Source: Myxococcus eversor (GTDB lineage: Bacteria; Myxococcota; Myxococcia; Myxococcales; Myxococcaceae). From it: a stretch of DNA of 64,000 bases. Shown piece by piece: positions 1 to 64,000 of the stretch (positions are counted from its first letter, which is position 1; every line of letters starts with the position of its first letter). The notes below the pieces were generated by a model. That model saw nothing but the letters and a program-made list of their open reading frames with translations, was not told where the DNA came from and made no database searches. The translations under genes and the position numbers were made by a program. Where the stretch lies: assembly GCF_010894455.1 (NCBI RefSeq), contig NZ_JAAIXY010000002.1:552962-616961 (forward strand), given 5' to 3'.

Positions 1-1520
1 GGCAGCGTCCAGCCATCCACCTGCGCGCGAAACCGCCAGCGCTCCACGTTCCGATACAGGTAGCGCAGCCGCGCACCCAGCTCGTTGCGAACACGTTGAC
101 CTTCGAGCAGGTCCGGTCCCGAGGTGGCACCGCTGTAGGGATTGGCGAACCCGCGTCCGTAGTAGCGCAGCGCCAGCTCCACCTCCTGCCCCGTGCCGGA
201 GAGCACCGTGCGCTGAAGGGCGGCCCAGCTTCCGCCACCCCCAGGCGCCGAGTCGAAGCTGCGCGAGCCCTCGAAGAAGAGGTCCACCGCGCCCAGCCCC
301 CAGGCGGCATCGAGTCCCACCGCGCCGAAGCCACCGCCCGTCGGGTAGCGAGCGCCAGACTGGAAGTCGAGCGTGGCGCCCTTCACCGGCCACACGGGCC
401 TCGCGGCCCAACCCGTCACACCGATTCGCGCTCGCGGCGACAGGGTGAGCGCCGCGTTGCCACCACCGGCCCACTCGCGGAAGACACCGGGCAACGTGCG
501 CGCCCGGAGCGGCTCCAACCGAGCGCGCGACAGGGGGACGAGCACCTCTGGAGCCTCGCAGCCCGACGCGCCCGTTCGCGACGACCCGCACGTCGCCCGG
601 TCCAGGACCGCTGACCGTTGGAGGGAACGGCTCTGATAGGAGCCGAAGCCCGTGAGCGACAACTCCAGGCCAGGACTCACGGTGCCTCGCACGGTGCCCG
701 CAACGCCACGGAAGCCCTCGTCCCAGCGGAAGTCAGGGGTGACGTCCGCCTCGCGCTCGGCCTCTGAACAGGAGGCGCTCGCCAGCAGGCACTCCCGCTC
801 CAGTGTTCCGGGAGGGCTCACGCCGTCGTCCGGGAGGAAGCCCTCCGGTGAAGGAAGCGCCGTCGTGTCCAGCGTGAGACGTTGTCCGAAGCCGAGCCGA
901 TAGGTGCCCACCAGCACGGAGGCTCGAGCGCCTGTCCATTGCGCGTGGAACTTGGGCAGCAACACCGCCGAGCCGGGCGCGTCCACCACGAGCGAGCGCG
1001 TGCGAGTGTCTCGTCGAAGTGTTCCCAACCTCCGACGGGCCCACGTCGCGAGCACGCCCACGCGAAGCCCCGCGAGCCCACCCGCCCGGACCTGCAAGGC
1101 CATGGGAGGAAGCATCGAGTCCGAGAGAGCGAAGGCCGTCAGCAGCCTCGCATCCCCCGACAGCGTCCCTGGTGCACGGCCCACCAGGAAGGGCGCGAGG
1201 CGACGCCGCTCCTCGTCCGTGAGGACCCCGGGCCAGGCACTCCGGCGCTCCAACCGGGCATCGACCTCCGCATAGGTCAGTCCGGGCAGCGCATAGAGCG
1301 CGGCCCGCGTCGCCTGCTCGGGCTCCACGCCCGCTCGCCGCAGCGACACCAGCGCGGCCCACGTCTCGGCGGAGAGCGTCCCATCCTCCAGCAGCGCGAG
1401 CAGCTCCAACTCACCGTCGACTTCGGGCTCCACCTCGTAGGGCGCGGCCCACACCGGCCACGCGCCGAGGAGCCAGCAACCCAACCACCCATGGAGACAC
1501 CACACGAGGAACCGAGGCAC
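1..1520 (-). CDS. Probable outer-membrane barrel protein with degenerate helix-hairpin-helix N-terminus (3' end cut by window)
   Basis: The frame stays open from a GTG at 1520 to the left edge, so at least 506 residues are coded and the C-terminus is missing. The N-terminus is a clear signal peptide (PRFLVWCLHGWLGCWLLGAW, then a cleavable PVWAA), which argues for the GTG start. After it comes a helical segment with an LPGL motif and paired hydrophobic helices, like the ComEA-type helix-hairpin-helix regions found before beta-barrels in some outer-membrane proteins. The rest alternates Gly, Ser, Thr and aromatics (GVTGWAARPVWPVKG, ELALRYYGRG), as beta-barrel strands do. Function unknown. Barrel fold and outer-membrane location are inferred from composition only. 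Confidence 0.72.
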   Translation of the reverse strand, partial: MPRFLVWCLHGWLGCWLLGAWPVWAAPYEVEPEVDGELELLALLEDGTLSAETWAALVSLRRAGVEPEQATRAALYALPGLTYAEVDARLERRSAWPGVLTDEERRRLAPFLVGRAPGTLSGDARLLTAFALSDSMLPPMALQVRAGGLAGLRVGVLATWARRRLGTLRRDTRTRSLVVDAPGSAVLLPKFHAQWTGARASVLVGTYRLGFGQRLTLDTTALPSPEGFLPDDGVSPPGTLERECLLASASCSEAEREADVTPDFRWDEGFRGVAGTVRGTVSPGLELSLTGFGSYQSRSLQRSAVLDRATCGSSRTGASGCEAPEVLVPLSRARLEPLRARTLPGVFREWAGGGNAALTLSPRARIGVTGWAARPVWPVKGATLDFQSGARYPTGGGFGAVGLDAAWGLGAVDLFFEGSRSFDSAPGGGGSWAALQRTVLSGTGQEVELALRYYGRGFANPYSGATSGPDLLEGQRVRNELGARLRYLYRNVERWRFRAQVDGWTL

Positions 1521-1626
1521 GCGGCGCCGGCTCTGCACGCCAGAGACCACCGTTCCCTACAGGCACACCCCACCCCGACGCCGTCCGAGCCCCGGACCGG
1601 CCGTCCACGGGCCAGACGCAACCGCG

Positions 1627-1818
1627 TCACACCTGGACGAAGGGTGGGGCCGCCAGCAACAGCTCCTCCGTGACGGACCTCGCCGCCACCGCGCGAGCCT
1701 GGGCGGCGGCATACCTCAAGCGCGCCTCCTCGCTTCCATCCAAGGCGGCCCGCGCGCGACGCACGTCGGCCTCGGTCGACATCAGCAACGCGGAGAGGCG
1801 CAGTCGGTTCAGTTCCAT
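1627..1818 (-). CDS. Small hypothetical protein, 63 residues
   Basis: Starts ATG at 1818 with GGAG about nine bases upstream and stops 106 bases before the barrel-protein start on the same strand, so the two may be co-transcribed. The protein is Ala/Arg/Leu-rich and largely helical (ADVRRARAALDGSEEARLRY), without signal peptide or membrane segment. No family recognised. G/C-ending codons and the Shine-Dalgarno-like GGAG favour a real gene, but at this length in high-GC DNA it could be spurious. Confidence 0.42.
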   Translation of the reverse strand: MELNRLRLSALLMSTEADVRRARAALDGSEEARLRYAAAQARAVAARSVTEELLLAAPPFVQV

Positions 1819-1999
1819 CGAGGGGACTCCGGAGGGGGGCGGCCCGCTGCATCGTCAGTATGGCAGCAGCCACCGACAGCCTCCTGTTTCCCGCCAGCCC
1901 GCTCGCTCCCGGTACGGGCGCCCCACCCTCATTCCCTCACTGTGTGGGCTCCAGAACCACCGGCCAGCCAGGAGCGGAGACACAGGGGGACATCCATGT

Positions 2000-2791
2000 A
2001 TGCTCCACCCCGCATCCATGGGCCACGTCCACATCGTCCGAGACCTTCCCTCTCCGCAAGAGGGCTTCTCCCGCACCGTGCGCATCTACACGCCGGATGC
2101 GTATGACTCGATGCCCTGGCATCGCTTCCCCGTGCTCTACATGCACGACGGGCAGAACGTCTTCGCGCATCCCGAGTCCGCGCTCTTCGACACCTGGTGC
2201 GCCAACCTCGCGCTCGAGCAGGGCGTGGACGAAGGCCACCTGGAGCCGTGGATCATCGTCGCGGTGGACTCCGGCACCGGGCGCCTCCAGGAGTACTCGC
2301 CCTGGGACGACTCCCACGGCAAGGTGAAGGCGCGCGGCGAGGCCTATGGCCGCTTCCTGGTGGAGCACCTCAAGCCGCTGGTGGACCAGAACTACCGCAC
2401 GCGCGAGGGCGCCGAGTGGACCGGGGCCATGGGCTCCTCCCTGGGCGGCCTCATCTCGCTGTACCTGGGCTGCCGCTACCCCCAGGTGTTCGGCCGCATC
2501 GGCGCCTTGTCCCCCACCGTCATGTGGAGCGACGGCCGCCTCTTCTCCGAGTGGGGCACCCACCCCCGCCGCTGGACGCGCATCTACCTGGACGCCGGCG
2601 CCCAGGAGTTCATCCACGCGGATGGCCTCCCGCTCAACTACGGCGAGGCCACGCGCGCCTTCTACGAGCACCTCAAGGGCCTGGGCTACGCCGACCACGA
2701 GGTGTCCCTCGTGCTGGAGCCCGGGGGCGAGCACCACGAGAAGGACTGGCAGCGCAGACTGCCCACCGCGATGCGATGGCTGCTGACGTGA
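2000..2791 (+). CDS. Putative esterase, alpha/beta hydrolase of the esterase D / enterochelin-esterase type
   Basis: A 263-residue hydrolase expected to cleave ester bonds of unknown substrate. Visible signs are YMHDGQNVF near the start, the nucleophile elbow GAMGSSLGG, an acidic residue in YLDAGAQE, and a late HH pair in GGEHHEKDW that would supply the catalytic His. No signal peptide, so cytoplasmic. The ATG at 2000 is chosen because AGGGGGA lies about ten bases upstream; an in-frame ATG at 2018 is too far from it. The 3' end overlaps the DUF2378 gene by 16 bases, suggesting translational coupling. The frame extends further upstream, but that part reads as non-coding. Confidence 0.86.
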   Translation: MLHPASMGHVHIVRDLPSPQEGFSRTVRIYTPDAYDSMPWHRFPVLYMHDGQNVFAHPESALFDTWCANLALEQGVDEGHLEPWIIVAVDSGTGRLQEYSPWDDSHGKVKARGEAYGRFLVEHLKPLVDQNYRTREGAEWTGAMGSSLGGLISLYLGCRYPQVFGRIGALSPTVMWSDGRLFSEWGTHPRRWTRIYLDAGAQEFIHADGLPLNYGEATRAFYEHLKGLGYADHEVSLVLEPGGEHHEKDWQRRLPTAMRWLLT

Positions 2792-3360
2792 CGGCCGGCA
2801 AGCACGTCCCGCTCGAACACCGGTTGGTCTACGTCCAGGTCGTCGAGGGCCTCATCCAGCACGGCCTCCAGGGCCGCATCTCCCCTCGCCTCAAGACGCG
2901 GCTGAGTCAGGTCGGCCTCGACGTGGACCGACCCCTGCTGCCCGCCTACTCCGTGCTCATGTGGCAGCAGTGCCTGCGCGTCATCGCCGAGGAGACCTGG
3001 CCCGGCATGTCCCTGGAGGAGTCCTTCCGTCGCCTGGCCGCCGCGCACGTGGAGGGCTACGGCCGCACCCTCATCGGGCGCGCCGTGTATGGCGTCATGC
3101 GGCTGCTCGGCCCGCGCCGGCTGGTGCAGCGGATGCCGCAGACGTTGCGCGGCACGGACAACTACACGGAGGTGGAGCTCGTCGAGAAGGGCCCCACCAC
3201 GTACGAGATGCGGATGAACTCCGTGCTCGACTGCCCCGGCTATTCGGAGTCGCTCTTCGAGCACATGATTCGCGTGGGCGGCGGCGAGTCCCCCCAGGTG
3301 ACGACGCTGTCCGTGGAGGACGGCCACACCACGTACCTGCTCACGTGGACGGAGCGCTGA
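2776..3360 (+). CDS. DUF2378 (TIGR02265) family protein
   Basis: A 194-residue member of the Myxococcus paralogous family TIGR02265/DUF2378. The family signature is easy to see: an Arg-rich helix with GYGRTLIGRAVYGVMRLLGP, then TDNYTEVELVEKGPTTYEMRM, and a C-terminal strand ending in LTWTER. The biochemical role of the family is unknown; many paralogues occur per myxobacterial genome. It begins inside the esterase gene (16-base overlap) and ends nine bases from a convergent ATP-grasp gene. No signal peptide or membrane segment. Confidence 0.88.
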   Translation: MAADVTAGKHVPLEHRLVYVQVVEGLIQHGLQGRISPRLKTRLSQVGLDVDRPLLPAYSVLMWQQCLRVIAEETWPGMSLEESFRRLAAAHVEGYGRTLIGRAVYGVMRLLGPRRLVQRMPQTLRGTDNYTEVELVEKGPTTYEMRMNSVLDCPGYSESLFEHMIRVGGGESPQVTTLSVEDGHTTYLLTWTER

Positions 3361-3369
3361 CGGCGGCGG

Positions 3370-4533
3370 TCAGACGGTGGCCTGGATGAGGCGCACCGCG
3401 TCCCGCATCGCGTCCTGGTCCGTGTGGCGGGTGAGGTACATCTCCTCGCCCAGGAGGCTGTGGTAGATGGGCGGCAGCTCGCGGTGGAGGATGAACGCGG
3501 CCCCGAGCTTCTTCACGACCTCGTCGTGGGTGTGTTTGTAGCGACGCCCGTGACGGCGCGCGCTGTGACACACGTGGTAGCGCGGCGTGTAGCGGAAGTC
3601 CGCCACCGGGTCCCCCGTCATCACCCGCGCCCAGAGCCGGTACACGTCGATGTCGCACGTGTAGTTCATCATGTCCGGGATGAAGCCTCCGGGAGGCCGC
3701 AGGTTGGCCTCCAGCACGACGAAGCGGCCATCCGGAAGCCGGAAGAACTCCAGGTGGAACCAGCGCTCGCGCAGCCCGAAGGCGGCCACCACCTGCCGTC
3801 CGAGCACATCCAGCGCGGGGGGAATCTCCAGGTGACTCCAGAAGGAGATGTCCCGCCGCTCCACCACCGTCTCCATGCCTCCGTCGCTGTACTCGTGGCT
3901 GAGGGTGAAGACGATGACGCCGTGCCGGTCGACGATGCCGTCGTAGGTGACGATGGTGCCGCGCACGAAGGGCTGCGCGACATACGTGGTGGGCAGCGGG
4001 TGGGCCAGGGCGGTGTCCACGTCCGCGTCGCTGGAGACCTTGAAGGTGTTGGCCGCGCCCACGCCCACGTCGGGCTTGAGCACCAGCGGATAGCCCACGC
4101 GGCTGGCGAACTCCTTCACCTGCGCGGCGTCGCGCACGCGGATGAGGTCCGGGTGGGGCACGCCCGCCTGATGGAAGACCTGCGCCATGCCTGACTTCGA
4201 GCGCATGCGGTGGATGTCCGCCGGCTGGAGGCCAGGGACGTGGAAGTCCTCGCGCAGCCGGGCCTCCACCTCCAGCCAGGACTCGTTGAGCGAGTCGATG
4301 CGCTCCAGCCGGCCATGTCGCCACGTGAGGTAGCCGGCCGCGCGCGTGAGGGAGTCTTCGTCATGCAGGCTGGGGACGAAGTAGTACTCGCGCAGGTTGT
4401 CGCGCAGCTCGGGGCGCAGCGACTCGTAGGCCGCGTCGCCGATGCCCAGCACCGTGACACCCCGCTCGCGCAGCGCGGTGACGAAGTGGAAGAAGTGGGA
4501 CGGGAAGTGCGGAGAGATGAAGACGAAGTTCAT
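3370..4533 (-). CDS. ATP-grasp domain ligase-like protein
   Basis: A 387-residue ATP-grasp enzyme, a family that joins a carboxylate to an amine or thiol through an acyl-phosphate. Order of parts: a Rossmann-like N-terminal domain (MNFVFISPHFPSHFF), the nucleotide-binding strand-loop with VLKPDVGVGAANTF, and the metal/ATP-binding end of the grasp (HLEFFRLPDGRFVVLEANLR, then PPGGF). The start has GAGGAG just upstream. It lies downstream of two GNAT genes on the same strand, so a small tailoring or ligase pathway is possible, though a hairpin (4629-4668) sits between them. The substrate cannot be read from sequence. Confidence 0.83.
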   Translation of the reverse strand: MNFVFISPHFPSHFFHFVTALRERGVTVLGIGDAAYESLRPELRDNLREYYFVPSLHDEDSLTRAAGYLTWRHGRLERIDSLNESWLEVEARLREDFHVPGLQPADIHRMRSKSGMAQVFHQAGVPHPDLIRVRDAAQVKEFASRVGYPLVLKPDVGVGAANTFKVSSDADVDTALAHPLPTTYVAQPFVRGTIVTYDGIVDRHGVIVFTLSHEYSDGGMETVVERRDISFWSHLEIPPALDVLGRQVVAAFGLRERWFHLEFFRLPDGRFVVLEANLRPPGGFIPDMMNYTCDIDVYRLWARVMTGDPVADFRYTPRYHVCHSARRHGRRYKHTHDEVVKKLGAAFILHRELPPIYHSLLGEEMYLTRHTDQDAMRDAVRLIQATV

Positions 4534-4628
4534 GGCTCCTCGGGGCGACAGTCCCGGTACCCATGGACCATAGCGCGATGCGCGCCCGCGCCCAGTTCCT
4601 TGTCACGGGCCCCCTGCCCTCCCCAGGA

Positions 4629-4668
4629 GGTGCCCGCCGGACCCCAGCCTGGACCCGGAGCGGGCACC
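4629..4668 (-). terminator. Hairpin after the GNAT gene, possible terminator or attenuator
   Basis: GGTGCCCGC (4629-4637) and GCGGGCACC (4660-4668) are perfect inverted arms in the 155-base gap downstream of the GNAT gene that stops at 4689. No T-run follows on the minus strand, so strength is doubtful; it may only partly separate the ATP-grasp gene from the GNAT pair. Confidence 0.4.
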
Positions 4669-4688
4669 CCCACGAGGGAGGCCCCCCT

Positions 4689-5741
4689 TCAGCGCAGGTG
4701 CGTGAAGACGCGAGGGGACGTGGGCCACTCCACGTCCGGAGCCGGCAGCACGCACATCGCGCGGGTGCCTCCCGCCCAGGGCACCCACCCCGTGCCGAGC
4801 ATCAGCCGACTGGACACACACGGCCCTCGGAGCATCGCCGCGCAGCTCGCGCCCTGCCCCACCATGTCCCGCATGGCCACGCGCAAGAGGCGCTTCTGCT
4901 CCACGCGAGGCACCGAGTCGTGGAAGGCGAGCAGATCCACCATGGCGATGGTCAGCGGCCCCCGGGCATTCATCTGGAGCGTGTAGTAGTTGACCAATCC
5001 CCGCACCACGCCGTCCCGCTCCAGGACGAGGGTGTGGGGCACGTCCCGGTACTGGAGCTGATGCGCGAGCCGCTCGGGAGTGTAGCCGTACCCCAGGCTC
5101 ACCGGCTCCGTCATCCGCTCCACCAGCGCCATGCACGCCGGCAGGTCCCCCGGGCGATAGGGCCGGACACCTTCCTCCGTGTCCACGGACGGAGCGCCGC
5201 CGCGCAGCCACGGCCGCGCGAGCGTGAAGAGCGCGCGCTCGGCCGCTGTCGTCGACCAGCGCGCCACCGCCGCCGCGTCGAAGACGTGAAGCCACAGGCC
5301 CAATGCGCCAAAGGTTCGCGTGCCGGCGGTCTTCTTCCAGAAGCGCTCCCCCGCGCTGCCATCCGCCAGACAGCCCAGCATCATCGCGGCCCCGCGCTCG
5401 CGCTGACGCGAGGCCATCGTCTCCGCCAGCTTCTTCCCGACGTCCATGCCACGGAACGCGGGGTCCACGCTGAACCAGCTTCCGTACGTGCCCTCCACGG
5501 CGCGAGTCCCCAGCCGGAGCCGGATGGGCTCCGCGAACAGGACCCCCGCCAGCTTCCCGCCCGAGTACGCGGCCAGGCGGTACTCCCGCGTCGCGAGCCT
5601 GTTGCCGAAGAGAAACCAGTCCAGCATGCGAGGCTGGAAGTCCGTCAGCGGCCCCTTGTCTCCGTAGTACTGGCCCCAGACACCGTTGACGAAACGGGAC
5701 GCATCCACCGCGTCCCCCTCGTAGGTCCGCACCTCAACCAT
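4689..5741 (-). CDS. GNAT family N-acetyltransferase, two-domain size
   Basis: A 350-residue protein, about twice the length of one GNAT domain. The N-terminal half carries an acetyl-CoA-binding pattern (TYGSWFSVDPAFRGMDVGKK, with the expected R-G-x-x-V-G pyrophosphate loop). The C-terminal half (from about residue 195, VRPYRPGDLPACMALVERM) restarts like a second, degenerate GNAT domain. The acceptor is unknown. Its ATG at 5741 overlaps the stop of the upstream GNAT gene by eight bases, so the two are almost certainly one transcript. Cytoplasmic; no export signal. Confidence 0.8.
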   Translation of the reverse strand: MVEVRTYEGDAVDASRFVNGVWGQYYGDKGPLTDFQPRMLDWFLFGNRLATREYRLAAYSGGKLAGVLFAEPIRLRLGTRAVEGTYGSWFSVDPAFRGMDVGKKLAETMASRQRERGAAMMLGCLADGSAGERFWKKTAGTRTFGALGLWLHVFDAAAVARWSTTAAERALFTLARPWLRGGAPSVDTEEGVRPYRPGDLPACMALVERMTEPVSLGYGYTPERLAHQLQYRDVPHTLVLERDGVVRGLVNYYTLQMNARGPLTIAMVDLLAFHDSVPRVEQKRLLRVAMRDMVGQGASCAAMLRGPCVSSRLMLGTGWVPWAGGTRAMCVLPAPDVEWPTSPRVFTHLR

Positions 5742-6441
5742 GCAGGCGCTCCGGCGGAGCGGGGACGGCGGCGGTCTGCGCCGGATGTGGACCGAACAGG
5801 TGCGTGTAGAGCGCGCGGGTGGAGGGCGTCAGCGCTTCCCATTCGGGGAGGTGGATGCGCTCCTCCGCCACGAGGACCTTGGAGTAGAGCGCCTCGTAGA
5901 CGCGCTTCACCTTGCCGGGGGCGATGGCATCCACGTCGAAGGCGGGCACCAGGCCCACCAGCTTGAAGCCCTGGTTCTCCGCGTTGCGCTGCGCGCGCGC
6001 CGTCTTCAGCGTGGAGTAGTAGAGCACCACCTCCGCGCCGATGTTGCGGCCCACGACCTCCAGCGCCGCGGTGCCCAGGAAGCCGATGCCCAGCCCGCGC
6101 CGCGAGGGCTCCAAGACGCCCAGGGCCGCGGAGAGCTGCAGCCCGCGCACGTTCCGCTCCATCGTCAGCAGGCCGATGATGTCCCCGCTCGCGCGGTCCC
6201 GCACGAGGATGCCGTACAGCGAGCGGTCCGGAGACCCGCCTCGCAGGAAGAACTCCCGCTCGTAGAACGAGGGCTCCAGGTGACGGCTCTCCGTGCCGAC
6301 CCGGATGTCCGGGTACCAGCTCTCCAGCAGGGCCGTCAGCCGAGGGAGGTCCTCCCGCGCGAGCTGCTCCGCGGAGCAGCCCTCCGGTGTTTCAATCCCC
6401 GACAACATCTCCTCGAGACTCCGCCAGCGCATCAGGTCCAT
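5734..6441 (-). CDS. GNAT family N-acetyltransferase
   Basis: A 235-residue GNAT-like protein. The core reads GILVRDRASGDIIGLLTMER, then LGVLEPSRRGLGIGFLGTAA, which is the CoA-binding R/Q-x-x-G-x-G/A loop, followed by YYSTLKTARAQRNAENQGF, a typical late GNAT helix with an Asn. The start is placed at the ATG at 6441 because the frame upstream to 6957 reads as non-coding, Arg/Pro-rich sequence. It is the first gene of the leftward GNAT-GNAT-(ATP-grasp) group. Acceptor unknown. Confidence 0.8.
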   Translation of the reverse strand: MDLMRWRSLEEMLSGIETPEGCSAEQLAREDLPRLTALLESWYPDIRVGTESRHLEPSFYEREFFLRGGSPDRSLYGILVRDRASGDIIGLLTMERNVRGLQLSAALGVLEPSRRGLGIGFLGTAALEVVGRNIGAEVVLYYSTLKTARAQRNAENQGFKLVGLVPAFDVDAIAPGKVKRVYEALYSKVLVAEERIHLPEWEALTPSTRALYTHLFGPHPAQTAAVPAPPERLHG

Positions 6442-6835
6442 GCGCGCCACGGTAGGGTGCGCGGCAACGGAGCAAAGGGCCTGCACGGCGCAAACGCAGC
6501 GCGTCTGTTTTTGAGGAAGCAGCGGTGGCTTTGAACCGTGGCGTGCTCCACAGGCCGCACGTCGCGGAGTGGGCACCCGTGGAGCCAGGCCGATTCGTCG
6601 CGCGGAGGGCTGTCGTCGGGTCGACGGGCACCGTGCCTCACGGGGCCCTGCCCGGGAAGGAGGGCCCCACGTGGCCTGTCGGACGTGGACACCGCTCCCT
6701 CGGGCAGGCGGGGTGGCGACCGTGCCCGGGCGGGGGACATGACGCGAGGGAGCGGACCGACGTATGAAATGGGTGTCGCGCCCACCCGTTGGGGACAGGG
6801 AGCGATTCTTGGAGGAATACCCAGGTGAGCCCCTC
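6442..6835. other. Divergent intergenic region
   Basis: About 390 bases between the leftward GNAT group and the rightward PH-domain pair; it should hold both promoters. A T-run (GTCTGTTTTTGAGG near 6505) is the only AT-rich patch. An ATG at 6764 in frame with the PH-domain gene is a possible earlier start for it. I could not identify a convincing -35/-10 or sigma-54 element. Confidence 0.4.
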
Positions 6836-7435
6836 ATGACTCTCGGCGGACCCGTGACTTCCTCGCCCGGCCCCAAGCCCGCGCTCGTCCCCGCGCGCCC
6901 CGCCTCGCCGTGGAAGCTGCCCACCGTGCTGCAGCCGCACTCGAGCCTGCTCACCAACTACCTGCTCGGCTCGCTGCTGGCGGGGCCGGGGTTCCCCATC
7001 CTCGCGCTGCTGCGCTACTTCAAGTTCCACACCCTGCGCTACGAGCTGGACGAGGAGGGCATCACCATGCGGTGGGGCATCCTCTTCCGGCGCGAGGTGT
7101 CCCTCACCTATGCGCGCATCCAGGACATCCACCTGTCCAGCCATGTCGTGGAGCGGTGGCTGGGGCTCGCACGCATCCAGATTCAGACGGCGAGCGGCAG
7201 CGCGCAGGCGGAAATCACCATCGAGGGCATCCAGGACTTCGAGGCGATGAGGGACTTGCTCTACTCCAAGATGCGGGGCACGCGAGACAGGGGCACCGCC
7301 GAGGCGAAGTCCTCCGCGCTGGCGTCGGGCGAGTCCGAGGCGCTGACGTCCGCGTTGCGCGAGGTCGCCGCCGAGGTCCGCGCGCTCCGGCAGGAGTTGG
7401 GCGCGCGCACTGCGAAGGAGCGGGCGGATGAGTGA
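6836..7435 (+). CDS. Bacterial PH-domain (bPH2 / YdbS-like) protein
   Basis: A 199-residue protein with one hydrophobic hairpin (TNYLLGSLLAGPGFPILALLRYF) followed by a bPH2 domain, recognisable by LRYELDEEGITMRWGILFRREVSLTYARIQDIHL and IQIQTASGSAQAEITIEGI. This family (YdbS/YdbT-like) sits at the membrane; its biochemical role is unclear. The Ala/Glu-rich C-terminus looks like a coiled coil (ALREVAAEVRALRQELGA). The ATG at 6836 has AGGTGAG about eight bases upstream; the alternative ATG at 6764 would add 24 residues. It overlaps the next gene by eight bases (ATG within the stop region), so the two are translationally coupled. Confidence 0.8.
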   Translation: MTLGGPVTSSPGPKPALVPARPASPWKLPTVLQPHSSLLTNYLLGSLLAGPGFPILALLRYFKFHTLRYELDEEGITMRWGILFRREVSLTYARIQDIHLSSHVVERWLGLARIQIQTASGSAQAEITIEGIQDFEAMRDLLYSKMRGTRDRGTAEAKSSALASGESEALTSALREVAAEVRALRQELGARTAKERADE

Positions 7436-8222
7436 CGTGCCCCACGCGTGGCTCCTGCGGTTCCTGAAGGTGGACCCCGAACCCCAGCTTCCGGAGGGCA
7501 CGGTGCGCGTGTTCCGCGCGGCGCCCCAGTATCTGAGCTACCGACGGGTGTTGCTCGGCTTCAAGCACGTGCTCGCCATCGTGGGCGCGGTGATGGCCTG
7601 GGTCTTCCTGGGCCGGATTTTCGCCAACGTGCTGCGCGGCCTTCCCGCCACGGCGCTCGTGACGAGCATCCTCTACGCGGTGGAGGTCGTGGCGTGGCTG
7701 GGCTTCCTGGTGCTGGTGGTGCCGGTGAGCTTCTTCGTCGTCCGGCTCGACTACGAGCTGCGCTGGTACGCGCTGACGGACCGGAGCCTGCGCGTGCGCG
7801 AGGGCGTCATGTCGCTGCGGGAGAAGACGATGACCTTCGCCAACATCCAGCAGGTCTCCATCCACCAGAACCCCATCCAGCGGGTGCTGGGCATCGCCGA
7901 CGTGAAGGTGGAGACAGCGGGCGGAGGCAGCGGCTCTCGCTCCAGCGAGTCGGACACGGACACGCAAGAGCACCTGCATGAGGCCCGCTTCCGGGGCGTG
8001 AGCAACCCCGAGGCGATTCGCGACGCCATCATGGAGTGCGTGCGGCGGCACCGGGACACCGGCCTGGGAGAGCCCTCGGAGCTCGCCACGCGCCCGGAGT
8101 CCGGAGCGGCGGCACCGTCGACGCTGGAGGCGGCCCAGGAGCTGCTGACCGAGGTGCGCGCGCTGCGAGGCGCGCTGGCGTCGGGCGAGTCGGCGGCGCG
8201 CGTGACACCTCGGGCGTCGTGA
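7428..8222 (+). CDS. Bacterial PH-domain (bPH2 / YdbT-like) membrane protein
   Basis: A 264-residue partner of the preceding gene. It has two strong membrane segments (about residues 42-65 and 80-105, e.g. LGFLVLVVPVSFFVV), then a bPH2 domain (YELRWYALTDRSLRVREGVMSLREKTMTFANIQQVSIHQNP, read here in pieces). The C-terminal tail again resembles the partner's (AAQELLTEVRALRGALASGE), suggesting that the two tails interact or that the genes arose by duplication. Same transcript as the 6836 gene; a terminator follows at 8409-8442. Confidence 0.82.
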   Translation: MSDVPHAWLLRFLKVDPEPQLPEGTVRVFRAAPQYLSYRRVLLGFKHVLAIVGAVMAWVFLGRIFANVLRGLPATALVTSILYAVEVVAWLGFLVLVVPVSFFVVRLDYELRWYALTDRSLRVREGVMSLREKTMTFANIQQVSIHQNPIQRVLGIADVKVETAGGGSGSRSSESDTDTQEHLHEARFRGVSNPEAIRDAIMECVRRHRDTGLGEPSELATRPESGAAAPSTLEAAQELLTEVRALRGALASGESAARVTPRAS

Positions 8223-8273
8223 GCCGCACCCGCGCGAGGGCGTGAGTCGGGGGCGTCAGCCGAGCCCCTGCAC

Positions 8274-8358
8274 CACGCTTCGCGCGGACAGGTGCATCCC
8301 ACGAAGCGCTTCGCCCGAACGGGCCCACGCCCACGCTTCGCGCGGATGGGTGCATCCC
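8274..8358. repeat. 27-bp imperfect direct repeat around a 12-bp palindrome
   Basis: Copies at 8274-8300 and 8332-8358 match at 25 of 27 bases, spaced 58 bases apart. Between them lies the perfect palindrome CGAAGCGCTTCG (8302-8313). The element is in non-coding DNA between convergent genes. It may be a dispersed intergenic repeat or a fragment of one. Confidence 0.6.
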
Positions 8359-8408
8359 TCGCGTCGAGCCCCACGGACAGGTACTTCGTTCAGGGCACCA
8401 GACGTGAA

Positions 8409-8442
8409 GAAGCCCGGTCGGCCATGAGGGCCGCCGGGCTTC
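8409..8442. terminator. Bidirectional intrinsic terminator between convergent genes
   Basis: GAAGCCCGG-T-CGGCC, loop ATGAG, then GGCCG-CCGGGCTTC gives a 14-bp stem with one bulged base. It lies between the rightward PH-domain gene (stop 8222) and the leftward LysM gene (stop 8466). TTCTCCTT follows on the + strand and the mirrored side starts with CTTC, so it can serve both. Confidence 0.7.
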
Positions 8443-8465
8443 TCCTTCAGCGAGTCAGGTGACGA

Positions 8466-10088
8466 CTACGCGTTGGGGCGAATCATCGACACGTCGAACT
8501 GGCGGCCGACGACGTTGCCCGTGCGGGGCCCCGGGCGGTTGAGGCCGCCGGTGTTCTCGTCCACGTAGAAGCGGTTGTTCGGGTTGGTGTCCGCGCCACG
8601 GCTCTGGTTGCGCGTCGCCGGGTCGTTGAACGTGTAGTAGGCGCGGCCCTGCTGGTCCACGCCACGACCGGTGATGACGACGAAGTGGTCGGTGATGCCG
8701 TCGGCGTTGCCCACGTTCCGGTCCGAGCGGTGGTTGACGCCCACGACGACCGGCTTGCCCGCGGCGAGCTGCTGGTCGATGTAGTTGCGGCCGCGCTCCG
8801 CCGCCTGGCGGTCCACGGTGATGCCGTTGGGGCCCTCGTTCGTGGCGACCTGGATGCGACGGGAGGGGTCCGTCACGGTGGCGCCACCCTGGCGGGCCAT
8901 CGCGGTGGCGGCGCGGAAGCACGCCTTGTCACCGGCGCGCTCCACCTGGCCGGCGTCGTACTGGCTGATCCACGGGGTGCGCGTCTGCACCGCCGCGCGG
9001 TCGGTGCTCGCCGCGACGCGCTCGGTGTCGTTGAGGTTCGTCGGCGTCGCGCCGTTGGTGGTGGTGGGGCGCTCGGAGGCCGGGCGCGGCGTGGGGGCGG
9101 TCGTGGGGCGCTCGGAAGCCGGGCGCGGCGTGGGAGCGGCCGTGGTGGGGCGCGGCGTGGGCACCGGCACCTGACCCTGGGGGACGGCGGGGTTCTGCGT
9201 CGTGCCGGAGCGATAGCCCCGCGCATCCAGCGCCGTGACGAGCGCCGTCTCGCGGCGCGTCTGGTCGGCGCGCAGGCGGGACTCGCTGTGGTTGAAGCCG
9301 GCGGCGCGCAGGACGCCCTGGTCATTGCGGTACGCATTCACGCGCGCGTCGATGAGCGACTCGCGGGTGACGCCACGCGGGTCCTGCGCCAGCTTGGGCA
9401 GCTCGCGGTTGATGAAGTTCTGCGCGGCGCGGGGCGACTGGGTGTGCAGGTCGAAGTACGTGGATGCCAGCAGCGCGTTGTTCGGGTCCAGGCCCGCGGC
9501 GCGGGCGGCGGCCTCGTAGCGAGGCGTCTTGCTGGCCAGCTCGCGGTTCCAGATCTGGTCGGCCTGCTGCGGGGTGTTGGCGCCGGTGCCCTGGTAGGAG
9601 AACGAGCCACGGTTGTGGGCCGCGTTGCCCGGGTCCGTGTGGCCGCCGTAGCTGGAGGTGAAGGTGCCGTCCGGGCGGCGGTTGCCCTCGGAGGTGCCGA
9701 CGACGATGGCCGCCTCGGAGTTGGAGCCGCCGCGGGTGAAGGCGCTCAGGTCCTGGATGTTGCGGTAGCCGTTGTTCGTCCCGGACGCGTTGGGCGACGT
9801 CAGGCCCGCCGCGGCGGTGGTGCCCGCGTCGAAGGTGTCGCCAGGAGTCTGGCGCGCGCCCGCGGTGGTCTGCCCCGGGGTGGCCGCCGTGCGGTCGAAC
9901 CCGTCCGTGGCGGACGGAAGCTTGAGGGTTGCCCCCGCCCGAATCTTGTTCGGGTCGGAGATGTTGTTGAGCCGGGCCAGCTCATCCACCGTCGTGTTGT
10001 TCCGGGCGGCGATCTTGCTCAGCGTGTCGCGCTCACGGATGCGGTAGTTGCTGGGGTCCCGGTTGCTGACGTTGTTCCTGACAGTCAT
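8466..10088 (-). CDS. LysM-domain protein with candidate peptidoglycan-hydrolase region and C39-like papain-fold domain
   Basis: 540 residues. A LysM domain opens the protein (YRIRERDTLSKIAARNNTTV... LKLPS, residues about 16-60). The middle (about 105-275) has a Glu-containing GTSEGNRRPDG segment and an all-helical stretch resembling lysozyme-like or chitosanase-like folds. A Pro/Thr-rich linker with a near-exact repeat (PTPRPASERPTT twice) leads to a C-terminal domain with Cys (DKACFRAATAM), His (ITDHFVVITGR) and Asn/Asp (FNDPATRN) in the order expected of C39-like/papain-fold cysteine peptidases or amidases. No signal peptide. The likely target is cell wall, its own or a prey cell's. Enzyme activity of the middle region is inference. 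Confidence 0.72.
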   Translation of the reverse strand: MTVRNNVSNRDPSNYRIRERDTLSKIAARNNTTVDELARLNNISDPNKIRAGATLKLPSATDGFDRTAATPGQTTAGARQTPGDTFDAGTTAAAGLTSPNASGTNNGYRNIQDLSAFTRGGSNSEAAIVVGTSEGNRRPDGTFTSSYGGHTDPGNAAHNRGSFSYQGTGANTPQQADQIWNRELASKTPRYEAAARAAGLDPNNALLASTYFDLHTQSPRAAQNFINRELPKLAQDPRGVTRESLIDARVNAYRNDQGVLRAAGFNHSESRLRADQTRRETALVTALDARGYRSGTTQNPAVPQGQVPVPTPRPTTAAPTPRPASERPTTAPTPRPASERPTTTNGATPTNLNDTERVAASTDRAAVQTRTPWISQYDAGQVERAGDKACFRAATAMARQGGATVTDPSRRIQVATNEGPNGITVDRQAAERGRNYIDQQLAAGKPVVVGVNHRSDRNVGNADGITDHFVVITGRGVDQQGRAYYTFNDPATRNQSRGADTNPNNRFYVDENTGGLNRPGPRTGNVVGRQFDVSMIRPNA

Positions 10089-10297
10089 GTGGATGGCTCC
10101 CTATGAGGTCCGAGACACCCCTCCCCAATCACTGCCGCCGGAGAGGGCATCGACAGACGCCAACCGGATTTTCAAGATCAGCCGCCAAAAGTTGCGAACC
10201 CACCGAACTTCGCATTGCCCCAGAGGGAGCGCTACAGGCCCGCACGGGGTGTCCGCCTGTTAATGCACCGTGTTAATCCCGGCAAATCCAGAGAGCC

Positions 10298-10315
10298 TGT
10301 GACCAATCCGTCACA
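10298..10315. promoter_or_regulatory. Palindrome in the upstream region of the LysM gene
   Basis: TGTGAC-CAATCC-GTCACA is a perfect 6-bp-arm palindrome about 210 bases upstream of the LysM start. It resembles a CRP/FNR-type half-site pair, but the spacing between the TGTGA and TCACA cores is eight rather than six bases. It lies in the 396-base gap 10089-10484, which is more AT-rich than its surroundings and otherwise holds only the hairpin at 10418-10447. Confidence 0.35.
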
Positions 10316-10417
10316 TATGGATTTCAGACTCACGACTATTTTTTGGCCAAACTGATGCAATCAATTGCGGGCAGGGTGTCTGGGCTGACCACCCGGATGA
10401 CTGTCTTGAAGACGACA

Positions 10418-10447
10418 ATGCCCCGCTGGCGTGGGCCAGCAGGGCAT
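10418..10447 (-). terminator. Hairpin downstream of the Cys-rich lipoprotein gene
   Basis: ATGCCCCGCTGGC (10418-10430), loop GTGG, GCCAGCAGGGCAT (10435-10447): a 13-bp stem with one mismatch, 37 bases after the stop of the 10485-10988 gene. On the minus strand it is followed by TGTCGTCTTC, a weak T-rich tail. Confidence 0.5.
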
Positions 10448-10484
10448 CAGCACTGAAAATATTCAACACTGCGATATCCACGAG

Positions 10485-10988
10485 CTACCGGCAGTTCGCG
10501 GGCTCCTTGCACGAGTACGTGCGGGTGACGCTCGCGCGGAAGCCATCCGTGCGGTTGGGGCCCAGTGCGATGCAGTCACCGATGATGTCGGAGCTGTTGC
10601 AGCCCCCCGCCGGGCACCGCGCAGTCACAACGGAGCCCAGCAGGCTGCGCGCCTGGCTCATCGCGGCGCCGCAGGTGGCTCCCTCACCAGACCGGGTCGC
10701 CGTGTAGCGCGTCGTGCCGCAGGTACACGCCGGAGGACAGTAGGTGCGCACGCCATCGCACTCCACCCAGCCACCGTTGTCAGCGCCCGAGGTACAGCCT
10801 GTCGTCGGAGAGGAGCACGTCACCGGCGCACCGCTCGGGCACGTCTGCTCGACGCTGCAGAGCGCGGCCTCGGACGTCTCCAGCGAGCTGGCCTCCTCGC
10901 CGCTCATGTCCCCCGCGTTGCACGCCGCCAGGCCCAGCACCACGCCCAGCAATCCACTCCACAGCCAGCTCTGTCGAAGAAGGTTCAT
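10485..10988 (-). CDS. Cysteine-rich lipoprotein, hypothetical
   Basis: 167 residues starting at the ATG at 10988; a longer reading from 11024 would put 12 residues before the signal peptide. The signal ends in the lipobox LAAC (MNLLRQSWLWSGLLGVVLGLAAC cut here), so it is a lipid-anchored protein. The mature part has about 14 Cys residues in short-spaced pairs (PACTCG, CPAGGC), which suggests a disulfide-stabilised small domain. No family recognised. Separate transcript from ettA behind it, ending in the hairpin at 10418-10447. Confidence 0.68.
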   Translation of the reverse strand: MNLLRQSWLWSGLLGVVLGLAACNAGDMSGEEASSLETSEAALCSVEQTCPSGAPVTCSSPTTGCTSGADNGGWVECDGVRTYCPPACTCGTTRYTATRSGEGATCGAAMSQARSLLGSVVTARCPAGGCNSSDIIGDCIALGPNRTDGFRASVTRTYSCKEPANCR

Positions 10989-11082
10989 CCCCCAACGGTA
11001 GAACCCTCCGTGAAGCTTCATCAACCTCTGGAAACCCGGGCCTCCGCTCCCTCCTGGAGAGAGCGGAGAATTTCCCGCCTGC

Positions 11083-12762
11083 CTAATTCTTTGAAATGGG
11101 GCGGTAGCGGATGCGGTGCGGCTCCAGGGCGTCGGGGCCCAGGCGCTTCTTCTTGTCCGCCTCGTAGTCCTGGAAGTTGCCCTCGAAGAAGAAGGCCTTG
11201 CTGTCGCCCTCGAAGGCGAGGATGTGCGTGGCGATGCGGTCCAGGAACCAGCGGTCGTGGCTGATGACCACCGCGCATCCCGCGAAGCTCAGGAGCGAGT
11301 CCTCCAGGCTGCGCAGCGTCTCCACGTCCAAATCGTTGGTGGGTTCGTCGAGCAGCAGCAGGTTGCCGCCGCTCTTGAGCATCTTCGCCAGGTGCACGCG
11401 GTTGCGCTCGCCGCCAGACAGGTCCTTCACGCGCTTCTGCTGGTCCTGTCCCTTGAAGGCGAAGCCCGCCAGGTACGCGCGGCTGGGCACCTGTCCCGCG
11501 CGGCCCAGGTCCAGGTGGTCCAGCCCGCCGCTGACCTCCTGGAACACGCTGTTGTCGCCGTTGAGCGCGTCGCGGCTCTGGTCCACGTAGGCCATCACCA
11601 CCGTCTCGCCAATCTTCAGCTCGCCCGCGTCCGGCTTCTCCGTGCCCGTCATCATCCGGAACAGCGTCGTCTTGCCCGCGCCGTTGGGGCCGATGACGCC
11701 GACGATTCCGCCCGGCGGCAGCTTGAAGTTCAGGTCGTCGATGAGCAGCCGGTCACCGTACGCCTTGCGCAGGCCCTTGGCCTCCACCACCAGGCCTCCG
11801 AGCCGGGGGCCGGGAGGGATGATGACCTCGCCCGTGGCCTCGCGCTTGTCCTGCGTCTGGTTGAGCATCTCCTCGTACGCGGAGATGCGCGCCTTGCTCT
11901 TGGCCTGCCGGGCCTTGGGCGACTGGCGCACCCACTCCAGCTCGCGCTTGAGCGTCTTCTGCCGCTGGCTCTCCGACTTCTCCTCCAGCTCCAACCGCTT
12001 CTGCTTCTGCTCCAGCCAACTGGAGTAGTTGCCCTTCCAGGGCACGCCCTCGCCGCGGTCCAGCTCCAGAATCCACTCGGCCGCGTTGTCCAGGAAGTAC
12101 CGGTCGTGGGTGATGCAGACGATGGTGCCCTTGTACTCCTTGAGCGCGACCTCCAGCCACGCGACGCTCTCCGCGTCCAGGTGGTTGGTGGGCTCGTCCA
12201 GGAGGAGCAGGTCCGGCTTCTCCAGGAGGATTCGGCACAGCGCCACGCGGCGCTTCTCGCCGCCGGACAGCTTCGTCACGTCCGCGTCGCCCGGGGGCAG
12301 GCGCAGCGCGTCCATGGCCATCTCAATCGTCCGGTCCAGCTCCCAGCCGTTCGCCGCGTCGATGGCGTCCTGGAGCCGGCCCTGCTCGGCGAGCAGCTTC
12401 TCCATCTCCGCGTCGCTCATGGGCTCGGCGAACTTGGCGCTCACCTCGTTGAAGCGGTCCAGCGAGGCGCGAATCTCCTTCAGCCCCAGCTCCACGTTCC
12501 CCTTCACGTCCAGTGAGGTGTCGAGCTGCGGCTCCTGCGCCAGGTAGCCGACCTTGGCCGTGGGGTCCGGCTTCGCCACGCCGAAGAACTCCGTGTCCAC
12601 GCCGGCCATGATGCGCAGCAGCGTCGACTTGCCGGAGCCGTTCGGACCGATGACGCCAATCTTCGCGCCCGGGAAGAACGACAGGTAGATGCCCTTGAGG
12701 ATCTCCTTGCCATTCTTGACCTTGCGCAGGTCCTGCATCGTGAAGATGAAATTCTGGGCCAT
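11083..12762 (-). CDS. ettA: Energy-dependent translational throttle protein EttA (ABC-F ATPase)
   Basis: 559 residues, close to the 555 of E. coli EttA. Two ABC cassettes: Walker [10 protein letters not shown] and GPNGAGKTT, signatures [16 protein letters not shown] and [15 protein letters not shown], Walker [13 protein letters not shown] and [12 protein letters not shown]. The charged inter-domain linker (PtIM) contains [20 protein letters not shown]. No membrane segments. EttA binds the ribosomal E site and gates entry into elongation according to the ATP/ADP ratio. The start is the ATG at 12762 with AGGAAG upstream; the frame continues to 12825, but [15 protein letters not shown] is the standard N-terminus. 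Monocistronic by context. Confidence 0.93.
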
Positions 12763-12898
12763 CTGTGGGGGCTTCCTGCTCTGGAGCGGGTGGGGGCTCG
12801 CGGATACCAGGGTGCAACAGCGCACTCAAGGCGAGAGAATCCCGGAGCCTCCCATCGCACGCTCGGCGCCCGACGTCCGCCAGGGAACACCCCCGCGC

Positions 12899-12930
12899 AC
12901 CGCCTCCAGGGAGTAACCCCCGGAGGCGGT
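12899..12930 (-). terminator. Hairpin downstream of the cytochrome-type lipoprotein gene
   Basis: ACCGCCTCC (12899-12907) pairs with GGAGGCGGT (12922-12930), 28 bases past the stop at 12958. There is no T-run on the minus side, so this is a plausible but weak terminator. Confidence 0.42.
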
Positions 12931-12957
12931 GTCGGACCTGCTCACCTCAACCGCGAC

Positions 12958-15900
12958 TCAGAGCGGGCACGGGTCGGCGGGCGTCCACCCGGCGATGCCC
13001 GCGTTGGCCAGGACGTTGGGCTGGTGCGGCGTCGTGCTCAGCCAGAAGTTCTGGTACGTGCGCTTGGCGTGGGGCATGCGGCGGGACGGCCCGCACACCG
13101 CGCCGTAGATGCCGGTGCGCTCCTGGAAGTCGTTGTTGACGCCCGCCAGGCTCCAGTACCGCCAGCTCAACTGATTCTCGCGCGTGCTGTGGCAGGCGCG
13201 GCAGGACGGCGCCTGCACCTGGAGGTACTCGTTGCTCTTGCCGGACGCGGCCCAGTTGGGCTGCACGTAGGTGGAGTTCTGCGTCGCGGCGGGCAGCGTG
13301 ACACCGCCGTACCAGCCCTGCACCAGCTCCTGGATGGTGGTCGTCACGTTGGTCTCCAGCACCGCCTTGTTCAGCTCCCGGAACTGCGTCTCCTGGCTCG
13401 CGCGGGAGAACGGGAAGATGCCGCTGACCGGGGGCGACTCGATGGTGGAGTAGCGATAGCTCTCCAAGTCGAACGGGATGAAGCGCGCGTTGAGGTCCCG
13501 GCGCGGGTCCGTGGAGAACGCGTCTCCGCCGTGGCAGACGTTGCACAGGTGGGGCACGTACTTGTCGCCGTTGCCGTCCAGGTCCGCGCGGTCCACGCGG
13601 TTGCCCGCGGCGTCGAAGACGTAGAACTTCGTGTATGGCGTGGTCGGCAGTATCGTCGGGTGCGGGCTGTACTCCATGGCCACCGTGGCGATGGGCGCCA
13701 CACCGGCGGTGGCGAAGTCCACGCTGGCGTGGTTCGTCACGTAGAAGGCCCGATTCGCACCCGAGCGCTTCATGTGCATGCTGCGCCCGAAGCCCAGATC
13801 CCCGTTGTTGAAGTAGTAGGCCGCGGCGTCGTCCGCGCCGAAGCCGCTGGCCGTCTTCCACGTCGCCAGCGTCAGCTTCGTGCTGCCCGGGTCGATGGCC
13901 GCGTAGTAGGCCGCCGCCGCCACGGCGTCACCAGTGCCGTAGTTGTTGAGGAAGTTCGTGGACGCGGGCACGCCCAGCGTCAGCGTCACGTCCGACGTGC
14001 AGACGGAGTACGGATAGGGCACGGTGATGGCGTTGGTGCTCGGGTTGCCGGGCCCCGTGGAGGGGTTCTGCGTGGCGGTGCTGATGACCAGCCCGTTGGA
14101 GTCGAGCACCTCGATTTTGATGACGGTGCTGGCGGGCAGGCGGGTGATGGCGTTGAGCGCCGCGTCCAGGGTGGTGGTGTACACCGTGGGGCCGGCGGGG
14201 ATGGTGATGCGCACCGACAGCGGCACCGGCAGGCGCCCGGTGTCGATGTGCACGCGCATGCAGTCCGCGCCCGTGGAGACGATGTCCGCGTTGAACACGG
14301 AGAAGTGCGGCACCGCGCCGACGTAGGTGTCTCCCTGCAGGAACAGCGTGCCCTCCTCGCTCCACACGCCCTTCCCCTCGTCGTAGAACCACAGCGGCAT
14401 GGACGCGGGCGTGCCGGCCGGCTGCTCCGCCTGCCTGGGGTCCACGGGGAAGGACACCTGCGCGGGCGACTCCTTGCGCAGGTTGAAGCGGCGTCCCTGG
14501 CCATCAAAGATGTTGACCTCCAGCGCGCCGAAGCTCGTCAGCGTCACCACGTTGCCCTCGCGGTCCACCGCGGACAGGTCTCCGGGCATGCGGCCCTCCG
14601 GGTCCTTCAGGTCCACCGGCGCCAGCCACGCCGTGAGCGGCTGGTCCGCCGCGTTGCCATCCGAGTCCACCAGCGAGTTGGCCTGGAGCGTGAGCAGCAC
14701 CGGCCGCTGGTCGCCCGACGGCGAGCGCGCCGACAGCGTCATCGTCTCCTGGGGGTTCACCGTGAAGCGCTGCGCGGACACCAGGCGGTACTGCCCCTCC
14801 GGCGCCTCGTTCAGCAGGATGCGCGACAGGAGCTGGAAGCCGGTGGCGCGCACGTTGAGCACATACCGCGCCGACTCCTCCACCATGAGCTGGAAGCCGC
14901 CCCGTGCGTTGGTGATGGCCTCCTTGTTCCCCACCGTCACCCGCGCCCCGCCCACCGGCTGGCCGCTGGCCGTCAACACCTGCCCGCCGAAGTACGCCAC
15001 CGGGCCCTGCGTGCTCACGCGCACCTCGCTCGTCGCCACGCCGCCCCGGTTGTCGGAGACCACCGCCCAGACGCTGAAGCGTCCCTGGACCGAGGGCAGC
15101 GTCCACAGCACGTCCGAGCCCTGTTGCGCCGACACCACGCCCGAGCCCGCGGACGCCACCCAGCGCCACGTCAGCGCGTCCCCATCCGCGTCACTCGCCA
15201 GCGCCGTCAGTCGCACCGTCTCGCCCGGCAGCGCGTTGCGCAGCGCCTGCGTGTTGCGCCAGGCCACCGGCGCTCGCAGCACCGGCCGCGCATTCCGGAA
15301 CGTCAGATTCCGCTGCACCGCGACGCTCCCCATCTGCACCGACGACGAGACCTGGTCGGCCTCCACCCGCGCCACCACGTTCCAGGTTCCCGCCGGCGCG
15401 TCGCCCACCGCGTACTGGCCCAGGGCGTTGACCTGCACCTCCGAGGACACCGTGGCGCTGGTGGCCGGGTTCACCAGCCGCACCCGCGCCGCCACGTTCA
15501 CCCCCAGGAAGCTGCTCTGCGTCAGGGGCACCGAGCCGTCTCTCAGCAGCGCGTTGCCCCACAGCAGGGGCCGCACCGGCACCAGCGGCAGGTGGATGGG
15601 CATGACGAACGTCTCGTCCGCCAGGCTGAAGTTCGTCGTCTGGCACCCGCTGACGAAGCCCGGCGCGCTCCAGCACAACCGGTACGTCGCCGCCGGCTGA
15701 CGCGGCACCCCGAAGAAGCCATGCACGTCCGACAGCACGTGCACGCTGTCCACGTTCGTCGCGACGTTGCGCACCCACAGCTCCACGTTGGGCAGATACA
15801 CCCGCCCCGCCCAGCCCGACCCGAAGGCCTGCGTGTAGACGTAGTTGTGCACCTCCGCCCCGTCGTTCACCGCTGCCTGCGCCACCACGCGTGTCGTGTC

Positions 15901-16002
15901 CGCGCCACCCGGCACGGCCGGCTCCCGACTGCACGCCACCGCGACGACGATTACACTCAAAGTGAAGACCATCCGCGCACGTGCGCGCTTCAGACCTGGC
16001 AT
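12958..16002 (-). CDS. Large lipoprotein with carboxypeptidase-regulatory-like domains and two c-type haem motifs
   Basis: 1014 residues. The signal peptide ends in lipobox VAVAC (C24). The N-terminal two thirds are beta-rich, with Ig-like/CarboxypepD-regulatory segments (VYLPNVELWVRNVATNVDSVHVLSD; FGGQVLTASGQPVGGARVTVGN; a cadherin-like LTALASDADGDALTWRWVA). The last fifth has CNVCH at 820-824 and CRACH at 934-938, classical haem-c attachment sites, with a Met/His-rich region between. It is thus a lipid-anchored di-haem protein candidate, perhaps surface redox or multi-domain adhesion. Calcium-like repeats such as DLDGNGDKYVP precede the first haem motif. Partners for electron transfer are not in the window. 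Confidence 0.8.
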   Translation of the reverse strand: MPGLKRARARMVFTLSVIVVAVACSREPAVPGGADTTRVVAQAAVNDGAEVHNYVYTQAFGSGWAGRVYLPNVELWVRNVATNVDSVHVLSDVHGFFGVPRQPAATYRLCWSAPGFVSGCQTTNFSLADETFVMPIHLPLVPVRPLLWGNALLRDGSVPLTQSSFLGVNVAARVRLVNPATSATVSSEVQVNALGQYAVGDAPAGTWNVVARVEADQVSSSVQMGSVAVQRNLTFRNARPVLRAPVAWRNTQALRNALPGETVRLTALASDADGDALTWRWVASAGSGVVSAQQGSDVLWTLPSVQGRFSVWAVVSDNRGGVATSEVRVSTQGPVAYFGGQVLTASGQPVGGARVTVGNKEAITNARGGFQLMVEESARYVLNVRATGFQLLSRILLNEAPEGQYRLVSAQRFTVNPQETMTLSARSPSGDQRPVLLTLQANSLVDSDGNAADQPLTAWLAPVDLKDPEGRMPGDLSAVDREGNVVTLTSFGALEVNIFDGQGRRFNLRKESPAQVSFPVDPRQAEQPAGTPASMPLWFYDEGKGVWSEEGTLFLQGDTYVGAVPHFSVFNADIVSTGADCMRVHIDTGRLPVPLSVRITIPAGPTVYTTTLDAALNAITRLPASTVIKIEVLDSNGLVISTATQNPSTGPGNPSTNAITVPYPYSVCTSDVTLTLGVPASTNFLNNYGTGDAVAAAAYYAAIDPGSTKLTLATWKTASGFGADDAAAYYFNNGDLGFGRSMHMKRSGANRAFYVTNHASVDFATAGVAPIATVAMEYSPHPTILPTTPYTKFYVFDAAGNRVDRADLDGNGDKYVPHLCNVCHGGDAFSTDPRRDLNARFIPFDLESYRYSTIESPPVSGIFPFSRASQETQFRELNKAVLETNVTTTIQELVQGWYGGVTLPAATQNSTYVQPNWAASGKSNEYLQVQAPSCRACHSTRENQLSWRYWSLAGVNNDFQERTGIYGAVCGPSRRMPHAKRTYQNFWLSTTPHQPNVLANAGIAGWTPADPCPL

Positions 16003-16255
16003 GAAGTACCCCCGCTTCTGTTGAATGACTCCCGGGCGTCAGGCGCCGCGTCCCTCGGGGGACTCCCGCGCCTCCTCGCCTCCGGGCCGGCGTGGAGCCT
16101 CAACCGTGTCAAACCTTGAACATAATGGAAAACCACTATTTCGTGACGCGAGCCGCCACGGAGCGTATGGGTCGCCGCGACCCGCCGGGGACGGTGTCCA
16201 GGCGGGGTGCGGGAGTTCTGACGGCGGAAGGCCGAGGTGTTAGGAGAAGCGCGCC

Positions 16256-17197
16256 ATGTCGACGCCTACTCCCGCCCTCGAGCTCACGGGGCTCACCAAG
16301 CGCTACGGTGACTTCACCGCGTTGCAGCAGATGAACCTCACCATCCAGCCGGGCGAAATCTTCGCGCTGCTGGGGCCCAACGGCGCGGGCAAGACGACGA
16401 TGATTGGCAGTGTGTGTGGCCTGGTGCGCAAGACGGCCGGCACCATCCGCGTCTTCGGCAAGGATTTGGACCAGGACGCCGTGGGCCCGCGCTACCAACT
16501 GGGCCTGGTGCCGCAGGAAATCAACTTCGACCCGTTCTTCACCGTCGCGGAGTCCTTGCGCATCCAGTTGGGCTTCTACGGCCAGCGCCAGGACGAGGCC
16601 CGCGTCGACGAGGTGCTCAAGGCCCTCAACCTGTACACGAAGAAGGACTCGCTCACGCGCGCGCTCTCCGGCGGCATGAAGCGCCGGCTGCTCATCGCCA
16701 AGGCGCTGGTGCACAAGCCCAAGCTCGTCTTCCTGGACGAGCCCACCGCGGGCGTGGACGTGGAGCTGCGCCGGGACCTCTGGACGTACGTGCGCAAGCT
16801 GGCCTCGGAGGGCACCACCATCCTCCTCACCACCCACTATCTGGAGGAGGCCGAGGAGCTGGCGGACCGGGTGGGCATCATCAACGAGGGCCGCCTGCTG
16901 ATGGTGGAGGACAAAACCACGCTGCTGCGCCGCTTCGGCGAGAAGCGCGTCGTCGTCACCTTCCAGGAGCCCCAGACGACGCTGTCGGAGGCCACGCTGC
17001 GCTTCGCCCCGCGCCTGTCCGAGGACGGCCGCTCGCTCACCTACGTGGAGCGCGAGGGCGCGGCCCCCGCGGGCGAATTGCTGCGCGTGCTGTACGCGGA
17101 GGGGCAGCCCATCGCCGACGTGGAGACGCGCCGCTCCCGCCTCGAAGACGTCCTCATCGAGGTCCTCCGGGGCCGCCCCACGCCCCAGGCCGCCTGA
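16256..17197 (+). CDS. ABC transporter ATP-binding protein (ABC-2 exporter)
   Basis: 313 residues. Walker [10 protein letters not shown], signature LSGGMKRRLLIAKAL, Walker B KLVFLDEPTAGVD, switch His in LLTTHYLEEAEEL. The DrrA/CcmA-like layout plus a C-terminal extension is typical of polyketide, lipid or drug exporters. Shine-Dalgarno AGGAGA eight bases before the ATG at 16256. The permease follows 92 bases later, so the two form one exporter. Substrate unknown. Confidence 0.92.
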   Translation: MSTPTPALELTGLTKRYGDFTALQQMNLTIQPGEIFALLGPNGAGKTTMIGSVCGLVRKTAGTIRVFGKDLDQDAVGPRYQLGLVPQEINFDPFFTVAESLRIQLGFYGQRQDEARVDEVLKALNLYTKKDSLTRALSGGMKRRLLIAKALVHKPKLVFLDEPTAGVDVELRRDLWTYVRKLASEGTTILLTTHYLEEAEELADRVGIINEGRLLMVEDKTTLLRRFGEKRVVVTFQEPQTTLSEATLRFAPRLSEDGRSLTYVEREGAAPAGELLRVLYAEGQPIADVETRRSRLEDVLIEVLRGRPTPQAA

Positions 17198-17289
17198 CCT
17201 TCCTTCCTCCTTTCCGCGCTCCCGCCCCCCATCGCGAGGCCCGTCATATGGGTCCGCGAAGGCGACACGCGCCACGCAGAGACACCACC

Positions 17290-18051
17290 ATGAACGTCCT
17301 CGGGATGCAGACGCTGTTCGTGAAGGAGGTCCGGCGCTTCATGCGAGTGCCGGGGCAGACCGTCCTCTCACCGCTCATCAGCACCACGCTGTATTTCATC
17401 GTCTTCGGCTACAGCATCTCCGGCCGCGTGCACGAGGTGGAGGGCTCGCCGTACCTGCACTTCATCGTGCCGGGCCTCGTGTTCCTGGGCATCGCCAACA
17501 ACGCGTTCCTCAACAGCTCCTCCTCGCTGTTCATCACCAAGATTCAGGGCACGGTGGTGGACCTGCTGGTGGCGCCCCTGGGGCCCGGCGAGCTGATGGC
17601 GGGCTTCATCGGCGGCGCCATGGTGCGCGGCCTCGTCGTCGGCGGCCTGACGTGGGCCGTGGCGGGCGCCTTCGCCGGCTTCAGCCTGGAGCACGCGTGG
17701 GTGGCCCTGTACTTCCTGCTCATCGCCTCCTACGTCTTCAGCATGCTGGGCATGCTTGCCGCCGTGTGGGCGGAGAAGTTCGAGCAGATCAACTTCTTCC
17801 CCACCTTCGTCATGCTGCCGCTCACCTTCCTGGGCGGCGTCTTCTATTCCGTGCGCGAGCTGCCCTCGCCCTGGAACACCGTCAGCCTCTTCAACCCCAT
17901 GGTCTACATGGTGGAGGGGCTGCGGTACGGGATGCTCGGTCGCAGCATCTACTCGCCCCTGTTCGGCGGCGGAATCCTCGCGGGTGTCGCCGTGGTGGCA
18001 ACCCTTGTCGTGTACTTCGTGCTCCGCTCCGGCTACAGGATGAAGGCATGA
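17290..18051 (+). CDS. ABC-2 type transporter permease
   Basis: 253 residues with six membrane segments and the ABC-2 family signature near the end (FFPTFVMLPLTFLGGVFYSV, then FNPMVYMVEGLRYGMLG). Partner of the ATPase just upstream. The ATG at 17290 is chosen over the open upstream frame, which reads as non-coding Pro/Arg-rich sequence. A kinase gene starts 99 bases after its stop. Confidence 0.92.
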   Translation: MNVLGMQTLFVKEVRRFMRVPGQTVLSPLISTTLYFIVFGYSISGRVHEVEGSPYLHFIVPGLVFLGIANNAFLNSSSSLFITKIQGTVVDLLVAPLGPGELMAGFIGGAMVRGLVVGGLTWAVAGAFAGFSLEHAWVALYFLLIASYVFSMLGMLAAVWAEKFEQINFFPTFVMLPLTFLGGVFYSVRELPSPWNTVSLFNPMVYMVEGLRYGMLGRSIYSPLFGGGILAGVAVVATLVVYFVLRSGYRMKA

Positions 18052-18077
18052 GACCTACCCAGACCTTCATGTCCCCA

Positions 18078-18095
18078 TGTCACCATGGGGTGACA
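18078..18095. promoter_or_regulatory. Inverted repeat between permease and kinase genes
   Basis: TGTCACC-ATGG-GGTGACA is a perfect 7-bp-arm palindrome 27 bases after the permease stop and 56 bases before the kinase start. Position fits either a short terminator of the exporter transcript or an operator in the kinase promoter. No T-run follows, which slightly favours the operator. Confidence 0.4.
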
Positions 18096-18150
18096 CCCGA
18101 CTGCTCATTTCCCGCACGGTGAGAAAGGGAGATATTCTCCCGACCACATC

Positions 18151-19797
18151 ATGGCGGTGCCATTCGGTAAGTACGAGTTGCTGCGGAAGATTGCCTCGGG
18201 AGGCATGGGACAGGTGTTTCTGGCCCGTGAGCATGGAACGGGCTTCGAGCGGCTGGTGGTCCTCAAACTCATCCTCCCGCACCTCGCGGAGGATGATGAG
18301 TTCCTCTCCATGTTCCTGGATGAGGCCGGGCTGGTGGCCCGACTCACCCACCCCAACCTCATCACCATTCTCGACCTGTCCCAGATAGAGGGACGGCACT
18401 GCCTGGCGATGGAGTACGTCCAGGGCGACGACGTGCGTCGACTGGAGAAGTTCTCCCGCGCGCAGAACAAGCCGATGTCGGTGGGATTGATTCTGCGCGT
18501 CATCGCGGATGCCGCGGCGGGTCTTCACTACGCGCATCAGGCGCGGGACGTTCAGGGCCGGCCCATGCGGCTGGTGCACCGCGACGTGTCACCGCAGAAC
18601 ATCCTGGTGGGCTTCGACGGCGGCGTGAAGGTCATCGACTTCGGTGTCGCCAAGGCGGCCACCAGCAGCGCCAACACGGCGACGGGTGTCCTCAAGGGCA
18701 AATACCCCTACATGTCCCCCGAGCAGGCCAGCGGCCTGGCCATCGACGCGCGCAGCGACTTGTTCGCGCTGGGCGTCGTCATGTGGGAGATGCTGACGGG
18801 CAAGCGGCTCTTCAAGGGCGACTCGGACTTGATGACGCTGCGGCTGGTGAAGGACTGCCAGGTGCCGCGCCCCTCGCAGTTGAACCCCAAGCTGCCGCCG
18901 GGGTTGGACGAGGTGGTGCTCAAGGCGCTGGCGCCCACGCCGGACGAGCGCTACCCGGACTGCGGCGCCTTCCGGCTCGCGCTGGAGGACTACACGCTCA
19001 ACCTGCGGCTGCCCTCCAGCAGCGCGCACCTGTCGGCGTACCTGCGGGAGCTGTACGCGGACCGCATCTCCACGGAGACGGACCCGGCGAAGCTGGACCA
19101 GCTCGCCGAGGACGCGGACCTGGACTCGCGCTCCAACTCGTCGCTCAGCGGCGTGGGGGGCCCGGCCGGGCGCACGTCCGCGTCGCGGCAGCACCCTCGC
19201 AACGTGACGCCGGGGACGCGCTCGCGGCAGCAGGCGGCGGCCGCGCCCGTCGGGGCCGTGGTGCAGGACCGCACGCGCGGCACCTCGCCCATGGACCGCG
19301 CGCCCAGCGAGAAGACGCGCCGCATTCCGTGGCTGCCCGTCGTCGCGGCGGGGGTGGGGCTGCTGCTGGCGGGCACGGCCGTCGCCTTCCTGCGCGGACC
19401 GGCGGACGCGACGACGCAGCCGGTGACGACGACGACGCAGCCGGTCCACGTGGAGCGAGAGCCGCCTCCGGCTCGGCCCGACAAGCCCGCGCCGGAGCCG
19501 GTGAAGATGACGGAGGTGCTCGTCACCACCGAGCCCGCGGGCGCGTCGGTGAGCGTCGCTGGCGAGGCGCGCGGCTTGACGCCCACGACGCTGTCGCTGG
19601 AGCAGGGCGCGCCCATCGTCGCGGTGACGCTGACGCTCGCGGGCTACGAGCCGGTGACGCGCGAGGTCTCCGCCGCCGACAGCGAGCTGCACCTGGAGCT
19701 GCGGCGCCAGGGCGGCAAGTCCCCTGGCACCACCAGCACCAAGCGCCCCGGAGGTTCCCAGCAGGGTGGGAACCTGGGCATCAAGACGGGCCGCTGA
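18151..19797 (+). CDS. Transmembrane Ser/Thr protein kinase with C-terminal PEGA-like domain
   Basis: 548 residues. A Hanks-type kinase domain occupies about 1-280: glycine loop ASGGMGQV, ATP-binding Lys39 in VVLKL, catalytic HRDVSPQN with D145, metal-binding DFG with D163, and APE-like MSPEQ. A disordered Ser/Arg linker leads to one membrane helix (LPVVAAGVGLLLAGTAVAFL), then an extracytoplasmic Pro-rich stalk and a PEGA-type beta domain (VLVTTEPAGASVSVAGEARG). This is the usual plan of myxobacterial membrane kinases. The target is unknown; the neighbouring ABC exporter is a candidate for co-regulation only by proximity. Confidence 0.92.
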   Translation: MAVPFGKYELLRKIASGGMGQVFLAREHGTGFERLVVLKLILPHLAEDDEFLSMFLDEAGLVARLTHPNLITILDLSQIEGRHCLAMEYVQGDDVRRLEKFSRAQNKPMSVGLILRVIADAAAGLHYAHQARDVQGRPMRLVHRDVSPQNILVGFDGGVKVIDFGVAKAATSSANTATGVLKGKYPYMSPEQASGLAIDARSDLFALGVVMWEMLTGKRLFKGDSDLMTLRLVKDCQVPRPSQLNPKLPPGLDEVVLKALAPTPDERYPDCGAFRLALEDYTLNLRLPSSSAHLSAYLRELYADRISTETDPAKLDQLAEDADLDSRSNSSLSGVGGPAGRTSASRQHPRNVTPGTRSRQQAAAAPVGAVVQDRTRGTSPMDRAPSEKTRRIPWLPVVAAGVGLLLAGTAVAFLRGPADATTQPVTTTTQPVHVEREPPPARPDKPAPEPVKMTEVLVTTEPAGASVSVAGEARGLTPTTLSLEQGAPIVAVTLTLAGYEPVTREVSAADSELHLELRRQGGKSPGTTSTKRPGGSQQGGNLGIKTGR

Positions 19798-19809
19798 GTC
19801 GGCCCGTCT
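19784..19809. terminator. Terminator hairpin spanning the kinase stop codon
   Basis: AGACGGGCC (19784-19792), loop GCTGAGTC, GGCCCGTCT (19801-19809): a perfect 9-bp stem whose loop contains the kinase TGA. It sits in the 24-base gap between convergent genes (kinase stop 19797, esterase stop 19822) and could serve both directions. Confidence 0.55.
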
Positions 19810-19821
19810 CCGCGGGCCCCT

Positions 19822-21405
19822 CTACGGAGTGGCCTGCGGTCTCGGCTTGCCCTTCGCGGCCGACGTCGACGTCGACGAGGACGAGGTCTTCTTCGGCAGC
19901 GCGGGCGGCGGCGGCTTGGCGAAGGAGTCGATGAGCGGCATGACGAGCTGGGCCAGGTCCAGGATGGGCCCCTCGAAGTCGTCCACCATCCTGACGGTGG
20001 TATCCAACCTCAAGAGCTTGTCGCTCTCCGCCGTGTGCTCGGTCCAGGCGACGCCGCCCACGGGCCCGGGCGTGCCGGTGCGCAGGAACTGGACGAGGGA
20101 CTCCACCAGGTGGCTGGTGAACTTCCGGTCCTCGTCCTGGAAGAGGTCTCCCGTCGGCGGGACGTGGTCGGCCGTCTCCAGGAAGTAGGAGACGTCTCCG
20201 CCGTGGGGCACGCCCAGGGGCTGCCGGGGCGCGAGCATCTTCGCGCGGTACTCGAAGTAGTAGCGCCAGGCGTGGGCGCCGTGGTGGGAGTGGAAGGTCG
20301 CCAGGTGGCGCGGCGTCACGGAGAAGACGAAGTCGCGGCACATCCGCCGGCCAATCTCCCGGTCGTCGCTCACGTCGGGGTAGAGCTGGCGAATCAGGCC
20401 ACCGAGGTCCCCCAGCTTGTCGATGATGGTGGCCGGGTCGATGCCGAACGAGGACACCACGCTGGAGTCATCGCTCGTGCTGCCGAGGATGAGCGGCAGC
20501 TTGAGCTGCGAGCCCATCTCGAAGCTCTCGCGAATCGTCTGGGGGAGCACCGAGTCCCCGTAGATGGGGCTGGGCGCGTTGACGCTGTCCGAGGGGAGCG
20601 TCCAGAACTTCTCCGGGTCCAGCTTGCGCAGCTTCTCCATGGTGGCCTGCTGCCAGGGGACGCCCTGGTGGTGGGCGAAGGCCACGCCTGAGAGCTTCGC
20701 GTCCGCCACGGACTTCTCCTGGATGACGTACGAGCTCATGGCCACGCCGCGGCGGAAGGGGTTCTTCTCCCGGATGAGCGGCGAGGTGAAGAACGCCAGC
20801 ACGCTCTTGGCGCCGGCGGACTGGCCCATGATGGTGATGTTGCTGGGGTCTCCGCCGAACTGGGCGATGTTGTTCCTCACCCACTCCAGCGCGAGCATCT
20901 GGTCGAGGATGCCGAAGTTGGCCGGGCCGCCCGGGGCCTCCTTCTCCAGCTCCGGGTGGGCGAAGAAGCCCAGGTGTCCCAGGCGGTAGTTGAAGGTGAC
21001 GAGCACCACGTCACGGGCGGCGATTTGCGTGCCGTCATAGGGGGGCACGCAGCCGGAGCCGATGATGAAGGCGCCGCCGTGAATCCAGAACAGCACGGGC
21101 AGCTTCGCGCCCGGGTCCGTCTTGGGGGTCCACACGTTGAGGTAGAGGCAGTCCTCGGCCATCTTCCCGGGGTCACCGCCGCCGCCCTCGATGCAGGCCT
21201 GTCGGGACTGGAGCGCGGAGGGACCGAACTCGAGCGCGTCACGGGGGCCGGTCCACGCGGGGAGGCGCTCCGGGGCGCGCCAGCGGAGGTTGCCCACGGG
21301 AGGCTTGGCGTAGGGGATGCCCTTGAAGACGGAAACCTTCCCTTCCACCTTGCCTAGCAGCTGGCCTTCCTTCGTGGTGACCGGGGGCGTCTTGATGACA
21401 TTCAT
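19822..21405 (-). CDS. Type-B carboxylesterase / lipase
   Basis: 527 residues of the carboxylesterase family. Visible: the N-terminal VFKGIPYAKPPVGNLRW block, EDCLYLNVWTP, oxyanion-hole HGGAF, the nucleophile Ser196 in GQSAG within GDPSNITIMGQSAGA, and a late His in GVPHGGDVSYF expected to complete the triad. Hydrolyses ester substrates such as arylesters or triglycerides. No signal peptide at the chosen ATG (21405, GGAG upstream), so cytoplasmic. The long low-complexity C-terminus (SSSSTSTSAAKGK) is unusual for the family. The frame extends upstream to 21819 without coding character. Confidence 0.9.
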   Translation of the reverse strand: MNVIKTPPVTTKEGQLLGKVEGKVSVFKGIPYAKPPVGNLRWRAPERLPAWTGPRDALEFGPSALQSRQACIEGGGGDPGKMAEDCLYLNVWTPKTDPGAKLPVLFWIHGGAFIIGSGCVPPYDGTQIAARDVVLVTFNYRLGHLGFFAHPELEKEAPGGPANFGILDQMLALEWVRNNIAQFGGDPSNITIMGQSAGAKSVLAFFTSPLIREKNPFRRGVAMSSYVIQEKSVADAKLSGVAFAHHQGVPWQQATMEKLRKLDPEKFWTLPSDSVNAPSPIYGDSVLPQTIRESFEMGSQLKLPLILGSTSDDSSVVSSFGIDPATIIDKLGDLGGLIRQLYPDVSDDREIGRRMCRDFVFSVTPRHLATFHSHHGAHAWRYYFEYRAKMLAPRQPLGVPHGGDVSYFLETADHVPPTGDLFQDEDRKFTSHLVESLVQFLRTGTPGPVGGVAWTEHTAESDKLLRLDTTVRMVDDFEGPILDLAQLVMPLIDSFAKPPPPALPKKTSSSSTSTSAAKGKPRPQATP

Positions 21406-21731
21406 GGTCTGGCTCCGTTGGGGGGTGAGTGAGGACGTGTCCACGTGCGTGGGCACACGGTCGGAGCCGGGAGAAGGACTACCTGTCGAGGAGCTACGCG
21501 AGCGAATCGCCTGACCACCGTCCGGGTGGGGTGCGTGACATAGGATTTCGGCGCAATGCCTCGCAACCCGCGCGGCGAGAGGTTCACGACAAGCGCGGGC
21601 TATGAAACAGAGCCCGTGTGACACACCTCCCTGGAGGTCCTGACGACTGTCGGCCGGAGCGCGGAGAGGGTGCCCCGTGGGGTCCGCGTGTCGTCTGAAT
21701 GTGACACTTCCGGTGGAGCCCGCACCGCCGC
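21406..21731. other. Intergenic region upstream of the carboxylesterase
   Basis: About 326 bases between the esterase start and the stop of the Imm11 gene. It should contain the esterase promoter. I see no gene, long inverted repeat or recognisable promoter element; the region around 21535-21550 (GTGACATAGGATTTC) is the most AT-rich. Confidence 0.35.
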
Positions 21732-22307
21732 TCAGACTTCCTCGAACTTCGCCCCTGTGACTTTCGCGCGCTCCAGGGCGAGCTTGATGTCCTCGGAGAC
21801 GATGAGGGCGACGGACCACCCCCAGGTGCGGAAGACCTTCGCGCCGCCTACTTTCGTGCGGTCGATCCGCATCCCGTAGACGCTGCGGTACATACCGAGC
21901 TTGTCCGGCCGTTCATCCTCGGGCTGCCAATACAGTGCCTCTTCCGAGGCCTCGTCATCGATGCACCGGATAAGCTTGGTGGCCACGAGGATTTGATACC
22001 CATCCGGGCAGCCTTTGATGTCGACGGGTATCAATTGCACATCATCGGGAACCAACTCCGTGAAGAGGGCGGCCACCCGGATGTTGACAACGGGCGACAT
22101 GCCGGCGCCAGCCGTGCTGTAGTCCAATTTCTTCCCGGGCTCGTCGATGGTGAGCGTCAGGCGGCCCTCCACGTGAGCTGGCCGCCCCGACGTGAACTCC
22201 CGGATGTCCTCCACCTCCTGGCCCTGCCCGTTCAGCGGCTCTCCCAAAGACCACTTCCCGCGCCGCATGTCAGGCCTGAGTCTGAAGTATCGAGATGGAT
22301 TCGGCAT
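21732..22307 (-). CDS. Imm11-family (DUF1629) immunity protein
   Basis: 191 residues matching the Imm11/DUF1629 pattern known from myxobacteria: an N-terminal RYFRL strand, GKKLDYSTAGAGMSPVVN, LFTELVPDDVQLIPVDIKG, ILVATKLIRCIDDEASEEALYWQPED, YRSVYGMRIDRTKV, and the closing GWSVALIVSEDIKLALER...TGAKFEEV block. Imm11 proteins are predicted to neutralise a polymorphic toxin coded next to them. No toxin is visible here: upstream on the same strand lie only 263 non-coding bases and then a peptidase. It is therefore an orphan immunity gene, or its toxin has been lost. Cytoplasmic, no signal peptide. Confidence 0.85.
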   Translation of the reverse strand: MPNPSRYFRLRPDMRRGKWSLGEPLNGQGQEVEDIREFTSGRPAHVEGRLTLTIDEPGKKLDYSTAGAGMSPVVNIRVAALFTELVPDDVQLIPVDIKGCPDGYQILVATKLIRCIDDEASEEALYWQPEDERPDKLGMYRSVYGMRIDRTKVGGAKVFRTWGWSVALIVSEDIKLALERAKVTGAKFEEV

Positions 22308-22517
22308 GATGGACTTCCTAGATTTCTCAAGGGTCCTGAGTCAAAAGTCCGTGGATTCTGGTTCCTGGGGTCTGCGCTTCTTTGGCGAGGCTGCACAACA
22401 CACTCCGAAGCGTCATGGCAGGCCTCGGCAAGAGGCCCGCGGCAAGGCGGGCAACCCCAGCCAGTACCAGACGACACTGACAGGCAACCCAAGGAGTACA
22501 GTCGCCTGAGCCATCTA

Positions 22518-22549
22518 TACCGCCGCTCCCCAGGATGGGAGCGGCGGTA
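22518..22549 (-). terminator. Strong hairpin downstream of the M20 peptidase gene
   Basis: TACCGCCGCTCCC (22518-22530), loop CAGGAT, GGGAGCGGCGGTA (22537-22549): a perfect 13-bp stem 22 bases after the peptidase stop at 22571. No T-run on the minus strand. It also insulates the Imm11 gene. Confidence 0.6.
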
Positions 22550-22570
22550 AATACAGACACCGGCGACGAC

Positions 22571-24001
22571 CTACCGCTTGAAGTGGTCCGCGATGACGCT
22601 GGCCACGCAGCACGTCAGCTTCTTGCCGGTGGGGACATGCAGGAACTCGTTGGGGCCGTGCGCGTTGCTGCCCGGACCCAGCAGACCGGTGATGAGGAAT
22701 TGCGCCTCCGGGAAGCGCTCGCCCAGCATGCCCATGAACGGAATCGTGCCGCCCTCGCCCATCGCCATCGCCGGCCGGCCGAAGTACGTGCCGGACGCGG
22801 ACTCCACCGCGCGCGACAGCCAGCCCGCCAGCGGCGGCGCATCCCAGCCGACGCTCGCCTTGTCACCCTCGAAGCTCACCTTCGCGCCGTACGGCGGGTT
22901 CTTCTCCAGCGCATCCTTGAGCGCCTTCTGCGCCGCCTTCGGCTCCAACCTCGGAGGAATGCGCATGGACAGCTTCACCGTGGTGAAGGGCCGCAACACA
23001 TTGCCCGCGCTCTGGAGCGGCGGCAGGCCGTCCACGCCCGTCACCGACAGCGCCGGCCGCCACGTGCGGTTGAGCACCAGCTCCGCGCCGTCGTCCGACA
23101 TGGGCTGCATCCCAGACACCCATGGGAACTTGCCGAAGACCTCCTCGCCCAACACCTTCGCCGCCGAGCGCGCCTGCTCCTGCCGCTCCTTCGGAATCTC
23201 CACGTGCAGGCCCTGCACCGTCACGCGGCCCGTGCCCTCCTCCTCCACCCGCGACAACACCTGGCGCAGCACGCGGAAGGACGACGCCACGATTCCGCTC
23301 GCGTCACCGGAGTGCACACCCTCGGTGAGCACGTCCACGCGCAGGTTGCCCGCCACCATGCCGCGCAGCGACGTCGTCATCCAGAGCTGGTCGTAGTTCG
23401 CGCAACCCGAGTCCAGGCACACCACCAGCGACGGCTTGCCGATGCGCGGCGCCAGCGCCTCGATGTACGCCGGCAAGTCGTAGCTGCCGCTCTCCTCACA
23501 CGCCTCGATGAGCACCACGGTGCGCGCGTGTGCCACGCCCTGCTCGCGCAGCAGGCGCAGCGCCGTCAGCGACGCGAAGGCGGAGTAACCATCATCCGCG
23601 CCACCCCGGCCGTAGAGCTTGTCGCCCTCGCGCACGGGGGTCCACGGCGTCAGACCCTCACGCCAGCCCGTCATCTCCGGCTGCTTGTCCAGGTGGCCGT
23701 ACATCAACACGGTGTCGTCGCCGCGCGTGCCGGGCACTTCCATGTAGATGACCGGCGTGCGGTCCTTGCCCTGCTCGTCCTTGAGGCGGATGACCTCCAG
23801 CGTGAGGCCCGGCAGGTGCGGCGCCTGCGCGCGGCACCACTCCGCGATGAGCTGCACCGCGGCTTCCATGTGTCCGGCCTTCACCCAGTCCGGGTCGAAG
23901 GCAGGCGACTTGTTGGGGATGCGGATGTAGCGCTCGAGCGCCGGGAGGATTTCCTTCTCCCAGATGCGGTCGGAGGACTCGGTGGCGGTCTGGACATTCA
24001 T
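22571..24001 (-). CDS. M20 family metallopeptidase (dipeptidase-like)
   Basis: 476 residues of the M20/M28 clan. Zinc-site residues are visible in order: GHLDKQP, GRGGADD (bridging Asp), EACEESGS (catalytic Glu), LDSGC, and the late His in NEFLHVP. The lid domain lies between (about 205-385, e.g. VLTEGVHSGDASG). Cleaves dipeptides or N-acylated amino acids; exact substrate uncertain. The ATG at 24001 is chosen; the frame runs to 24151 but the upstream part is unlike the family. Single-gene transcript. Confidence 0.9.
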   Translation of the reverse strand: MNVQTATESSDRIWEKEILPALERYIRIPNKSPAFDPDWVKAGHMEAAVQLIAEWCRAQAPHLPGLTLEVIRLKDEQGKDRTPVIYMEVPGTRGDDTVLMYGHLDKQPEMTGWREGLTPWTPVREGDKLYGRGGADDGYSAFASLTALRLLREQGVAHARTVVLIEACEESGSYDLPAYIEALAPRIGKPSLVVCLDSGCANYDQLWMTTSLRGMVAGNLRVDVLTEGVHSGDASGIVASSFRVLRQVLSRVEEEGTGRVTVQGLHVEIPKERQEQARSAAKVLGEEVFGKFPWVSGMQPMSDDGAELVLNRTWRPALSVTGVDGLPPLQSAGNVLRPFTTVKLSMRIPPRLEPKAAQKALKDALEKNPPYGAKVSFEGDKASVGWDAPPLAGWLSRAVESASGTYFGRPAMAMGEGGTIPFMGMLGERFPEAQFLITGLLGPGSNAHGPNEFLHVPTGKKLTCCVASVIADHFKR

Positions 24002-24197
24002 GGCCGCGATGCTGAGCACGGGACGCCGCCCCTGTCGACACCGACAAACCCAAGGCGAAGCCGGTGGAGCCCCGCCCCACCGGCCTCCCCTGCTCCCGGC
24101 CTGATGGCCTCCATCGAAAGGCCTGTCATGGCCGCTCGATGACAGGGGCACGAGGCACCACCGTGCCCCCTGGAAGCACCGCGTCAGCGCCCGCGCG

Positions 24198-25481
24198 TCA
24201 CGGCTGGATTTCGCGCACCGTCAACCACTTGAAGTCCACGTCCGTGGCGTTGTCCCAGCGGAACGTGGCGATGGGGCCGCCCCAGGTAATGGGCATGGCC
24301 CCGGTGCCGCCGCCGCAGTGCTGCGCGTCACCGCCCCAGGTGCCCGAGTCGACCATGTCGTAGACCTTCTTCCACGTCACCTTGTCGGCGTTCTCGTTGA
24401 CGTACATCTCCAGCCGCACGGCCTCCTTGCCGCTGACGGTGGTGTTGCGCATCACCGCCTTGAAGCCCACCCAGCGGCCCTTCAGCGCGGACGTGGCCGC
24501 CTTGTACGCGGCCTGCTCGTAGGAGACATGCCACGTCTCCTTCTGCCAGCGGGCGCGGCCGTCATAGTGCAGCCCCGCCTTGTAGCTGCTGCCCTCGCAG
24601 CCCGAGTGGTCGTCGTTGTGCTTGCCGCCCCGTGCGTACCAGTCGAAGTTGTCCTTCACGTCGGACGTGGCGTTGAGCTTCACGAAGCCCGTCATCTCCA
24701 CGTTGCGCCAGTCATTGGCCGCCTGCATGTAGCCCCGGCTCGCCAGCACGTCCCGGTCATACGTGGGAATCTTCCGGTCGTCGTAGCCGGTGGACGTGTA
24801 GACGAGCAGCCGCACCGCGCTGTTCTTCATCTTCCACGAGCCATCCGAGTTGCGGGTCATCGTCTTCTGCGGATTGAAGCGCGCATCGGACGTCGCGTTG
24901 TCCGCCAGCGCCCACGACTCGCCCCCGCTCTTGGACGGGTAGAGCATCGTCACGCCGAACTTGTCCTTGCTGGTGGACGGCGGCGTGCCGACGTCGGTGG
25001 TGATGGCCGCCAGCTCGGAGATGCTCGCCCAGGTGTTCATCGTGCTGCCGTTGACGGTGATGCGCACGTAGCGCGCGCTCACCGGGGAGAAGGACACGCG
25101 CTCGAAGGCCGTGCGCTTCCCGGACGAGCTGCCCGAGGACACCTGCGTCCACGCGCTGCCATCCGTGGAGGTGGAGACGACGAACTTGCTGGAGCGCTCA
25201 TTGCCTCGGAACCAGGCGATGTCCACCGCGCTCACCGACTTCACGGCGCCCAGGTCGCCGCGCAGCCACTGCCCCACGCCGTCGCTGGACCAGCGCGTGG
25301 TGAGGTTTCCGTCGATGGCATTGGCGGGCACGTTGCCGTCGTTCCCACTGGCGGTGACGGCGACGAAGCCGCCCGCGGCCAGCACGGGCGTGGTGAGCGC
25401 GAAGGCCGCGAGTGCGAGCGCGCGACACGGCATGCGCCAGCGAGCTCCCAGCCGGGATGAGGTCCTGTGGTGTGGATTCAA
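24198..25481 (-). CDS. Secreted discoidin-domain (F5/8 type C) carbohydrate-binding protein, lyase-like
   Basis: 427 residues from a TTG at 25481, which has GAGG spaced seven bases upstream and yields a long but plausible signal peptide (RALALAAFALTTPVLAA). An ATG at 25433 is the alternative start and would remove 16 residues. Residues about 40-165 form an F5/8 type C domain (ASGNDGNVPANAIDGNLTTR, WLRGDLGAVKSVSAVDI, RYVRITVNGS). The C-terminal domain (about 180-427; FGVTMLYPSKSGGESW, WHVSYEQAAYKAA, KVYDMVDSGTWGG) resembles a jelly-roll glycan-acting domain; a polysaccharide lyase or a second glycan-binding module is likely. Substrate unknown. Confidence 0.78.
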   Translation of the reverse strand: MNPHHRTSSRLGARWRMPCRALALAAFALTTPVLAAGGFVAVTASGNDGNVPANAIDGNLTTRWSSDGVGQWLRGDLGAVKSVSAVDIAWFRGNERSSKFVVSTSTDGSAWTQVSSGSSSGKRTAFERVSFSPVSARYVRITVNGSTMNTWASISELAAITTDVGTPPSTSKDKFGVTMLYPSKSGGESWALADNATSDARFNPQKTMTRNSDGSWKMKNSAVRLLVYTSTGYDDRKIPTYDRDVLASRGYMQAANDWRNVEMTGFVKLNATSDVKDNFDWYARGGKHNDDHSGCEGSSYKAGLHYDGRARWQKETWHVSYEQAAYKAATSALKGRWVGFKAVMRNTTVSGKEAVRLEMYVNENADKVTWKKVYDMVDSGTWGGDAQHCGGGTGAMPITWGGPIATFRWDNATDVDFKWLTVREIQP

Positions 25482-25668
25482 GTTGCTACCTCGAGTGAGG
25501 CCACCGAGAGCCACGACCCACCGGACGGTCAGCACCGCCCCGGCACGCCGCGTTCCCCCCGCGGCGCGTTGGCTTTCCTCCGTCGACGCGCGCCAGGGAG
25601 CTCAAGGTCTCCTCACGACGCGCCGCCCACGGTGTTGATGTCTCAACGTTCGGACTGCGGCGCCAATA

Positions 25669-25711
25669 CCCGAAGGGGTGACAGGTCATTCCCATCACTC
25701 ACCCCTTCGGG
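25669..25711 (-). terminator. Inverted repeat downstream of treZ
   Basis: CCCGAAGGGGTGA (25669-25681) and TCACCCCTTCGGG (25699-25711) are perfect 13-bp arms around a 17-base loop, 32 bases past the TreZ stop. The large loop and lack of a T-run make it a probable but not textbook terminator. Confidence 0.55.
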
Positions 25712-25742
25712 CAAGCCCGCGGTCGTCTGGACGCCAGGGCGA

Positions 25743-27608
25743 CTACCGCTGACTCACGAAGCGCGACACGACGGCGGACGGACCTTCCAGCCGCACGACT
25801 CCGTCCTGGAGCGGGGACGTCCGGGTGTCGCCCCCGAAGCGCGGCGCCTCGCTCCACAGCACGACTTCGGCGTCGGGAGGGACGCGGTGCTCCACCTTGC
25901 CGCGCAGGCCGAGCAACACCTGGAGCACCTGCCCGCCCCCTCGTCGCTCCAACACCAGCGCCTCCGGCCCCACGGCTCGCGCGTCGTACGTGCCGCGCCG
26001 CGAGTCCTTCATCGCGGGCTCCGTCGCGCGCAGGTGGAGCAGCTCGCGGTAGAGCGCGCGGATGCCCGAGTGCCCCGGCTTCTGGGCCTCGCTCCAGTCC
26101 AGCCGGGAGCGCGCGAAGGTGGCTTCCGACTGCGGGTCCGGCACCTCTTCGCCAGCGAAGCGCGCGAAGCCCGCGAACTCCTTGCGCCGGCCCTCGGTGA
26201 CGAGCCGCCCCAGCTCCTCGTTGTGGTCCGTGAAGTAGAGGAACGGCGTGCTCGCGTTCCACTCCTGGCCCATGAAGAGCAACGGCGTGTAGGGCGACAG
26301 CAGCAGCAACGCGCTCATGGCGCGGAAGGCGGCGGGGGATACGTCATGTCCCAGTCGCTCGCCCAGCGCGCGGTTGCCCACCTGGTCATGGTTCTGGAGG
26401 CAGTACACGAAGGCCGAGGGCGAAAGGCCCTCCGCGCGCGTGCCCCGCGCATGCCCCTGGTTCTTCGACACCTGGCCCTCGTAGAACCAGCCCTGTCGCA
26501 GCGTGCGCGCCAGGTCCTCCGCGCTGCCCGTGTAGTCCTGGAAGTAGCTCTCGCTGTCCCCCGCGAAGGCGCGCCGCATCTGGTGGTGGAAGTCATCCGC
26601 CCAGACGCCGTCCAGCCCGTGGCCTCCCTCGGACGCGGGCAGCATGAGGCGGCGCTCGTTGCGCTCGTCCTCGGCGATGATGATGACCCGGCGTCCCGGC
26701 GCGCTGGCCCGGGCACGCTCGGCGATTTCGGTGAGCAGGTGCGACTCTGTCTCGTCGACGATGGCGTGCGCCGCGTCCAGGCGAAGGCCGTCCAGGTGGT
26801 AGTCGCGAATCCACATCTCCACGTTGGAGAGCACCATCCGCCGCACGGGCCGGCTGTCCTTGCCGTCGTAGTTCACCGCGTCGCCCCACGGCGTGTGGTG
26901 GCGTCCGGTGAAGTAGTGCGGCGAGTACGCGCGCAGGTAGTTCCCGTCCGGTCCGAAGTGGTTGTAGACGGCGTCCAGCAACACGCCCAGGCCCTGCGCG
27001 TGCGCGGCGTCCACCAACCGGCGCAGTCCCACCGGGCCGCCGTACACCTGCGCGGGCGCGAAGAGGTCCACGCCGTCGTAGCCCCAGTTGCGAGTGCCCG
27101 GGAAGCTGGCCACCGGCAGCAGCTCCAGCGCGGTGATGCCCAACTCCTTGAGCTCGGGCAGCTTGGAGATGAGCGCCTCGAAAGTCCCCTCGGGCGTGGC
27201 GGTGCCCACGTGCACCTCGTAGAGGACGAGCGACTGGGGCTCCACGCCCTTCCAGCCCGCGTCCGTCCACGCGAAGTCCGGCACCACGACTTCGGAGGGG
27301 CCGTGCACACCCTGCGGCTGCGAGCGGGACCACGGGTCCGGGAAGGGCCCCGCGCCATCCACGCGCAGCTTGTAGCGCACGCCCGCGCCCTGTCCCTCCA
27401 ACACCGCGCTGAAGTAGCCGTCGCGCTCCGCGGTCATCGGCAGCACGCGCCCCGGCTCGCCGCGCGCATCGTGGAGCACCACCTCCACGCGCTCGTGACT
27501 GGGGGCCCAGACCCGCCACCGCACCTTCGGGCCTGCTTCCACCCACGCGCCGAGCGAGGGAACCTTCGCCTGTTTCGCGTCCGCCTTCTTCTCCGCCAGA
27601 GCACCCAT
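25743..27608 (-). CDS. treZ: Malto-oligosyltrehalose trehalohydrolase TreZ
   Basis: 621 residues, family GH13. TreZ releases trehalose from maltooligosyl-trehalose, the second step of the TreY/TreZ route from glycogen or starch. Visible: an N-terminal CBM48-like domain (VRWRVWAPSHERVEVVLHD), the (beta/alpha)8 core with LDAVYNHFGPDGNYL, the nucleophile Asp278 in DGLRLDAAHAI, the acid/base Glu313 in IIAEDE, and QNHDQVGNRALGERL. These are TreZ-type rather than GlgB-type motifs. treY is not in the window. The downstream neighbour at 27739 is separated by 130 bases. Confidence 0.9.
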   Translation of the reverse strand: MGALAEKKADAKQAKVPSLGAWVEAGPKVRWRVWAPSHERVEVVLHDARGEPGRVLPMTAERDGYFSAVLEGQGAGVRYKLRVDGAGPFPDPWSRSQPQGVHGPSEVVVPDFAWTDAGWKGVEPQSLVLYEVHVGTATPEGTFEALISKLPELKELGITALELLPVASFPGTRNWGYDGVDLFAPAQVYGGPVGLRRLVDAAHAQGLGVLLDAVYNHFGPDGNYLRAYSPHYFTGRHHTPWGDAVNYDGKDSRPVRRMVLSNVEMWIRDYHLDGLRLDAAHAIVDETESHLLTEIAERARASAPGRRVIIIAEDERNERRLMLPASEGGHGLDGVWADDFHHQMRRAFAGDSESYFQDYTGSAEDLARTLRQGWFYEGQVSKNQGHARGTRAEGLSPSAFVYCLQNHDQVGNRALGERLGHDVSPAAFRAMSALLLLSPYTPLLFMGQEWNASTPFLYFTDHNEELGRLVTEGRRKEFAGFARFAGEEVPDPQSEATFARSRLDWSEAQKPGHSGIRALYRELLHLRATEPAMKDSRRGTYDARAVGPEALVLERRGGGQVLQVLLGLRGKVEHRVPPDAEVVLWSEAPRFGGDTRTSPLQDGVVRLEGPSAVVSRFVSQR

Positions 27609-27738
27609 TTGAGTGTTCTGTAATGCGCCCGCGCGCCTCAGGGGAGCACTTGCGCGCGGACGAAGCCCACTCTCCCATCAGAGATGTTCACGGGTGGGCG
27701 TTCACTCGGTGAGGCCCCCCCGCGCGCCGACCGCCCGT

Positions 27739-28239
27739 TCAAGCGGGCGAGGAGGACTCGCGGTGCAGCAGGAAGGGGAACGTGAGGTGGCGCAGCACCG
27801 GCAGCTCCAGGTGCGTCATCGCCAGCAGCGTGCGCCCCTCCAGCCAGCGCAGCTCGTCCACCCAGGGACGCCACTGCCGCCCCACCTCCGGCGTGTACTC
27901 CACCTGGAGCGACGTGCGCCCGTCCACTCGCGACGTCCCCTCGCGAATCACCAGCGGCACGGCCCGCCAGATGCCACCCACGCGATTCACGAGGTTCGCC
28001 CCCTCGCGTCCTCCGGGGGCGATGTCCTTGCCCCACCAGCCACGCATCCCCAGCACGCCCAACAGCCGGTGCGCGAAGCCCTGGAACCAGGAGGGCCCCA
28101 GGAGCTCCGCCCGGTAGCGTCCAGGAAGCGCCTCCCGGGAGGGCGTGGGCAGACGGGTGAACAGCAAGCGCCACTCGCGCAGCGTGTGGTGCTCCGGTGC
28201 GAGCGCGAGGGGGGGTGCGACTTGGGTCGTGAGGCTCAT
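27739..28239 (-). CDS. Conserved hypothetical protein, 166 residues
   Basis: A soluble, beta-rich protein with the block LPGRYRAELLGPSW, MRGWWGKDIAP, then DGRTSLQVEY and a closing LPVLRHLTFPFLLHRE. This layout recurs in an uncharacterised family seen in proteobacteria; a lipocalin-like barrel is possible but is inference. No signal peptide. It is upstream of treZ on the same strand with a 130-base gap, so it may be its own transcript. The start ATG at 28239 has a weak Shine-Dalgarno sequence. Confidence 0.7.
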   Translation of the reverse strand: MSLTTQVAPPLALAPEHHTLREWRLLFTRLPTPSREALPGRYRAELLGPSWFQGFAHRLLGVLGMRGWWGKDIAPGGREGANLVNRVGGIWRAVPLVIREGTSRVDGRTSLQVEYTPEVGRQWRPWVDELRWLEGRTLLAMTHLELPVLRHLTFPFLLHRESSSPA

Positions 28240-28456
28240 GCCCGGACGCTAAGCAGCGTGTCCTGGCGCGCGCAGCCATCCGCGCCCGCCCGCCCGGCCC
28301 ACGAGAAGGCTCTTCTTGACCCGCCCCTCCGTCCGCCCACGACGGGGGCGCGGAGGACGCGAGGTCGTCGGCCTGCTTGTGGACGCCCCGAGCCGCCTGG
28401 ATGATGCGGCCCGGCCCGGAAGCCTTCCGGTCCGCCCTCCCCTGGAGCCGCCTGGA

Positions 28457-29602
28457 ATGCCTGTCGCCCGCCATGGCCTGGAGTCACGGCCTGTCCCTCG
28501 CGGTGAGGATGTCCGCGAGCGTGTCGCGGCCCTTGAAGTCCTCTCCCCCCGCGAAATCGACGCGCGGCTCACGGACCTGGGCTACCGGGGGCAGGAGGAG
28601 GCGCGACGCGCGGCCTCCGTGCTGGCCTACCGCCACCTGCGCCGCATCCGCCGCCTGCACCTGGAGGGACTCGCACCCGAGCCGGGCATGCGCGAGAACT
28701 GCATGTTCCTGGGGCCCACCGGCTCCGGCAAGACGTTCCTCGTGGAGCTGCTGTTCCGCGAAATCCTCGCCGTGCCCACGGTGCTGGCGGACGCCACCCA
28801 GTTCTCCGAGACGGGCTACGTGGGCGACGACGTCAACACGCTCCTGTCGCGCCTGTATGAAGTCGCCGACAAGGACGCGGACTGGGCCGCGTGCGGAGTC
28901 ATCTGCATGGACGAGTTCGACAAGCTCGCCACCAGTCGCTCCGACAGCCGCTTCGCCGGACAGCAGACCACCAAGGACGTCAGCGGCTTCGGCGTGCAGC
29001 GCAGCCTCCTGCATCTGCTCTCCGCCGCCAGCGCGGACTTCCCTCCGGACTTCGGCTTCACCAGCCGGCTCCAGCCGGACACGATGGAGCTGTCCTGTGT
29101 CACGTTCATCGCCTGCGGCGCCTTCAGCGGCCTGCGCTCCACCGCGGAGGGCATGACGCGCACGGAGCGCCTGGGCTTCGGCCGCGAGCCCCAGCACACG
29201 CGCGAGGAGTCCATCGCCGTGGCCGTCACCCAGGAGCAGTTGGAGCAGACGACGGCCTTCGCGCGCTACGGCTTCATCCCGGAGCTCATCGGCCGCTTCA
29301 ACCGGCTGGTCTCCTTCACGCCGCTGGACGCGGCCACGCTGGGCGACATCCTCCAGAACAACGTGCTGCGCTCGTACGAGCGCGAGTTCGAGCAGGAGGG
29401 CCTGCGCCTCCAGGTGGAGCCCGCCGTGCGCGAGCACATCGTGACGCGCGCGCTCAAGCGGGAGACGGGCGCGCGCGGCCTGCGCACCACCCTGGGCCCG
29501 CTGCTGGAGCAGACGGCCTACGAGCACTTCGGCCGGCAGGGCGCCGCCTCCACCGTGCGCCTGGTGCTGGACGGCGACTCGGTGCGCTCCCTCACCGAGT
29601 AG
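28457..29602 (+). CDS. ClpX-like AAA+ ATPase lacking the zinc-binding domain
   Basis: 381 residues. AAA+ features in ClpX order: Walker A GPTGSGKTF, Walker B ICMDEFDKL, sensor-1 region FIACGAFSGL, RYGFIPELIGRF, and sensor-2 Arg in GARGLRTTL. This is the ClpX core, but there is no N-terminal Cys4 zinc-binding domain, and I could not place an IGF-type ClpP-docking tripeptide. It may therefore be an unfoldase that works without ClpP or with another partner. The ATG at 28457 has GGAG upstream; the frame opens earlier (28316) but that part is low-complexity. The stop codon overlaps the hairpin at 29602. Confidence 0.85.
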   Translation: MPVARHGLESRPVPRGEDVRERVAALEVLSPREIDARLTDLGYRGQEEARRAASVLAYRHLRRIRRLHLEGLAPEPGMRENCMFLGPTGSGKTFLVELLFREILAVPTVLADATQFSETGYVGDDVNTLLSRLYEVADKDADWAACGVICMDEFDKLATSRSDSRFAGQQTTKDVSGFGVQRSLLHLLSAASADFPPDFGFTSRLQPDTMELSCVTFIACGAFSGLRSTAEGMTRTERLGFGREPQHTREESIAVAVTQEQLEQTTAFARYGFIPELIGRFNRLVSFTPLDAATLGDILQNNVLRSYEREFEQEGLRLQVEPAVREHIVTRALKRETGARGLRTTLGPLLEQTAYEHFGRQGAASTVRLVLDGDSVRSLTE

Positions 29603-29631
29603 CTCCCGAGAGCTCGCGAGCCAGCGGGAGC
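29602..29631 (+). terminator. Hairpin at the end of the ClpX-like gene
   Basis: GCTCCC (29602-29607) pairs with GGGAGC (29626-29631), and the palindrome GCTCGCGAGC lies in the loop. Starts at the last base of the stop codon. Short stem, no T-run; weak evidence. Confidence 0.35.
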
Positions 29632-29734
29632 CTGTCGGCGGCTCGGACGGCGAGCGGGCGGGCGGGCCCGGCTGCGTCCAGGCCCGCACGAGCCTTACGG
29701 TCTACTCGGGAACGCCAACACCGGAGGGAGACAC

Positions 29735-30118
29735 ATGGCGCACACGGACCACACGCGAGAGATTCCCCGGGAGGGCTGGGCGGACTATCTGGCGCTGCTC
29801 TCCAACATGGAGAAGGAGCACCCGGTTCGCATCGAGGTGGAGGGGCTGGACCTGGGAGCGCAGTCGGCCGTCAAGGGCGGGGCGCTCGTGGAGATCAGCC
29901 TGGAGGAGAAGGGCAGCGACAAGGGCGTCGTGGCCATCATCATCGACAACCCGGACGGGGAAGACACCCACCGCATCCAGAAGCCGGAACACATCTACGC
30001 GGACGAGAGCGAGAGCGGCGAACTGGAGTGCCTCGACATCGAAAGCGCCGAGGACAATACGAAGACGCTCATCTACTTCGGCGAGGCCGCGACGGCCGGC
30101 GCGCGAAACATGGACTGA
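29735..30118 (+). CDS. DUF5335 family protein
   Basis: 127 residues with the DUF5335 opening (TREIPREGWADYLALLS), then a beta-rich acidic body (VRIEVEGLDLGAQS, GVVAIIIDNPDGEDTHRIQKPEHIY). The family is small, cytoplasmic and uncharacterised. Shine-Dalgarno GGAGG about eight bases before the ATG. It stands alone between the ClpX-like gene and the convergent metalloprotease, with a strong hairpin pair behind it. Confidence 0.8.
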   Translation: MAHTDHTREIPREGWADYLALLSNMEKEHPVRIEVEGLDLGAQSAVKGGALVEISLEEKGSDKGVVAIIIDNPDGEDTHRIQKPEHIYADESESGELECLDIESAEDNTKTLIYFGEAATAGARNMD

Positions 30119-30137
30119 CGGGCACGGCCACGCAGAA

Positions 30138-30197
30138 AGGCCGGAAGGCACCCCCCTCCGCGGGAGAAGGAACCTTCCGGCCTGGGGCCTTGGCCCC
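30138..30197 (+). terminator. Double hairpin downstream of the DUF5335 gene
   Basis: First stem AGGCCGGAAGG (30138-30148) with CCTTCCGGCCT (30173-30183), perfect 11 bp. Immediately after it a second stem GGGGCC-TT-GGCCCC (30184-30197). It lies between the DUF5335 stop (30118) and the convergent metalloprotease stop (30250) and probably ends both transcripts. Confidence 0.6.
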
Positions 30198-30249
30198 CAC
30201 CGCCACTCACGTGACGAGGAGAGCCTTGGCCGGGTGAGTCGAACTCAAA

Positions 30250-31059
30250 TCACGGGTACAGCGCGCGAGCGCCCGTCTTGTCCAGGCTGGTCAGGACGAG
30301 GTCGCCCGTCTGGGTGCCGTTGCACTGGGGGTAGTGCATGACCGACGAACGGTCATACGCCGTCAGCGCGCGCCAGTTGGCGTCCTCGTAGCAGGAGTTG
30401 CCAGACACCGTGTGCTCGTGACGGAAGCCGAGCGTGTGGCCCAGCTCGTGGCGCAGGATGCCCGCCAGCGTCCAGGGCGAGATGCTGCCGAACGCCGTGT
30501 TGTCGATGAGCACGTTGCGGCCCGAGCGAGCCGAGTTCGGGAAGAACGCGCGCGCCAGGTACTGGCCACCGGAGTTCACCGGGCGGATGTCGAACAGCAC
30601 GCCCGTCTGGGACGCGGTGCAGCTGGCGTCGTAGCTGGTGCTGTGGACGAAGTTCACGCTGGCGGTGGCCTCCCAGGCCGCCGTCGCGCTGTTCATCGCC
30701 GTGACGACCTTCGCCTTGTTCGTCGTACCGAAGGTGCTGCTGACGCAGTAGGTCAGGTTGCCCTTCTGCGCGGCGCTCCACTTCACGTCGCCACCCAGGT
30801 AGTAGACCTTCAGGCCGTCTTCGCTCGAGCCCGTGTCGGTGTTGACGTTGTTGTCGAAGTAGGCGCGCAGCTCCTCCTCGCTGTCCACGGCCTGGTCCAT
30901 GTTGAAGATCCACTTGCCTTCCGGATCCTGCACGGCATTCGCGCGGAACTCCTCCCACGTCATCTTCGGCGCCTGCGTCTCGGAGGCCTCGGGGCCACCG
31001 CACGCGGTCCCCAGAAGAGCGACACCAGCCAGCAACGCCATCGAGCGGAACTTGAGCAT
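30250..31059 (-). CDS. M57-like zinc metalloprotease lipoprotein
   Basis: 269 residues. The signal peptide ends in lipobox GTAC (MLKFRSMALLAGVALLGTAC), so it is lipid-anchored or released after processing. The zinc site is HELGHTLGFRH with His204, His208 and His214, and the Met-turn is SVMHYP. This is the metzincin plan of the M57 dual-action family seen in myxobacteria. The N-terminal part (KMTWEEFRANAVQDPEGKW) resembles an inhibitory propeptide. ATG at 31059 has AAGGAAA nine bases upstream. Likely secreted for predation or nutrient release. Confidence 0.88.
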   Translation of the reverse strand: MLKFRSMALLAGVALLGTACGGPEASETQAPKMTWEEFRANAVQDPEGKWIFNMDQAVDSEEELRAYFDNNVNTDTGSSEDGLKVYYLGGDVKWSAAQKGNLTYCVSSTFGTTNKAKVVTAMNSATAAWEATASVNFVHSTSYDASCTASQTGVLFDIRPVNSGGQYLARAFFPNSARSGRNVLIDNTAFGSISPWTLAGILRHELGHTLGFRHEHTVSGNSCYEDANWRALTAYDRSSVMHYPQCNGTQTGDLVLTSLDKTGARALYP

Positions 31060-31529
31060 TCGGATTTCCTTGGACCAGCAACTGCGGGGGATGCGCCCTC
31101 CACCTGGTTCCTCCACCAGCCGCGGCACGGCGCGCCCAGCCCATGAGCAACTGTCGGGCCAAGAACGTCTCACCATGGCAAAAACCGCTATAAAGGATTA
31201 ACCTGGAGTATCCGCACTCCAGGTCCCAAAGCCAGAATGTAAATGGACCTGACAGAGGGTCCTGGAACCTGCTGGAGTGATTGGAGTTTCTTCTCGCCGG
31301 CGGGACTGTTCGAGAACCGGACAATGCTGTCCGCGAATCAGTCAACCGCCCCGGGGTCGAAGGAAACCTGGACAGGGGCCCCTCGTCCTCGCATCCGGAG
31401 CGGAAAGGGTCAACCACCATGCACGCGCCGTCAGGATGCGTCAAGCCGCCTCGACGCGGCGCGGCCAGACAGGGCGGGGCTCACCGCGCTGCGCCGTGAC
31501 GCGAGTCCCATGTATAGCCGGAGCGGTCC
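31060..31529. other. Divergent promoter region with 9-bp inverted repeat
   Basis: 470 bases between the leftward metalloprotease and the rightward cardiolipin synthase. The perfect hairpin ACCTGGAGT-ATCCGC-ACTCCAGGT lies at 31201-31224 beside the most AT-rich stretch (about 31175-31200, containing TATAAAGGATTA). It could be an operator for one or both genes. No gene seen. No confident -35/-10 pair assigned. Confidence 0.45.
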
Positions 31530-33005
31530 GTGTCCTCTCTCCTGCTCGACATGTCCGTGGTGGTCACCTGGCTGGAGGTGGCGTGGCCGCACGTGGCGGC
31601 GGTGCTGACGGTGCTGGTGAGCGTGCTGACCAGCACGCACGTGGTGCTGCGCAAAAGGGACGTGCGCGCGGCGGTGGGCTGGGTGGGGTTGGTGTGGCTG
31701 GTGCCGGTGCTGGGCGCGGTGCTCTATCTGTTGTTGGGCATCAATCGCATCCGCCGGCGCGCCCGCTCGCTGACGCCCCGACGGGAGCACGGGCTGTTCC
31801 CGCCCATCCGAGGCGTGGAGGCGGTGGTGGCGGAGGGCGTGTCGCGGGTGAAGCCGGAGGTCGCCCACCTGGCGCCGCTGGCGCGCCTGGGGGACGCGGT
31901 GCTGCACCGGCCGCTCTTGCCCGGCAATCGAATCACGGTGCTGGAATCCCAGACGGACGCGTACCCGGCCATGCTGGAGGCGATTGCAGGCGCGCGCGCG
32001 TCCATCTCGCTGTGCAGCTACATCTTCGACAACGACATGGCGGGCCGGCACTTCGCGAGCGCGCTGGGCGCGGCGGTGCGGCGCGGGGTGCAGACGCGGG
32101 TGCTGGTGGACGCGGTGGGCGCGCGCTACACGTGGCCGACGATTCTGGGCCGGCTCAAGCGCGAGGGCATCCACTCCGCGCGCTTCCTGCCTTCGCTGAT
32201 GCCCTACCGGCTGCCCTTCATGAACCTGCGCAACCACCGCAAGGTGCTGGTGGTGGACGGGCTCGTGGGCTTCACGGGCGGGATGAACATCCGCGAGCAC
32301 TTCTGGCCGGGCGAGCAGGCCGCGCGTGACTTGCACTTCCGCCTGGAGGGTCCGGTGGTGGCGCAGCTCCAGGAGACCTTCGCCGAGGACTGGGTCTTCA
32401 CCACGCGGGAGAAGCTGACAGGGGATGCGTGGTTTCCGGAGCACGCGCCGGTGGGCGCGGTGCTGGCGCGGGGGATTCCGGACGGGCCGGACGAGGACTT
32501 CGAGAAGCTGCGCACGGTGCTGTTGGGGGCGCTGTCCATCGCGCGGGCGTCGGTGCGCATCGTCACGCCGTACTTCCTGCCGGACGCGGCGCTCATCACC
32601 GCGCTCAACGTGGCGGCGCTGCGCGGAGTGCGCGTGGACGTGGTGCTGCCCCGGAAGGGCAACCTGCCCGTGGTGCAGTGGGCCAGCACCGCGCAGCTCT
32701 GGCAGGTGCTGGCGGCGGGGTGCCGGGTGTTCCTCACCGAGCCCCCCTTCGACCACACCAAGCTGATGGTGGTGGACGGAGAGTGGGGGCTCATCGGCTC
32801 GGCGAACTGGGACCCGCGCTCGCTGCGGCTCAACTTCGAGCTGAACGTGGAGTGCTACGACGCGGAGCTGGCGGGGCGGCTGAACGCGGTGGTGGAGGAG
32901 CGGCTGTCACGCTCGCGGCCTCTCAGCCGCGAGCAGGTGGATGGCCGGCCCCTGCCCATCCGGTTGAGGGATGGGCTGGCCCGGCTCCTGTCTCCGTACC
33001 TCTAG
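31530..33005 (+). CDS. cls: Cardiolipin synthase-type phospholipase D family protein
   Basis: 491 residues. Two N-terminal membrane helices (VAAVLTVLVSVLTSTHVVL; VGLVWLVPVLGAVLYLLLG), then two PLD domains with HKD motifs at His236 (NHRKVLVVDG...GGMN) and His409 (DHTKLMVVDG...GSANWD). Joins two phosphatidylglycerols, or PG with PE, into cardiolipin at the inner membrane. The GTG at 31530 with GGAG nine bases upstream is chosen; an ATG at 31551 would also keep both helices. Convergent with the MBL-fold gene 13 bases downstream. Confidence 0.88.
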   Translation: MSSLLLDMSVVVTWLEVAWPHVAAVLTVLVSVLTSTHVVLRKRDVRAAVGWVGLVWLVPVLGAVLYLLLGINRIRRRARSLTPRREHGLFPPIRGVEAVVAEGVSRVKPEVAHLAPLARLGDAVLHRPLLPGNRITVLESQTDAYPAMLEAIAGARASISLCSYIFDNDMAGRHFASALGAAVRRGVQTRVLVDAVGARYTWPTILGRLKREGIHSARFLPSLMPYRLPFMNLRNHRKVLVVDGLVGFTGGMNIREHFWPGEQAARDLHFRLEGPVVAQLQETFAEDWVFTTREKLTGDAWFPEHAPVGAVLARGIPDGPDEDFEKLRTVLLGALSIARASVRIVTPYFLPDAALITALNVAALRGVRVDVVLPRKGNLPVVQWASTAQLWQVLAAGCRVFLTEPPFDHTKLMVVDGEWGLIGSANWDPRSLRLNFELNVECYDAELAGRLNAVVEERLSRSRPLSREQVDGRPLPIRLRDGLARLLSPYL

Positions 33006-33018
33006 CGGGCGCGGCGAC

Positions 33019-34413
33019 TCACAGCAGCGCGCGCCGCATCTTCCAGAAGGTCTCCTTGGCGGTGCGGAACGCCGTGGAGTCCGACGGGAGGAGCGTGCGC
33101 AACAGCTCCGCCGACTGCGTCTGGAGCGGCCTCACGCAGTGCGCCTCCACCTGGCCGCGCAGGAAGCCCACCGGGTCCCTGCGGCGGTACTCGGAGAAGT
33201 ACGTCTTCAGCTCGTTGCGCGTGCGGGCCTTGCCATTGTCCGCGTACTTGGCCACGTAGGGGCTGAAGTCGGGGTACAGCCGTCCCTCGCCGAAGTCGCC
33301 GTGCAGCGTCGTCTTCATGAAGTTGCCGATGAGCAGGTCATCGAAGACGCGGTAGCGCACGGCCGTCATCAGCGAGTTGCGCGGGGCCTCGAAGGTGATG
33401 CCCCGGCGGAAGCGACGGCGGTGGAATTCGATGACGTGGTCCTGGCCGCCCACGCGGAAGCGGAGGAAGTCGAGCACGGAGCCCAGGTGCTCAATCGCTC
33501 CGAAGTACTCGCGCAGCGTCCGGGCCTCGTCGGCCTCCAGCATCTCGCTCCAGTCGTCGCCGAACTCCTTCGGGTCCACTGGCAAGAGCGCGTGCTCCGG
33601 GGGACGGATGAGCTGCTTGTCGTCCTTGGAGAAGTCGCAGCGGATGAAGGCGGGCAGGAGCGTGCACGTCTCGGACTCGAAGCCCCGGCCGTAGTCCTCG
33701 AGCGTCGTCGTGTACTCGGAGGCCCACATGGAGTCGGCGCGCTGGTACTTGTGCATGGAGCTGAAGGGCACGAAGAAGCGCGCGCCGTAGAACTCCGCCT
33801 GCCGGGCGATGGTGCGCCCCACCGGCGTCTTCGCCGCGGCGTAGGGAATGACTCGCTGCCCGTCCTCGGTGAAGTAGTTGATCATGTCCGCGTCGCCGTA
33901 ACCGGACAGGGCCAGGAGGTATGACTCGTCATACCGGCGCACCATGCTTCGCACGAAGCGGCCCCAGCCCCGGTCGCCCGCGTCGTTGAGGTTGACGACG
34001 AGCCGCCCGTCCACGTCGACCAGGAGCACCGCGTCCTGGTTCATGTCGGGGATGCACAGGACGCGGATGCGCGGGGACAGCTGCGTCCACACGCGGTCCA
34101 CCAGCACGTGCACGTTGAAGCCCTGCTCGCGCAGGTCATCGCGGATGCGCCCGCCGAAGTGGTTGGGCACCAGAATCGTCTGCTCGCGCAGCTTCTCCAG
34201 CGACTCCGCGCTCAGGTGGTCCGGGTGGCCATGGGACAGCCACACGTACTGACAGCGCTGGATGGTGTCTCGCACCTCCTCGGGAATCTCGTGGGACAGC
34301 GTCCAGCTCCCGAAGTACGCGGCGCCATGAGTCCATGGGTCGGTGACCAGTACGGGTCCGTTGTCGTGGCAGATGAGTGTGGCGTTTCCGATTGTCTCGA
34401 ATCCGAGTTCCAT
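33019..34413 (-). CDS. MBL-fold metallohydrolase (UlaG-like)
   Basis: 464 residues. N-terminal metallo-beta-lactamase fold: LICHDNGPVLVTDPW, the metal motif LSHGHPDHLS, CIPDMNQDAVLLVD, then NLNDAGDRGWG. A long C-terminal part (about 250-464) with a Phe/Arg-rich region is not the standard MBL fold. The N-terminus resembles UlaG-like or diiron flavoprotein-like hydrolases. Substrate unknown. Start ATG at 34413 with GGGGGAG upstream. An inverted repeat GCGAGGGC/GCCCTCGC (34481-34511) lies about 70 bases upstream and may regulate it. Confidence 0.82.
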   Translation of the reverse strand: MELGFETIGNATLICHDNGPVLVTDPWTHGAAYFGSWTLSHEIPEEVRDTIQRCQYVWLSHGHPDHLSAESLEKLREQTILVPNHFGGRIRDDLREQGFNVHVLVDRVWTQLSPRIRVLCIPDMNQDAVLLVDVDGRLVVNLNDAGDRGWGRFVRSMVRRYDESYLLALSGYGDADMINYFTEDGQRVIPYAAAKTPVGRTIARQAEFYGARFFVPFSSMHKYQRADSMWASEYTTTLEDYGRGFESETCTLLPAFIRCDFSKDDKQLIRPPEHALLPVDPKEFGDDWSEMLEADEARTLREYFGAIEHLGSVLDFLRFRVGGQDHVIEFHRRRFRRGITFEAPRNSLMTAVRYRVFDDLLIGNFMKTTLHGDFGEGRLYPDFSPYVAKYADNGKARTRNELKTYFSEYRRRDPVGFLRGQVEAHCVRPLQTQSAELLRTLLPSDSTAFRTAKETFWKMRRALL

Positions 34414-34914
34414 CTTCCGCTCCCCCCTCGTGCTGCTGCTGCGGTTGCTCGCCATCGTGGTAGCTGGGCCGAAAGGTGACGCGAGGGCTCGGGGCGACAC
34501 AGTGCCCTCGCGGGCAGGGAAAAGGACTTCGCGCCCGGCAGGTTGCTCCGAGCGGTGAGCGAGAGAAGATGTTTTCCGCGAGTGTGCCGTCACCCGTGCC
34601 CACGCGAGGCGGTGACGCGGCCCGCGAGGGCACCAACGCCCCACTTGCGAGGGTGGACGGAAGCCGCCGGAGCACCCCGAGTCACCCGTCAATGGCGCGA
34701 AGCCGTGGGTCTGCTCGGCAGCCCTCGCGCGGGGGGAGACGGGCGAGTGAGCCCGTGGCACGCCCTCCCTTGCGTCGAGTGAGTGCCGTCCCGGGCGCGT
34801 GGCGTCCCGGGCCCATGTCCAGGAAGGCCCCGGTGCCGGTCCTCGCGAGCGTCCGAGCGTCTCGCGAGAGGCCTGGCGGTCAGCGCTTGCGAGCGGCTCG
34901 CGGGGGCCTGGCGG
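34414..34914. other. Intergenic region with repeated CCTCGCG motifs
   Basis: 501 bases between the MBL gene start and the Top3-RecQ stop. It holds a perfect inverted repeat GCGAGGGC/GCCCTCGC (34481-34511). TGCCCTCGCGGG occurs at 34503-34514 and its reverse complement at 34621-34632. CCCTCGCG recurs near 34722. It is likely the MBL promoter zone plus the 3' end of the helicase transcript. The right part carries the direct repeat listed separately. No gene seen. Confidence 0.45.
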
Positions 34915-34930
34915 TCAGCGCTTGCGAGCG
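34870..34930. repeat. 26-bp perfect direct repeat at the 3' end of the Top3-RecQ gene
   Basis: The 26 bases at 34870-34895 recur exactly at 34905-34930 (period 35). The second copy contains the last codons and stop (34915-34917) of the Top3-RecQ gene, and the first lies just past the stop. It looks like a recent local duplication of the gene end. Confidence 0.75.
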
Positions 34931-37900
34931 ACGAGCGAGAGAATCTGCGAGCCGTAGCGCTCGGTGAGCGCTGGCCCGACGCCGTGAATGGCCATCAGCG
35001 CCGCGCCATTCTCCGGTCGCGCCGCGGCGATGGCGCCCAGCACCCGGTCCGTGAGGATGCGGAACGCGGGCACCTTGCGCTTGCGCGCCTCCGCGAGCCG
35101 CCAGGCCTTGAGCGAGTCCACCAGCCCCGGAGGCGCCTCCACCTGCTCCGCCCCTCGAGCAGAACTCCGGCTCCGTGTGCCCCGGCCTTCCGTCACCACG
35201 GGCGCGGCGTCATCCAGCGCCACGCGGCGCCCCCGAGCCGCCGGGCTCTCCGACGCTGGAGCGCGAGCGGTCCACGCGCCGGAGTCGGCCCGCTCCGTGG
35301 CGCCTCCTCGGGACGCATTCCAGGAGGACCGCTGGTCGAAGTCCTCGGAGGGAGGAGACGCGCGCCACTGCCTGGCGGCGCTTGCCTCACCCGTGCCCCG
35401 TCCCTTGGCGCTCGCCCGGGTCGACCGCCTGGCTGTCTTTCCACTCGCCGCCTTGGTCTTCCCGCGTTTGCGCTTGGTCGCCTTCTCCAGCGCGAGCGGA
35501 AGGACGACGTGCTGGGGGTCCACCGCGCGGGTGCGCCGACCCTCGTCCGTCAGCGACACGCGTTGGAAGGAGATGACCTGTCCGTCCTTGTCGAACGAGT
35601 CGACCTCCAGTCGCGTCAGCCCGGCGCGCACCAGCCCCCCGACGAGCCGCTCGAAGTCGCGACGTGGGAGCGCATCCCCGAACAGCTCCCGGTGGAGCCG
35701 ACCCGTGGCCTGTCCATCGCGCTCCTGGAGCGACTCCAGGATGCGCTCCAGCCAGTGCCGCTCCGCCGCCGAGGGCTCCGCGAAGCGCAGCGTGGCGCAC
35801 GACTCCGGGGAGCACACGTCACACAGGCCACACGCCTCACCGGAGTCCTGGGTGTCACCGAAGTGGCCCACCAGTTGCTTCATGCGACAGCCGTGGGCCT
35901 CCGCATAGCGGCCCATCTGCTCCAGGTGCAGCAGCTTGCGCTCGCGCTGCGCGTTGTACGCGGCGGACCAGTTGGGCCGCCCGCGTCGCACCGTCTCGTC
36001 GGGCGTCATCACCACGCCGCCGTGAATCCACAACTGCTCCAGCGCCTTGTCGAAGACCTCCGGGTCTCCGCGCACGCGCCCCTGGAGCGCCTGCTTCGGC
36101 TCCGGCTCCCCGGACGTGGACTGGAACAGCCGCTCCAGCACGTAGGCCTCGGGATAGTCGCGCTTGTGGAAGAACTCGTGCGTGCGCCGGTCGATGTACG
36201 AGTGCAGCAGCACCGCGCGGGACGGTTTGCCGTCACGGCCCGCGCGCCCCAGCTCCTGGTAGTAGCCCTCCAGGCTCGCGGGCAGCGCGGCGTGGATGAC
36301 GGTGCGGACATCTGGCTTGTCGATGCCCATGCCGAAGGCGGTGGTGGCGACGATGACCTCCAGCGAGCCTCGGAGGAACTCGGCCTGGACCCTGTCGCGG
36401 TTCTCCGGCGGAAGTCCCGCGTGATACGCGGCCGAGGGGAAGTCTCCGGCCAGCATCTCCGCGAGCTGCTCGGCGTGCTTGCGAGTGGCGGCGTAGACGA
36501 TGGCGGGACGGTTCTCCTCGTCCTGGAGCAGCCCGTGGATGGCGTCGCCGCGAGCGCCGGGGTTCAGCTCGCGCACTTCGATGGCGATGTTGGTGCGGCG
36601 GAAGCCATGGATGAAGGTGCGCGCGCGGCCTCCCTCGCCCAGGAGGCCGAGCTGCTGGACGATGTCGCGTTGCACGTCGGGCGTGGCGGTGGCGGTGAGA
36701 GCCACCACGGGCGCGGGGCGGAGCAGCGGGAGCCGCGAGCCGAGCAGGCGGTAATCGGGGCGGAAGTCATGGCCCCATTGGGAGATGCAGTGCGCCTCAT
36801 CAATGGCGATGAGCGTGGGCGGACGTCGCGCCAGGAACTCCACGAAGCCCGGCACACCGAGCCGCTCCGGAGCGATGAACAGGAAGTCGAGTTTCCCCTC
36901 CAGGTAGTCGAAGCACACCTGTCGCGAGGTGGCCCTGTCTCGACCGGAGTGGATGCGGTCCGCCGCGAAGCCGAGCGACTGGAGCCGCAGCACCTGGTCT
37001 TCCATCAAGGCGATGAGCGGACTGACGACGATGGTCGTCCCCGCGCGAGCCAGTCCAGGGAGCTGGTAGCAGAGCGACTTGCCCGCGCCCGTGGGCATGA
37101 CGAGCAGCAGGTCCTCGCCCGCGGTGGCCGCGCGACAGACGGCCTCCTGGTAGGGGCGGAACTCGGAGAAGCCGAAGGCCTCTTTCAAGAGAGGACGGAG
37201 CCGGTCCGGCGGAGTGGGCGCGCGAGGCACCCGGTCGGGCCGCTGGCCCGGTGGTGGCGCGATCCCTCCGCGAGAGGACGATGTCCCGCGCGATGCACTC
37301 GCCCCCAACGTCCCCGGCCGGCGGGGCGTCATCGCTACACCTTCGTCTGGAAAGGCCGCGTTCTGTGCTCGGCGAGAGTTCGGTGCCGTGCCCGCGTCCG
37401 AGAACGACTCCGCGCGACGCGAACCAACTGCGCTCGAGTCCGAGAACGACTGGGACTCCGTGCGACGCGCACCGCCCGCGCCGGAATCCGAGAACGACTG
37501 GGTCTCGCGACGCGAACCACCGCTCGTGCTCAAATCCGAGAACGACTGGGGCTCCGCGCGCCGCGCACCTCCCGCGCTCGAATCCGAGAACGCAAAAGAC
37601 TCAGTCCGACGAGCACCGCCGCCCGCGCCCGACTCCGAGAACGCAAAAGACTCAGTCCGACGAGCACCGCCGCCCGCGCCCGACTCCGAGAAGGCGGCAC
37701 TCCGCGCACCCATCCCTCCGAGCAAGTCCGACGCTACGGGCCCATCCACGCGCTGGGCACCACGCCCCCCATTCACATCCACACCAGCGGCCTCGCCCAT
37801 ACGACGCGAGCCACCCGTGCTCGCCTCGGCGTATCCGCCACCCCCGGCCCCCAACCCCTCACGAAACGCCACTGTCCCCTCCCCGCCCCCATCCACCCTT

Positions 37901-39975
37901 CGCCCTGCCCCCGCGCTACGCGAAGTCGAGGCTCCAGCCCCGTACGGCATCGCCTGAGCCGGCCCCGCGGGCCCACGACCCACCACCTCGGTGACATACT
38001 TCTCGATGCCCCGGATGAACTCGTCGAGCCGGCCTTCCCCGCGCTCGATGCGCTGAAGCCAGGCTTCCCACTGGCCCGTCATCGCCGGCGTCTTCACGTC
38101 CGGGTGCACCACCTGGATGAGGTGCAGCCCCTTCTCCGTGGCCTCCAGCGCCTTCCCCGTGCGGACGAGGTACTCCCGGTCCAGCAACACCTCGATGATG
38201 GATGCACGCGTGGCGGGCGTCCCCAGCCCCGTCTCGCGCATCGCATCCGCCAGCTCCTTCTCGTCCAGCGCCCGGCCCGCCGTCTCCATCGCCGTCAGCA
38301 GCGACGCATCCGTGAAGCGCGGAGGCGGACGCGTGCGCTTCTTCACCGCCTTCACGTCCTCCACCTTCTGCGGCTGCCCCCGCTCCAACCCCGATGGCAA
38401 CGACTGAGGCTCGTCGTCCGGCTCCGCGTCCTCGTCACCCTTGCGTGAGTCGGCCTTCGGCTTCGGCGCCTTCTTGCCCCCGCCGATATCCAGCACCTTC
38501 CAGCCCACCCGCTCCACCTGGGTGCCCATGCTCTGGAAGCGGTCCACCACGGGCACCGCGCTCGCGAGCCCCGGCGACATCACCGCCGTCACCACCGTGG
38601 TCACCCGCCACACGTGGTCCTCGTGCCACGCCTGGAGCAACCGCCGGCACACCAGGTCGTAGACGCGCTGCTCGTCCGGAGACAGCCGCAGCCCCTGCGG
38701 AGACGTGGGCGTCGGGATGATGGCGTGGTGGTCCGTCACCTTCGCGTCATCCACGTAGCGCCGACCCAGGGGCCTCGCGCCCGTCCCCGGCGCCAGGTCC
38801 TCCTCGTACGGCCCGCGCACGGTGTTCACCACCTCGGGCAGCGTGTCCGCCACCGTCTGCGACAGGTGCCGGCTCGCGGTGCGCGGATAGCTCAAGAGCT
38901 TGTGCTTCTCGTAGAGCGCCTGCGCCACCTCCAACGTGCGCTGCGCGCTGAAGCCATACAGCCGGTTCGCGTGACGCTGCAGCTCCGTCAAGTCGTAGAG
39001 CAGCGGAGGAGCCATCTTCTTCTCCTCCGCGTCCAGAGACTCAATGGTGGCCCGCCCGCGCTTCACCCGGTCGATGACGGCCTGCGCATCCACCCCGTCC
39101 GCGTCCAGCCTCCGCGACTCGCGCACGCCCTCCATGCCCGGCGGAATCACCGGCTTGCCATCCGGCCCCGAGCGGAACCACGTCCCGTCATACCGGGCCC
39201 CCGCCGCCACGCCCTTCCCCTGCGGCGCGAAGGTGGCCACCACCTCCAGATAGTCCCGGGGAACGAAGCTGCGGATGGCCAGCTCCCGCTCCACCACCAT
39301 GGCCAGCGTGGGCGTCTGCACCCGCCCCACGCTCAGCATCTCCCCCTGCCCCCCGTGCGCCAGCGTGTACAGGCGCGACAGGTTCATCCCCACCAGCCAG
39401 TCCGCGCGGCTGCGGCCCATGGCCGCCGAGGCCAGCGAGTCGTACTCCCGCCCCTCCTTGAGCTGCCGGAACCCATCCCGGATGGCGCGCTCCGTCAGCG
39501 ACGACACCCACAGCCGCCGCACCGGCTTGCGGCACCCCGCCGCCTCATAGATGTAGCGGAAGATGAGCTCGCCCTCGCGGCCCGCGTCCGTGGCGCACAC
39601 CACCCCGCCCACGTCCGGCGAGGTCAGCACCCGGCGCACCACGTCGAACTGGGAGCGCGTCTGCTCGGAGACCACCAGCGGCCAGTCCCCCGGCAGCATC
39701 GGCAGGAGCGACCGGCTCCACCTCTTCCAGTCCGGTCGAATCTCGTGTGGCTGCGCCAGCCCCACCAGGTGGCCAATCGCCCACGTCACCACATAGCCAT
39801 TGCCGCGCAGGAAGCCGTCACCCCGCTCCTGCGCCCCCAGCACCCGGGCGATGTCGCGCGCCACGGACGGCTTCTCCGCCAGCACCGCCAATAGGGACGC
39901 ACGCCCCGAGCCCCGGCCCTCCATTCCGCCTCGCCTGTCCTCGCCGGGCGCCTCGCCCATCGCTTCCCACCTCAT
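34915..39975 (-). CDS. DNA topoisomerase III fused to RecQ helicase with C-terminal HRDC domain
   Basis: 1686 residues. N-terminal type IA topoisomerase: TOPRIM (AVLAEKPSVARDIARVLGA; CATDAGREGE), catalytic Tyr363 in LLSYPRTAS. Linker about 700-905 is Gly/Ser/Arg-rich with seven repeats. Then a RecQ helicase: Walker A GAGKS with Lys966, DEAH at 1059-1062, helicase motif GRAGRDGKPS, and RecQ Zn-site cysteines (CGLCDVCSPESC). A Lys/Arg-rich spacer leads to an HRDC domain (last 75 residues or so). RecQ and Top3 together dissolve double Holliday junctions (BLM/Sgs1-Top3). The ATG at 39975 is chosen for the GGAGGGG upstream; an internal start at MEGRG is possible. A fully intact frame over 5 kb argues for a functional fusion. 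Confidence 0.93.
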   Translation of the reverse strand: MRWEAMGEAPGEDRRGGMEGRGSGRASLLAVLAEKPSVARDIARVLGAQERGDGFLRGNGYVVTWAIGHLVGLAQPHEIRPDWKRWSRSLLPMLPGDWPLVVSEQTRSQFDVVRRVLTSPDVGGVVCATDAGREGELIFRYIYEAAGCRKPVRRLWVSSLTERAIRDGFRQLKEGREYDSLASAAMGRSRADWLVGMNLSRLYTLAHGGQGEMLSVGRVQTPTLAMVVERELAIRSFVPRDYLEVVATFAPQGKGVAAGARYDGTWFRSGPDGKPVIPPGMEGVRESRRLDADGVDAQAVIDRVKRGRATIESLDAEEKKMAPPLLYDLTELQRHANRLYGFSAQRTLEVAQALYEKHKLLSYPRTASRHLSQTVADTLPEVVNTVRGPYEEDLAPGTGARPLGRRYVDDAKVTDHHAIIPTPTSPQGLRLSPDEQRVYDLVCRRLLQAWHEDHVWRVTTVVTAVMSPGLASAVPVVDRFQSMGTQVERVGWKVLDIGGGKKAPKPKADSRKGDEDAEPDDEPQSLPSGLERGQPQKVEDVKAVKKRTRPPPRFTDASLLTAMETAGRALDEKELADAMRETGLGTPATRASIIEVLLDREYLVRTGKALEATEKGLHLIQVVHPDVKTPAMTGQWEAWLQRIERGEGRLDEFIRGIEKYVTEVVGRGPAGPAQAMPYGAGASTSRSAGAGRRVDGGGEGTVAFREGLGAGGGGYAEASTGGSRRMGEAAGVDVNGGRGAQRVDGPVASDLLGGMGARSAAFSESGAGGGARRTESFAFSESGAGGGARRTESFAFSDSSAGGARRAEPQSFSDLSTSGGSRRETQSFSDSGAGGARRTESQSFSDSSAVGSRRAESFSDAGTAPNSRRAQNAAFPDEGVAMTPRRPGTLGASASRGTSSSRGGIAPPPGQRPDRVPRAPTPPDRLRPLLKEAFGFSEFRPYQEAVCRAATAGEDLLLVMPTGAGKSLCYQLPGLARAGTTIVVSPLIALMEDQVLRLQSLGFAADRIHSGRDRATSRQVCFDYLEGKLDFLFIAPERLGVPGFVEFLARRPPTLIAIDEAHCISQWGHDFRPDYRLLGSRLPLLRPAPVVALTATATPDVQRDIVQQLGLLGEGGRARTFIHGFRRTNIAIEVRELNPGARGDAIHGLLQDEENRPAIVYAATRKHAEQLAEMLAGDFPSAAYHAGLPPENRDRVQAEFLRGSLEVIVATTAFGMGIDKPDVRTVIHAALPASLEGYYQELGRAGRDGKPSRAVLLHSYIDRRTHEFFHKRDYPEAYVLERLFQSTSGEPEPKQALQGRVRGDPEVFDKALEQLWIHGGVVMTPDETVRRGRPNWSAAYNAQRERKLLHLEQMGRYAEAHGCRMKQLVGHFGDTQDSGEACGLCDVCSPESCATLRFAEPSAAERHWLERILESLQERDGQATGRLHRELFGDALPRRDFERLVGGLVRAGLTRLEVDSFDKDGQVISFQRVSLTDEGRRTRAVDPQHVVLPLALEKATKRKRGKTKAASGKTARRSTRASAKGRGTGEASAARQWRASPPSEDFDQRSSWNASRGGATERADSGAWTARAPASESPAARGRRVALDDAAPVVTEGRGTRSRSSARGAEQVEAPPGLVDSLKAWRLAEARKRKVPAFRILTDRVLGAIAAARPENGAALMAIHGVGPALTERYGSQILSLVARKR
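37397..37694. repeat. Tandem repeat array coding the Top3-RecQ linker
   Basis: Seven copies of a unit starting TCCGAGAA at 37397, 37439, 37487, 37535, 37583, 37634 and 37685, with spacings of 42, 48, 48, 48, 51 and 51 bases. The copies at 37583 and 37634 are identical over 51 bases. All units keep the reading frame (Ser-Glu/Asp-Ser-Gly-Ala-Gly-Gly-Ala-Arg-Arg-Thr-Glu type), encoding about residues 761-860 of the linker. Confidence 0.85.
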
Positions 39976-40280
39976 GAAACCAGTCCCCTCCCGCCCACCC
40001 GCCACCACCCGGGAGCCAGCCCCGAGCCCACGTCTCGACCCTCTTCCCTACCGCGTCAGGCTGACATGGCCAGCCCCTCGCTGTCCCTACCCGTGACGCC
40101 CGTCCGCCGCCCGTCCAGCCGAGGAAGACCGCCCTCCGCCACCCCGCCCCATCCCCCGCGCGCCCGACGACCTCCCAGGTCACCGCACCGAGGGTGGAAT
40201 CCGGCACGTTCAGCCCGCCGCCAGGTCGCCCGGCAAGCTGGCGCGTTCGCGCAAGCGTTTGGCGCTAACGCGGAAAACTC

Positions 40281-40298
40281 ACTCTACCGGCTGAGCCA
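40281..40298 (-). other. tRNA-like fragment (D-arm)
   Basis: Read on the minus strand, 40298-40281 is TGGCTCAGCCGGTAGAGT, a near match to the conserved tRNA D-arm (TAGCTCAGTCGGTAGAGC type). The following bases do not form an anticodon stem-loop or a TPsiC arm (no GGTTCGAATCC-like motif), so it is not an intact tRNA. It is either a decayed tRNA remnant or chance. Confidence 0.4.
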
Positions 40299-40343
40299 GT
40301 ATGCCCTGGTCGACACGCGCCACGGCGCGGGTCTCACGGGGGG

Positions 40344-40745
40344 ATGCAGTCAACGATGGTGCGAAGGGAGAGACGAATGTCGCACGTCGCGCATGAGTCG
40401 GGCCAGCGGGTTCCGGGGGGAAGCGCGAGGCCAGACGGTGTGAAGCGTGGGGGGAGGGGAAGGGGAGTCACGGCCCGGAAGGCGGGGACTCGCATCAGCA
40501 GAGGGGAGCGCGCGAGCGCGTTGGAAGCACCAGAGGGGGACATCGCGGTACCCGAGCTGACCGCCTTCGCGGGGGCGAAGCGCAGACAGCTCGCGGTGCT
40601 GACGAAGTCCAGAGCACTGGGACTGCTCCGGGGGGAGATGGACCTTGTAACGCGGGTGGCGTCCATGCGCCCGCAGACGTTTGGCTGGGCGCAGACCCTG
40701 GCGCGATTGCGAGCGAGCTCGCGTCCCGCCGAGTTCTGGCCTTGA
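40344..40745 (+). CDS. Doubtful hypothetical ORF, 133 residues
   Basis: A basic, Arg/Ala/Ser-rich frame with moderately G/C-biased third positions. ATGs at 40344, 40356 and 40377 are all possible. A Shine-Dalgarno-like GGGGGG is too close to the first. A competing minus-strand frame covers the same DNA, and neither shows domain features. It is kept only because a strong + strand terminator lies downstream. It may be non-coding RNA or spurious. Confidence 0.25.
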   Translation: MQSTMVRRERRMSHVAHESGQRVPGGSARPDGVKRGGRGRGVTARKAGTRISRGERASALEAPEGDIAVPELTAFAGAKRRQLAVLTKSRALGLLRGEMDLVTRVASMRPQTFGWAQTLARLRASSRPAEFWP

Positions 40746-40849
40746 GCACGATTCAACGGGGTGTGGGTGCTTGGGGCACCGCGACATCCTGAAAGCAGAG
40801 CGGTTCGGCATGCGCACCGGGGGGCGCGCACGTTCGTGAAATCACAGCT

Positions 40850-40990
40850 TCGCGGGAGGGGTCCAAGGCCCTCCTGACACATGCAGGGCGGGTAGGAAGA
40901 TGGTGCCGCGGGGGCGGTGCCATCCGTGGATGGGGGACCCGGGGGTGACGCTCTTCAGAGGGGGAGAGCGAACCTGAGCAAGGGTCATAC
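40850..40990 (+). ncRNA. Candidate structured RNA preceding an orphan terminator
   Basis: Three clear stem-loops in a row: GGAGGG/CCCTCC (40855-40874), an 11-bp stem with two G-U pairs closed by a GGGG loop (40899-40924), and CGCTCT/AGAGCG (40949-40970). They are followed 20 bases later by the intrinsic terminator 40991-41034. Stem density, orphan location and terminator suggest a small RNA or a 3' UTR element. No known class (6S, 4.5S, tmRNA, RNase P, retron msr-msd) fits its motifs. Confidence 0.35.
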
Positions 40991-41034
40991 CGGGGGGTGC
41001 TCCGAGTTCATCGGGGCATCCCCCGTTGCTTTTT
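40991..41034 (+). terminator. Strong intrinsic terminator with U-tract
   Basis: CGGGGGGTGCTCCGA (40991-41005), loop GTTCA, TCGGGGCATCCCCCG (41011-41025): a 15-bp stem fully paired in the + strand RNA (two G-U pairs), followed by TTGCTTTTT (41026-41034). On the minus strand the two G-U pairs become A-C mismatches, so its orientation is clearly rightward although no certain rightward gene lies upstream. Confidence 0.72.
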
Positions 41035-41066
41035 CACGGGTCGCCACGGCTTTGCGCTCCGCCGCT

Positions 41067-42551
41067 TCACTCCACGCGCAGCGTCGCGGTGCCGGTGAGG
41101 GCGCGGTTCAGGGTGAGCCACAGCGCGTCGCCCGCGTCGTCCACGGAGGCGAAGTAGTCCGCGTCGGCGGCGAGCACCTGCTCGTCCAGCAGCACGCGTG
41201 ACGGCGGCGTGGACAGGGTGTAGCCGCGCAGCACCAGCACCGGGTGCTCCAGGGAGCCGCGGCCAGAGTCGAAGCGCAACACCGCGCGGTTGCCTGTCAC
41301 GCGCGCTTCCCACGTCGCATACACGGGGTTGTAGCCGGGCACGGCGAAGGGCACGGAGTCCGAGCGGCCGACGCCGCCGGGCCCTTGGGTGGCCACGGTG
41401 CCCTCGGTGGCGGACAGGCGCACGGCCTGCCAGGACTCGACCTCCGAGGCGCGCTTCAGCACCGGGTCCTCCGAGTGCGTCCCCAGCACCATGAAGACGG
41501 AGTAGCTCTGGTAGGGGTGGCCGGAGAGCATGCCGTCATCGCCGTAGCGCGCGTACTGGCGCCAGCCGAGCGCGCCGTAGTTGCTGCCCCAGGCCAGGCG
41601 ATGCGAGCGCGTCGTCGTGGGGAGCTGGTACTGGTTGAGCTGGTAGGTCCAGTTCCAGTCCTCGGGCAGGGGGCCATTGGCGGCGCGCTGTCCCCAGCCC
41701 TGTTGGTAGAACCAGTAGCCACCGGCGGGCTTCCGCAGCCAGGGCTGTGTCTGCACCACGCCCATCTCCGCGTCGGGCGCGGTGGTCCACATGCGGGTGT
41801 AGGGGACGACGTTGGGCTCGCGGTAGTCCCAGCCACTGGCCATCGTCACGGGGGAGGACAGCGTCACGAAGCGATGACGGTCTCCCCAGCCGAGCCCCGC
41901 GATTTCGGCGTTCGCGTTGCCGTCGAAGAGCAGGTCGCCATAGGGCGAGCGCACGTCCGCCTCCAGTGCGTCCGGCGGAATGCCCGAGACGTCGTGGGTG
42001 ATGGCGTAGAGCGGATGGTTCCTGCCGGTGGCGAAGAGGTAGTGGACGGTGACGTTGACGATGTGGCCGCCGAGCGGAAGGGGCCAGCGGAACTCGTGCA
42101 GCGCGTGGTGGCGTCCCTCGAAGAGGGTGCGGCCGGTGCCGGTGACGCCTTCCGTCCAGTTGCCCCAGGTGGCCCCGGCGCGCAGGTGACACGTCACCAT
42201 GCCCCAGCCGGGGACACCGTCGTTGGCGCCGTCGCAGGTGCGCGAGACGCCGTTCGTCTCGTAGACGTAGCGGCGGAGATAGCCACCGTGCCAGCCGGCG
42301 GGGTCCGCGGCGTCGTTGCGCACGAGGAACGCCGAGCGTGGCGCGCAGTCACTGTCGCGCCACGTGTAGCGGTCGGTGTGGAAGCCCTCCAGGTCCACAT
42401 CGCGCTCCAGGCTCAGGGGCACGCAGGGATGCGCCTGGCCGGGGCCCGCGTCGGGGTCGCCCTCCGGACGGACCTCCTTGCCACCACAGGCCGCGAGCGA
42501 CACGGCGAGCAGAACGACGGCGCTGTGCCTTCTGAACGACATGGACGTCAT
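41067..42551 (-). CDS. Secreted lipoprotein, hypothetical, 494 residues
   Basis: The start at 42551 has GGAGG seven bases upstream. The signal peptide (SAVVLLAVSLAAC) ends in lipobox LAAC. The mature protein is Trp/Gly/Tyr-rich (GYWFYQQGWGQRAANG; YRTARMWTTAPD-like strands), beta-rich and single-domain looking, with an N-terminal Cys-containing part (SRTCDGANDGVPGWGMVTC). No known family motif; the aromatic-rich, strand-heavy build suggests a carbohydrate-associated or surface protein. It is divergent from the AAA-PDDEXK gene over 57 bases, so the two likely share a promoter zone. Confidence 0.75.
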   Translation of the reverse strand: MTSMSFRRHSAVVLLAVSLAACGGKEVRPEGDPDAGPGQAHPCVPLSLERDVDLEGFHTDRYTWRDSDCAPRSAFLVRNDAADPAGWHGGYLRRYVYETNGVSRTCDGANDGVPGWGMVTCHLRAGATWGNWTEGVTGTGRTLFEGRHHALHEFRWPLPLGGHIVNVTVHYLFATGRNHPLYAITHDVSGIPPDALEADVRSPYGDLLFDGNANAEIAGLGWGDRHRFVTLSSPVTMASGWDYREPNVVPYTRMWTTAPDAEMGVVQTQPWLRKPAGGYWFYQQGWGQRAANGPLPEDWNWTYQLNQYQLPTTTRSHRLAWGSNYGALGWRQYARYGDDGMLSGHPYQSYSVFMVLGTHSEDPVLKRASEVESWQAVRLSATEGTVATQGPGGVGRSDSVPFAVPGYNPVYATWEARVTGNRAVLRFDSGRGSLEHPVLVLRGYTLSTPPSRVLLDEQVLAADADYFASVDDAGDALWLTLNRALTGTATLRVE

Positions 42552-42608
42552 CGAAGCCCCTCCAAGTCCATGCCTACCCAGGCGAAGGAGGCGTAGTACC
42601 TTCCGGAC

Positions 42609-44159
42609 ATGCCCCGCTGGTTCAACACCGCCGGTCCGTGCAATCCGGACCATCATTACATGCTGCCAGCCATGCGGCGGCTGCCCGAAGTGCGGCGGCT
42701 CGTCGAGCAGCAGGGCTACTTCGTCGTCCACGCGCCTCGGCAAGTGGGCAAGACAACGGCGCTCCTCTCGTTCGCCCGCGAGCTCACGTCGGAGGGCCGC
42801 TATGTGGCGGCCCTCGTCAGCATGGAGGCGGGGGCGGGTTTCCCCCAGGACACCGGCGCGGCAGAGGCCGCCATCCTCTCGAGCTGGCGACTCGCCACGC
42901 GCGCCCAACTGCCTCCCACTTCACAGCCTCCAGAGTTTCCGGAAGCACCGCCAGGCAATCGGGTCGCCACCGCGCTCGCGGCCTGGTCCGAGGCCACCGA
43001 CAAGCCCCTCGTCACGTTCCTGGATGAGGTCGACGCACTCCGCGATGGCGTGCTGGTCTCCGTGCTCCGGCAGCTCCGCGACGGCCACCGAAACCGTCCC
43101 GAGCACTTTCCCTCCGCCATGGCCCTCATCGGGCTGCGGGACGTGCGCGACTACAAGGTGTCCTCCGACGATGGAGACAGGCTGGCGACCTCCAGCCCGT
43201 TCAACATCAAGGTGCGCTCGCTCACCCTGCGCGACTTCACCGAGGACGAAGTCACGGAGCTCTACTCCCAGCACACCACGGACACAGGTCAGCGCTTCGA
43301 ACCCGACGCCCTCGCGCTCGCCTTCGAGCTCACCCAGGGCCAGCCGTGGCTCGTCAACGCCCTGGCCAAGGTGGCTGTCGAGGAACTGGTGCCCGAGCTG
43401 TCCCAGCCCATCCGCCGCGAGGATATCGAGCGCGCCAGGGCCATCCTCATCTACCGCCAGGAGACCCACCTGGACAGCCTCGCGGCGCGGCTGCGCGAGC
43501 CTCGCATCCGCGCCATCCTTGAACCGATGCTCGCGGGACAGCTCCTGGGTGACGTCCCCGAGGATGACCGCCGCTTCGCCGTCGACCTGGGTCTGCTGCG
43601 CCGCAGCGCATCCGGAACGCTCGAGGTGGCCAATCCCATCTACCGCGAGATTCTCGTCCGCTCGCTGGCGTCAGGCACGCGCGACACGCTCCCCTCCATC
43701 CAGCCCTCCTGGTTGAAGCCCGACGGGCGGCTGGACGTGGAGCAACTGCGAGACGCCTTCCTCGCCTTCTGGCGCCAGCATGGCGAGCCGCTCCTGGCCA
43801 CCGCGCCGTATCACGAGGTCGCGCCGCATCTGGTGCTCATGGCCTTCCTGCACCGGGTGGTGAATGGGGGCGGCACGATTGAGCGGGAGTACGCCATCGG
43901 TCGCGGGCGCATGGACCTGTGCGTGCGCCATGGGCCGGACACCCTCGCCATCGAAATCAAGGTCTGGAGGGACCGCGAGTCAGACCCGCTGACCGAGGGC
44001 CTGGAACAGCTCGACGGCTATCTCCAGGGCCTGGGGTTGGATGAAGGCTGGCTGATGCTCTTCGACCGTCGCTCGAACCAGCCCTCCATCGCCGAGCGCA
44101 CCCGGGCCGAACAGGCCCGGACGCCCTCGGGTCGGCGCGTCACCGTCATCCGCGCCTGA
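42609..44159 (+). CDS. AAA-type ATPase with C-terminal PD-(D/E)XK nuclease-like domain
   Basis: 516 residues. The N-terminus (FNTAGPCNPDHHYMLPAMRRLP) is typical of an uncharacterised ATP-binding family. Walker A HAPRQVGKTT, Walker B VTFLDEVDAL. A winged-helix-like middle leads to a PD-(D/E)XK-type end: YAIGRGRMDLCVRHG with Asp, then LAIEIKVWRD supplying the E-x-K. This AAA plus PDDEXK_9 (DUF1703) plan is widespread in bacteria and of unknown role; defence or genome-maintenance roles have been suspected for the group. No mobility genes flank it. Ends seven bases from a convergent gene. Confidence 0.82.
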   Translation: MPRWFNTAGPCNPDHHYMLPAMRRLPEVRRLVEQQGYFVVHAPRQVGKTTALLSFARELTSEGRYVAALVSMEAGAGFPQDTGAAEAAILSSWRLATRAQLPPTSQPPEFPEAPPGNRVATALAAWSEATDKPLVTFLDEVDALRDGVLVSVLRQLRDGHRNRPEHFPSAMALIGLRDVRDYKVSSDDGDRLATSSPFNIKVRSLTLRDFTEDEVTELYSQHTTDTGQRFEPDALALAFELTQGQPWLVNALAKVAVEELVPELSQPIRREDIERARAILIYRQETHLDSLAARLREPRIRAILEPMLAGQLLGDVPEDDRRFAVDLGLLRRSASGTLEVANPIYREILVRSLASGTRDTLPSIQPSWLKPDGRLDVEQLRDAFLAFWRQHGEPLLATAPYHEVAPHLVLMAFLHRVVNGGGTIEREYAIGRGRMDLCVRHGPDTLAIEIKVWRDRESDPLTEGLEQLDGYLQGLGLDEGWLMLFDRRSNQPSIAERTRAEQARTPSGRRVTVIRA

Positions 44160-44166
44160 GCACGCC

Positions 44167-45354
44167 TCAACCCGCGTTGGCGTTGCCCTTGTCGTGCTCC
44201 TGGTGCCACGCGGCGAGCACTTCCTTCTCCCGCTCCGGCTTGATGCCCGACTTCAGCTTCGCCTGCCGCTCGGGCGGCTCCGCGTTGAACCAGGCCACCG
44301 TGTCGCGGACCGTCTCCTCCAGCGGGCGGAAGGTGAGCCCCGCCGCCAGCGCCTTGTCGATGTTCACCTGCAACAAGCCCGCGTCCTCCCCCGTGGGCGA
44401 CACCCAGACCGGCATGTCACTGAAGGACTCCACCTTGTGCTTCTCCAGGAAGGAGGCGTGCGCCCAGATGAAGTGCGCGTCGCTCTTCAGCGCCTTCTTG
44501 CTGCGCTCCAGGAAGTCGCGCATCAACAGCGGCTTCTCGGGCCCCGTCGCCGTGTACTGCCCCGCCAGCTTCTTCTCCACGCCCAGGATGATGAACGCGG
44601 CCAGATCGCGCGCGTCGATGAACTGCGTCTGGTTCAGCCCCGTGCCGGGCGCGAGCACCTCGCCGCCCCGGGCCACGCGCACCGGCCAGTACGTGAAGCG
44701 GTCCGTCGGGTCATCCGGGCCGACGATGAGCCCCGGGCGCACGTTGAACACGCGGCCGGGCATCGCCGTCTCCGCGGCCTTCTCACACAGCGCCTTCAGC
44801 GCGCCGTAGTGCTTGTCCACATCCTCCGTCGTCACGTCCGTCACCGTGGCGACAGGCGCCGTCTCCGTCAGACCCGGCTTCGACGCGTCCTTGTAGACGG
44901 AGATGGTGGACACGAAGGTGTAGTGCCCCACGTTGGGCGCGAGCAGCTCCGCCGAGGCCTTCACGATGCGCGGCACGTAACCCGACGTGTCCACCACCGC
45001 GTCCCACTTGCGGCCCTCCAGCGCCTTGAGGCCCTCCGCCTTCGTCGGGTCTCTGTCCCCCTGGAGCTTCTCCACGTTCGGAAAGAGGCCCGGGTTCGTC
45101 TTGCCCCGGTTGAACAGCGTCACCGTGTGGCCCCGCGCCTGCGCGGACTCCACCAGCGCCGGCCCCAGGAACTTCGTGCCGCCGAGGATGAGGATGTTCA
45201 ACGGCGTGTCCGCCTTCGCGGCCCCGGCCCCCTGGCCCTGGGGACTCGGCGTCTCGGACGCACCACCCGAAGACCCCGAGGTGGCACAGCCCATGGCCCA
45301 GAGGGAGCCCACCGTCACCGCGCCTTGAATCAGGTCTCTGCGAGACAGCTTCAT
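44167..45354 (-). CDS. Tat-exported NAD-dependent epimerase/dehydratase-like protein
   Basis: 395 residues. The N-terminus has a twin-arginine motif (SRRDLIQ) and a lipobox-like MGC after the hydrophobic stretch, so it is probably exported folded and lipid-anchored. A Rossmann fold follows: ILGGTKFLGPALVE (Gly motif), later FVSTISVYKD and the SDR Tyr-x-x-x-Lys in HYGALKALCEK. This suggests an SDR or NAD-dependent epimerase acting in the periplasm. An extra-cytoplasmic cofactor enzyme with a Tat signal is uncommon. Substrate unknown. Confidence 0.85.
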   Translation of the reverse strand: MKLSRRDLIQGAVTVGSLWAMGCATSGSSGGASETPSPQGQGAGAAKADTPLNILILGGTKFLGPALVESAQARGHTVTLFNRGKTNPGLFPNVEKLQGDRDPTKAEGLKALEGRKWDAVVDTSGYVPRIVKASAELLAPNVGHYTFVSTISVYKDASKPGLTETAPVATVTDVTTEDVDKHYGALKALCEKAAETAMPGRVFNVRPGLIVGPDDPTDRFTYWPVRVARGGEVLAPGTGLNQTQFIDARDLAAFIILGVEKKLAGQYTATGPEKPLLMRDFLERSKKALKSDAHFIWAHASFLEKHKVESFSDMPVWVSPTGEDAGLLQVNIDKALAAGLTFRPLEETVRDTVAWFNAEPPERQAKLKSGIKPEREKEVLAAWHQEHDKGNANAG

Positions 45355-45447
45355 GTCGTGTCGTCTCCTGCTGCGACGTTCGTTTCAACCCCCGCCCCCC
45401 ACCCGCGGCGACGAGGAAACACTTCGAGGAAGACTCCGGACTCCACT

Positions 45448-46743
45448 TCAACGAGCCGCGGCATTATCGGAGGCCACGGGCTCAAGCGCACCCTCGGGCT
45501 CACGGGACATCCGCCGCTGCTCCCGCCCCAGGTACAGCGACACGCCGAGCCACAGCCCCGCCAGCGGCACCGCCGCCAATGACAACCCCGTCATGCCCAG
45601 GCCCAGCGCCGTGAGGCCCCCCTGCAACCACGCGCTCACCGTGTCGCTGCCCCGGTACACCACCGTGTCGATGAAGCTCTTGGACTTGTAGCGCGCCTCG
45701 CGGTCCACCGTGGTGAAGAGGATTTCGCGCGAGGGCCGCTCCAGCGCGTAGTGGCTGGCCCCTCGCAGCGCCTTGAACACCACCAGCACCCCGAGCACCG
45801 GCATCACCGCCAGCCCCAGGAAGCCCAGCCCCGTGAGCACCGGGGCCACCGCCAGCGCCGCGCCCAATCCCAGCCGGGAGATGACCCGCCCCGTGACGAG
45901 CGTCTGGATCGCCAGCGTCAGCAACTGCACGTAGAAGTCGATGTCGCCGAACAGCGCGGTGCGCGAGGCCGCGTCCTTGCCCACCTCCGCCACCAGCTTC
46001 ACCTCCTGGAAGTACAGGAAGGTGGACGTGGCCGCGTAGAGCAGCACCTGGAGCCCGAGCGCGAGCAGGATGGGCGACGCCACCAGGAGCCGCAGCCCCG
46101 CCAGCACGCCGCCGCCCACGGGCCCCTCCGCCGACGCGGGCTGATGCTGGACGTCCCGAGCCCAGCGGCTCAGCCAGCGAACGCACTGCGCGCTCACCTC
46201 CAGCAGCACCGCGGACACGAGGATGAGGTTCACCGGCCCCACCGGCTCCGCCAGGCGTCCCACCAGGAACGGCCCCACCAACATGCCCGTCGTCCCACCC
46301 GCGGCGATGAAGCCGAACAGCCGCTTGCCCTGCTCGCCGGCGAAGACGTCCGCCATGAAGCTCCAGAAGATGGAGACCACGAACAGGTTGTAGACGCTCA
46401 GCCAGATGTAGAAGACCCGCGCCACCGGCTCCTTCGCCACCCCGAACTTCAGCAGCACGAAGAAGGCGAGCAGGCTGACCAGGAAGAAGCGGTAGACGCG
46501 CGGCAGCACCACCCGCCGGGGCCAGCGCGCCACCAGCGCGGAGAAGGCCGGCACCGCCAGCAGCATGACGATGAACGTCGCGGTGAAGAGCCACGGCAGG
46601 CCCTTCACGCTGCCCGCCGTCCCCATCTCGTTGCGGATGGGACGCAGGATGGCGTAACCGCACATCAGCGTGAAGAAGTAGACGAAGGACCCGAGGACCG
46701 CGCGAACTTCCTCGTCACGTACATCCACGAATCGCTTGAGCAT
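45448..46743 (-). CDS. NTP/NDP exchange transporter-like protein (ADP/ATP translocase family)
   Basis: 431 residues with about 11-12 membrane helices. It opens with FVYFFTLMCGYAILRPIRNEMG, which matches the TlcC-type (COG3202) translocase pattern of polar residues in helix 1. The family exchanges cytosolic and external nucleotides in obligate intracellular bacteria and plastids; free-living members are of unknown role. The C-terminus is hydrophilic. ATG at 46743. It is followed 93 bases later by the Tat SDR gene, same strand, so possibly one operon. Confidence 0.75.
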   Translation of the reverse strand: MLKRFVDVRDEEVRAVLGSFVYFFTLMCGYAILRPIRNEMGTAGSVKGLPWLFTATFIVMLLAVPAFSALVARWPRRVVLPRVYRFFLVSLLAFFVLLKFGVAKEPVARVFYIWLSVYNLFVVSIFWSFMADVFAGEQGKRLFGFIAAGGTTGMLVGPFLVGRLAEPVGPVNLILVSAVLLEVSAQCVRWLSRWARDVQHQPASAEGPVGGGVLAGLRLLVASPILLALGLQVLLYAATSTFLYFQEVKLVAEVGKDAASRTALFGDIDFYVQLLTLAIQTLVTGRVISRLGLGAALAVAPVLTGLGFLGLAVMPVLGVLVVFKALRGASHYALERPSREILFTTVDREARYKSKSFIDTVVYRGSDTVSAWLQGGLTALGLGMTGLSLAAVPLAGLWLGVSLYLGREQRRMSREPEGALEPVASDNAAAR

Positions 46744-46842
46744 TGGCACGAAGTACCCGGCTGAACTCCAGCCCTTTCCGTGTATTCCCGAGCCCCGCGC
46801 CCGTCCAGTGGGACGTCACGCGGGGCCCGGCACCGACGCGGG

Positions 46843-48141
46843 CTACTTCGAGGCGAGCGCCTCGCGCAGGGTGGCTTCCACGCGGGGCAGGGCCTCCTGG
46901 ATTTCCGCCACCGACGTCGCGCCCACGGACAGGCGGAACCAGCCGGTGTCCTCGCTCAGACCGAACGCCTGGAAGGGCACCACCGCGAGGCTGGCCTTCT
47001 CCAGGAGCAGCTTGCGGATGTCGTCATTCGTCTTCAGGCCGCCCTTGCCCACCAGGTCGAACTGGACGGACAGGTAGATGGCGCCCTGCGGCGCGATGTG
47101 TCGCACCGGCAGCCCCGCCTCGCGCATGCGCGTCAGGCCCGTGTGCAGCACCTCCAGGCGCGCGTCCACGCGCTGGCGCATCTCCGTCAGGAAGGACTCG
47201 GTGGCGGGCACGTCGTCCAGGTAGCGCGCCACGGCGACCTGCTCCGCCTTGGGCGCCCACGCGCCGACGTGGCCGAGCACGTCCCGCATGCGAGCGATGA
47301 TGGCCGGCGGACCCACGCCCCAACCCACGCGCACGCCCGTCGCGGCGAAGGCCTTGGAGATGCCGTCCACGAACACGGTGTACGGCGCCACTTCCGGCAC
47401 CAGCTCCACCGGCGTCACGTGCTTCACCGCGCCGAAGCTCAGCACCCAGTAAATCTGGTCGTACATCAGGATGAGCGGCTTGCGGCCCTGCTTCTCCCGC
47501 TCGCGGTTCTCCGCGACGACGCGCTCGCAGATGGCGCCCAGCACGTCGGACGAAATCATGGTGCCCGTGGGGTTGAGCGGGCTGCACAGGCACAACAGGC
47601 GCGCGGTGCCCAGGTGCGGCGTGAGCTGCTCCAGCGTGGGCATGAAGCCGTGCGACGGGTCCGTCGTCACGACGACGCCCTTGGCGTTCATCATGTGGAC
47701 GTAGTGGTTGTTGTTCCACGACGGCACCGGGTAGACGACCGTCTCGCCGTCATCGAGCACCGCGCGGTAGGTGCCGTAGATGATGGGCCGGGCGCCGCCC
47801 GCGATGACGATTCCCTCCAGCGGATACTTCAGGCCCAGGGCGCGCTCGTAGAAGCGCTGCACCGCCTGGCGTAGGTCGAGCACGCCGTCGGAGGGCGGAT
47901 AGTTCGTCTCGCCCGCCTGGAGCGCGGTGGCGATGCCCTGGCGCAGGCCGTCGGGGATGGGGAACTCGCGCGGGCTGAAGTCGCCCACGGTGAGGTTGCA
48001 CACCTTGCGCCCCTTGGCGACGAGCTCACGGACTTCCGCGGCGATGCGGAGAATCTCGCTGCCAACGAGGCCTCGCGCCATCGTGCCAATGGAGGCGTCG
48101 TCCCGCGAGGGACGTGGGAGGGAGGTGAGGTCGAGAGCCAT
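46843..48141 (-). CDS. PLP-dependent class I/II aminotransferase
   Basis: 432 residues of fold-type I. Visible: NYPPSDGVLDLRQAVQRF, SPLNPTGTMIS, YDQIYWVL, and the PLP Lys in VDGISKAFAATGVRVGW. Aspartate or aromatic aminotransferase-like; substrate uncertain. The ATG at 48141 is chosen; the frame continues to 48429 through low-complexity sequence. Divergent from the secreted DUF1028 gene over 374 bases. Confidence 0.9.
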   Translation of the reverse strand: MALDLTSLPRPSRDDASIGTMARGLVGSEILRIAAEVRELVAKGRKVCNLTVGDFSPREFPIPDGLRQGIATALQAGETNYPPSDGVLDLRQAVQRFYERALGLKYPLEGIVIAGGARPIIYGTYRAVLDDGETVVYPVPSWNNNHYVHMMNAKGVVVTTDPSHGFMPTLEQLTPHLGTARLLCLCSPLNPTGTMISSDVLGAICERVVAENREREKQGRKPLILMYDQIYWVLSFGAVKHVTPVELVPEVAPYTVFVDGISKAFAATGVRVGWGVGPPAIIARMRDVLGHVGAWAPKAEQVAVARYLDDVPATESFLTEMRQRVDARLEVLHTGLTRMREAGLPVRHIAPQGAIYLSVQFDLVGKGGLKTNDDIRKLLLEKASLAVVPFQAFGLSEDTGWFRLSVGATSVAEIQEALPRVEATLREALASK

Positions 48142-48515
48142 GGGGAATCTGTCTCCGGTTCGTGCGCGTGAGGGGGAGGACGCGGGCTGCGGCCGGGCGC
48201 GGACCATACCCGCCACCCGGGCCCTTGTGGGGCGCGTCTGAAACTTCTGGGGGAGTGCCACGGCTACAATTTTCCCGGAAGCGGGATGCGCGGGGCAGCC
48301 AGGCCGGCCTGCCCTCCTCGGGCCGTCGGTCCTCACCCTGAATCCGGTGCTTGACGGCGCGCAAGGACCTCCGAGCCTTCCCGATATGTCTCGAAGGCGC
48401 GTCGCGTTCCTGGAGCCAGCAACCCACACCCTCCATTCCCAGACATGCGAGGCCTGCCCTGTGTCGAGCGACGCTTGCTCGGCCCCGGCGGAGCCCTGCG
48501 TCCCGAGGTACGTGC
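48142..48515. other. Divergent intergenic region
   Basis: 374 bases between the aminotransferase and the DUF1028 gene. A TACAAT box at 48265-48270 (+) is a possible -10 element for the rightward gene, but no good -35 sits 16-18 bases upstream. No gene or strong repeat seen. Confidence 0.3.
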
Positions 48516-49523
48516 ATGAAGCCGTTCAAGCGTGGCCTGCTGCTCGCCGCATCCCTGTTGCTGGGCTCCACCCAGGCCTCCGCCGCGGACCGTCCCTTCA
48601 ACCCGAGCATCTTCGGCACGCGCGCCGTGGTGGCGTGCGACGCGGTGGAGCAGTCGTGCGGAATGGCCGTCATCTCCTTCCCCAGCGGCGTGAGTGGGCT
48701 GGTGCCGTATGGGCGTGCGGACGTGGCGGTGGCCACCATGGCGTTGCCCTCGGTGGATGACGCGCAGGCGGTCATCGCGCGCATCGACGCGGGCGAGGCA
48801 CCCCAGAGCGCCATCGATGGAGTGCTCGCCTCGGACCCCTATGCCCCCATCCGTCAGCTCGCCGCGGTGAAGCTCCACCCGGATGGGCATGTGACGGTGG
48901 GCCAGCGCTCGGGCACGGAGAACAGCGCGCACACCTGCTCCGTCCTGGGAGACACCTTCGTGGTGCAGGCCAACAACATGACGACGCCCGACATGTGTCG
49001 AGCCATGGCGGACGGCTTCCGTCGAGCGCGGGGCAGCCTGCCGCAGCGGCTGTATGCGTCCCTCAAGGCCGGGGCGCGCGTGGGCGGGGACCGCAATGGC
49101 GAGCGCTCGGGCGTCATCCGCGTCTGGAACACCACGAGCGAGACGGCCTTCTATACGCATGTGCTCGCGGAGGCGGTGGTCCACGGCAGCACCGGGGCGT
49201 TGCAGGAGCTGGGCGTGGAGCTGAACCGCTACCAGGGCACGCTCGCGGATGTGTATGCCGCGGACCGGGTGACGCTGGATGGCGATACGGCGCGCGACGT
49301 GAAGCGCGTGCTGCGCAAGCTCGGCTACTACCACGGGCGCATGGATGGGAGCTGGTCCGATGCCGCCGAGCAGGCCCTGTATGACTTCAACTGGAACAAC
49401 CTTTTCTTCCTGAAGCCCACCGTGGTGGAGAACGGCACGCGGAAGATTGACGGCGTGCTGGTCAACCTCCTGCGTGACGCGGACCTGGGTGCCCTGACGC
49501 GCGCGACGGGTTCGGCCGACTGA
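48516..49523 (+). CDS. Secreted DUF1028 (Ntn-hydrolase-fold) protein with peptidoglycan-binding-like tail
   Basis: 335 residues. Signal peptide KRGLLLAASLLLGSTQASA. The DUF1028 body follows: ARTAVVACDAVEQSCGMAVISFPSGVSGLVPYGRADVAVATMA (read in parts), a Cys/Ser-rich Ntn-hydrolase fold of unknown substrate. The C-terminal 90 residues (LDGDTARDVKRVLRKLGYYHGRMDGSWSDAAEQALYDFN) look like a peptidoglycan-binding domain. A wall-acting or wall-bound secreted protein is likely. The ATG at 48516 has GAGG ten bases upstream. Confidence 0.83.
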   Translation: MKPFKRGLLLAASLLLGSTQASAADRPFNPSIFGTRAVVACDAVEQSCGMAVISFPSGVSGLVPYGRADVAVATMALPSVDDAQAVIARIDAGEAPQSAIDGVLASDPYAPIRQLAAVKLHPDGHVTVGQRSGTENSAHTCSVLGDTFVVQANNMTTPDMCRAMADGFRRARGSLPQRLYASLKAGARVGGDRNGERSGVIRVWNTTSETAFYTHVLAEAVVHGSTGALQELGVELNRYQGTLADVYAADRVTLDGDTARDVKRVLRKLGYYHGRMDGSWSDAAEQALYDFNWNNLFFLKPTVVENGTRKIDGVLVNLLRDADLGALTRATGSAD

Positions 49524-49543
49524 AGTCCCTCGGGTGACGCGGG

Positions 49544-49568
49544 CCCTTCGCCGTGCTCGGGCGGAGGG
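49544..49568 (+). terminator. Terminator candidate after the DUF1028 gene
   Basis: CCCTTCGCC (49544-49552), loop GTGCTCG, GGCGGAGGG (49560-49568): a 9-bp stem with one G-U pair, 21 bases past the stop, followed by TCTGTCGTCTT. Moderate. Confidence 0.5.
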
Positions 49569-49674
49569 TCTGTCGTCTTCCCGTCATCATGTCCTCGGCG
49601 GGAGGCTGGCACCGCGAGCGCCGTCGTGAGAGAGGGAGTTCCTCACGGCCCTGTGGGCCGACAGGGGAGGAACG

Positions 49675-50493
49675 ATGAAGCGTGCCGGACGCTGGCTGTC
49701 GTCGCTGTGGCTCGCCGGGTGCCTCGTGGCCACCGGATGCTCGAAGAAAGAGGAAGCGCCGCCCCACCCCGCGGCCGAGCTGCCTCCTTCCGATGACACG
49801 CCCGCGCAGCCTTCAGGCCCACCCCCTGGAACGCTCCCTCGCGAGGGCGAGGCCGCCGCGAAGCCGCCCGTGCATGTGGTGACGGGGGGACCGAGCGTGC
49901 CTGTCGTCGCTGGCGCCCAGGACGAGGACCTTCCCGCTCCGACGGACACGCCCCCGGGTGATGAAGAGGGAGCGCCGTCCAAGCCGCCCACGGGCACGGG
50001 AGCGCAGACTCCGTCACCGTCCAACGGTGGTGGGTACACGCCCGAGGACCCGAAGAACCGCGAGTGGACCTCGAGCGCGGTGGACATGAAGCGCCAGGAT
50101 GCGCCGAGGGCCACGCTGAGCTCGGTGCGCGCGGGGGCACATCCGGACTACGACCGCGTGGTGTTCGAGTTCGAGGGAACGCAGCTCCCTGGCTACAAGG
50201 TGGAGTACGCGAAGGAGCCGGTGGTGCAGTGCGGCTCGGGAGACCCGGCGGCGCTCGCGGGCAAGGGCCAGCTCCAGGTGACCTTCACTCCCGCGCGGGC
50301 CCACACCGACCAGGGGCAGCCCACCGTGGCCACGCGCGAGCTGAAGCCCGCGCTGCCTGTCCTCCTGGAGCTGGAGCGCACCTGTGACTTCGAGGGCGAG
50401 GTGACGTGGGTGCTCGGGAACAAGAGCGTCCAGCCGTTCCGCGTCCTGGAGCTGCGCGAGCCCACGCGCCTCGTGGTGGACGTGAAGCACTGA
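49675..50493 (+). CDS. AMIN-like domain lipoprotein
   Basis: 272 residues. Signal peptide with lipobox ATGC (RWLSSLWLAGCLVATGC). A long Pro/Glu-rich spacer (about 25-130) is followed by a beta-sandwich domain (LSSVRAGAHPDYDRVVFEFEGTQLPGYKVEYA ... RVLELREPTRLVVDVKH), which fits AMIN-like domains that bind cell envelope components. Surface or periplasmic role. The start has AGGGGAGG upstream. Confidence 0.82.
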   Translation: MKRAGRWLSSLWLAGCLVATGCSKKEEAPPHPAAELPPSDDTPAQPSGPPPGTLPREGEAAAKPPVHVVTGGPSVPVVAGAQDEDLPAPTDTPPGDEEGAPSKPPTGTGAQTPSPSNGGGYTPEDPKNREWTSSAVDMKRQDAPRATLSSVRAGAHPDYDRVVFEFEGTQLPGYKVEYAKEPVVQCGSGDPAALAGKGQLQVTFTPARAHTDQGQPTVATRELKPALPVLLELERTCDFEGEVTWVLGNKSVQPFRVLELREPTRLVVDVKH

Positions 50494-50627
50494 GCAACAT
50501 GGTGGCTATGGAGTGGCGGACCTGAAGCGAGAGCGGAGACTCGCCTCGCTTCGCGGTCCTCCTGTTTCACACGTGCGATGCCCATTCCGGCGCGGGAAAC
50601 GGAACCAGGCAGGCGCGAAGAGGGAGG

Positions 50628-52592
50628 CTATGGGTCTTCCTTCAGTGACTCCGCGAGCCTGTCCAGCCCCTCGAGCAGCTCGCGATGTTTCTCCCGCGCT
50701 GGCGCGCCACCCGCTCGCAACGCCATCGCCAGCACGCCGGGGAGGTTCATCGCGGCGTCACCTCGGAGCCGCTCGCGATACTCGCGCATCCAGTCCGTGG
50801 GCGCGCGCAGCGACCAGTTGCGCTCATCCACCGTGCCGGGCTCGTTGTACGTCTCCGGTATCCCCAGCAGGTCCGTGAAGAACACCATGACATTGCGCGC
50901 GCGACTGGCGAACAGGTCCGCCAGCTTCGCCTGCGCGAGCTTCCCCGGGTCCGTCGCCAGTTCGCGCGCGAAGTCCTCGCGTCGCTCGGGCTCGGGACAC
51001 AGCCTCGTCGCCAGATATTCCGCCTGCGCCCGCAGCGTTCCGCGCCACTGCCAGTCGCCCACCAGTCGCCACAGCGACTTCGTGTCGTGGTTGCCCACCA
51101 TCATCCAGTCCTCGGGCGCCACGTTCTCGCTGCGATACACGTCCGCCGGGTTGCCCAGGTCCGCCTTCTGCGTGACGCGGAAGCGCCCCAATCCATAGCG
51201 CGCCATGACTCGCCCCAGTGGATACGGCAGCGTGCTCAGCACCTCGCCCAGCAAGTCACCCAAATCCCGTCCGTTGCGCCGCGCCGCCGCGACCACCGTG
51301 TCGAAGAGGACGCTGAAGCGCTGCACCTGCTCGGGCGTGAGCGACTTCACCTCTCCATCCGCGTACCTGGGCAACGAGCGGTCCAGTTGCTCGGGGGCCA
51401 CCAGCGCGTAGCGCGCCAGCTCCGGGTGGTCCTCCAGGTCCGGCGAGGAGAACAGCCGCGCGCCGTGCTGCACCGCCCCCAGCGCGTCCCACTGCCCCAC
51501 GCGATACACCCACGGACACACCAGCCCATGGGGATGGTCCAGCCGCAGCCCGTCGTACTCCGCGAGCATCTTGTCCATGCGCGCGTCCATGAAGCGCAGC
51601 ACCGCGCCGGGCCGGAAGCCCAGCGATGGCCCCTCTCCGCCCTCCATGAAGTACTGCTCCGGGTCCAACACCGGGTAGTTCCACGGCTGGCCCTCGGGAT
51701 TGGTGCGACTCGGCGGCGCCCCCATCTGGTACGTGCGCAGGAACAGGCCCTGCCACGCCCATGCATCGCGCGGTGAGAAGCCAATCTGCAAATCACCGTA
51801 GAGCTTCAGCTTCAACCCTGTCGTGCGAGCGCGCAGGACCTCATGCTGCGCATGCACCAGGAACTGGAAGAAGGCGTAGCGCTCCAGCACCTCCGCGTAT
51901 TGAGTCTCCAGCGCCTGCACTCGCGCGGCGGCGACACCTTCGGCCCCCGGACGAGGACTCCACAGCCGTCCATCCAGCGAGTCGGCCCACGGCCTCCAAT
52001 CCAGTACGCCCTTCTCCGCGCACAGCACATCGAAGAGCGCGTCGCGCAGCAGCCATGCGCGGTGCCGCTGTCGGAAGGTGTTGAAACGCGATGACACCTC
52101 GCGCATGGCGGCCGAAGCCTCCGGACTCGCGCGTTGGAGCCGAAACGACGTCCACGCTTCATCGAGCACCGCGAGCTGCGCGCGGAAGGCCCACCGGTAG
52201 CGCTCTCCGGGACTGGAGGAACGCGAGCGCCCTTCCACGAGCGCTGCCACGCGGCCCTTCGGGAGCAGCGCGCCCCAGGCCTCGTCCTCCAGCGCCGCGA
52301 GCGCCACATTGAGCACGTTGCGAGAGAAGAGCGTGCCGTCATACGGCGAGGCATTCGACTCCGACGTCTGCCCCTGGGGGCCCAGTTGGATGCCCGTGAA
52401 GCCCAGCGCGTGCGCGGCCTCAAGAAAGCGGGCGGCACCTTCCGAACAGGGCGAGCCCCGTCCCGTGTCCTCGTGCGGAAGACTGGGGAAGCTGGGGTCG
52501 TGGATGCTCAGGACGAGGTTGCGGACATCGAGTGCGGCCAGGGCGTGGGTGACGAGTCGACGATGGTCTTCAGGCAGCGAGGCTCGGGACAT
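50628..52592 (-). CDS. malQ: 4-alpha-glucanotransferase (GH77, MalQ-like)
   Basis: 654 residues. GH77 motifs: nucleophile region DGLRLDHPHGL, EDWMMVGNHDTKSLWRLVG, and TDLLGIPETYNEPGTVDERNW. Transfers alpha-1,4-glucan segments between chains (disproportionation). The layout is slightly longer than E. coli MalQ at the N-terminus. Functionally linked to treZ (25743) through glycogen/trehalose metabolism, but 23 kb away. Confidence 0.87.
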   Translation of the reverse strand: MSRASLPEDHRRLVTHALAALDVRNLVLSIHDPSFPSLPHEDTGRGSPCSEGAARFLEAAHALGFTGIQLGPQGQTSESNASPYDGTLFSRNVLNVALAALEDEAWGALLPKGRVAALVEGRSRSSSPGERYRWAFRAQLAVLDEAWTSFRLQRASPEASAAMREVSSRFNTFRQRHRAWLLRDALFDVLCAEKGVLDWRPWADSLDGRLWSPRPGAEGVAAARVQALETQYAEVLERYAFFQFLVHAQHEVLRARTTGLKLKLYGDLQIGFSPRDAWAWQGLFLRTYQMGAPPSRTNPEGQPWNYPVLDPEQYFMEGGEGPSLGFRPGAVLRFMDARMDKMLAEYDGLRLDHPHGLVCPWVYRVGQWDALGAVQHGARLFSSPDLEDHPELARYALVAPEQLDRSLPRYADGEVKSLTPEQVQRFSVLFDTVVAAARRNGRDLGDLLGEVLSTLPYPLGRVMARYGLGRFRVTQKADLGNPADVYRSENVAPEDWMMVGNHDTKSLWRLVGDWQWRGTLRAQAEYLATRLCPEPERREDFARELATDPGKLAQAKLADLFASRARNVMVFFTDLLGIPETYNEPGTVDERNWSLRAPTDWMREYRERLRGDAAMNLPGVLAMALRAGGAPAREKHRELLEGLDRLAESLKEDP

Positions 52593-52717
52593 GGCGGATG
52601 GCGACGACCCTAGGTTCCTCCGAGCGACACGCCAACCCGCTTCTCGGGCCGACGTTCAACATCCGTCCGAGGAAGACACTCCGCGTGGCGACACGGACAC
52701 TCCGCGCGGGCCGGGTA

Positions 52718-55700
52718 TCACTTCTGTCGGGACTGGGGCGCGGGCCGGGGCTCGCCTCCTCCGGGCGCGCGGAGGTGGAAGACCTTGCGCAGCTTGCGGC
52801 CCATCCACGTCCGCCCATCCACCAGGATTTCGTACACCGTCGGAATCACCAGCAGCGTCAGCAGCGTGGACGTAATCGTGCCGCCAATCACCGCGCGGCC
52901 CAGCGGTGCGCGGAAGTCGCCGCCCTCACCCGCGCCGATGGCCACGGGAATCATGCCCGCCACCAGCGCGAAGGTCGTCATGATGATGGGACGCAAGCGG
53001 ATGCGGCCCGCCTCGATGAGCGCCTCGCGCAAGGGCATGCCCTTCTCGTGAGACCACTTCGCGAAGTCGATGAGCAGGATGGCGTTCTTCGCGACGATGC
53101 CCATCAGCAGGATGACGCCGATGAGGCTCATGATGTTGAGCGTGTCTCCGGTGACGAGCAGCGCCAGCACCACGCCGATGAGGGACAGCGGCAGTGAGAT
53201 GAGGATGGCCAGCGGGTCCAGGAACGAGCCGAACTGGATGACGAGGATGAGGTACATCAGCAGCACCGCGACGCCCAGCGCGAGGAACACCCGCGAGAAC
53301 ACCTCCTCCTGGTCCGCGGACTCGCCGCCTGTCGTCAGCGTGTAGCCCGCGGGGAGCTGCACCGCGTCCACCCGCTTCTGGATGTCTCGCATCACCTCCG
53401 TCAACGAGCGGTCCTGCACGTTCGCCTGCACGTTGATGACGCGCTCGCGGTTGAGGTGCGTGATTTGCGCGGGGCCGAGCGCCTGACGGATATCCGCCAC
53501 CTGTCCGAGCGGCACGAGTTGAGGCGCGCCTCCTGGCGCCGCGCCCGTCAGCAGGGGAATCCGCGCCAGGTCGTCCGCGTTGTCGCGCGACTCGGGCGCC
53601 AGTCGCACCATGACGTCACGAGTCTCTCCAATCGGGTCCACCCAGTCCCCCACGTCCAGGCCCGCGAAGGCCGGCCGCAGCACCTGGGCCACCTGTCCCA
53701 CCGTCACCCCGAGCTGACCCGCGAGCCCCCGGTTCAGGTCCACCTCCAGCTCCGGCTTCTGGCCTCGCGTGGAGAGCCCCACATCCACCGCGCCGGGCAC
53801 CTGCGCCACCTCTCGCTGCACCTGCTGCGCGAGCTCGGTGAGCTTCTTCTGGTCCGGCCCACGCACCTCGAGCTGAATCTGCTTCATCGCGCCGCCAAAG
53901 CCCGACGTGAAGACAGACACCTTCGCGCCGCCCACGCTCGCCAGCTCCTTGCGGAGCCTGCTGCCCAGCGCGTCCTGGCTCACGTCGCGGTCCGCCTTGG
54001 GCGTGAGCCGCACGTACACCAGCGCCTGGTCCACGCCGGGCGCGCTCATCGGCAACGGCACGCCGATGGTGCTGTACGTATAGGCGACCTCCGGGTGGGC
54101 TCGGGCGACGCGGGTCACCTCCTCCACCTTGCGCCGCGTGTACTCCAGGCTGGAGCCCGGTGGCGTCTCCACCAGCAGCTCTACCTCCGAGCGGTCACTC
54201 ACGGGCACGAAGCCCGCGCCACCCACCGTCCCCTGGAGCACCAGGGCGCCCACGAGCGAGCCTACCGCGACGAGCACCATGGCGAGCCTGTGGTCCAACG
54301 CCCAGGCGATGACGCCCTTGTAGCGGTCCGCCTGTCGGTCGAACCACGTGTTGAAGCGGGACAGGGTGCGGGAGATGAAGCCCTGCCGCGCGCCCTTCTC
54401 CACCTGCGGGTCCGCCCAGTACGCGCTCAGCATCGGGTCCAGCGAGAAGGATACGAACAGCGACACCAGCACCGCGCAGGCGATGGTGAGGGCGAAGGGC
54501 TTGAACCACTGGCCGGCAACGCCATACATGAAAGCCACTGGCACGAAGACGGCGACGATGGAGAACGTGGTCGCCGACACCGCGAGGCCAATCTCCGACG
54601 TTCCTTCCTTCGACGCCGTGTAGTGGTCCTTCCCCATCTCGATATGGCGCACGATGTTCTCGCGCACCACGATGGCATCGTCGATGAGGATGCCGATGGC
54701 CAGTGTCAGGCCGAGCAACGACATCGTGTTGAGCGTGAAGCCGAAGGCCCAGACGCTGATGAACGCCGCCAGCGCGCTCACCGGCAACGCGAGCCCGGTG
54801 ATGACGGTGGAGCGCCACGAGTTGAGGAAGATGAACACCACCAGCACGGTGAGCAGCGCGCCTTCCACCAGCGCCGACTGCACGTTCTCCACCGCGCTCT
54901 CCACGCGCACGCCCGCGTCGCGGACGATGGCCAGCTTCACGTCGGCCGGGAGCTTCTGCTGCAGCGCCGCCACGCGCTCACGCACGGCGTCCGCGACCTC
55001 GGTGGTGCTGTAGCCCTTCGTCTTCAGCACGTCGATGCCCACCGCCTGCGCACCGTCGTAGAGGGCCAGCGTGCGAGGCTCCTCGGAGCCCACGAAGACG
55101 TCCGCCACCTGCCCCAGCCGGATGACCTGGCCGTTGCGCGTGGTGACCACCATGTCGCGAAACGCCTCGGGGCTCTCCAGGCGCCCCTTGAGGCGGATGG
55201 ATTCCTCCTCGAACTTCGAGTTGATGCGTCCCACCGGCGCGGCCAGGTTCTGCGCCTGGAGGGCCGTGACGACCTCCGCCAGGGAGATGCGCGCGGCCTG
55301 CAGCGCCTCCGGCTTGAGCTGCACCGTCATCTCCCGCTCCACGCCACCGACGACGTCCGCCTGCGCGACGCCGGGCACCGAGCGGAGCTCACCCACGACC
55401 AGCGGGTCCGCCACGCGGGACAACGCGGCGACATCGAGCCGCTCCGAGGTCAACGTCAACGAGACGATGGGCGCGTCCGCCGGGTCGAATCGCGTGAGGA
55501 CGGGCTCCTCCATCTCCCGAGGCAGGTCGGCGCGCTTGCTGGAGATGGCGTCGCGGATGTCCTGCGATGCCTCCTGGATGTCCTTCTCGAACTCGAAGAA
55601 CACCGTGAAGGTGGCCAGGCCGTCGGTGGCGGTGGCCGTCGTCTCCTTCGGGTCCACGCCGCTGATGGCGAAGATGGCGTCTTCAATCGGCTCGACGATT

Positions 55701-55885
55701 TCGCGCTCCACGGTGTCCGGTGCGGCGCCTGGGTAGACGATGCTGACGGCGATGACCGGAGCCTGGACATCCGGGAACTCATCGGTCTCCAGTTGCCACA
55801 AGGCGACGATGCCGAAGATGACCAGCGTCACCATCGCGGTGATGGTCACGATGGGACGCTTGATGGCGAAGTCGGAGATGAACAC
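52718..55885 (-). CDS. RND efflux permease (AcrB/HAE-1 type)
   Basis: 1055 residues with 12 membrane helices and two large periplasmic loops. The opening [20 protein letters not shown], the inner repeat [15 protein letters not shown]-type loops, and the intramembrane Asp-bearing TM4 with [17 protein letters not shown] are diagnostic of the HAE family. Proton-driven export of drugs, dyes or lipids. It directly follows the membrane-fusion gene (40-base gap), forming the inner-membrane part of a tripartite pump; no outer-membrane TolC is in the window. Confidence 0.94.
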
Positions 55886-55925
55886 GAGGGCTCTCCCGGA
55901 AGGAGTCGAAGGGACGAGGGCGAAC

Positions 55926-57203
55926 TCAGGGCGCCGGCGGCGGCGCGCCCTCCGAGGCTTCGCTCGATGAAGGTGCGGGACGTGCCGGCACGGAGGTGCC
56001 TTCGGGGCCCTGACGTGAGGAGGGTGCGGAGCCTCCGCCGCCGACTCCGGGCCCCTCGTCGCGCGTCGGCTGCTCTCCCGGACGGGGCGCGTCCACCTTC
56101 ACACGGGAGCCATCCGTCACTTCGTCGCGCGCGGAGCCGAGGAGCACCACGTCGCCCTGCTGGAGTCCCTGGCGCACCTCGACGCGCTGCTCGACGTCGT
56201 CTCGCAGTCCCAGCGTGATGGGCACATGCTCCACCCGCTCGTCTCGCACGCGCATCACCCCGGGCTTGCCCTCGGTGTCATCCACCGCGCCCAGCGGGAT
56301 GGACAGCGCTCGCACGGCCTTCGCGGCCACGCGGCCCTCGGCGAACAACCCCGCGAGGAGCTGGAGGTCCGTGTTCGGAATCGCCACGTAGATGCGCACC
56401 TGCCCCGTGTTCGGGTCCACCACCGGGTTGATGCGCTCCACCTGTCCGGTGAAGGAGTTGTCTCCGTAGCCGGTGACCTTGAACTCCACCGGCGTCTGGA
56501 CCTTCACCTGGTCCAGGTTCGCCGCCGGCACCGACGCCTCCAGGCGCAGCGTGCGCGGGTCCACCACCGTGAACAATGGGGAGCCCGGTTGCACGACGTC
56601 GCCCACGCTCGCCTGCCGCTCGCTCACCACGCCCGCGAAGGGCGCCACCACCCGCGTGCGTCCGAGCTGCTCCCGCGCCAGCGTCTGACGCGAGTGCGCC
56701 TCCGCGAGCTGCCCCTTCGCCTGCGCCACCGACAACTGCGCCCGCTCGAAGTCGCGCTGGGTGATGACCCCCGCCTTGGCCAGCTTCGCGCTGCGCTCCT
56801 GCTCGGCCTCGGCCACCCGCAAGGCATTGCGCGCCGTCGAAACCGCCGTGCGGGTGGCGATGAGCTGGTCCCTCAACGTCGCATCGTCGATGCGCGCGAG
56901 CTCCTGCCCCTTCTTCACCACCTGCCCCTGCTGGGCCTTGATGTCGAGGACCGTGCCGCCCACCTGCGCGCGCACCGCCGCCGCGGTGCGGGCTTGGAGC
57001 GTTCCGGAGATGCCAGGGCCGGAGCGCAGCTCGCTCGGCTCCGCGAGCGCCACGTTCTCCTGCCCCAGGTTCACCACGGGCTCCGCGGGCGGTGCCGGCT
57101 CTCCCGAGCCCTTCTTGCACCCGGCCACCACGCAAGCCGCCGCCAGCAGCAGGCCCCACGTCCCGCCAGCCGCCATCCGTCTCGTCCGTTGGGCTCGTCT
57201 CAC
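55926..57203 (-). CDS. RND periplasmic adaptor (HlyD/AcrA-type membrane fusion protein)
   Basis: 425 residues. The GTG at 57203 has GGAG seven bases upstream and gives an Arg-rich signal peptide ending in lipobox VAGC; ATG 57176 is the alternative. The lipoyl half-motifs (VLDIKAQQGQVVKKGQ; VVSERQASVGDVVQPGS), the alpha-helical hairpin (ARNALRVAEAEQERSAKLAKAGV) and the beta-barrel are in the family order. A long Pro/Gly/Glu-rich C-terminus is extra. Expected to bridge the permease at 52718 to an outer-membrane channel. Confidence 0.92.
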   Translation of the reverse strand: MRRAQRTRRMAAGGTWGLLLAAACVVAGCKKGSGEPAPPAEPVVNLGQENVALAEPSELRSGPGISGTLQARTAAAVRAQVGGTVLDIKAQQGQVVKKGQELARIDDATLRDQLIATRTAVSTARNALRVAEAEQERSAKLAKAGVITQRDFERAQLSVAQAKGQLAEAHSRQTLAREQLGRTRVVAPFAGVVSERQASVGDVVQPGSPLFTVVDPRTLRLEASVPAANLDQVKVQTPVEFKVTGYGDNSFTGQVERINPVVDPNTGQVRIYVAIPNTDLQLLAGLFAEGRVAAKAVRALSIPLGAVDDTEGKPGVMRVRDERVEHVPITLGLRDDVEQRVEVRQGLQQGDVVLLGSARDEVTDGSRVKVDAPRPGEQPTRDEGPGVGGGGSAPSSRQGPEGTSVPARPAPSSSEASEGAPPPAP

Positions 57204-57373
57204 CGCGCGTCTCCGTCCTCCGCCGGTCCCTCCCCTGCCCCCGGCGGGCGGGCTAAACGTGGTGTCGGCCCCTTGCCGCCGGAAGTCGCACGCCTCTGCT
57301 CCTCGCCCCAGGAGACAGAGGCAGGCCGCCCGCTCACGCCCTGGATGGGCAGCCAGGCCCACCAGGCGCTCGA

Positions 57374-58354
57374 CTACAGCGGCCCTTGCGCCACCGCCGG
57401 CGGGACTTCGCTCATCAGCAGCGTGCCGAGCAGGAAGTTCTGCTGCTGGCCACACGTCGGAAGCGACGAGCGCGAGGCACACGTGATTTCCCGCGCACCC
57501 GCCCGAGTCGTCGGCGCACGGCAGCGGGCGCCCTCGGCGTCCCACTCCGCCTCCACGGCCCAGCTCTCGGAGTCGTGCTGCACGCCCGAGGCGTCGTACA
57601 GGTTCACCCAGTTCCCATCCACCGTGTACGAGGTGCCGTTGCCACAGAAGTCCGCGCGCACCATGCGGGTGCAGGCCTGGTGCAGCGGCGCCATGCTGTG
57701 TCCCGTCGTCGTGGTGGCCCACGGGCGGTAGCCGAAGCGCACGCACTTGGCGATGGCCGCGCCCTCGCACGCGAAGGTGAAGGTCTGCGTGTCCTCGATT
57801 TTCGCGCCGCCGCCCGCGACCCCCTCGCGGTAGTCCCAGCGCCCCACCATCGGAATGGCGTTGAGCGCGGAGCCATCCGCGGCCTGACACGCGGGCTTCC
57901 ACGTGTTGTCCGCCAGCGAGTAGTACGAGACGCGGTAGGTCCAGACGTCGTCGCTCCCCGGCTGGATGTCGTCCACGCGCAGCGCGACGGTGTCGCCACT
58001 GCCCAGCTCACCGACGAAGCGCGCGCCCACGAAGTCCACGCCGGACAGCACCGAGCCGTCCTGCGCATCGGCGCGGAACACGCTGCCGTCCAGCCACGTC
58101 CGCATCAGTGAGGGAGCGCCCGGGTCCGCGCGCTCGACGCCCGCGAAGCGCACCGCCACCAGCATCTGCCCCAGCTCGTCTCCGTTGAGATTGCGCCCGT
58201 TGAGATTGCGTCCATTCAGGTTGCGCCCGTTTGGAGAGGACAGCTCGGCCACCTGGGTTCCCAGCGTGTCCTGTGCGCCCTCATCCACCGAGTTCCCACA
58301 CCCCACCAGCCCGCAGGCGATGACCATCGCCCCCACCATCCGCCACGCCACCAT
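57374..58354 (-). CDS. ADYC-domain lipoprotein with NGRNLNG repeats
   Basis: 326 residues. Signal peptide with lipobox VGC (GAMVIACGLVGC). Residues about 42-58 carry three copies of the pentamer N-G-R-N-L (see repeat). Then the ADYC domain: GTSYTVDGNWVNLYDASGVQHDSESW, FGYRPW, CASRSSLPTCG, with Cys in pairs as in this myxobacterial family. Extracytoplasmic, function unknown. The start has GGGGAGG eight bases upstream. Confidence 0.85.
   Translation of the reverse strand: MVAWRMVGAMVIACGLVGCGNSVDEGAQDTLGTQVAELSSPNGRNLNGRNLNGRNLNGDELGQMLVAVRFAGVERADPGAPSLMRTWLDGSVFRADAQDGSVLSGVDFVGARFVGELGSGDTVALRVDDIQPGSDDVWTYRVSYYSLADNTWKPACQAADGSALNAIPMVGRWDYREGVAGGGAKIEDTQTFTFACEGAAIAKCVRFGYRPWATTTTGHSMAPLHQACTRMVRADFCGNGTSYTVDGNWVNLYDASGVQHDSESWAVEAEWDAEGARCRAPTTRAGAREITCASRSSLPTCGQQQNFLLGTLLMSEVPPAVAQGPL
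58184..58228. repeat. Three tandem 15-bp repeats in the ADYC lipoprotein gene
   Basis: Units at 58184-58198, 58199-58213 and 58214-58228. The first two differ at one base; the third has diverged at four positions. They encode the NGRNL pentamers just after the signal peptide. A likely site of repeat-number variation. Confidence 0.75.
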
Positions 58355-58551
58355 GCCCCGTACCTCCCCGACCCCGCCCGACTCCGACTGGACTCAAGGT
58401 TCGCAGGAGCCTGCCCGCTCGCAAGCCGGAGTGATGACCGAACGACACACGCATCGTCCGCGGGGAGCCAGCGTGCAAGCACGCTTGGACAGTCGGGCGG
58501 TTCCAACGTCCGGTAGCTGGGATGCTCCCTCTGCGTGCGAGCGAGCATCCC

Positions 58552-61500
58552 TCAGGGTGCGGGCGAGGGCAGGTCCGCGCACACGCGCAGGCCCATCGTC
58601 ACGTCGCGCAGCGAGGGCTCTGGCAGCTCCCGGTTCGTCGCGCGCGCGGAGGTCGCCGCGAAGGAGAAGCTCCCACCGCGCGCCACCGCACGGCCTGGCT
58701 CCAGCCATGAGCGCGTCCACTCCCAGACATTGCCGGCCATGTCGTCCACGCCGAAGGGACTGCGCGACGCGGGGTGACTGCCCACCTCGTCCGGGCCGAA
58801 GCCTCCCGGCTGCTTGCCGTACGTGGCGTCGATGTTGGCGTCGTCCGCGCCCAGCCGGTCGCCATGAGGGAACTCGCGTCCGTCCACGCCGCGCGCCGCG
58901 CGCTCCCACTCCAGCTCCGAGCACAACCTCGCGCCCGGCACCCGGTCGCTGAACGACAGCCACGACACGTACTTCTCCGCGTCCGCGAAGGAGATGCCGC
59001 TCACCGGGAAGCGGCGCCAGTCCTGCTCGCCCCGCCGCGTGCGATTCGCATAGCGCACGGGCTCTCCCGCGCGCGCCTCGTATGGCACGTTGCCGGGCTG
59101 GAAGCGCAGCCGCCAGACCCCGTCCACCTGGTCGAGCGAGAGGTGTCCCGCGTACCCGCCCGTGCCCACGTGGGGCCGGTGCGAGGCGCGCGGCTCGACA
59201 GACATCGACTCCAGGAAGGCGAGCCAGTCGGCATACGTCACCTCATGGCGCGCGATGAGGAAGCCGGGCACCTGCACCGCGTGCTGCGGCACCGCGTTGA
59301 AGAACTCGCGGACGCTCGCATCTGCGGCGCTGCCGAAGCGCACCTCTCCCGGCGGCACGAAGACGTAGTCCGTGGGAATCGCACCCACGCGAGGCAGCCG
59401 AAGCTCCAGCCGCCGAGCCTCTCCGCGTCTCAGCAACAAGGGCTGCGTCACCGGCTCGTGGTCCGGCGCGCGCAACGTGAGCTGGTAGAGCCCGGGCGGG
59501 ACGGAGACGTCCATCCACGGCTCCGACTCCAGCGGCAGCGGAGCACCTGGCTGCTCGTCGCCGAGCGCATCGCGCATCAACGGACGCAGCTCCACCTCGA
59601 CGTCGTGCGCGGCGACGTCCAGGGTGAGGCGCGCGGGCGCGGTCCACCGCGTCCAGCGCTCGCCCCGCGAGTCATAGAGCCGCAGGCGTTGCAGGAGCGT
59701 GGGCAGCGCCGAGACTTCGCCTTCCTGCTCGGCCCACAGGGCCCGCTCGAAGAGGAAGTCCGCGAGCGCGTCGCGAACGTCCGGTCGCTCCGGCGCCAGG
59801 GCCAGGGCCCGCTCCAGTCGACCGGAGACTCCGTCGAAGCGGTGCCGCAGTTGCGCGGCCCGGGCCACGCTCTTGCTCCACAGCCGGTCCGCGTCGGGCT
59901 TCTGGCCGCTGCCATAGAGACGGAAGGCCTCGGCGCGCTCGGAGTGGAGCAGGTCCTTCGTCTCCACCACCGTCTCCAGGGAGTGCTGGGCTTCGTCCAG
60001 TTCGGCGCGCACCTGACGCTCCAGGCTCCAGCGCTCGCGCAGCTTCAGGCCGCCGTAGACCAGGCCCAGCGACAGGATGAAGCCCACGGTCAGCGCATGT
60101 CGCACGCCCCGGCTGCGCACGAGCGTGCGTCGCGAGGCGCGCAGGAAGTCCTGCTCGCGGCGCGTCAGCTCGCCCGAGTCCAGCACCGCCGCCTCGGCGA
60201 GCTGGCGCGGCCCCCACAGCAGCTCGCGCGAGTGGTTCAGCTTCTCCCAGTGCGCGGCGGCGGTCTCCAGCAGGGCCTGCACCTCCCGGCGCTCGGCGGC
60301 CTCCGCGAGCCAGCGCGCCAGGGAGTTCCAACCGGACAGCAGCGCCTCGTGGGCGAGCTCGTAGGACGTTCCTTCCGGCGCCTCGCGCGCCACCAGCAGC
60401 CGGGCCCGGACGAGTGCCTCCAGCGCGGCGCGATAGCGCACGTCCTCTCCCGCGAGCTCCCGGTCCGTCTTGCGCGCGCGGGTGCCGTCGGCGGTGACGA
60501 GCCGCAGCAGCACGCCTCTCGCCGCGACGCGCTGGTCTGGCAGGAGCCGCTCCACCGCGGCGTCCGCGTGTTTCGCCAGCGCGCCCGCCACGCCGCCCAG
60601 CGAGTCCAGCGCGGCCTGGGTAATCACCTGCGCCTTCGCGTCGCGAGCCTCCCACAGCTCCGCGAGCGCGAACTGGAGCAGCGGGAGCCCGCCCTCGGCC
60701 GCGGCCGTGACGAGCGAGTCCACCAGCGCCTCCGACTCGAAGCGCACGCCCTTCACGCGCGCGGGGCCGGTGACGGCCTCCCGGGTCTCCTCGGCGGTGA
60801 GCGCGCGCAGCAGGTACAGCGCGCGAGGGACTTCCGCGCCCAGGCCCGGCACGGAGGTGAGCCGGGTGAGGAAGTCGCTGCGACTGGAGGCCAGCAGGCG
60901 CACGCCACTGGCGCCTTCCGCGAGCCCGCCCAGGGCCTGTCCCGCCAGCGCAGCTTCGAGGGGCTCGGCCAGGGTCGCCAGTTCCTCGAGTTGATCCACG
61001 TAGACGAGCAGGCCCTCGCGCGCGCCCAGGCGGGCCCGGAGCCTGCGCACCAGGCCCGAGGGCTCCGAGCGGAGTGCCTCGGCCAGCGGCTCCTCTTCCA
61101 TCGACAGGAGAGGCGCGAGCGCCGCGGCGAGGGCGGCGACGGGCTTGCGGCCCGGCACCAGTCGGACGGAGTGCCAGCGCCGCCCGTCCTCCAGTCCGCC
61201 TTCGGCCACGGAGGGGAGGATGCCGGCCAGACAGAGGGAGGACTTGCCCACGCCGGAGTCACCGGTGATGAGCAGGAAGGACTCGGAGCGCAGCCGCTCC
61301 AGGACGGCGCGGCACTCGCGGCGACGGCCGAAGAAGAGGGCGCGGTGCTCGGCTTCGAAGGCACGCAGGCCCCGGTAGGGATTGCCCTCGGGCACGTGCG
61401 TGGGGGCGTCCTCGCGCGACAGGGCCTCGAGCGCCTCCAGCAGCAGCGCGGCGGAGCCGAAGCGCTCGGAGGGCTCGCGACGCAGGCACCGGTCGATGAC

Positions 61501-62358
61501 CCCGGCGAAGGTGGCGTCGACATGGGGCGCGACGGTGGCCAGGGGCAGCGCGTCCTGGGTGCGGACCACGTGGGGCAGCTCGCGCCAGACGACGTCGCGG
61601 AAGGGCCCGCGGCCGACGCACAGCTCGTAGAGGACGACGCCCAGCGAGTACACGTCGCTGCGCGCCGTCAGGTCCTCGCCCGCCCAGGCCTCGGGGGACA
61701 TGTAGTAGGGCGTGCCCACCAGCGCGCCCTGCGGCAGCGAGGGCAGGAAGACACCGTCCAGCGAGCGCGCGGAGAAGTGCGGGTTGGCCTCCGGGTCCAG
61801 GTCCGCCGGCAGTTCTGGCGGGGGAGCGTTCCGGGGCGGCGCGGCGTCGTCCGGGCCGGCGGCGCTGTCCAGGAGCTTGGCGAGCCCGAAGTCGAGCAGC
61901 TTCACGGCGCCGCTCTCGGTGAGCACGGCGTTGCCGGGTTTGATATCGCGGTGGAGCACGCCTCGACGGTGGGCGGCGCTCAGGCCCCTAGCCAAATCCC
62001 GGCCGATGGTGAGCACGCGCTCCCAGCGCAGGGGCTTCACCAACCGGTCCAGGCTCACGCCCCGGATGAACTCCGAGACGAGGTAGGGCTGCTCGTCGAG
62101 CTGTCCCACCCGGTAGAGCGTGACGACATTGGGGTGCTGGATGCGCGCGGCGGCACGGGCCTCGACGAGGAAGCGGGCCAGGGCATTGGGGCCGAGCGAG
62201 GGGATGAACTTCACCGCCACCGGGCGTTCGAGGAGCGTGTCCTGGGCCAGGTACACGCGGCCGGTCCGCCCTCGACCGATGGGCCGCACGATTCGGTACT
62301 CGTCGAACTCCAGGGGCGGCGCCCACGCGTCTGGCGGCGAGGCTGCAGGGATTCCCAC
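58552..62358 (-). CDS. Ser/Thr kinase fused to an AAA/NACHT-like ATPase and a formylglycine-enzyme-like sulfatase-modifying domain
   Basis: 1268 residues. N-terminal Hanks kinase (Lys50, catalytic HRDIKPGN with Asp138, DFG Asp156; ends near 300). Then an AAA-type P-loop module (RGLRAFEAEHRALFFGRR ... GDSGVGKSSL with Lys372; WHSVRLVPGRKPVAALAAAL). A transmembrane helix near 755 (VRHALTVGFILSLGLVYGGLK) puts the rest outside the cytoplasm. The last 240 residues form a SUMF/FGE-sulfatase domain: DYVFVPPGEVRFGS, EVTYADWLAFLESM, WERAARGVDGREFPHGD, and the closing AGNVWEWTRSW...RGGSFSF. Three-part fusions of this type are known in myxobacteria and planctomycetes. The GTG start lacks a good Shine-Dalgarno sequence. 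Confidence 0.9.
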   Translation of the reverse strand: MGIPAASPPDAWAPPLEFDEYRIVRPIGRGRTGRVYLAQDTLLERPVAVKFIPSLGPNALARFLVEARAAARIQHPNVVTLYRVGQLDEQPYLVSEFIRGVSLDRLVKPLRWERVLTIGRDLARGLSAAHRRGVLHRDIKPGNAVLTESGAVKLLDFGLAKLLDSAAGPDDAAPPRNAPPPELPADLDPEANPHFSARSLDGVFLPSLPQGALVGTPYYMSPEAWAGEDLTARSDVYSLGVVLYELCVGRGPFRDVVWRELPHVVRTQDALPLATVAPHVDATFAGVIDRCLRREPSERFGSAALLLEALEALSREDAPTHVPEGNPYRGLRAFEAEHRALFFGRRRECRAVLERLRSESFLLITGDSGVGKSSLCLAGILPSVAEGGLEDGRRWHSVRLVPGRKPVAALAAALAPLLSMEEEPLAEALRSEPSGLVRRLRARLGAREGLLVYVDQLEELATLAEPLEAALAGQALGGLAEGASGVRLLASSRSDFLTRLTSVPGLGAEVPRALYLLRALTAEETREAVTGPARVKGVRFESEALVDSLVTAAAEGGLPLLQFALAELWEARDAKAQVITQAALDSLGGVAGALAKHADAAVERLLPDQRVAARGVLLRLVTADGTRARKTDRELAGEDVRYRAALEALVRARLLVAREAPEGTSYELAHEALLSGWNSLARWLAEAAERREVQALLETAAAHWEKLNHSRELLWGPRQLAEAAVLDSGELTRREQDFLRASRRTLVRSRGVRHALTVGFILSLGLVYGGLKLRERWSLERQVRAELDEAQHSLETVVETKDLLHSERAEAFRLYGSGQKPDADRLWSKSVARAAQLRHRFDGVSGRLERALALAPERPDVRDALADFLFERALWAEQEGEVSALPTLLQRLRLYDSRGERWTRWTAPARLTLDVAAHDVEVELRPLMRDALGDEQPGAPLPLESEPWMDVSVPPGLYQLTLRAPDHEPVTQPLLLRRGEARRLELRLPRVGAIPTDYVFVPPGEVRFGSAADASVREFFNAVPQHAVQVPGFLIARHEVTYADWLAFLESMSVEPRASHRPHVGTGGYAGHLSLDQVDGVWRLRFQPGNVPYEARAGEPVRYANRTRRGEQDWRRFPVSGISFADAEKYVSWLSFSDRVPGARLCSELEWERAARGVDGREFPHGDRLGADDANIDATYGKQPGGFGPDEVGSHPASRSPFGVDDMAGNVWEWTRSWLEPGRAVARGGSFSFAATSARATNRELPEPSLRDVTMGLRVCADLPSPAP

Positions 62359-62478
62359 CAGGAGGGCGTATGCATCCCCGCTGGGAACGGCAACCCTCCC
62401 CGGCGTGGAACACCTCCGGGCGCGGTAGAGGGGCTCTGGGAAGTGTCAGGTGGTGGGCATTCACCCTTCGCTACGGAC

Positions 62479-62949
62479 TCAGCCCTCCTGGCCTTCCCGC
62501 TTACGCGCCTTGCTCGGCTTGAGCATGTTGCGGATCTTGTTTTCCAGGTCCTGAGGCAGGCACGGCTTGGCGACGAACTCGTCGGCGCCGGCTTCACGTG
62601 CGTGCTCCGCGTTGCCGGCGAGGACGTGTCCCGTCAGGGCCATCACTGGGATGTCGCGAGTACGCAGGTCCTGCTTGATGCGCCGGGTGGCTTCCCAGCC
62701 GTCCATGACGGGCAGGGACAGGTCCATGAGGATGATGTCCGGCTCGTTCGACTGGGCCTTCTCCACCGCCTCCATGCCATCGCGGGCGGTATCCACCTCG
62801 AAGCCGACGAACTCCAGATACTCCGCATACATCTCGCGGGCATCGTCGAAGTCATCGACGACCAGGACCCGCCTGCGTCCCCCCTGGGACGCGTCCGGGC
62901 TTGTGCCCGGCACCAGCTCTTCGGAAGTGGGGGTGGCCGTGCGCGTCAT
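62479..62949 (-). CDS. Single-domain response regulator
   Basis: 156 residues: a receiver domain with phospho-acceptor Asp76 in ILMDLSLPVMDGW, a conserved LTGHVLAG switch region and Lys in VAKPCLPQDL. No output domain. CheY/DivK-like; partner kinase not in the window. The ATG at 62949 is chosen; the frame opens to 63048. It is upstream of the kinase-FGE gene on the same strand, with a 120-base gap. Confidence 0.88.
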   Translation of the reverse strand: MTRTATPTSEELVPGTSPDASQGGRRRVLVVDDFDDAREMYAEYLEFVGFEVDTARDGMEAVEKAQSNEPDIILMDLSLPVMDGWEATRRIKQDLRTRDIPVMALTGHVLAGNAEHAREAGADEFVAKPCLPQDLENKIRNMLKPSKARKREGQEG

Positions 62950-63043
62950 GGAACAGGCGCCTCGTGTGTAGGGGAACAGCGGTGGACAATCTATGCACGC
63001 ATCCACCCTGGCGCCCACCCCACCGCGACTCGGGAACCCCCTG

Positions 63044-63069
63044 CCCACCGTTCAATGGAGAACGGTGGG
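63044..63069 (-). terminator. Terminator candidate downstream of the partial propeller gene
   Basis: CCCACCGTTC (63044-63053), loop AATGGA, GAACGGTGGG (63060-63069): a perfect 10-bp stem, 36 bases past the stop at 63105. No T-run on the minus strand. Confidence 0.5.
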
Positions 63070-63104
63070 GGACACATCACCACCGCACAGGCACGCGGAT
63101 CAGC

Positions 63105-64000
63105 TCACTCGTTGGAGATGTAGACCCGGATGGGCCACACGTTCGGCGCGGTGGATTCGGCCCGAACCATGAGGACGCGGCCCGAAGGCATGACCGCGAA
63201 CAAGGGATACTTGCTTCGGGCTCCCTCAGGAAGGGGCCGGAGCAGCCCTCCCCAATCCTCCCAGGCCCCATCACGCAAGCGGCGGACATAAAACGACTCT
63301 GCCTGCTCCGGGACTTCCGCCTCTCGCAACAGGACCACCGGGTTTCCTGCCGGGTCCAAGGACAATCCCAAGGCGGCAACCTGCGTCGCTCCCGCGAAGC
63401 GGCCCGCCATCGGTGCCCCAAGCTGAACCCAATCCAATCCATCCCATGCGCGAAGCCGGACCTCATCCCCAGAAGAAGCCAGGAGGTTGAGGGGACGCTC
63501 CAAGGCATCCAACCCCCATACACCCCCGGGATTCTGGGAAGGAAGGGGAATGGCCTGCCAGCTTCCCGCCTGCCACCGTCGCATGTATCCCCAATCATCT
63601 CCCGTGGTGCTCCACTCGGTCCACCTCACGAGAGGGCCCTGCGCACCACGAAAGTCCATGCGCGGCCCTATCATCGACGCTGTCGGGACCACCTTGAGCG
63701 CCGCTCCCAACTGAGACCAGTGGTCGCTCTCCCATCTCCAGACCAAGAGCTGAGATCCCTCAAAGTTCCCCGAGGCGAAGCCCAGATACCACTGCCCTGC
63801 CGCGCTCCTACCCAGGGCGACACTCCAGGGATTGAGTGGGCTTGGAACGGGCGCACCCATGGCTTCCCAACCTGTTCCGTTCCAACGATGCACATAGACC
63901 ACCGAGCCGTGAAATTCGCTCCAGGCCACGACGGGCTCATCGTTGGCATCCAATGCAAGGGCAAGGCCCGTAGGAAGCTGAGAGGGAGAGTCCGTGCGCA
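63105..64000 (-). CDS. Partial beta-propeller-like secreted protein (5' end cut by window)
   Basis: At least 298 residues; the frame runs off the right edge, so the N-terminus and any signal peptide are missing. Recurrent units LALDANDEPVVAW..., VALGRSAAGQWYLGFAS, LSLDPAGNPVVLL and short Trp-rich strands (VYVHRWNGTGWEAMGAP, VWRWESDHWSQLGAA) match myxobacterial beta-propeller-type proteins with WxxLG strands. Secretion is inferred from family habit. The gene is followed by a hairpin at 63044-63069. Confidence 0.75.
   Translation of the reverse strand, partial: RTDSPSQLPTGLALALDANDEPVVAWSEFHGSVVYVHRWNGTGWEAMGAPVPSPLNPWSVALGRSAAGQWYLGFASGNFEGSQLLVWRWESDHWSQLGAALKVVPTASMIGPRMDFRGAQGPLVRWTEWSTTGDDWGYMRRWQAGSWQAIPLPSQNPGGVWGLDALERPLNLLASSGDEVRLRAWDGLDWVQLGAPMAGRFAGATQVAALGLSLDPAGNPVVLLREAEVPEQAESFYVRRLRDGAWEDWGGLLRPLPEGARSKYPLFAVMPSGRVLMVRAESTAPNVWPIRVYISNE

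Follow-up and report, generated by a model that had tools for sequence, protein, structure and literature searches.

In a stretch of 64,000 nucleotides from Myxococcus eversor (here called the window), an intrinsic terminator at 40991-41034 of the plus strand raises two questions: which transcript does it end, and what might that transcript do? An earlier note, made from the sequence alone, regarded the terminator and the hairpins before it as an orphan element, perhaps a small RNA (sRNA) or a leader or UTR element. Our analysis leaves hardly any doubt that the region is a conserved, structured plus-strand unit. As judged by comparison with related genomes, this rightward unit is composed of a promoter-like block, a small ORF, a variable spacer and a structured RNA with the terminator. 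The idea of an sRNA or UTR element was thus correct in that a structured plus-strand RNA with a real terminator is present, but the element does not stand alone and forms the 3′ portion of a conserved unit with a promoter-like block and usually a small ORF.

Structured RNA and its terminator

The terminator stem (40991-41025) contains 15 pairs, 11 of them G-C, and is followed by the U-tract TTGCTTTTT. In four terminator scans that jointly spanned the whole window, no other site had as many pairs or as many G-C pairs (the runner-up in stem length had 12 pairs, 5 of them G-C), consistent with its previous description as the best terminator of the window. Terminator-like sites as a class occurred at or near the chance number (e.g., 5 found vs 4.5 expected in one scan), so only the strength of this site stands out. 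Among relatives, its G-U pairs were exchanged for A-U and G-C pairs (columns 165/187 and 169/183 of alignment A1). Because these alternating G-U pairs and the U-tract make sense on the plus strand only, the rightward direction assigned before is retained.

Three plus-strand stem-loops precede the terminator; one of them is the GGGG-loop stem of 11 bp that had been pointed out earlier. P1 (40849-40892) has an inner hairpin, GGAGGG-GUCCAAGG-CCCUCC, at 40855-40874, which is invariant within the genus and shows changes on both sides of its pairs in other genera. P2 (40899-40924) is the 11-bp stem, in which 5 pairs had both-side changes within the genus. P3 (40936-40986) consists of an outer stem, GACCC/GGGUC, and an inner stem with the loop CAGAGGGGGA; 3 pairs of the inner stem had both-side changes within the genus, as did all 5 pairs of the outer stem once 14 distant loci were added. 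The 189-nt plus-strand fold had a z score of -4.67, equalled by none of 200 shuffles, and a somewhat larger region (40800-41045) scored -4.31 on the plus strand and -2.86 on the minus strand.

The earlier note had named an absence of covarying base pairs as an observation that would count against the element; such pairs were found. The 26 genus sequences, aligned with MAFFT, gave 52 predicted pairs, of which 9 had both-side changes compared with 5.4 in shuffles (1 of 500 shuffles was as high), and 47 cells had such changes compared with 14.9 in shuffles and at most 11 with slid partners. The number of further pair types (26) was not above shuffles (25.9). In alignment A5, which contained 40 loci in 39 distinct rows (L088 was left out by the E-value limit), both-side changes were present in 38 of the 52 pairs and in 192 cells, compared with 17.2 pairs and 39.8 cells in shuffles and at most 18 and 49, respectively, with slid partners; because A5 was fitted to the structure, its count leans upward.

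As anticipated for the known RNA classes, no Rfam family matched the window at its gathering score. A search of 40200-41060 gave just two animal RNA matches, far below threshold, and seven related loci gave none at an E-value of 0.5. This strongly covarying structured RNA is one that Rfam 15 does not contain.

Distribution of the unit

The region 40220-41060 was matched in 26 of the 27 genomes of the genus, our own genome included, at a single place in each. Most of these matches were about 800 nt long, and the other genomes were 67-96% identical; in three more genomes of the family the match covered only about 48 nt. The one genome of the genus with no match to the unit (G015) has its topoisomerase III gene at the extreme end of a contig, and an assembly gap may explain the absence.

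RNA model R1, run with a limit of E ≤0.1, gave hits in 39 of the 96 family genomes; a small number of these hits were weak or incomplete. One R1 match (L093 in G120, E 0.043) was seen by eye to lie inside a ribosomal protein S1-like gene and was excluded from the distant set. At E ≤0.01, model R2 detected the unit in 44 of the order's 145 genomes, which belonged to five genera only: g1 (26/27), g8 (6/6), g12 (4/4), g15 (1/1) and g16 (7/7). Accepted R2 members scored 67-192 bits. The other 41 genera had no R2 match with filters on, a setting that may lose weak matches. Eight topoisomerase III loci (five from g26 genomes and one each from g18, g17 and g9), searched with filters off, gave no match better than E 0.17. 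By protein, 10 loci were found in named relatives, including Archangium violaceum, Myxococcus xanthus, M. qinghaiensis and Pyxidicoccus fallax. In addition, two weak R2 matches were located off the main locus (L118 and L119, at G101:C1:8899432-8899575 and 6771822-6771983, with E-values of 2.8e-4 and 0.004). The unit was also present in L099, a record titled Comamonas sp. KCTC 72670, and this myxobacterial unit suggests a wrong label.

Organization of the unit

The promoter-like block (40239-40330, plus strand) contains the motifs TGGCGC, CGCAAGC, TTGGCGC, GGAAAACT and CCAGTATGCC, and its putative role is deduced from conservation and position. A sigma-70 consensus scan of 32000-50000 found no promoter, so the assignment follows conservation instead; transcription probably starts just behind the block. 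Of 15 distant loci, 11 had GGAAAAC upstream of the RNA, and L081 kept the CGCAAGC and TTGGCG motifs; none of the promoter-block motifs was found in L086-L088. Among 25 genus loci, mean pairwise identity was highest in the structured RNA (0.83), followed by the promoter block (0.79), ORF (0.70), spacer (0.55) and leader (0.43); the flanking values were 0.51 upstream and 0.45 downstream of the unit. By eye, the minus strand near 40255-40310 has a tRNA-like look, but ARAGORN found no tRNA in the window and this reading was rejected.

The earlier note saw no convincing rightward gene upstream of the hairpins; a conserved plus-strand ORF (P0001, 40377-40745, 122 residues, ATG to TGA) stops 100 nt before them. 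A start ATG and an open frame of 116-149 residues were present in all 25 assessable genus loci (L013, whose contig starts inside the ORF, was left out of the ORF, G-run and conservation counts). Variability at the three codon positions of the genus loci was 0.161, 0.175 and 0.243, and dN/dS values of 0.26-0.82 in eleven pairs indicated moderate purifying selection; part of the ORF signal reflects a Gly-rich composition. Homologues in other genera share a common core, FAGAKRxQL, and the ORF was present in 16 of 18 distant loci, L115-L117 being counted for the ORF only. The two exceptions were L081, which has no ORF, and L085, which appears frameshifted. In the latter (G100, near locus positions 2163-2640), the apparent shift is of one base in a G run relative to close relatives and is possibly a sequencing error. 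Protein alignment A4 included 18 of the 25 genus proteins, near-identical ones being dropped, and 13 distant proteins, with L081 and L085 left out. All translated copies from g8 and g12 (L078, L080, L082, L084, L089-L092 and L116) end in GGIYSW, a C-terminus that is not found in the Myxococcus copies. No Pfam or NCBIfam model matched the small protein at its cut-off, and a profile search against PDB gave no match. Its predicted structure has two helices and a mean pLDDT of 52.

Behind the ORF lies the variable spacer (40746-40845, plus strand), followed by the structured RNA. An ORF frame could be recognized in 14 distant loci; in 12 of them the RNA model match began 4-54 nt behind the ORF end, and in the other 2 it overlapped that end, such that a separate sRNA promoter in those loci would need to sit within the ORF. 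One genome, G040 (L081), contains the promoter motifs, the RNA and the terminator, with about 110 nt from block to RNA and no ORF. Two close G runs, CAGGGGGATGTCAGGGGGAG, occur in its leader and a third in its terminator. This ORF-less copy argues that the RNA can be retained without the protein.

The divergent neighbour outside the unit (34915-40008, minus strand) combines, according to Pfam, topoisomerase III and a RecQ helicase with an HRDC domain in a single gene. Of the 26 genus loci, 23 have this gene next to the unit (the remaining three are on short contigs), as have 14 of the 15 distant loci. Three g12 genomes have a perfect intergenic match (L080:2084-2100, L082:3107-3123 and L091:2725-2741, the last equal to L035) to the Myxococcus LexA box, for which a passage of PMC9705874 gives the consensus CTRHAMRYBYGTTCAGS; by eye, the same 17-mer is also present in L116. 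Since these boxes are near the start of the topoisomerase III-RecQ gene, the gene may be under SOS control in those g12 genomes.

Enrichment of G runs

An array of 12 runs of at least five G (G runs) extends over 40338-40997 of the plus strand, whereas the minus strand has a single run within 40330-41034. The background for this analysis consisted of 30,880 overlapping windows of equal length, on both strands, from 40 stretches that cover 800 kb of our 11.4-Mb genome. No background window had more than 8 such runs or more than 4 runs of at least six G, of which the element has 6. Across the 64-kb window itself, 10 or more runs were reached only in windows starting at 40251-40401, i.e., on the element. 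Numbers of G runs were 11-14 in the 25 genus elements and 3-12 in 15 distant elements, with the fewest (3-6) in g15 and g16.

Among all 1024 5-mers, GGGGG was the most enriched in genus elements (18.4 per 705 nt vs 0.92, about 20-fold). GGAGG was far less enriched (3.1 vs 2.1 per 705 nt, about 1.5-fold), which makes a decoy for the anti-Shine-Dalgarno sequence unlikely. In all 25 genus loci, the leader, the ORF, the spacer and the RNA each contained at least one G run, whereas 0, 1 and 3 of the 25 had one in the promoter block, upstream sequence and downstream sequence, respectively (the downstream stretch being only about 33 nt). The runs were kept in leader and spacer, where the sequence is otherwise poorly conserved. 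The element also contains five hairpins of at least 4 bp with a GGGG loop (background mean, 0.12), one of which, CUUCGC-GGGG-GCGAAG at 40565-40580 of the plus strand, lies inside the ORF. Genus elements have 3-5 such hairpins; L081, L083, L086, L087 and L088 have none. We consider it very probable that the G runs are selected at the RNA level.

Complementarity to the small RNA Pxr

The G runs find their complement in loop UUCCCCCCCAC of Pxr, an sRNA that controls whether Myxococcus grows or turns to multicellular development, which it blocks; deletion of the loop of its stem-loop SL1, or a C to A change at the fifth base, relieves the block (Pxr sections of PMC5684412). According to the abstract of a study from 2025, its binding targets had stayed unknown; that study gives 25 regions predicted with TargetRNA3 and favours pxrA (MXAN_1079), with pairing mainly in the third stem-loop (PMC11928866). 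With a published primer (Table 1 of PMC5684412) we located pxr in our own genome, on a different contig from the unit, and in three others. The first hairpin loop of Pxr reads GGUUCCCCCCCACC. The 14-mer loop GGTTCCCCCCCACC was the same at all 54 pxr loci (83 copies, counted without the C-rich-hairpin filter), and in the six genomes searched it occurred nowhere but at pxr, with a single copy or, if pxr is repeated, five. Tandem pxr genes, with up to five copies, varying stems and a constant loop, were observed in g8 and g12 genomes (L166-L170 and L175-L178). Of the 96 family genomes, 89 had Pxr-like matches, among them every one of the 44 with the unit; all 16 g26 genomes have a Pxr match and no unit.

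When pairing with the Pxr loop was weighted by accessibility, the element had 15 sites at ≤-8 kcal/mol, compared with a mean of 0.85 and a maximum of 8 in 1,120 background windows. The number of such sites was 10-15 in the 25 genus elements and 4-11 in the 15 distant elements. At -6 and -4 kcal/mol, 1 and 3 background windows, respectively, were as extreme as the element, and this number was 1 for the summed score and 5 for the best site. A duplex of the whole RNAs, computed with their own folding ignored, gave a weak signal (-119.1 vs -100.3 ± 7.1 for letter-shuffled elements, 3 of 200 being as low).

The flanks of the loop were less informative. The base after a run was A, which the U of the loop would favour, in 59% of genus, 41% of distant and 29% of background cases; the base before it was T, which the A of the loop would favour, in 13%, 25% and 29%. 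With run length matched, the real Pxr flank ranked 24 (genus), 42 (distant) and 38 (all) among 256; with run length unmatched, it ranked 153 and 174. The complement of the full loop, GTGGGGGGGAA, is absent from our own element and occurs at two places in the genome, one of which is pxr read backwards. The C7 core matches but the flanks do little to discriminate, so the partner may also be another C-rich RNA or a protein. On balance, we regard Pxr as the rather probable partner, with pairing as a sponge a tentative proposal and pairing as a plain target unlikely.

No account of a Pxr sponge was found in the open-licence literature; one paper there combines Pxr with the word sponge, which appears only in the title of one of its references, on a GcvB sponge. 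The locus is not named among the M. xanthus sRNA papers listed in the same literature, and RNA terms had no match in PMC6791715, on the M. xanthus developmental transcriptome.

Proposed function and alternative explanations

A multi-site sponge for Pxr is our best mechanism, and a tentative one. Transcription from a promoter within 40239-40330 would yield a rightward RNA of about 720 nt that ends at 41034. This transcript would encode the small protein and, as comparative sequence analysis indicates, carry the three stem-loops and the terminator at its 3′ end, where the fold would terminate and protect the RNA. G runs, which sequence and folding place along the entire transcript and in part in accessible loops, would most likely pair with the invariant C7 loop of Pxr SL1, and a single transcript could hold several Pxr molecules. 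Pxr might additionally cover the G-rich ribosome-binding region of the transcript. The net effect would be titration of Pxr and easier entry into development. A stronger version, in which the unit is a dedicated Pxr antagonist whose promoter, upon firing, soaks up Pxr and licenses fruiting bodies, appears somewhat unlikely; it would draw on about a dozen G-run sites, some within codons of the small protein, and would make that protein dispensable, as suggested by G040.

The same complementarity could instead mean that the unit is an mRNA and that Pxr represses the small protein through the G-rich ribosome-binding region and further sites, i.e., that the unit is a target and not a sponge. C-rich loops of sRNAs commonly act at the ribosome-binding region, and the ORF is conserved. 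By our reading, 19 of the 25 genus loci (e.g., L014, L022 and L027) have a run of at least five G in the 18 nt that lead up to the ATG. However, the Shine-Dalgarno sequence in the window is AGGGAGA and not a G5 run, the sites extend across the ORF, spacer and 3′ fold, and G040 kept the unit without the ORF. The many sites and the G040 copy led us to prefer the sponge over simple repression of the small protein, which we consider unlikely. A similarly low probability is given to docking of an RNA-binding protein by the G runs, many of them GGGG loops closed by C-G, in which case the RNA would be a decoy or scaffold and the complementarity to Pxr incidental. The excess of GGGG-loop hairpins and the weak match of the Pxr flanks are consistent with docking, as is C before 46% of the runs, although the background value is 50%; but CsrA, the known protein of this style, has no match in our genome, and five distant loci have no GGGG-loop hairpin.

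An sRNA of about 190 nt, derived from the 3′ UTR and acting through conserved loops (UCCAAGG in P1 and AGGGGG in P3), would make the upstream runs secondary. A conserved structured 3′ end with a terminator is indeed present behind the ORF, and this part is the best conserved and covaries. Nevertheless, the G runs of the poorly conserved leader and spacer would go unexplained, and we regard this possibility as quite improbable. Less probable still is that the locus is a conventional protein-coding gene, its 3′ UTR structured and its G runs a matter of base composition only. The plus strand is G-skewed at the element, and when the synonymous codons of seven ORFs were permuted, the observed number of runs was reached in 0-352 of 500 trials, with the permuted mean exceeding the observed number in L020. 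On the other hand, when synonymous codons for the same seven ORFs were drawn according to their usage in four genes of the window, the observed runs lay above the mean, and 0-46 of 500 draws were as high. Both the G runs and the GGGG hairpins of the genus were above dinucleotide shuffles (0-6 of 100 as high), and the runs exceed the genome background and respect the transcript ends. The unit is a single-copy, deletable candidate partner of Pxr and is found only in genomes with a Pxr match, which makes pairing with the Pxr loop directly testable.

Comparison with known systems

Decoys of the CsrB/RsmZ type carry repeated short motifs (GGA) in hairpin loops. The unit resembles them in having many short motifs in hairpin loops, but its motif is a G run and CsrA is absent from the genome. 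A CsrA decoy was accordingly rejected: PF02599 had no match in our genome, whereas 3 of 14 control genomes did. SgrS/SgrT is a dual-function RNA. The unit likewise joins a small ORF to a conserved RNA on one predicted transcript (SgrS and SgrT are named in a passage of PMC5568312); it is unrelated to them, and its RNA part is located 3′ of the ORF and is far more structured.

Sponges of sRNAs (by title, the topic of PMC12559287, PMC8216469 and PMC9732341), some of which are derived from mRNAs, offer accessible sites complementary to the pairing region of the sRNA. Such sites are present here, namely the 15 reported above, with only a modest flank match. Unlike in known sponges, the many short G-run sites of the unit are spread across the leader, ORF and 3′ fold, and titration is a proposal. 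Hfq is said to be absent from the group of this genome (a passage of PMC5684412).

Pxr itself is, like the unit, a myxobacterial stem-loop RNA with a terminator, and their host genomes overlap. In M. xanthus it is about 108 nt long, carries a C-rich loop and is predicted to be transcribed from a sigma-54 promoter (PMC5684412, PMC5568312, PMC11928866 and PMC10217877), and pxr lies between nla19/pxrR and other genes (locus description in PMC5568312). In contrast, the unit is about 720 nt long, G-rich, contains an ORF and is adjoined by the topoisomerase III-RecQ gene instead of nla19/pxrR. Searching four pxr loci with model R2 and no filters gave at best 11 bits (E 0.046), so neither sequence nor fold is that of Pxr. 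The unit may be the partner of Pxr and not its relative.
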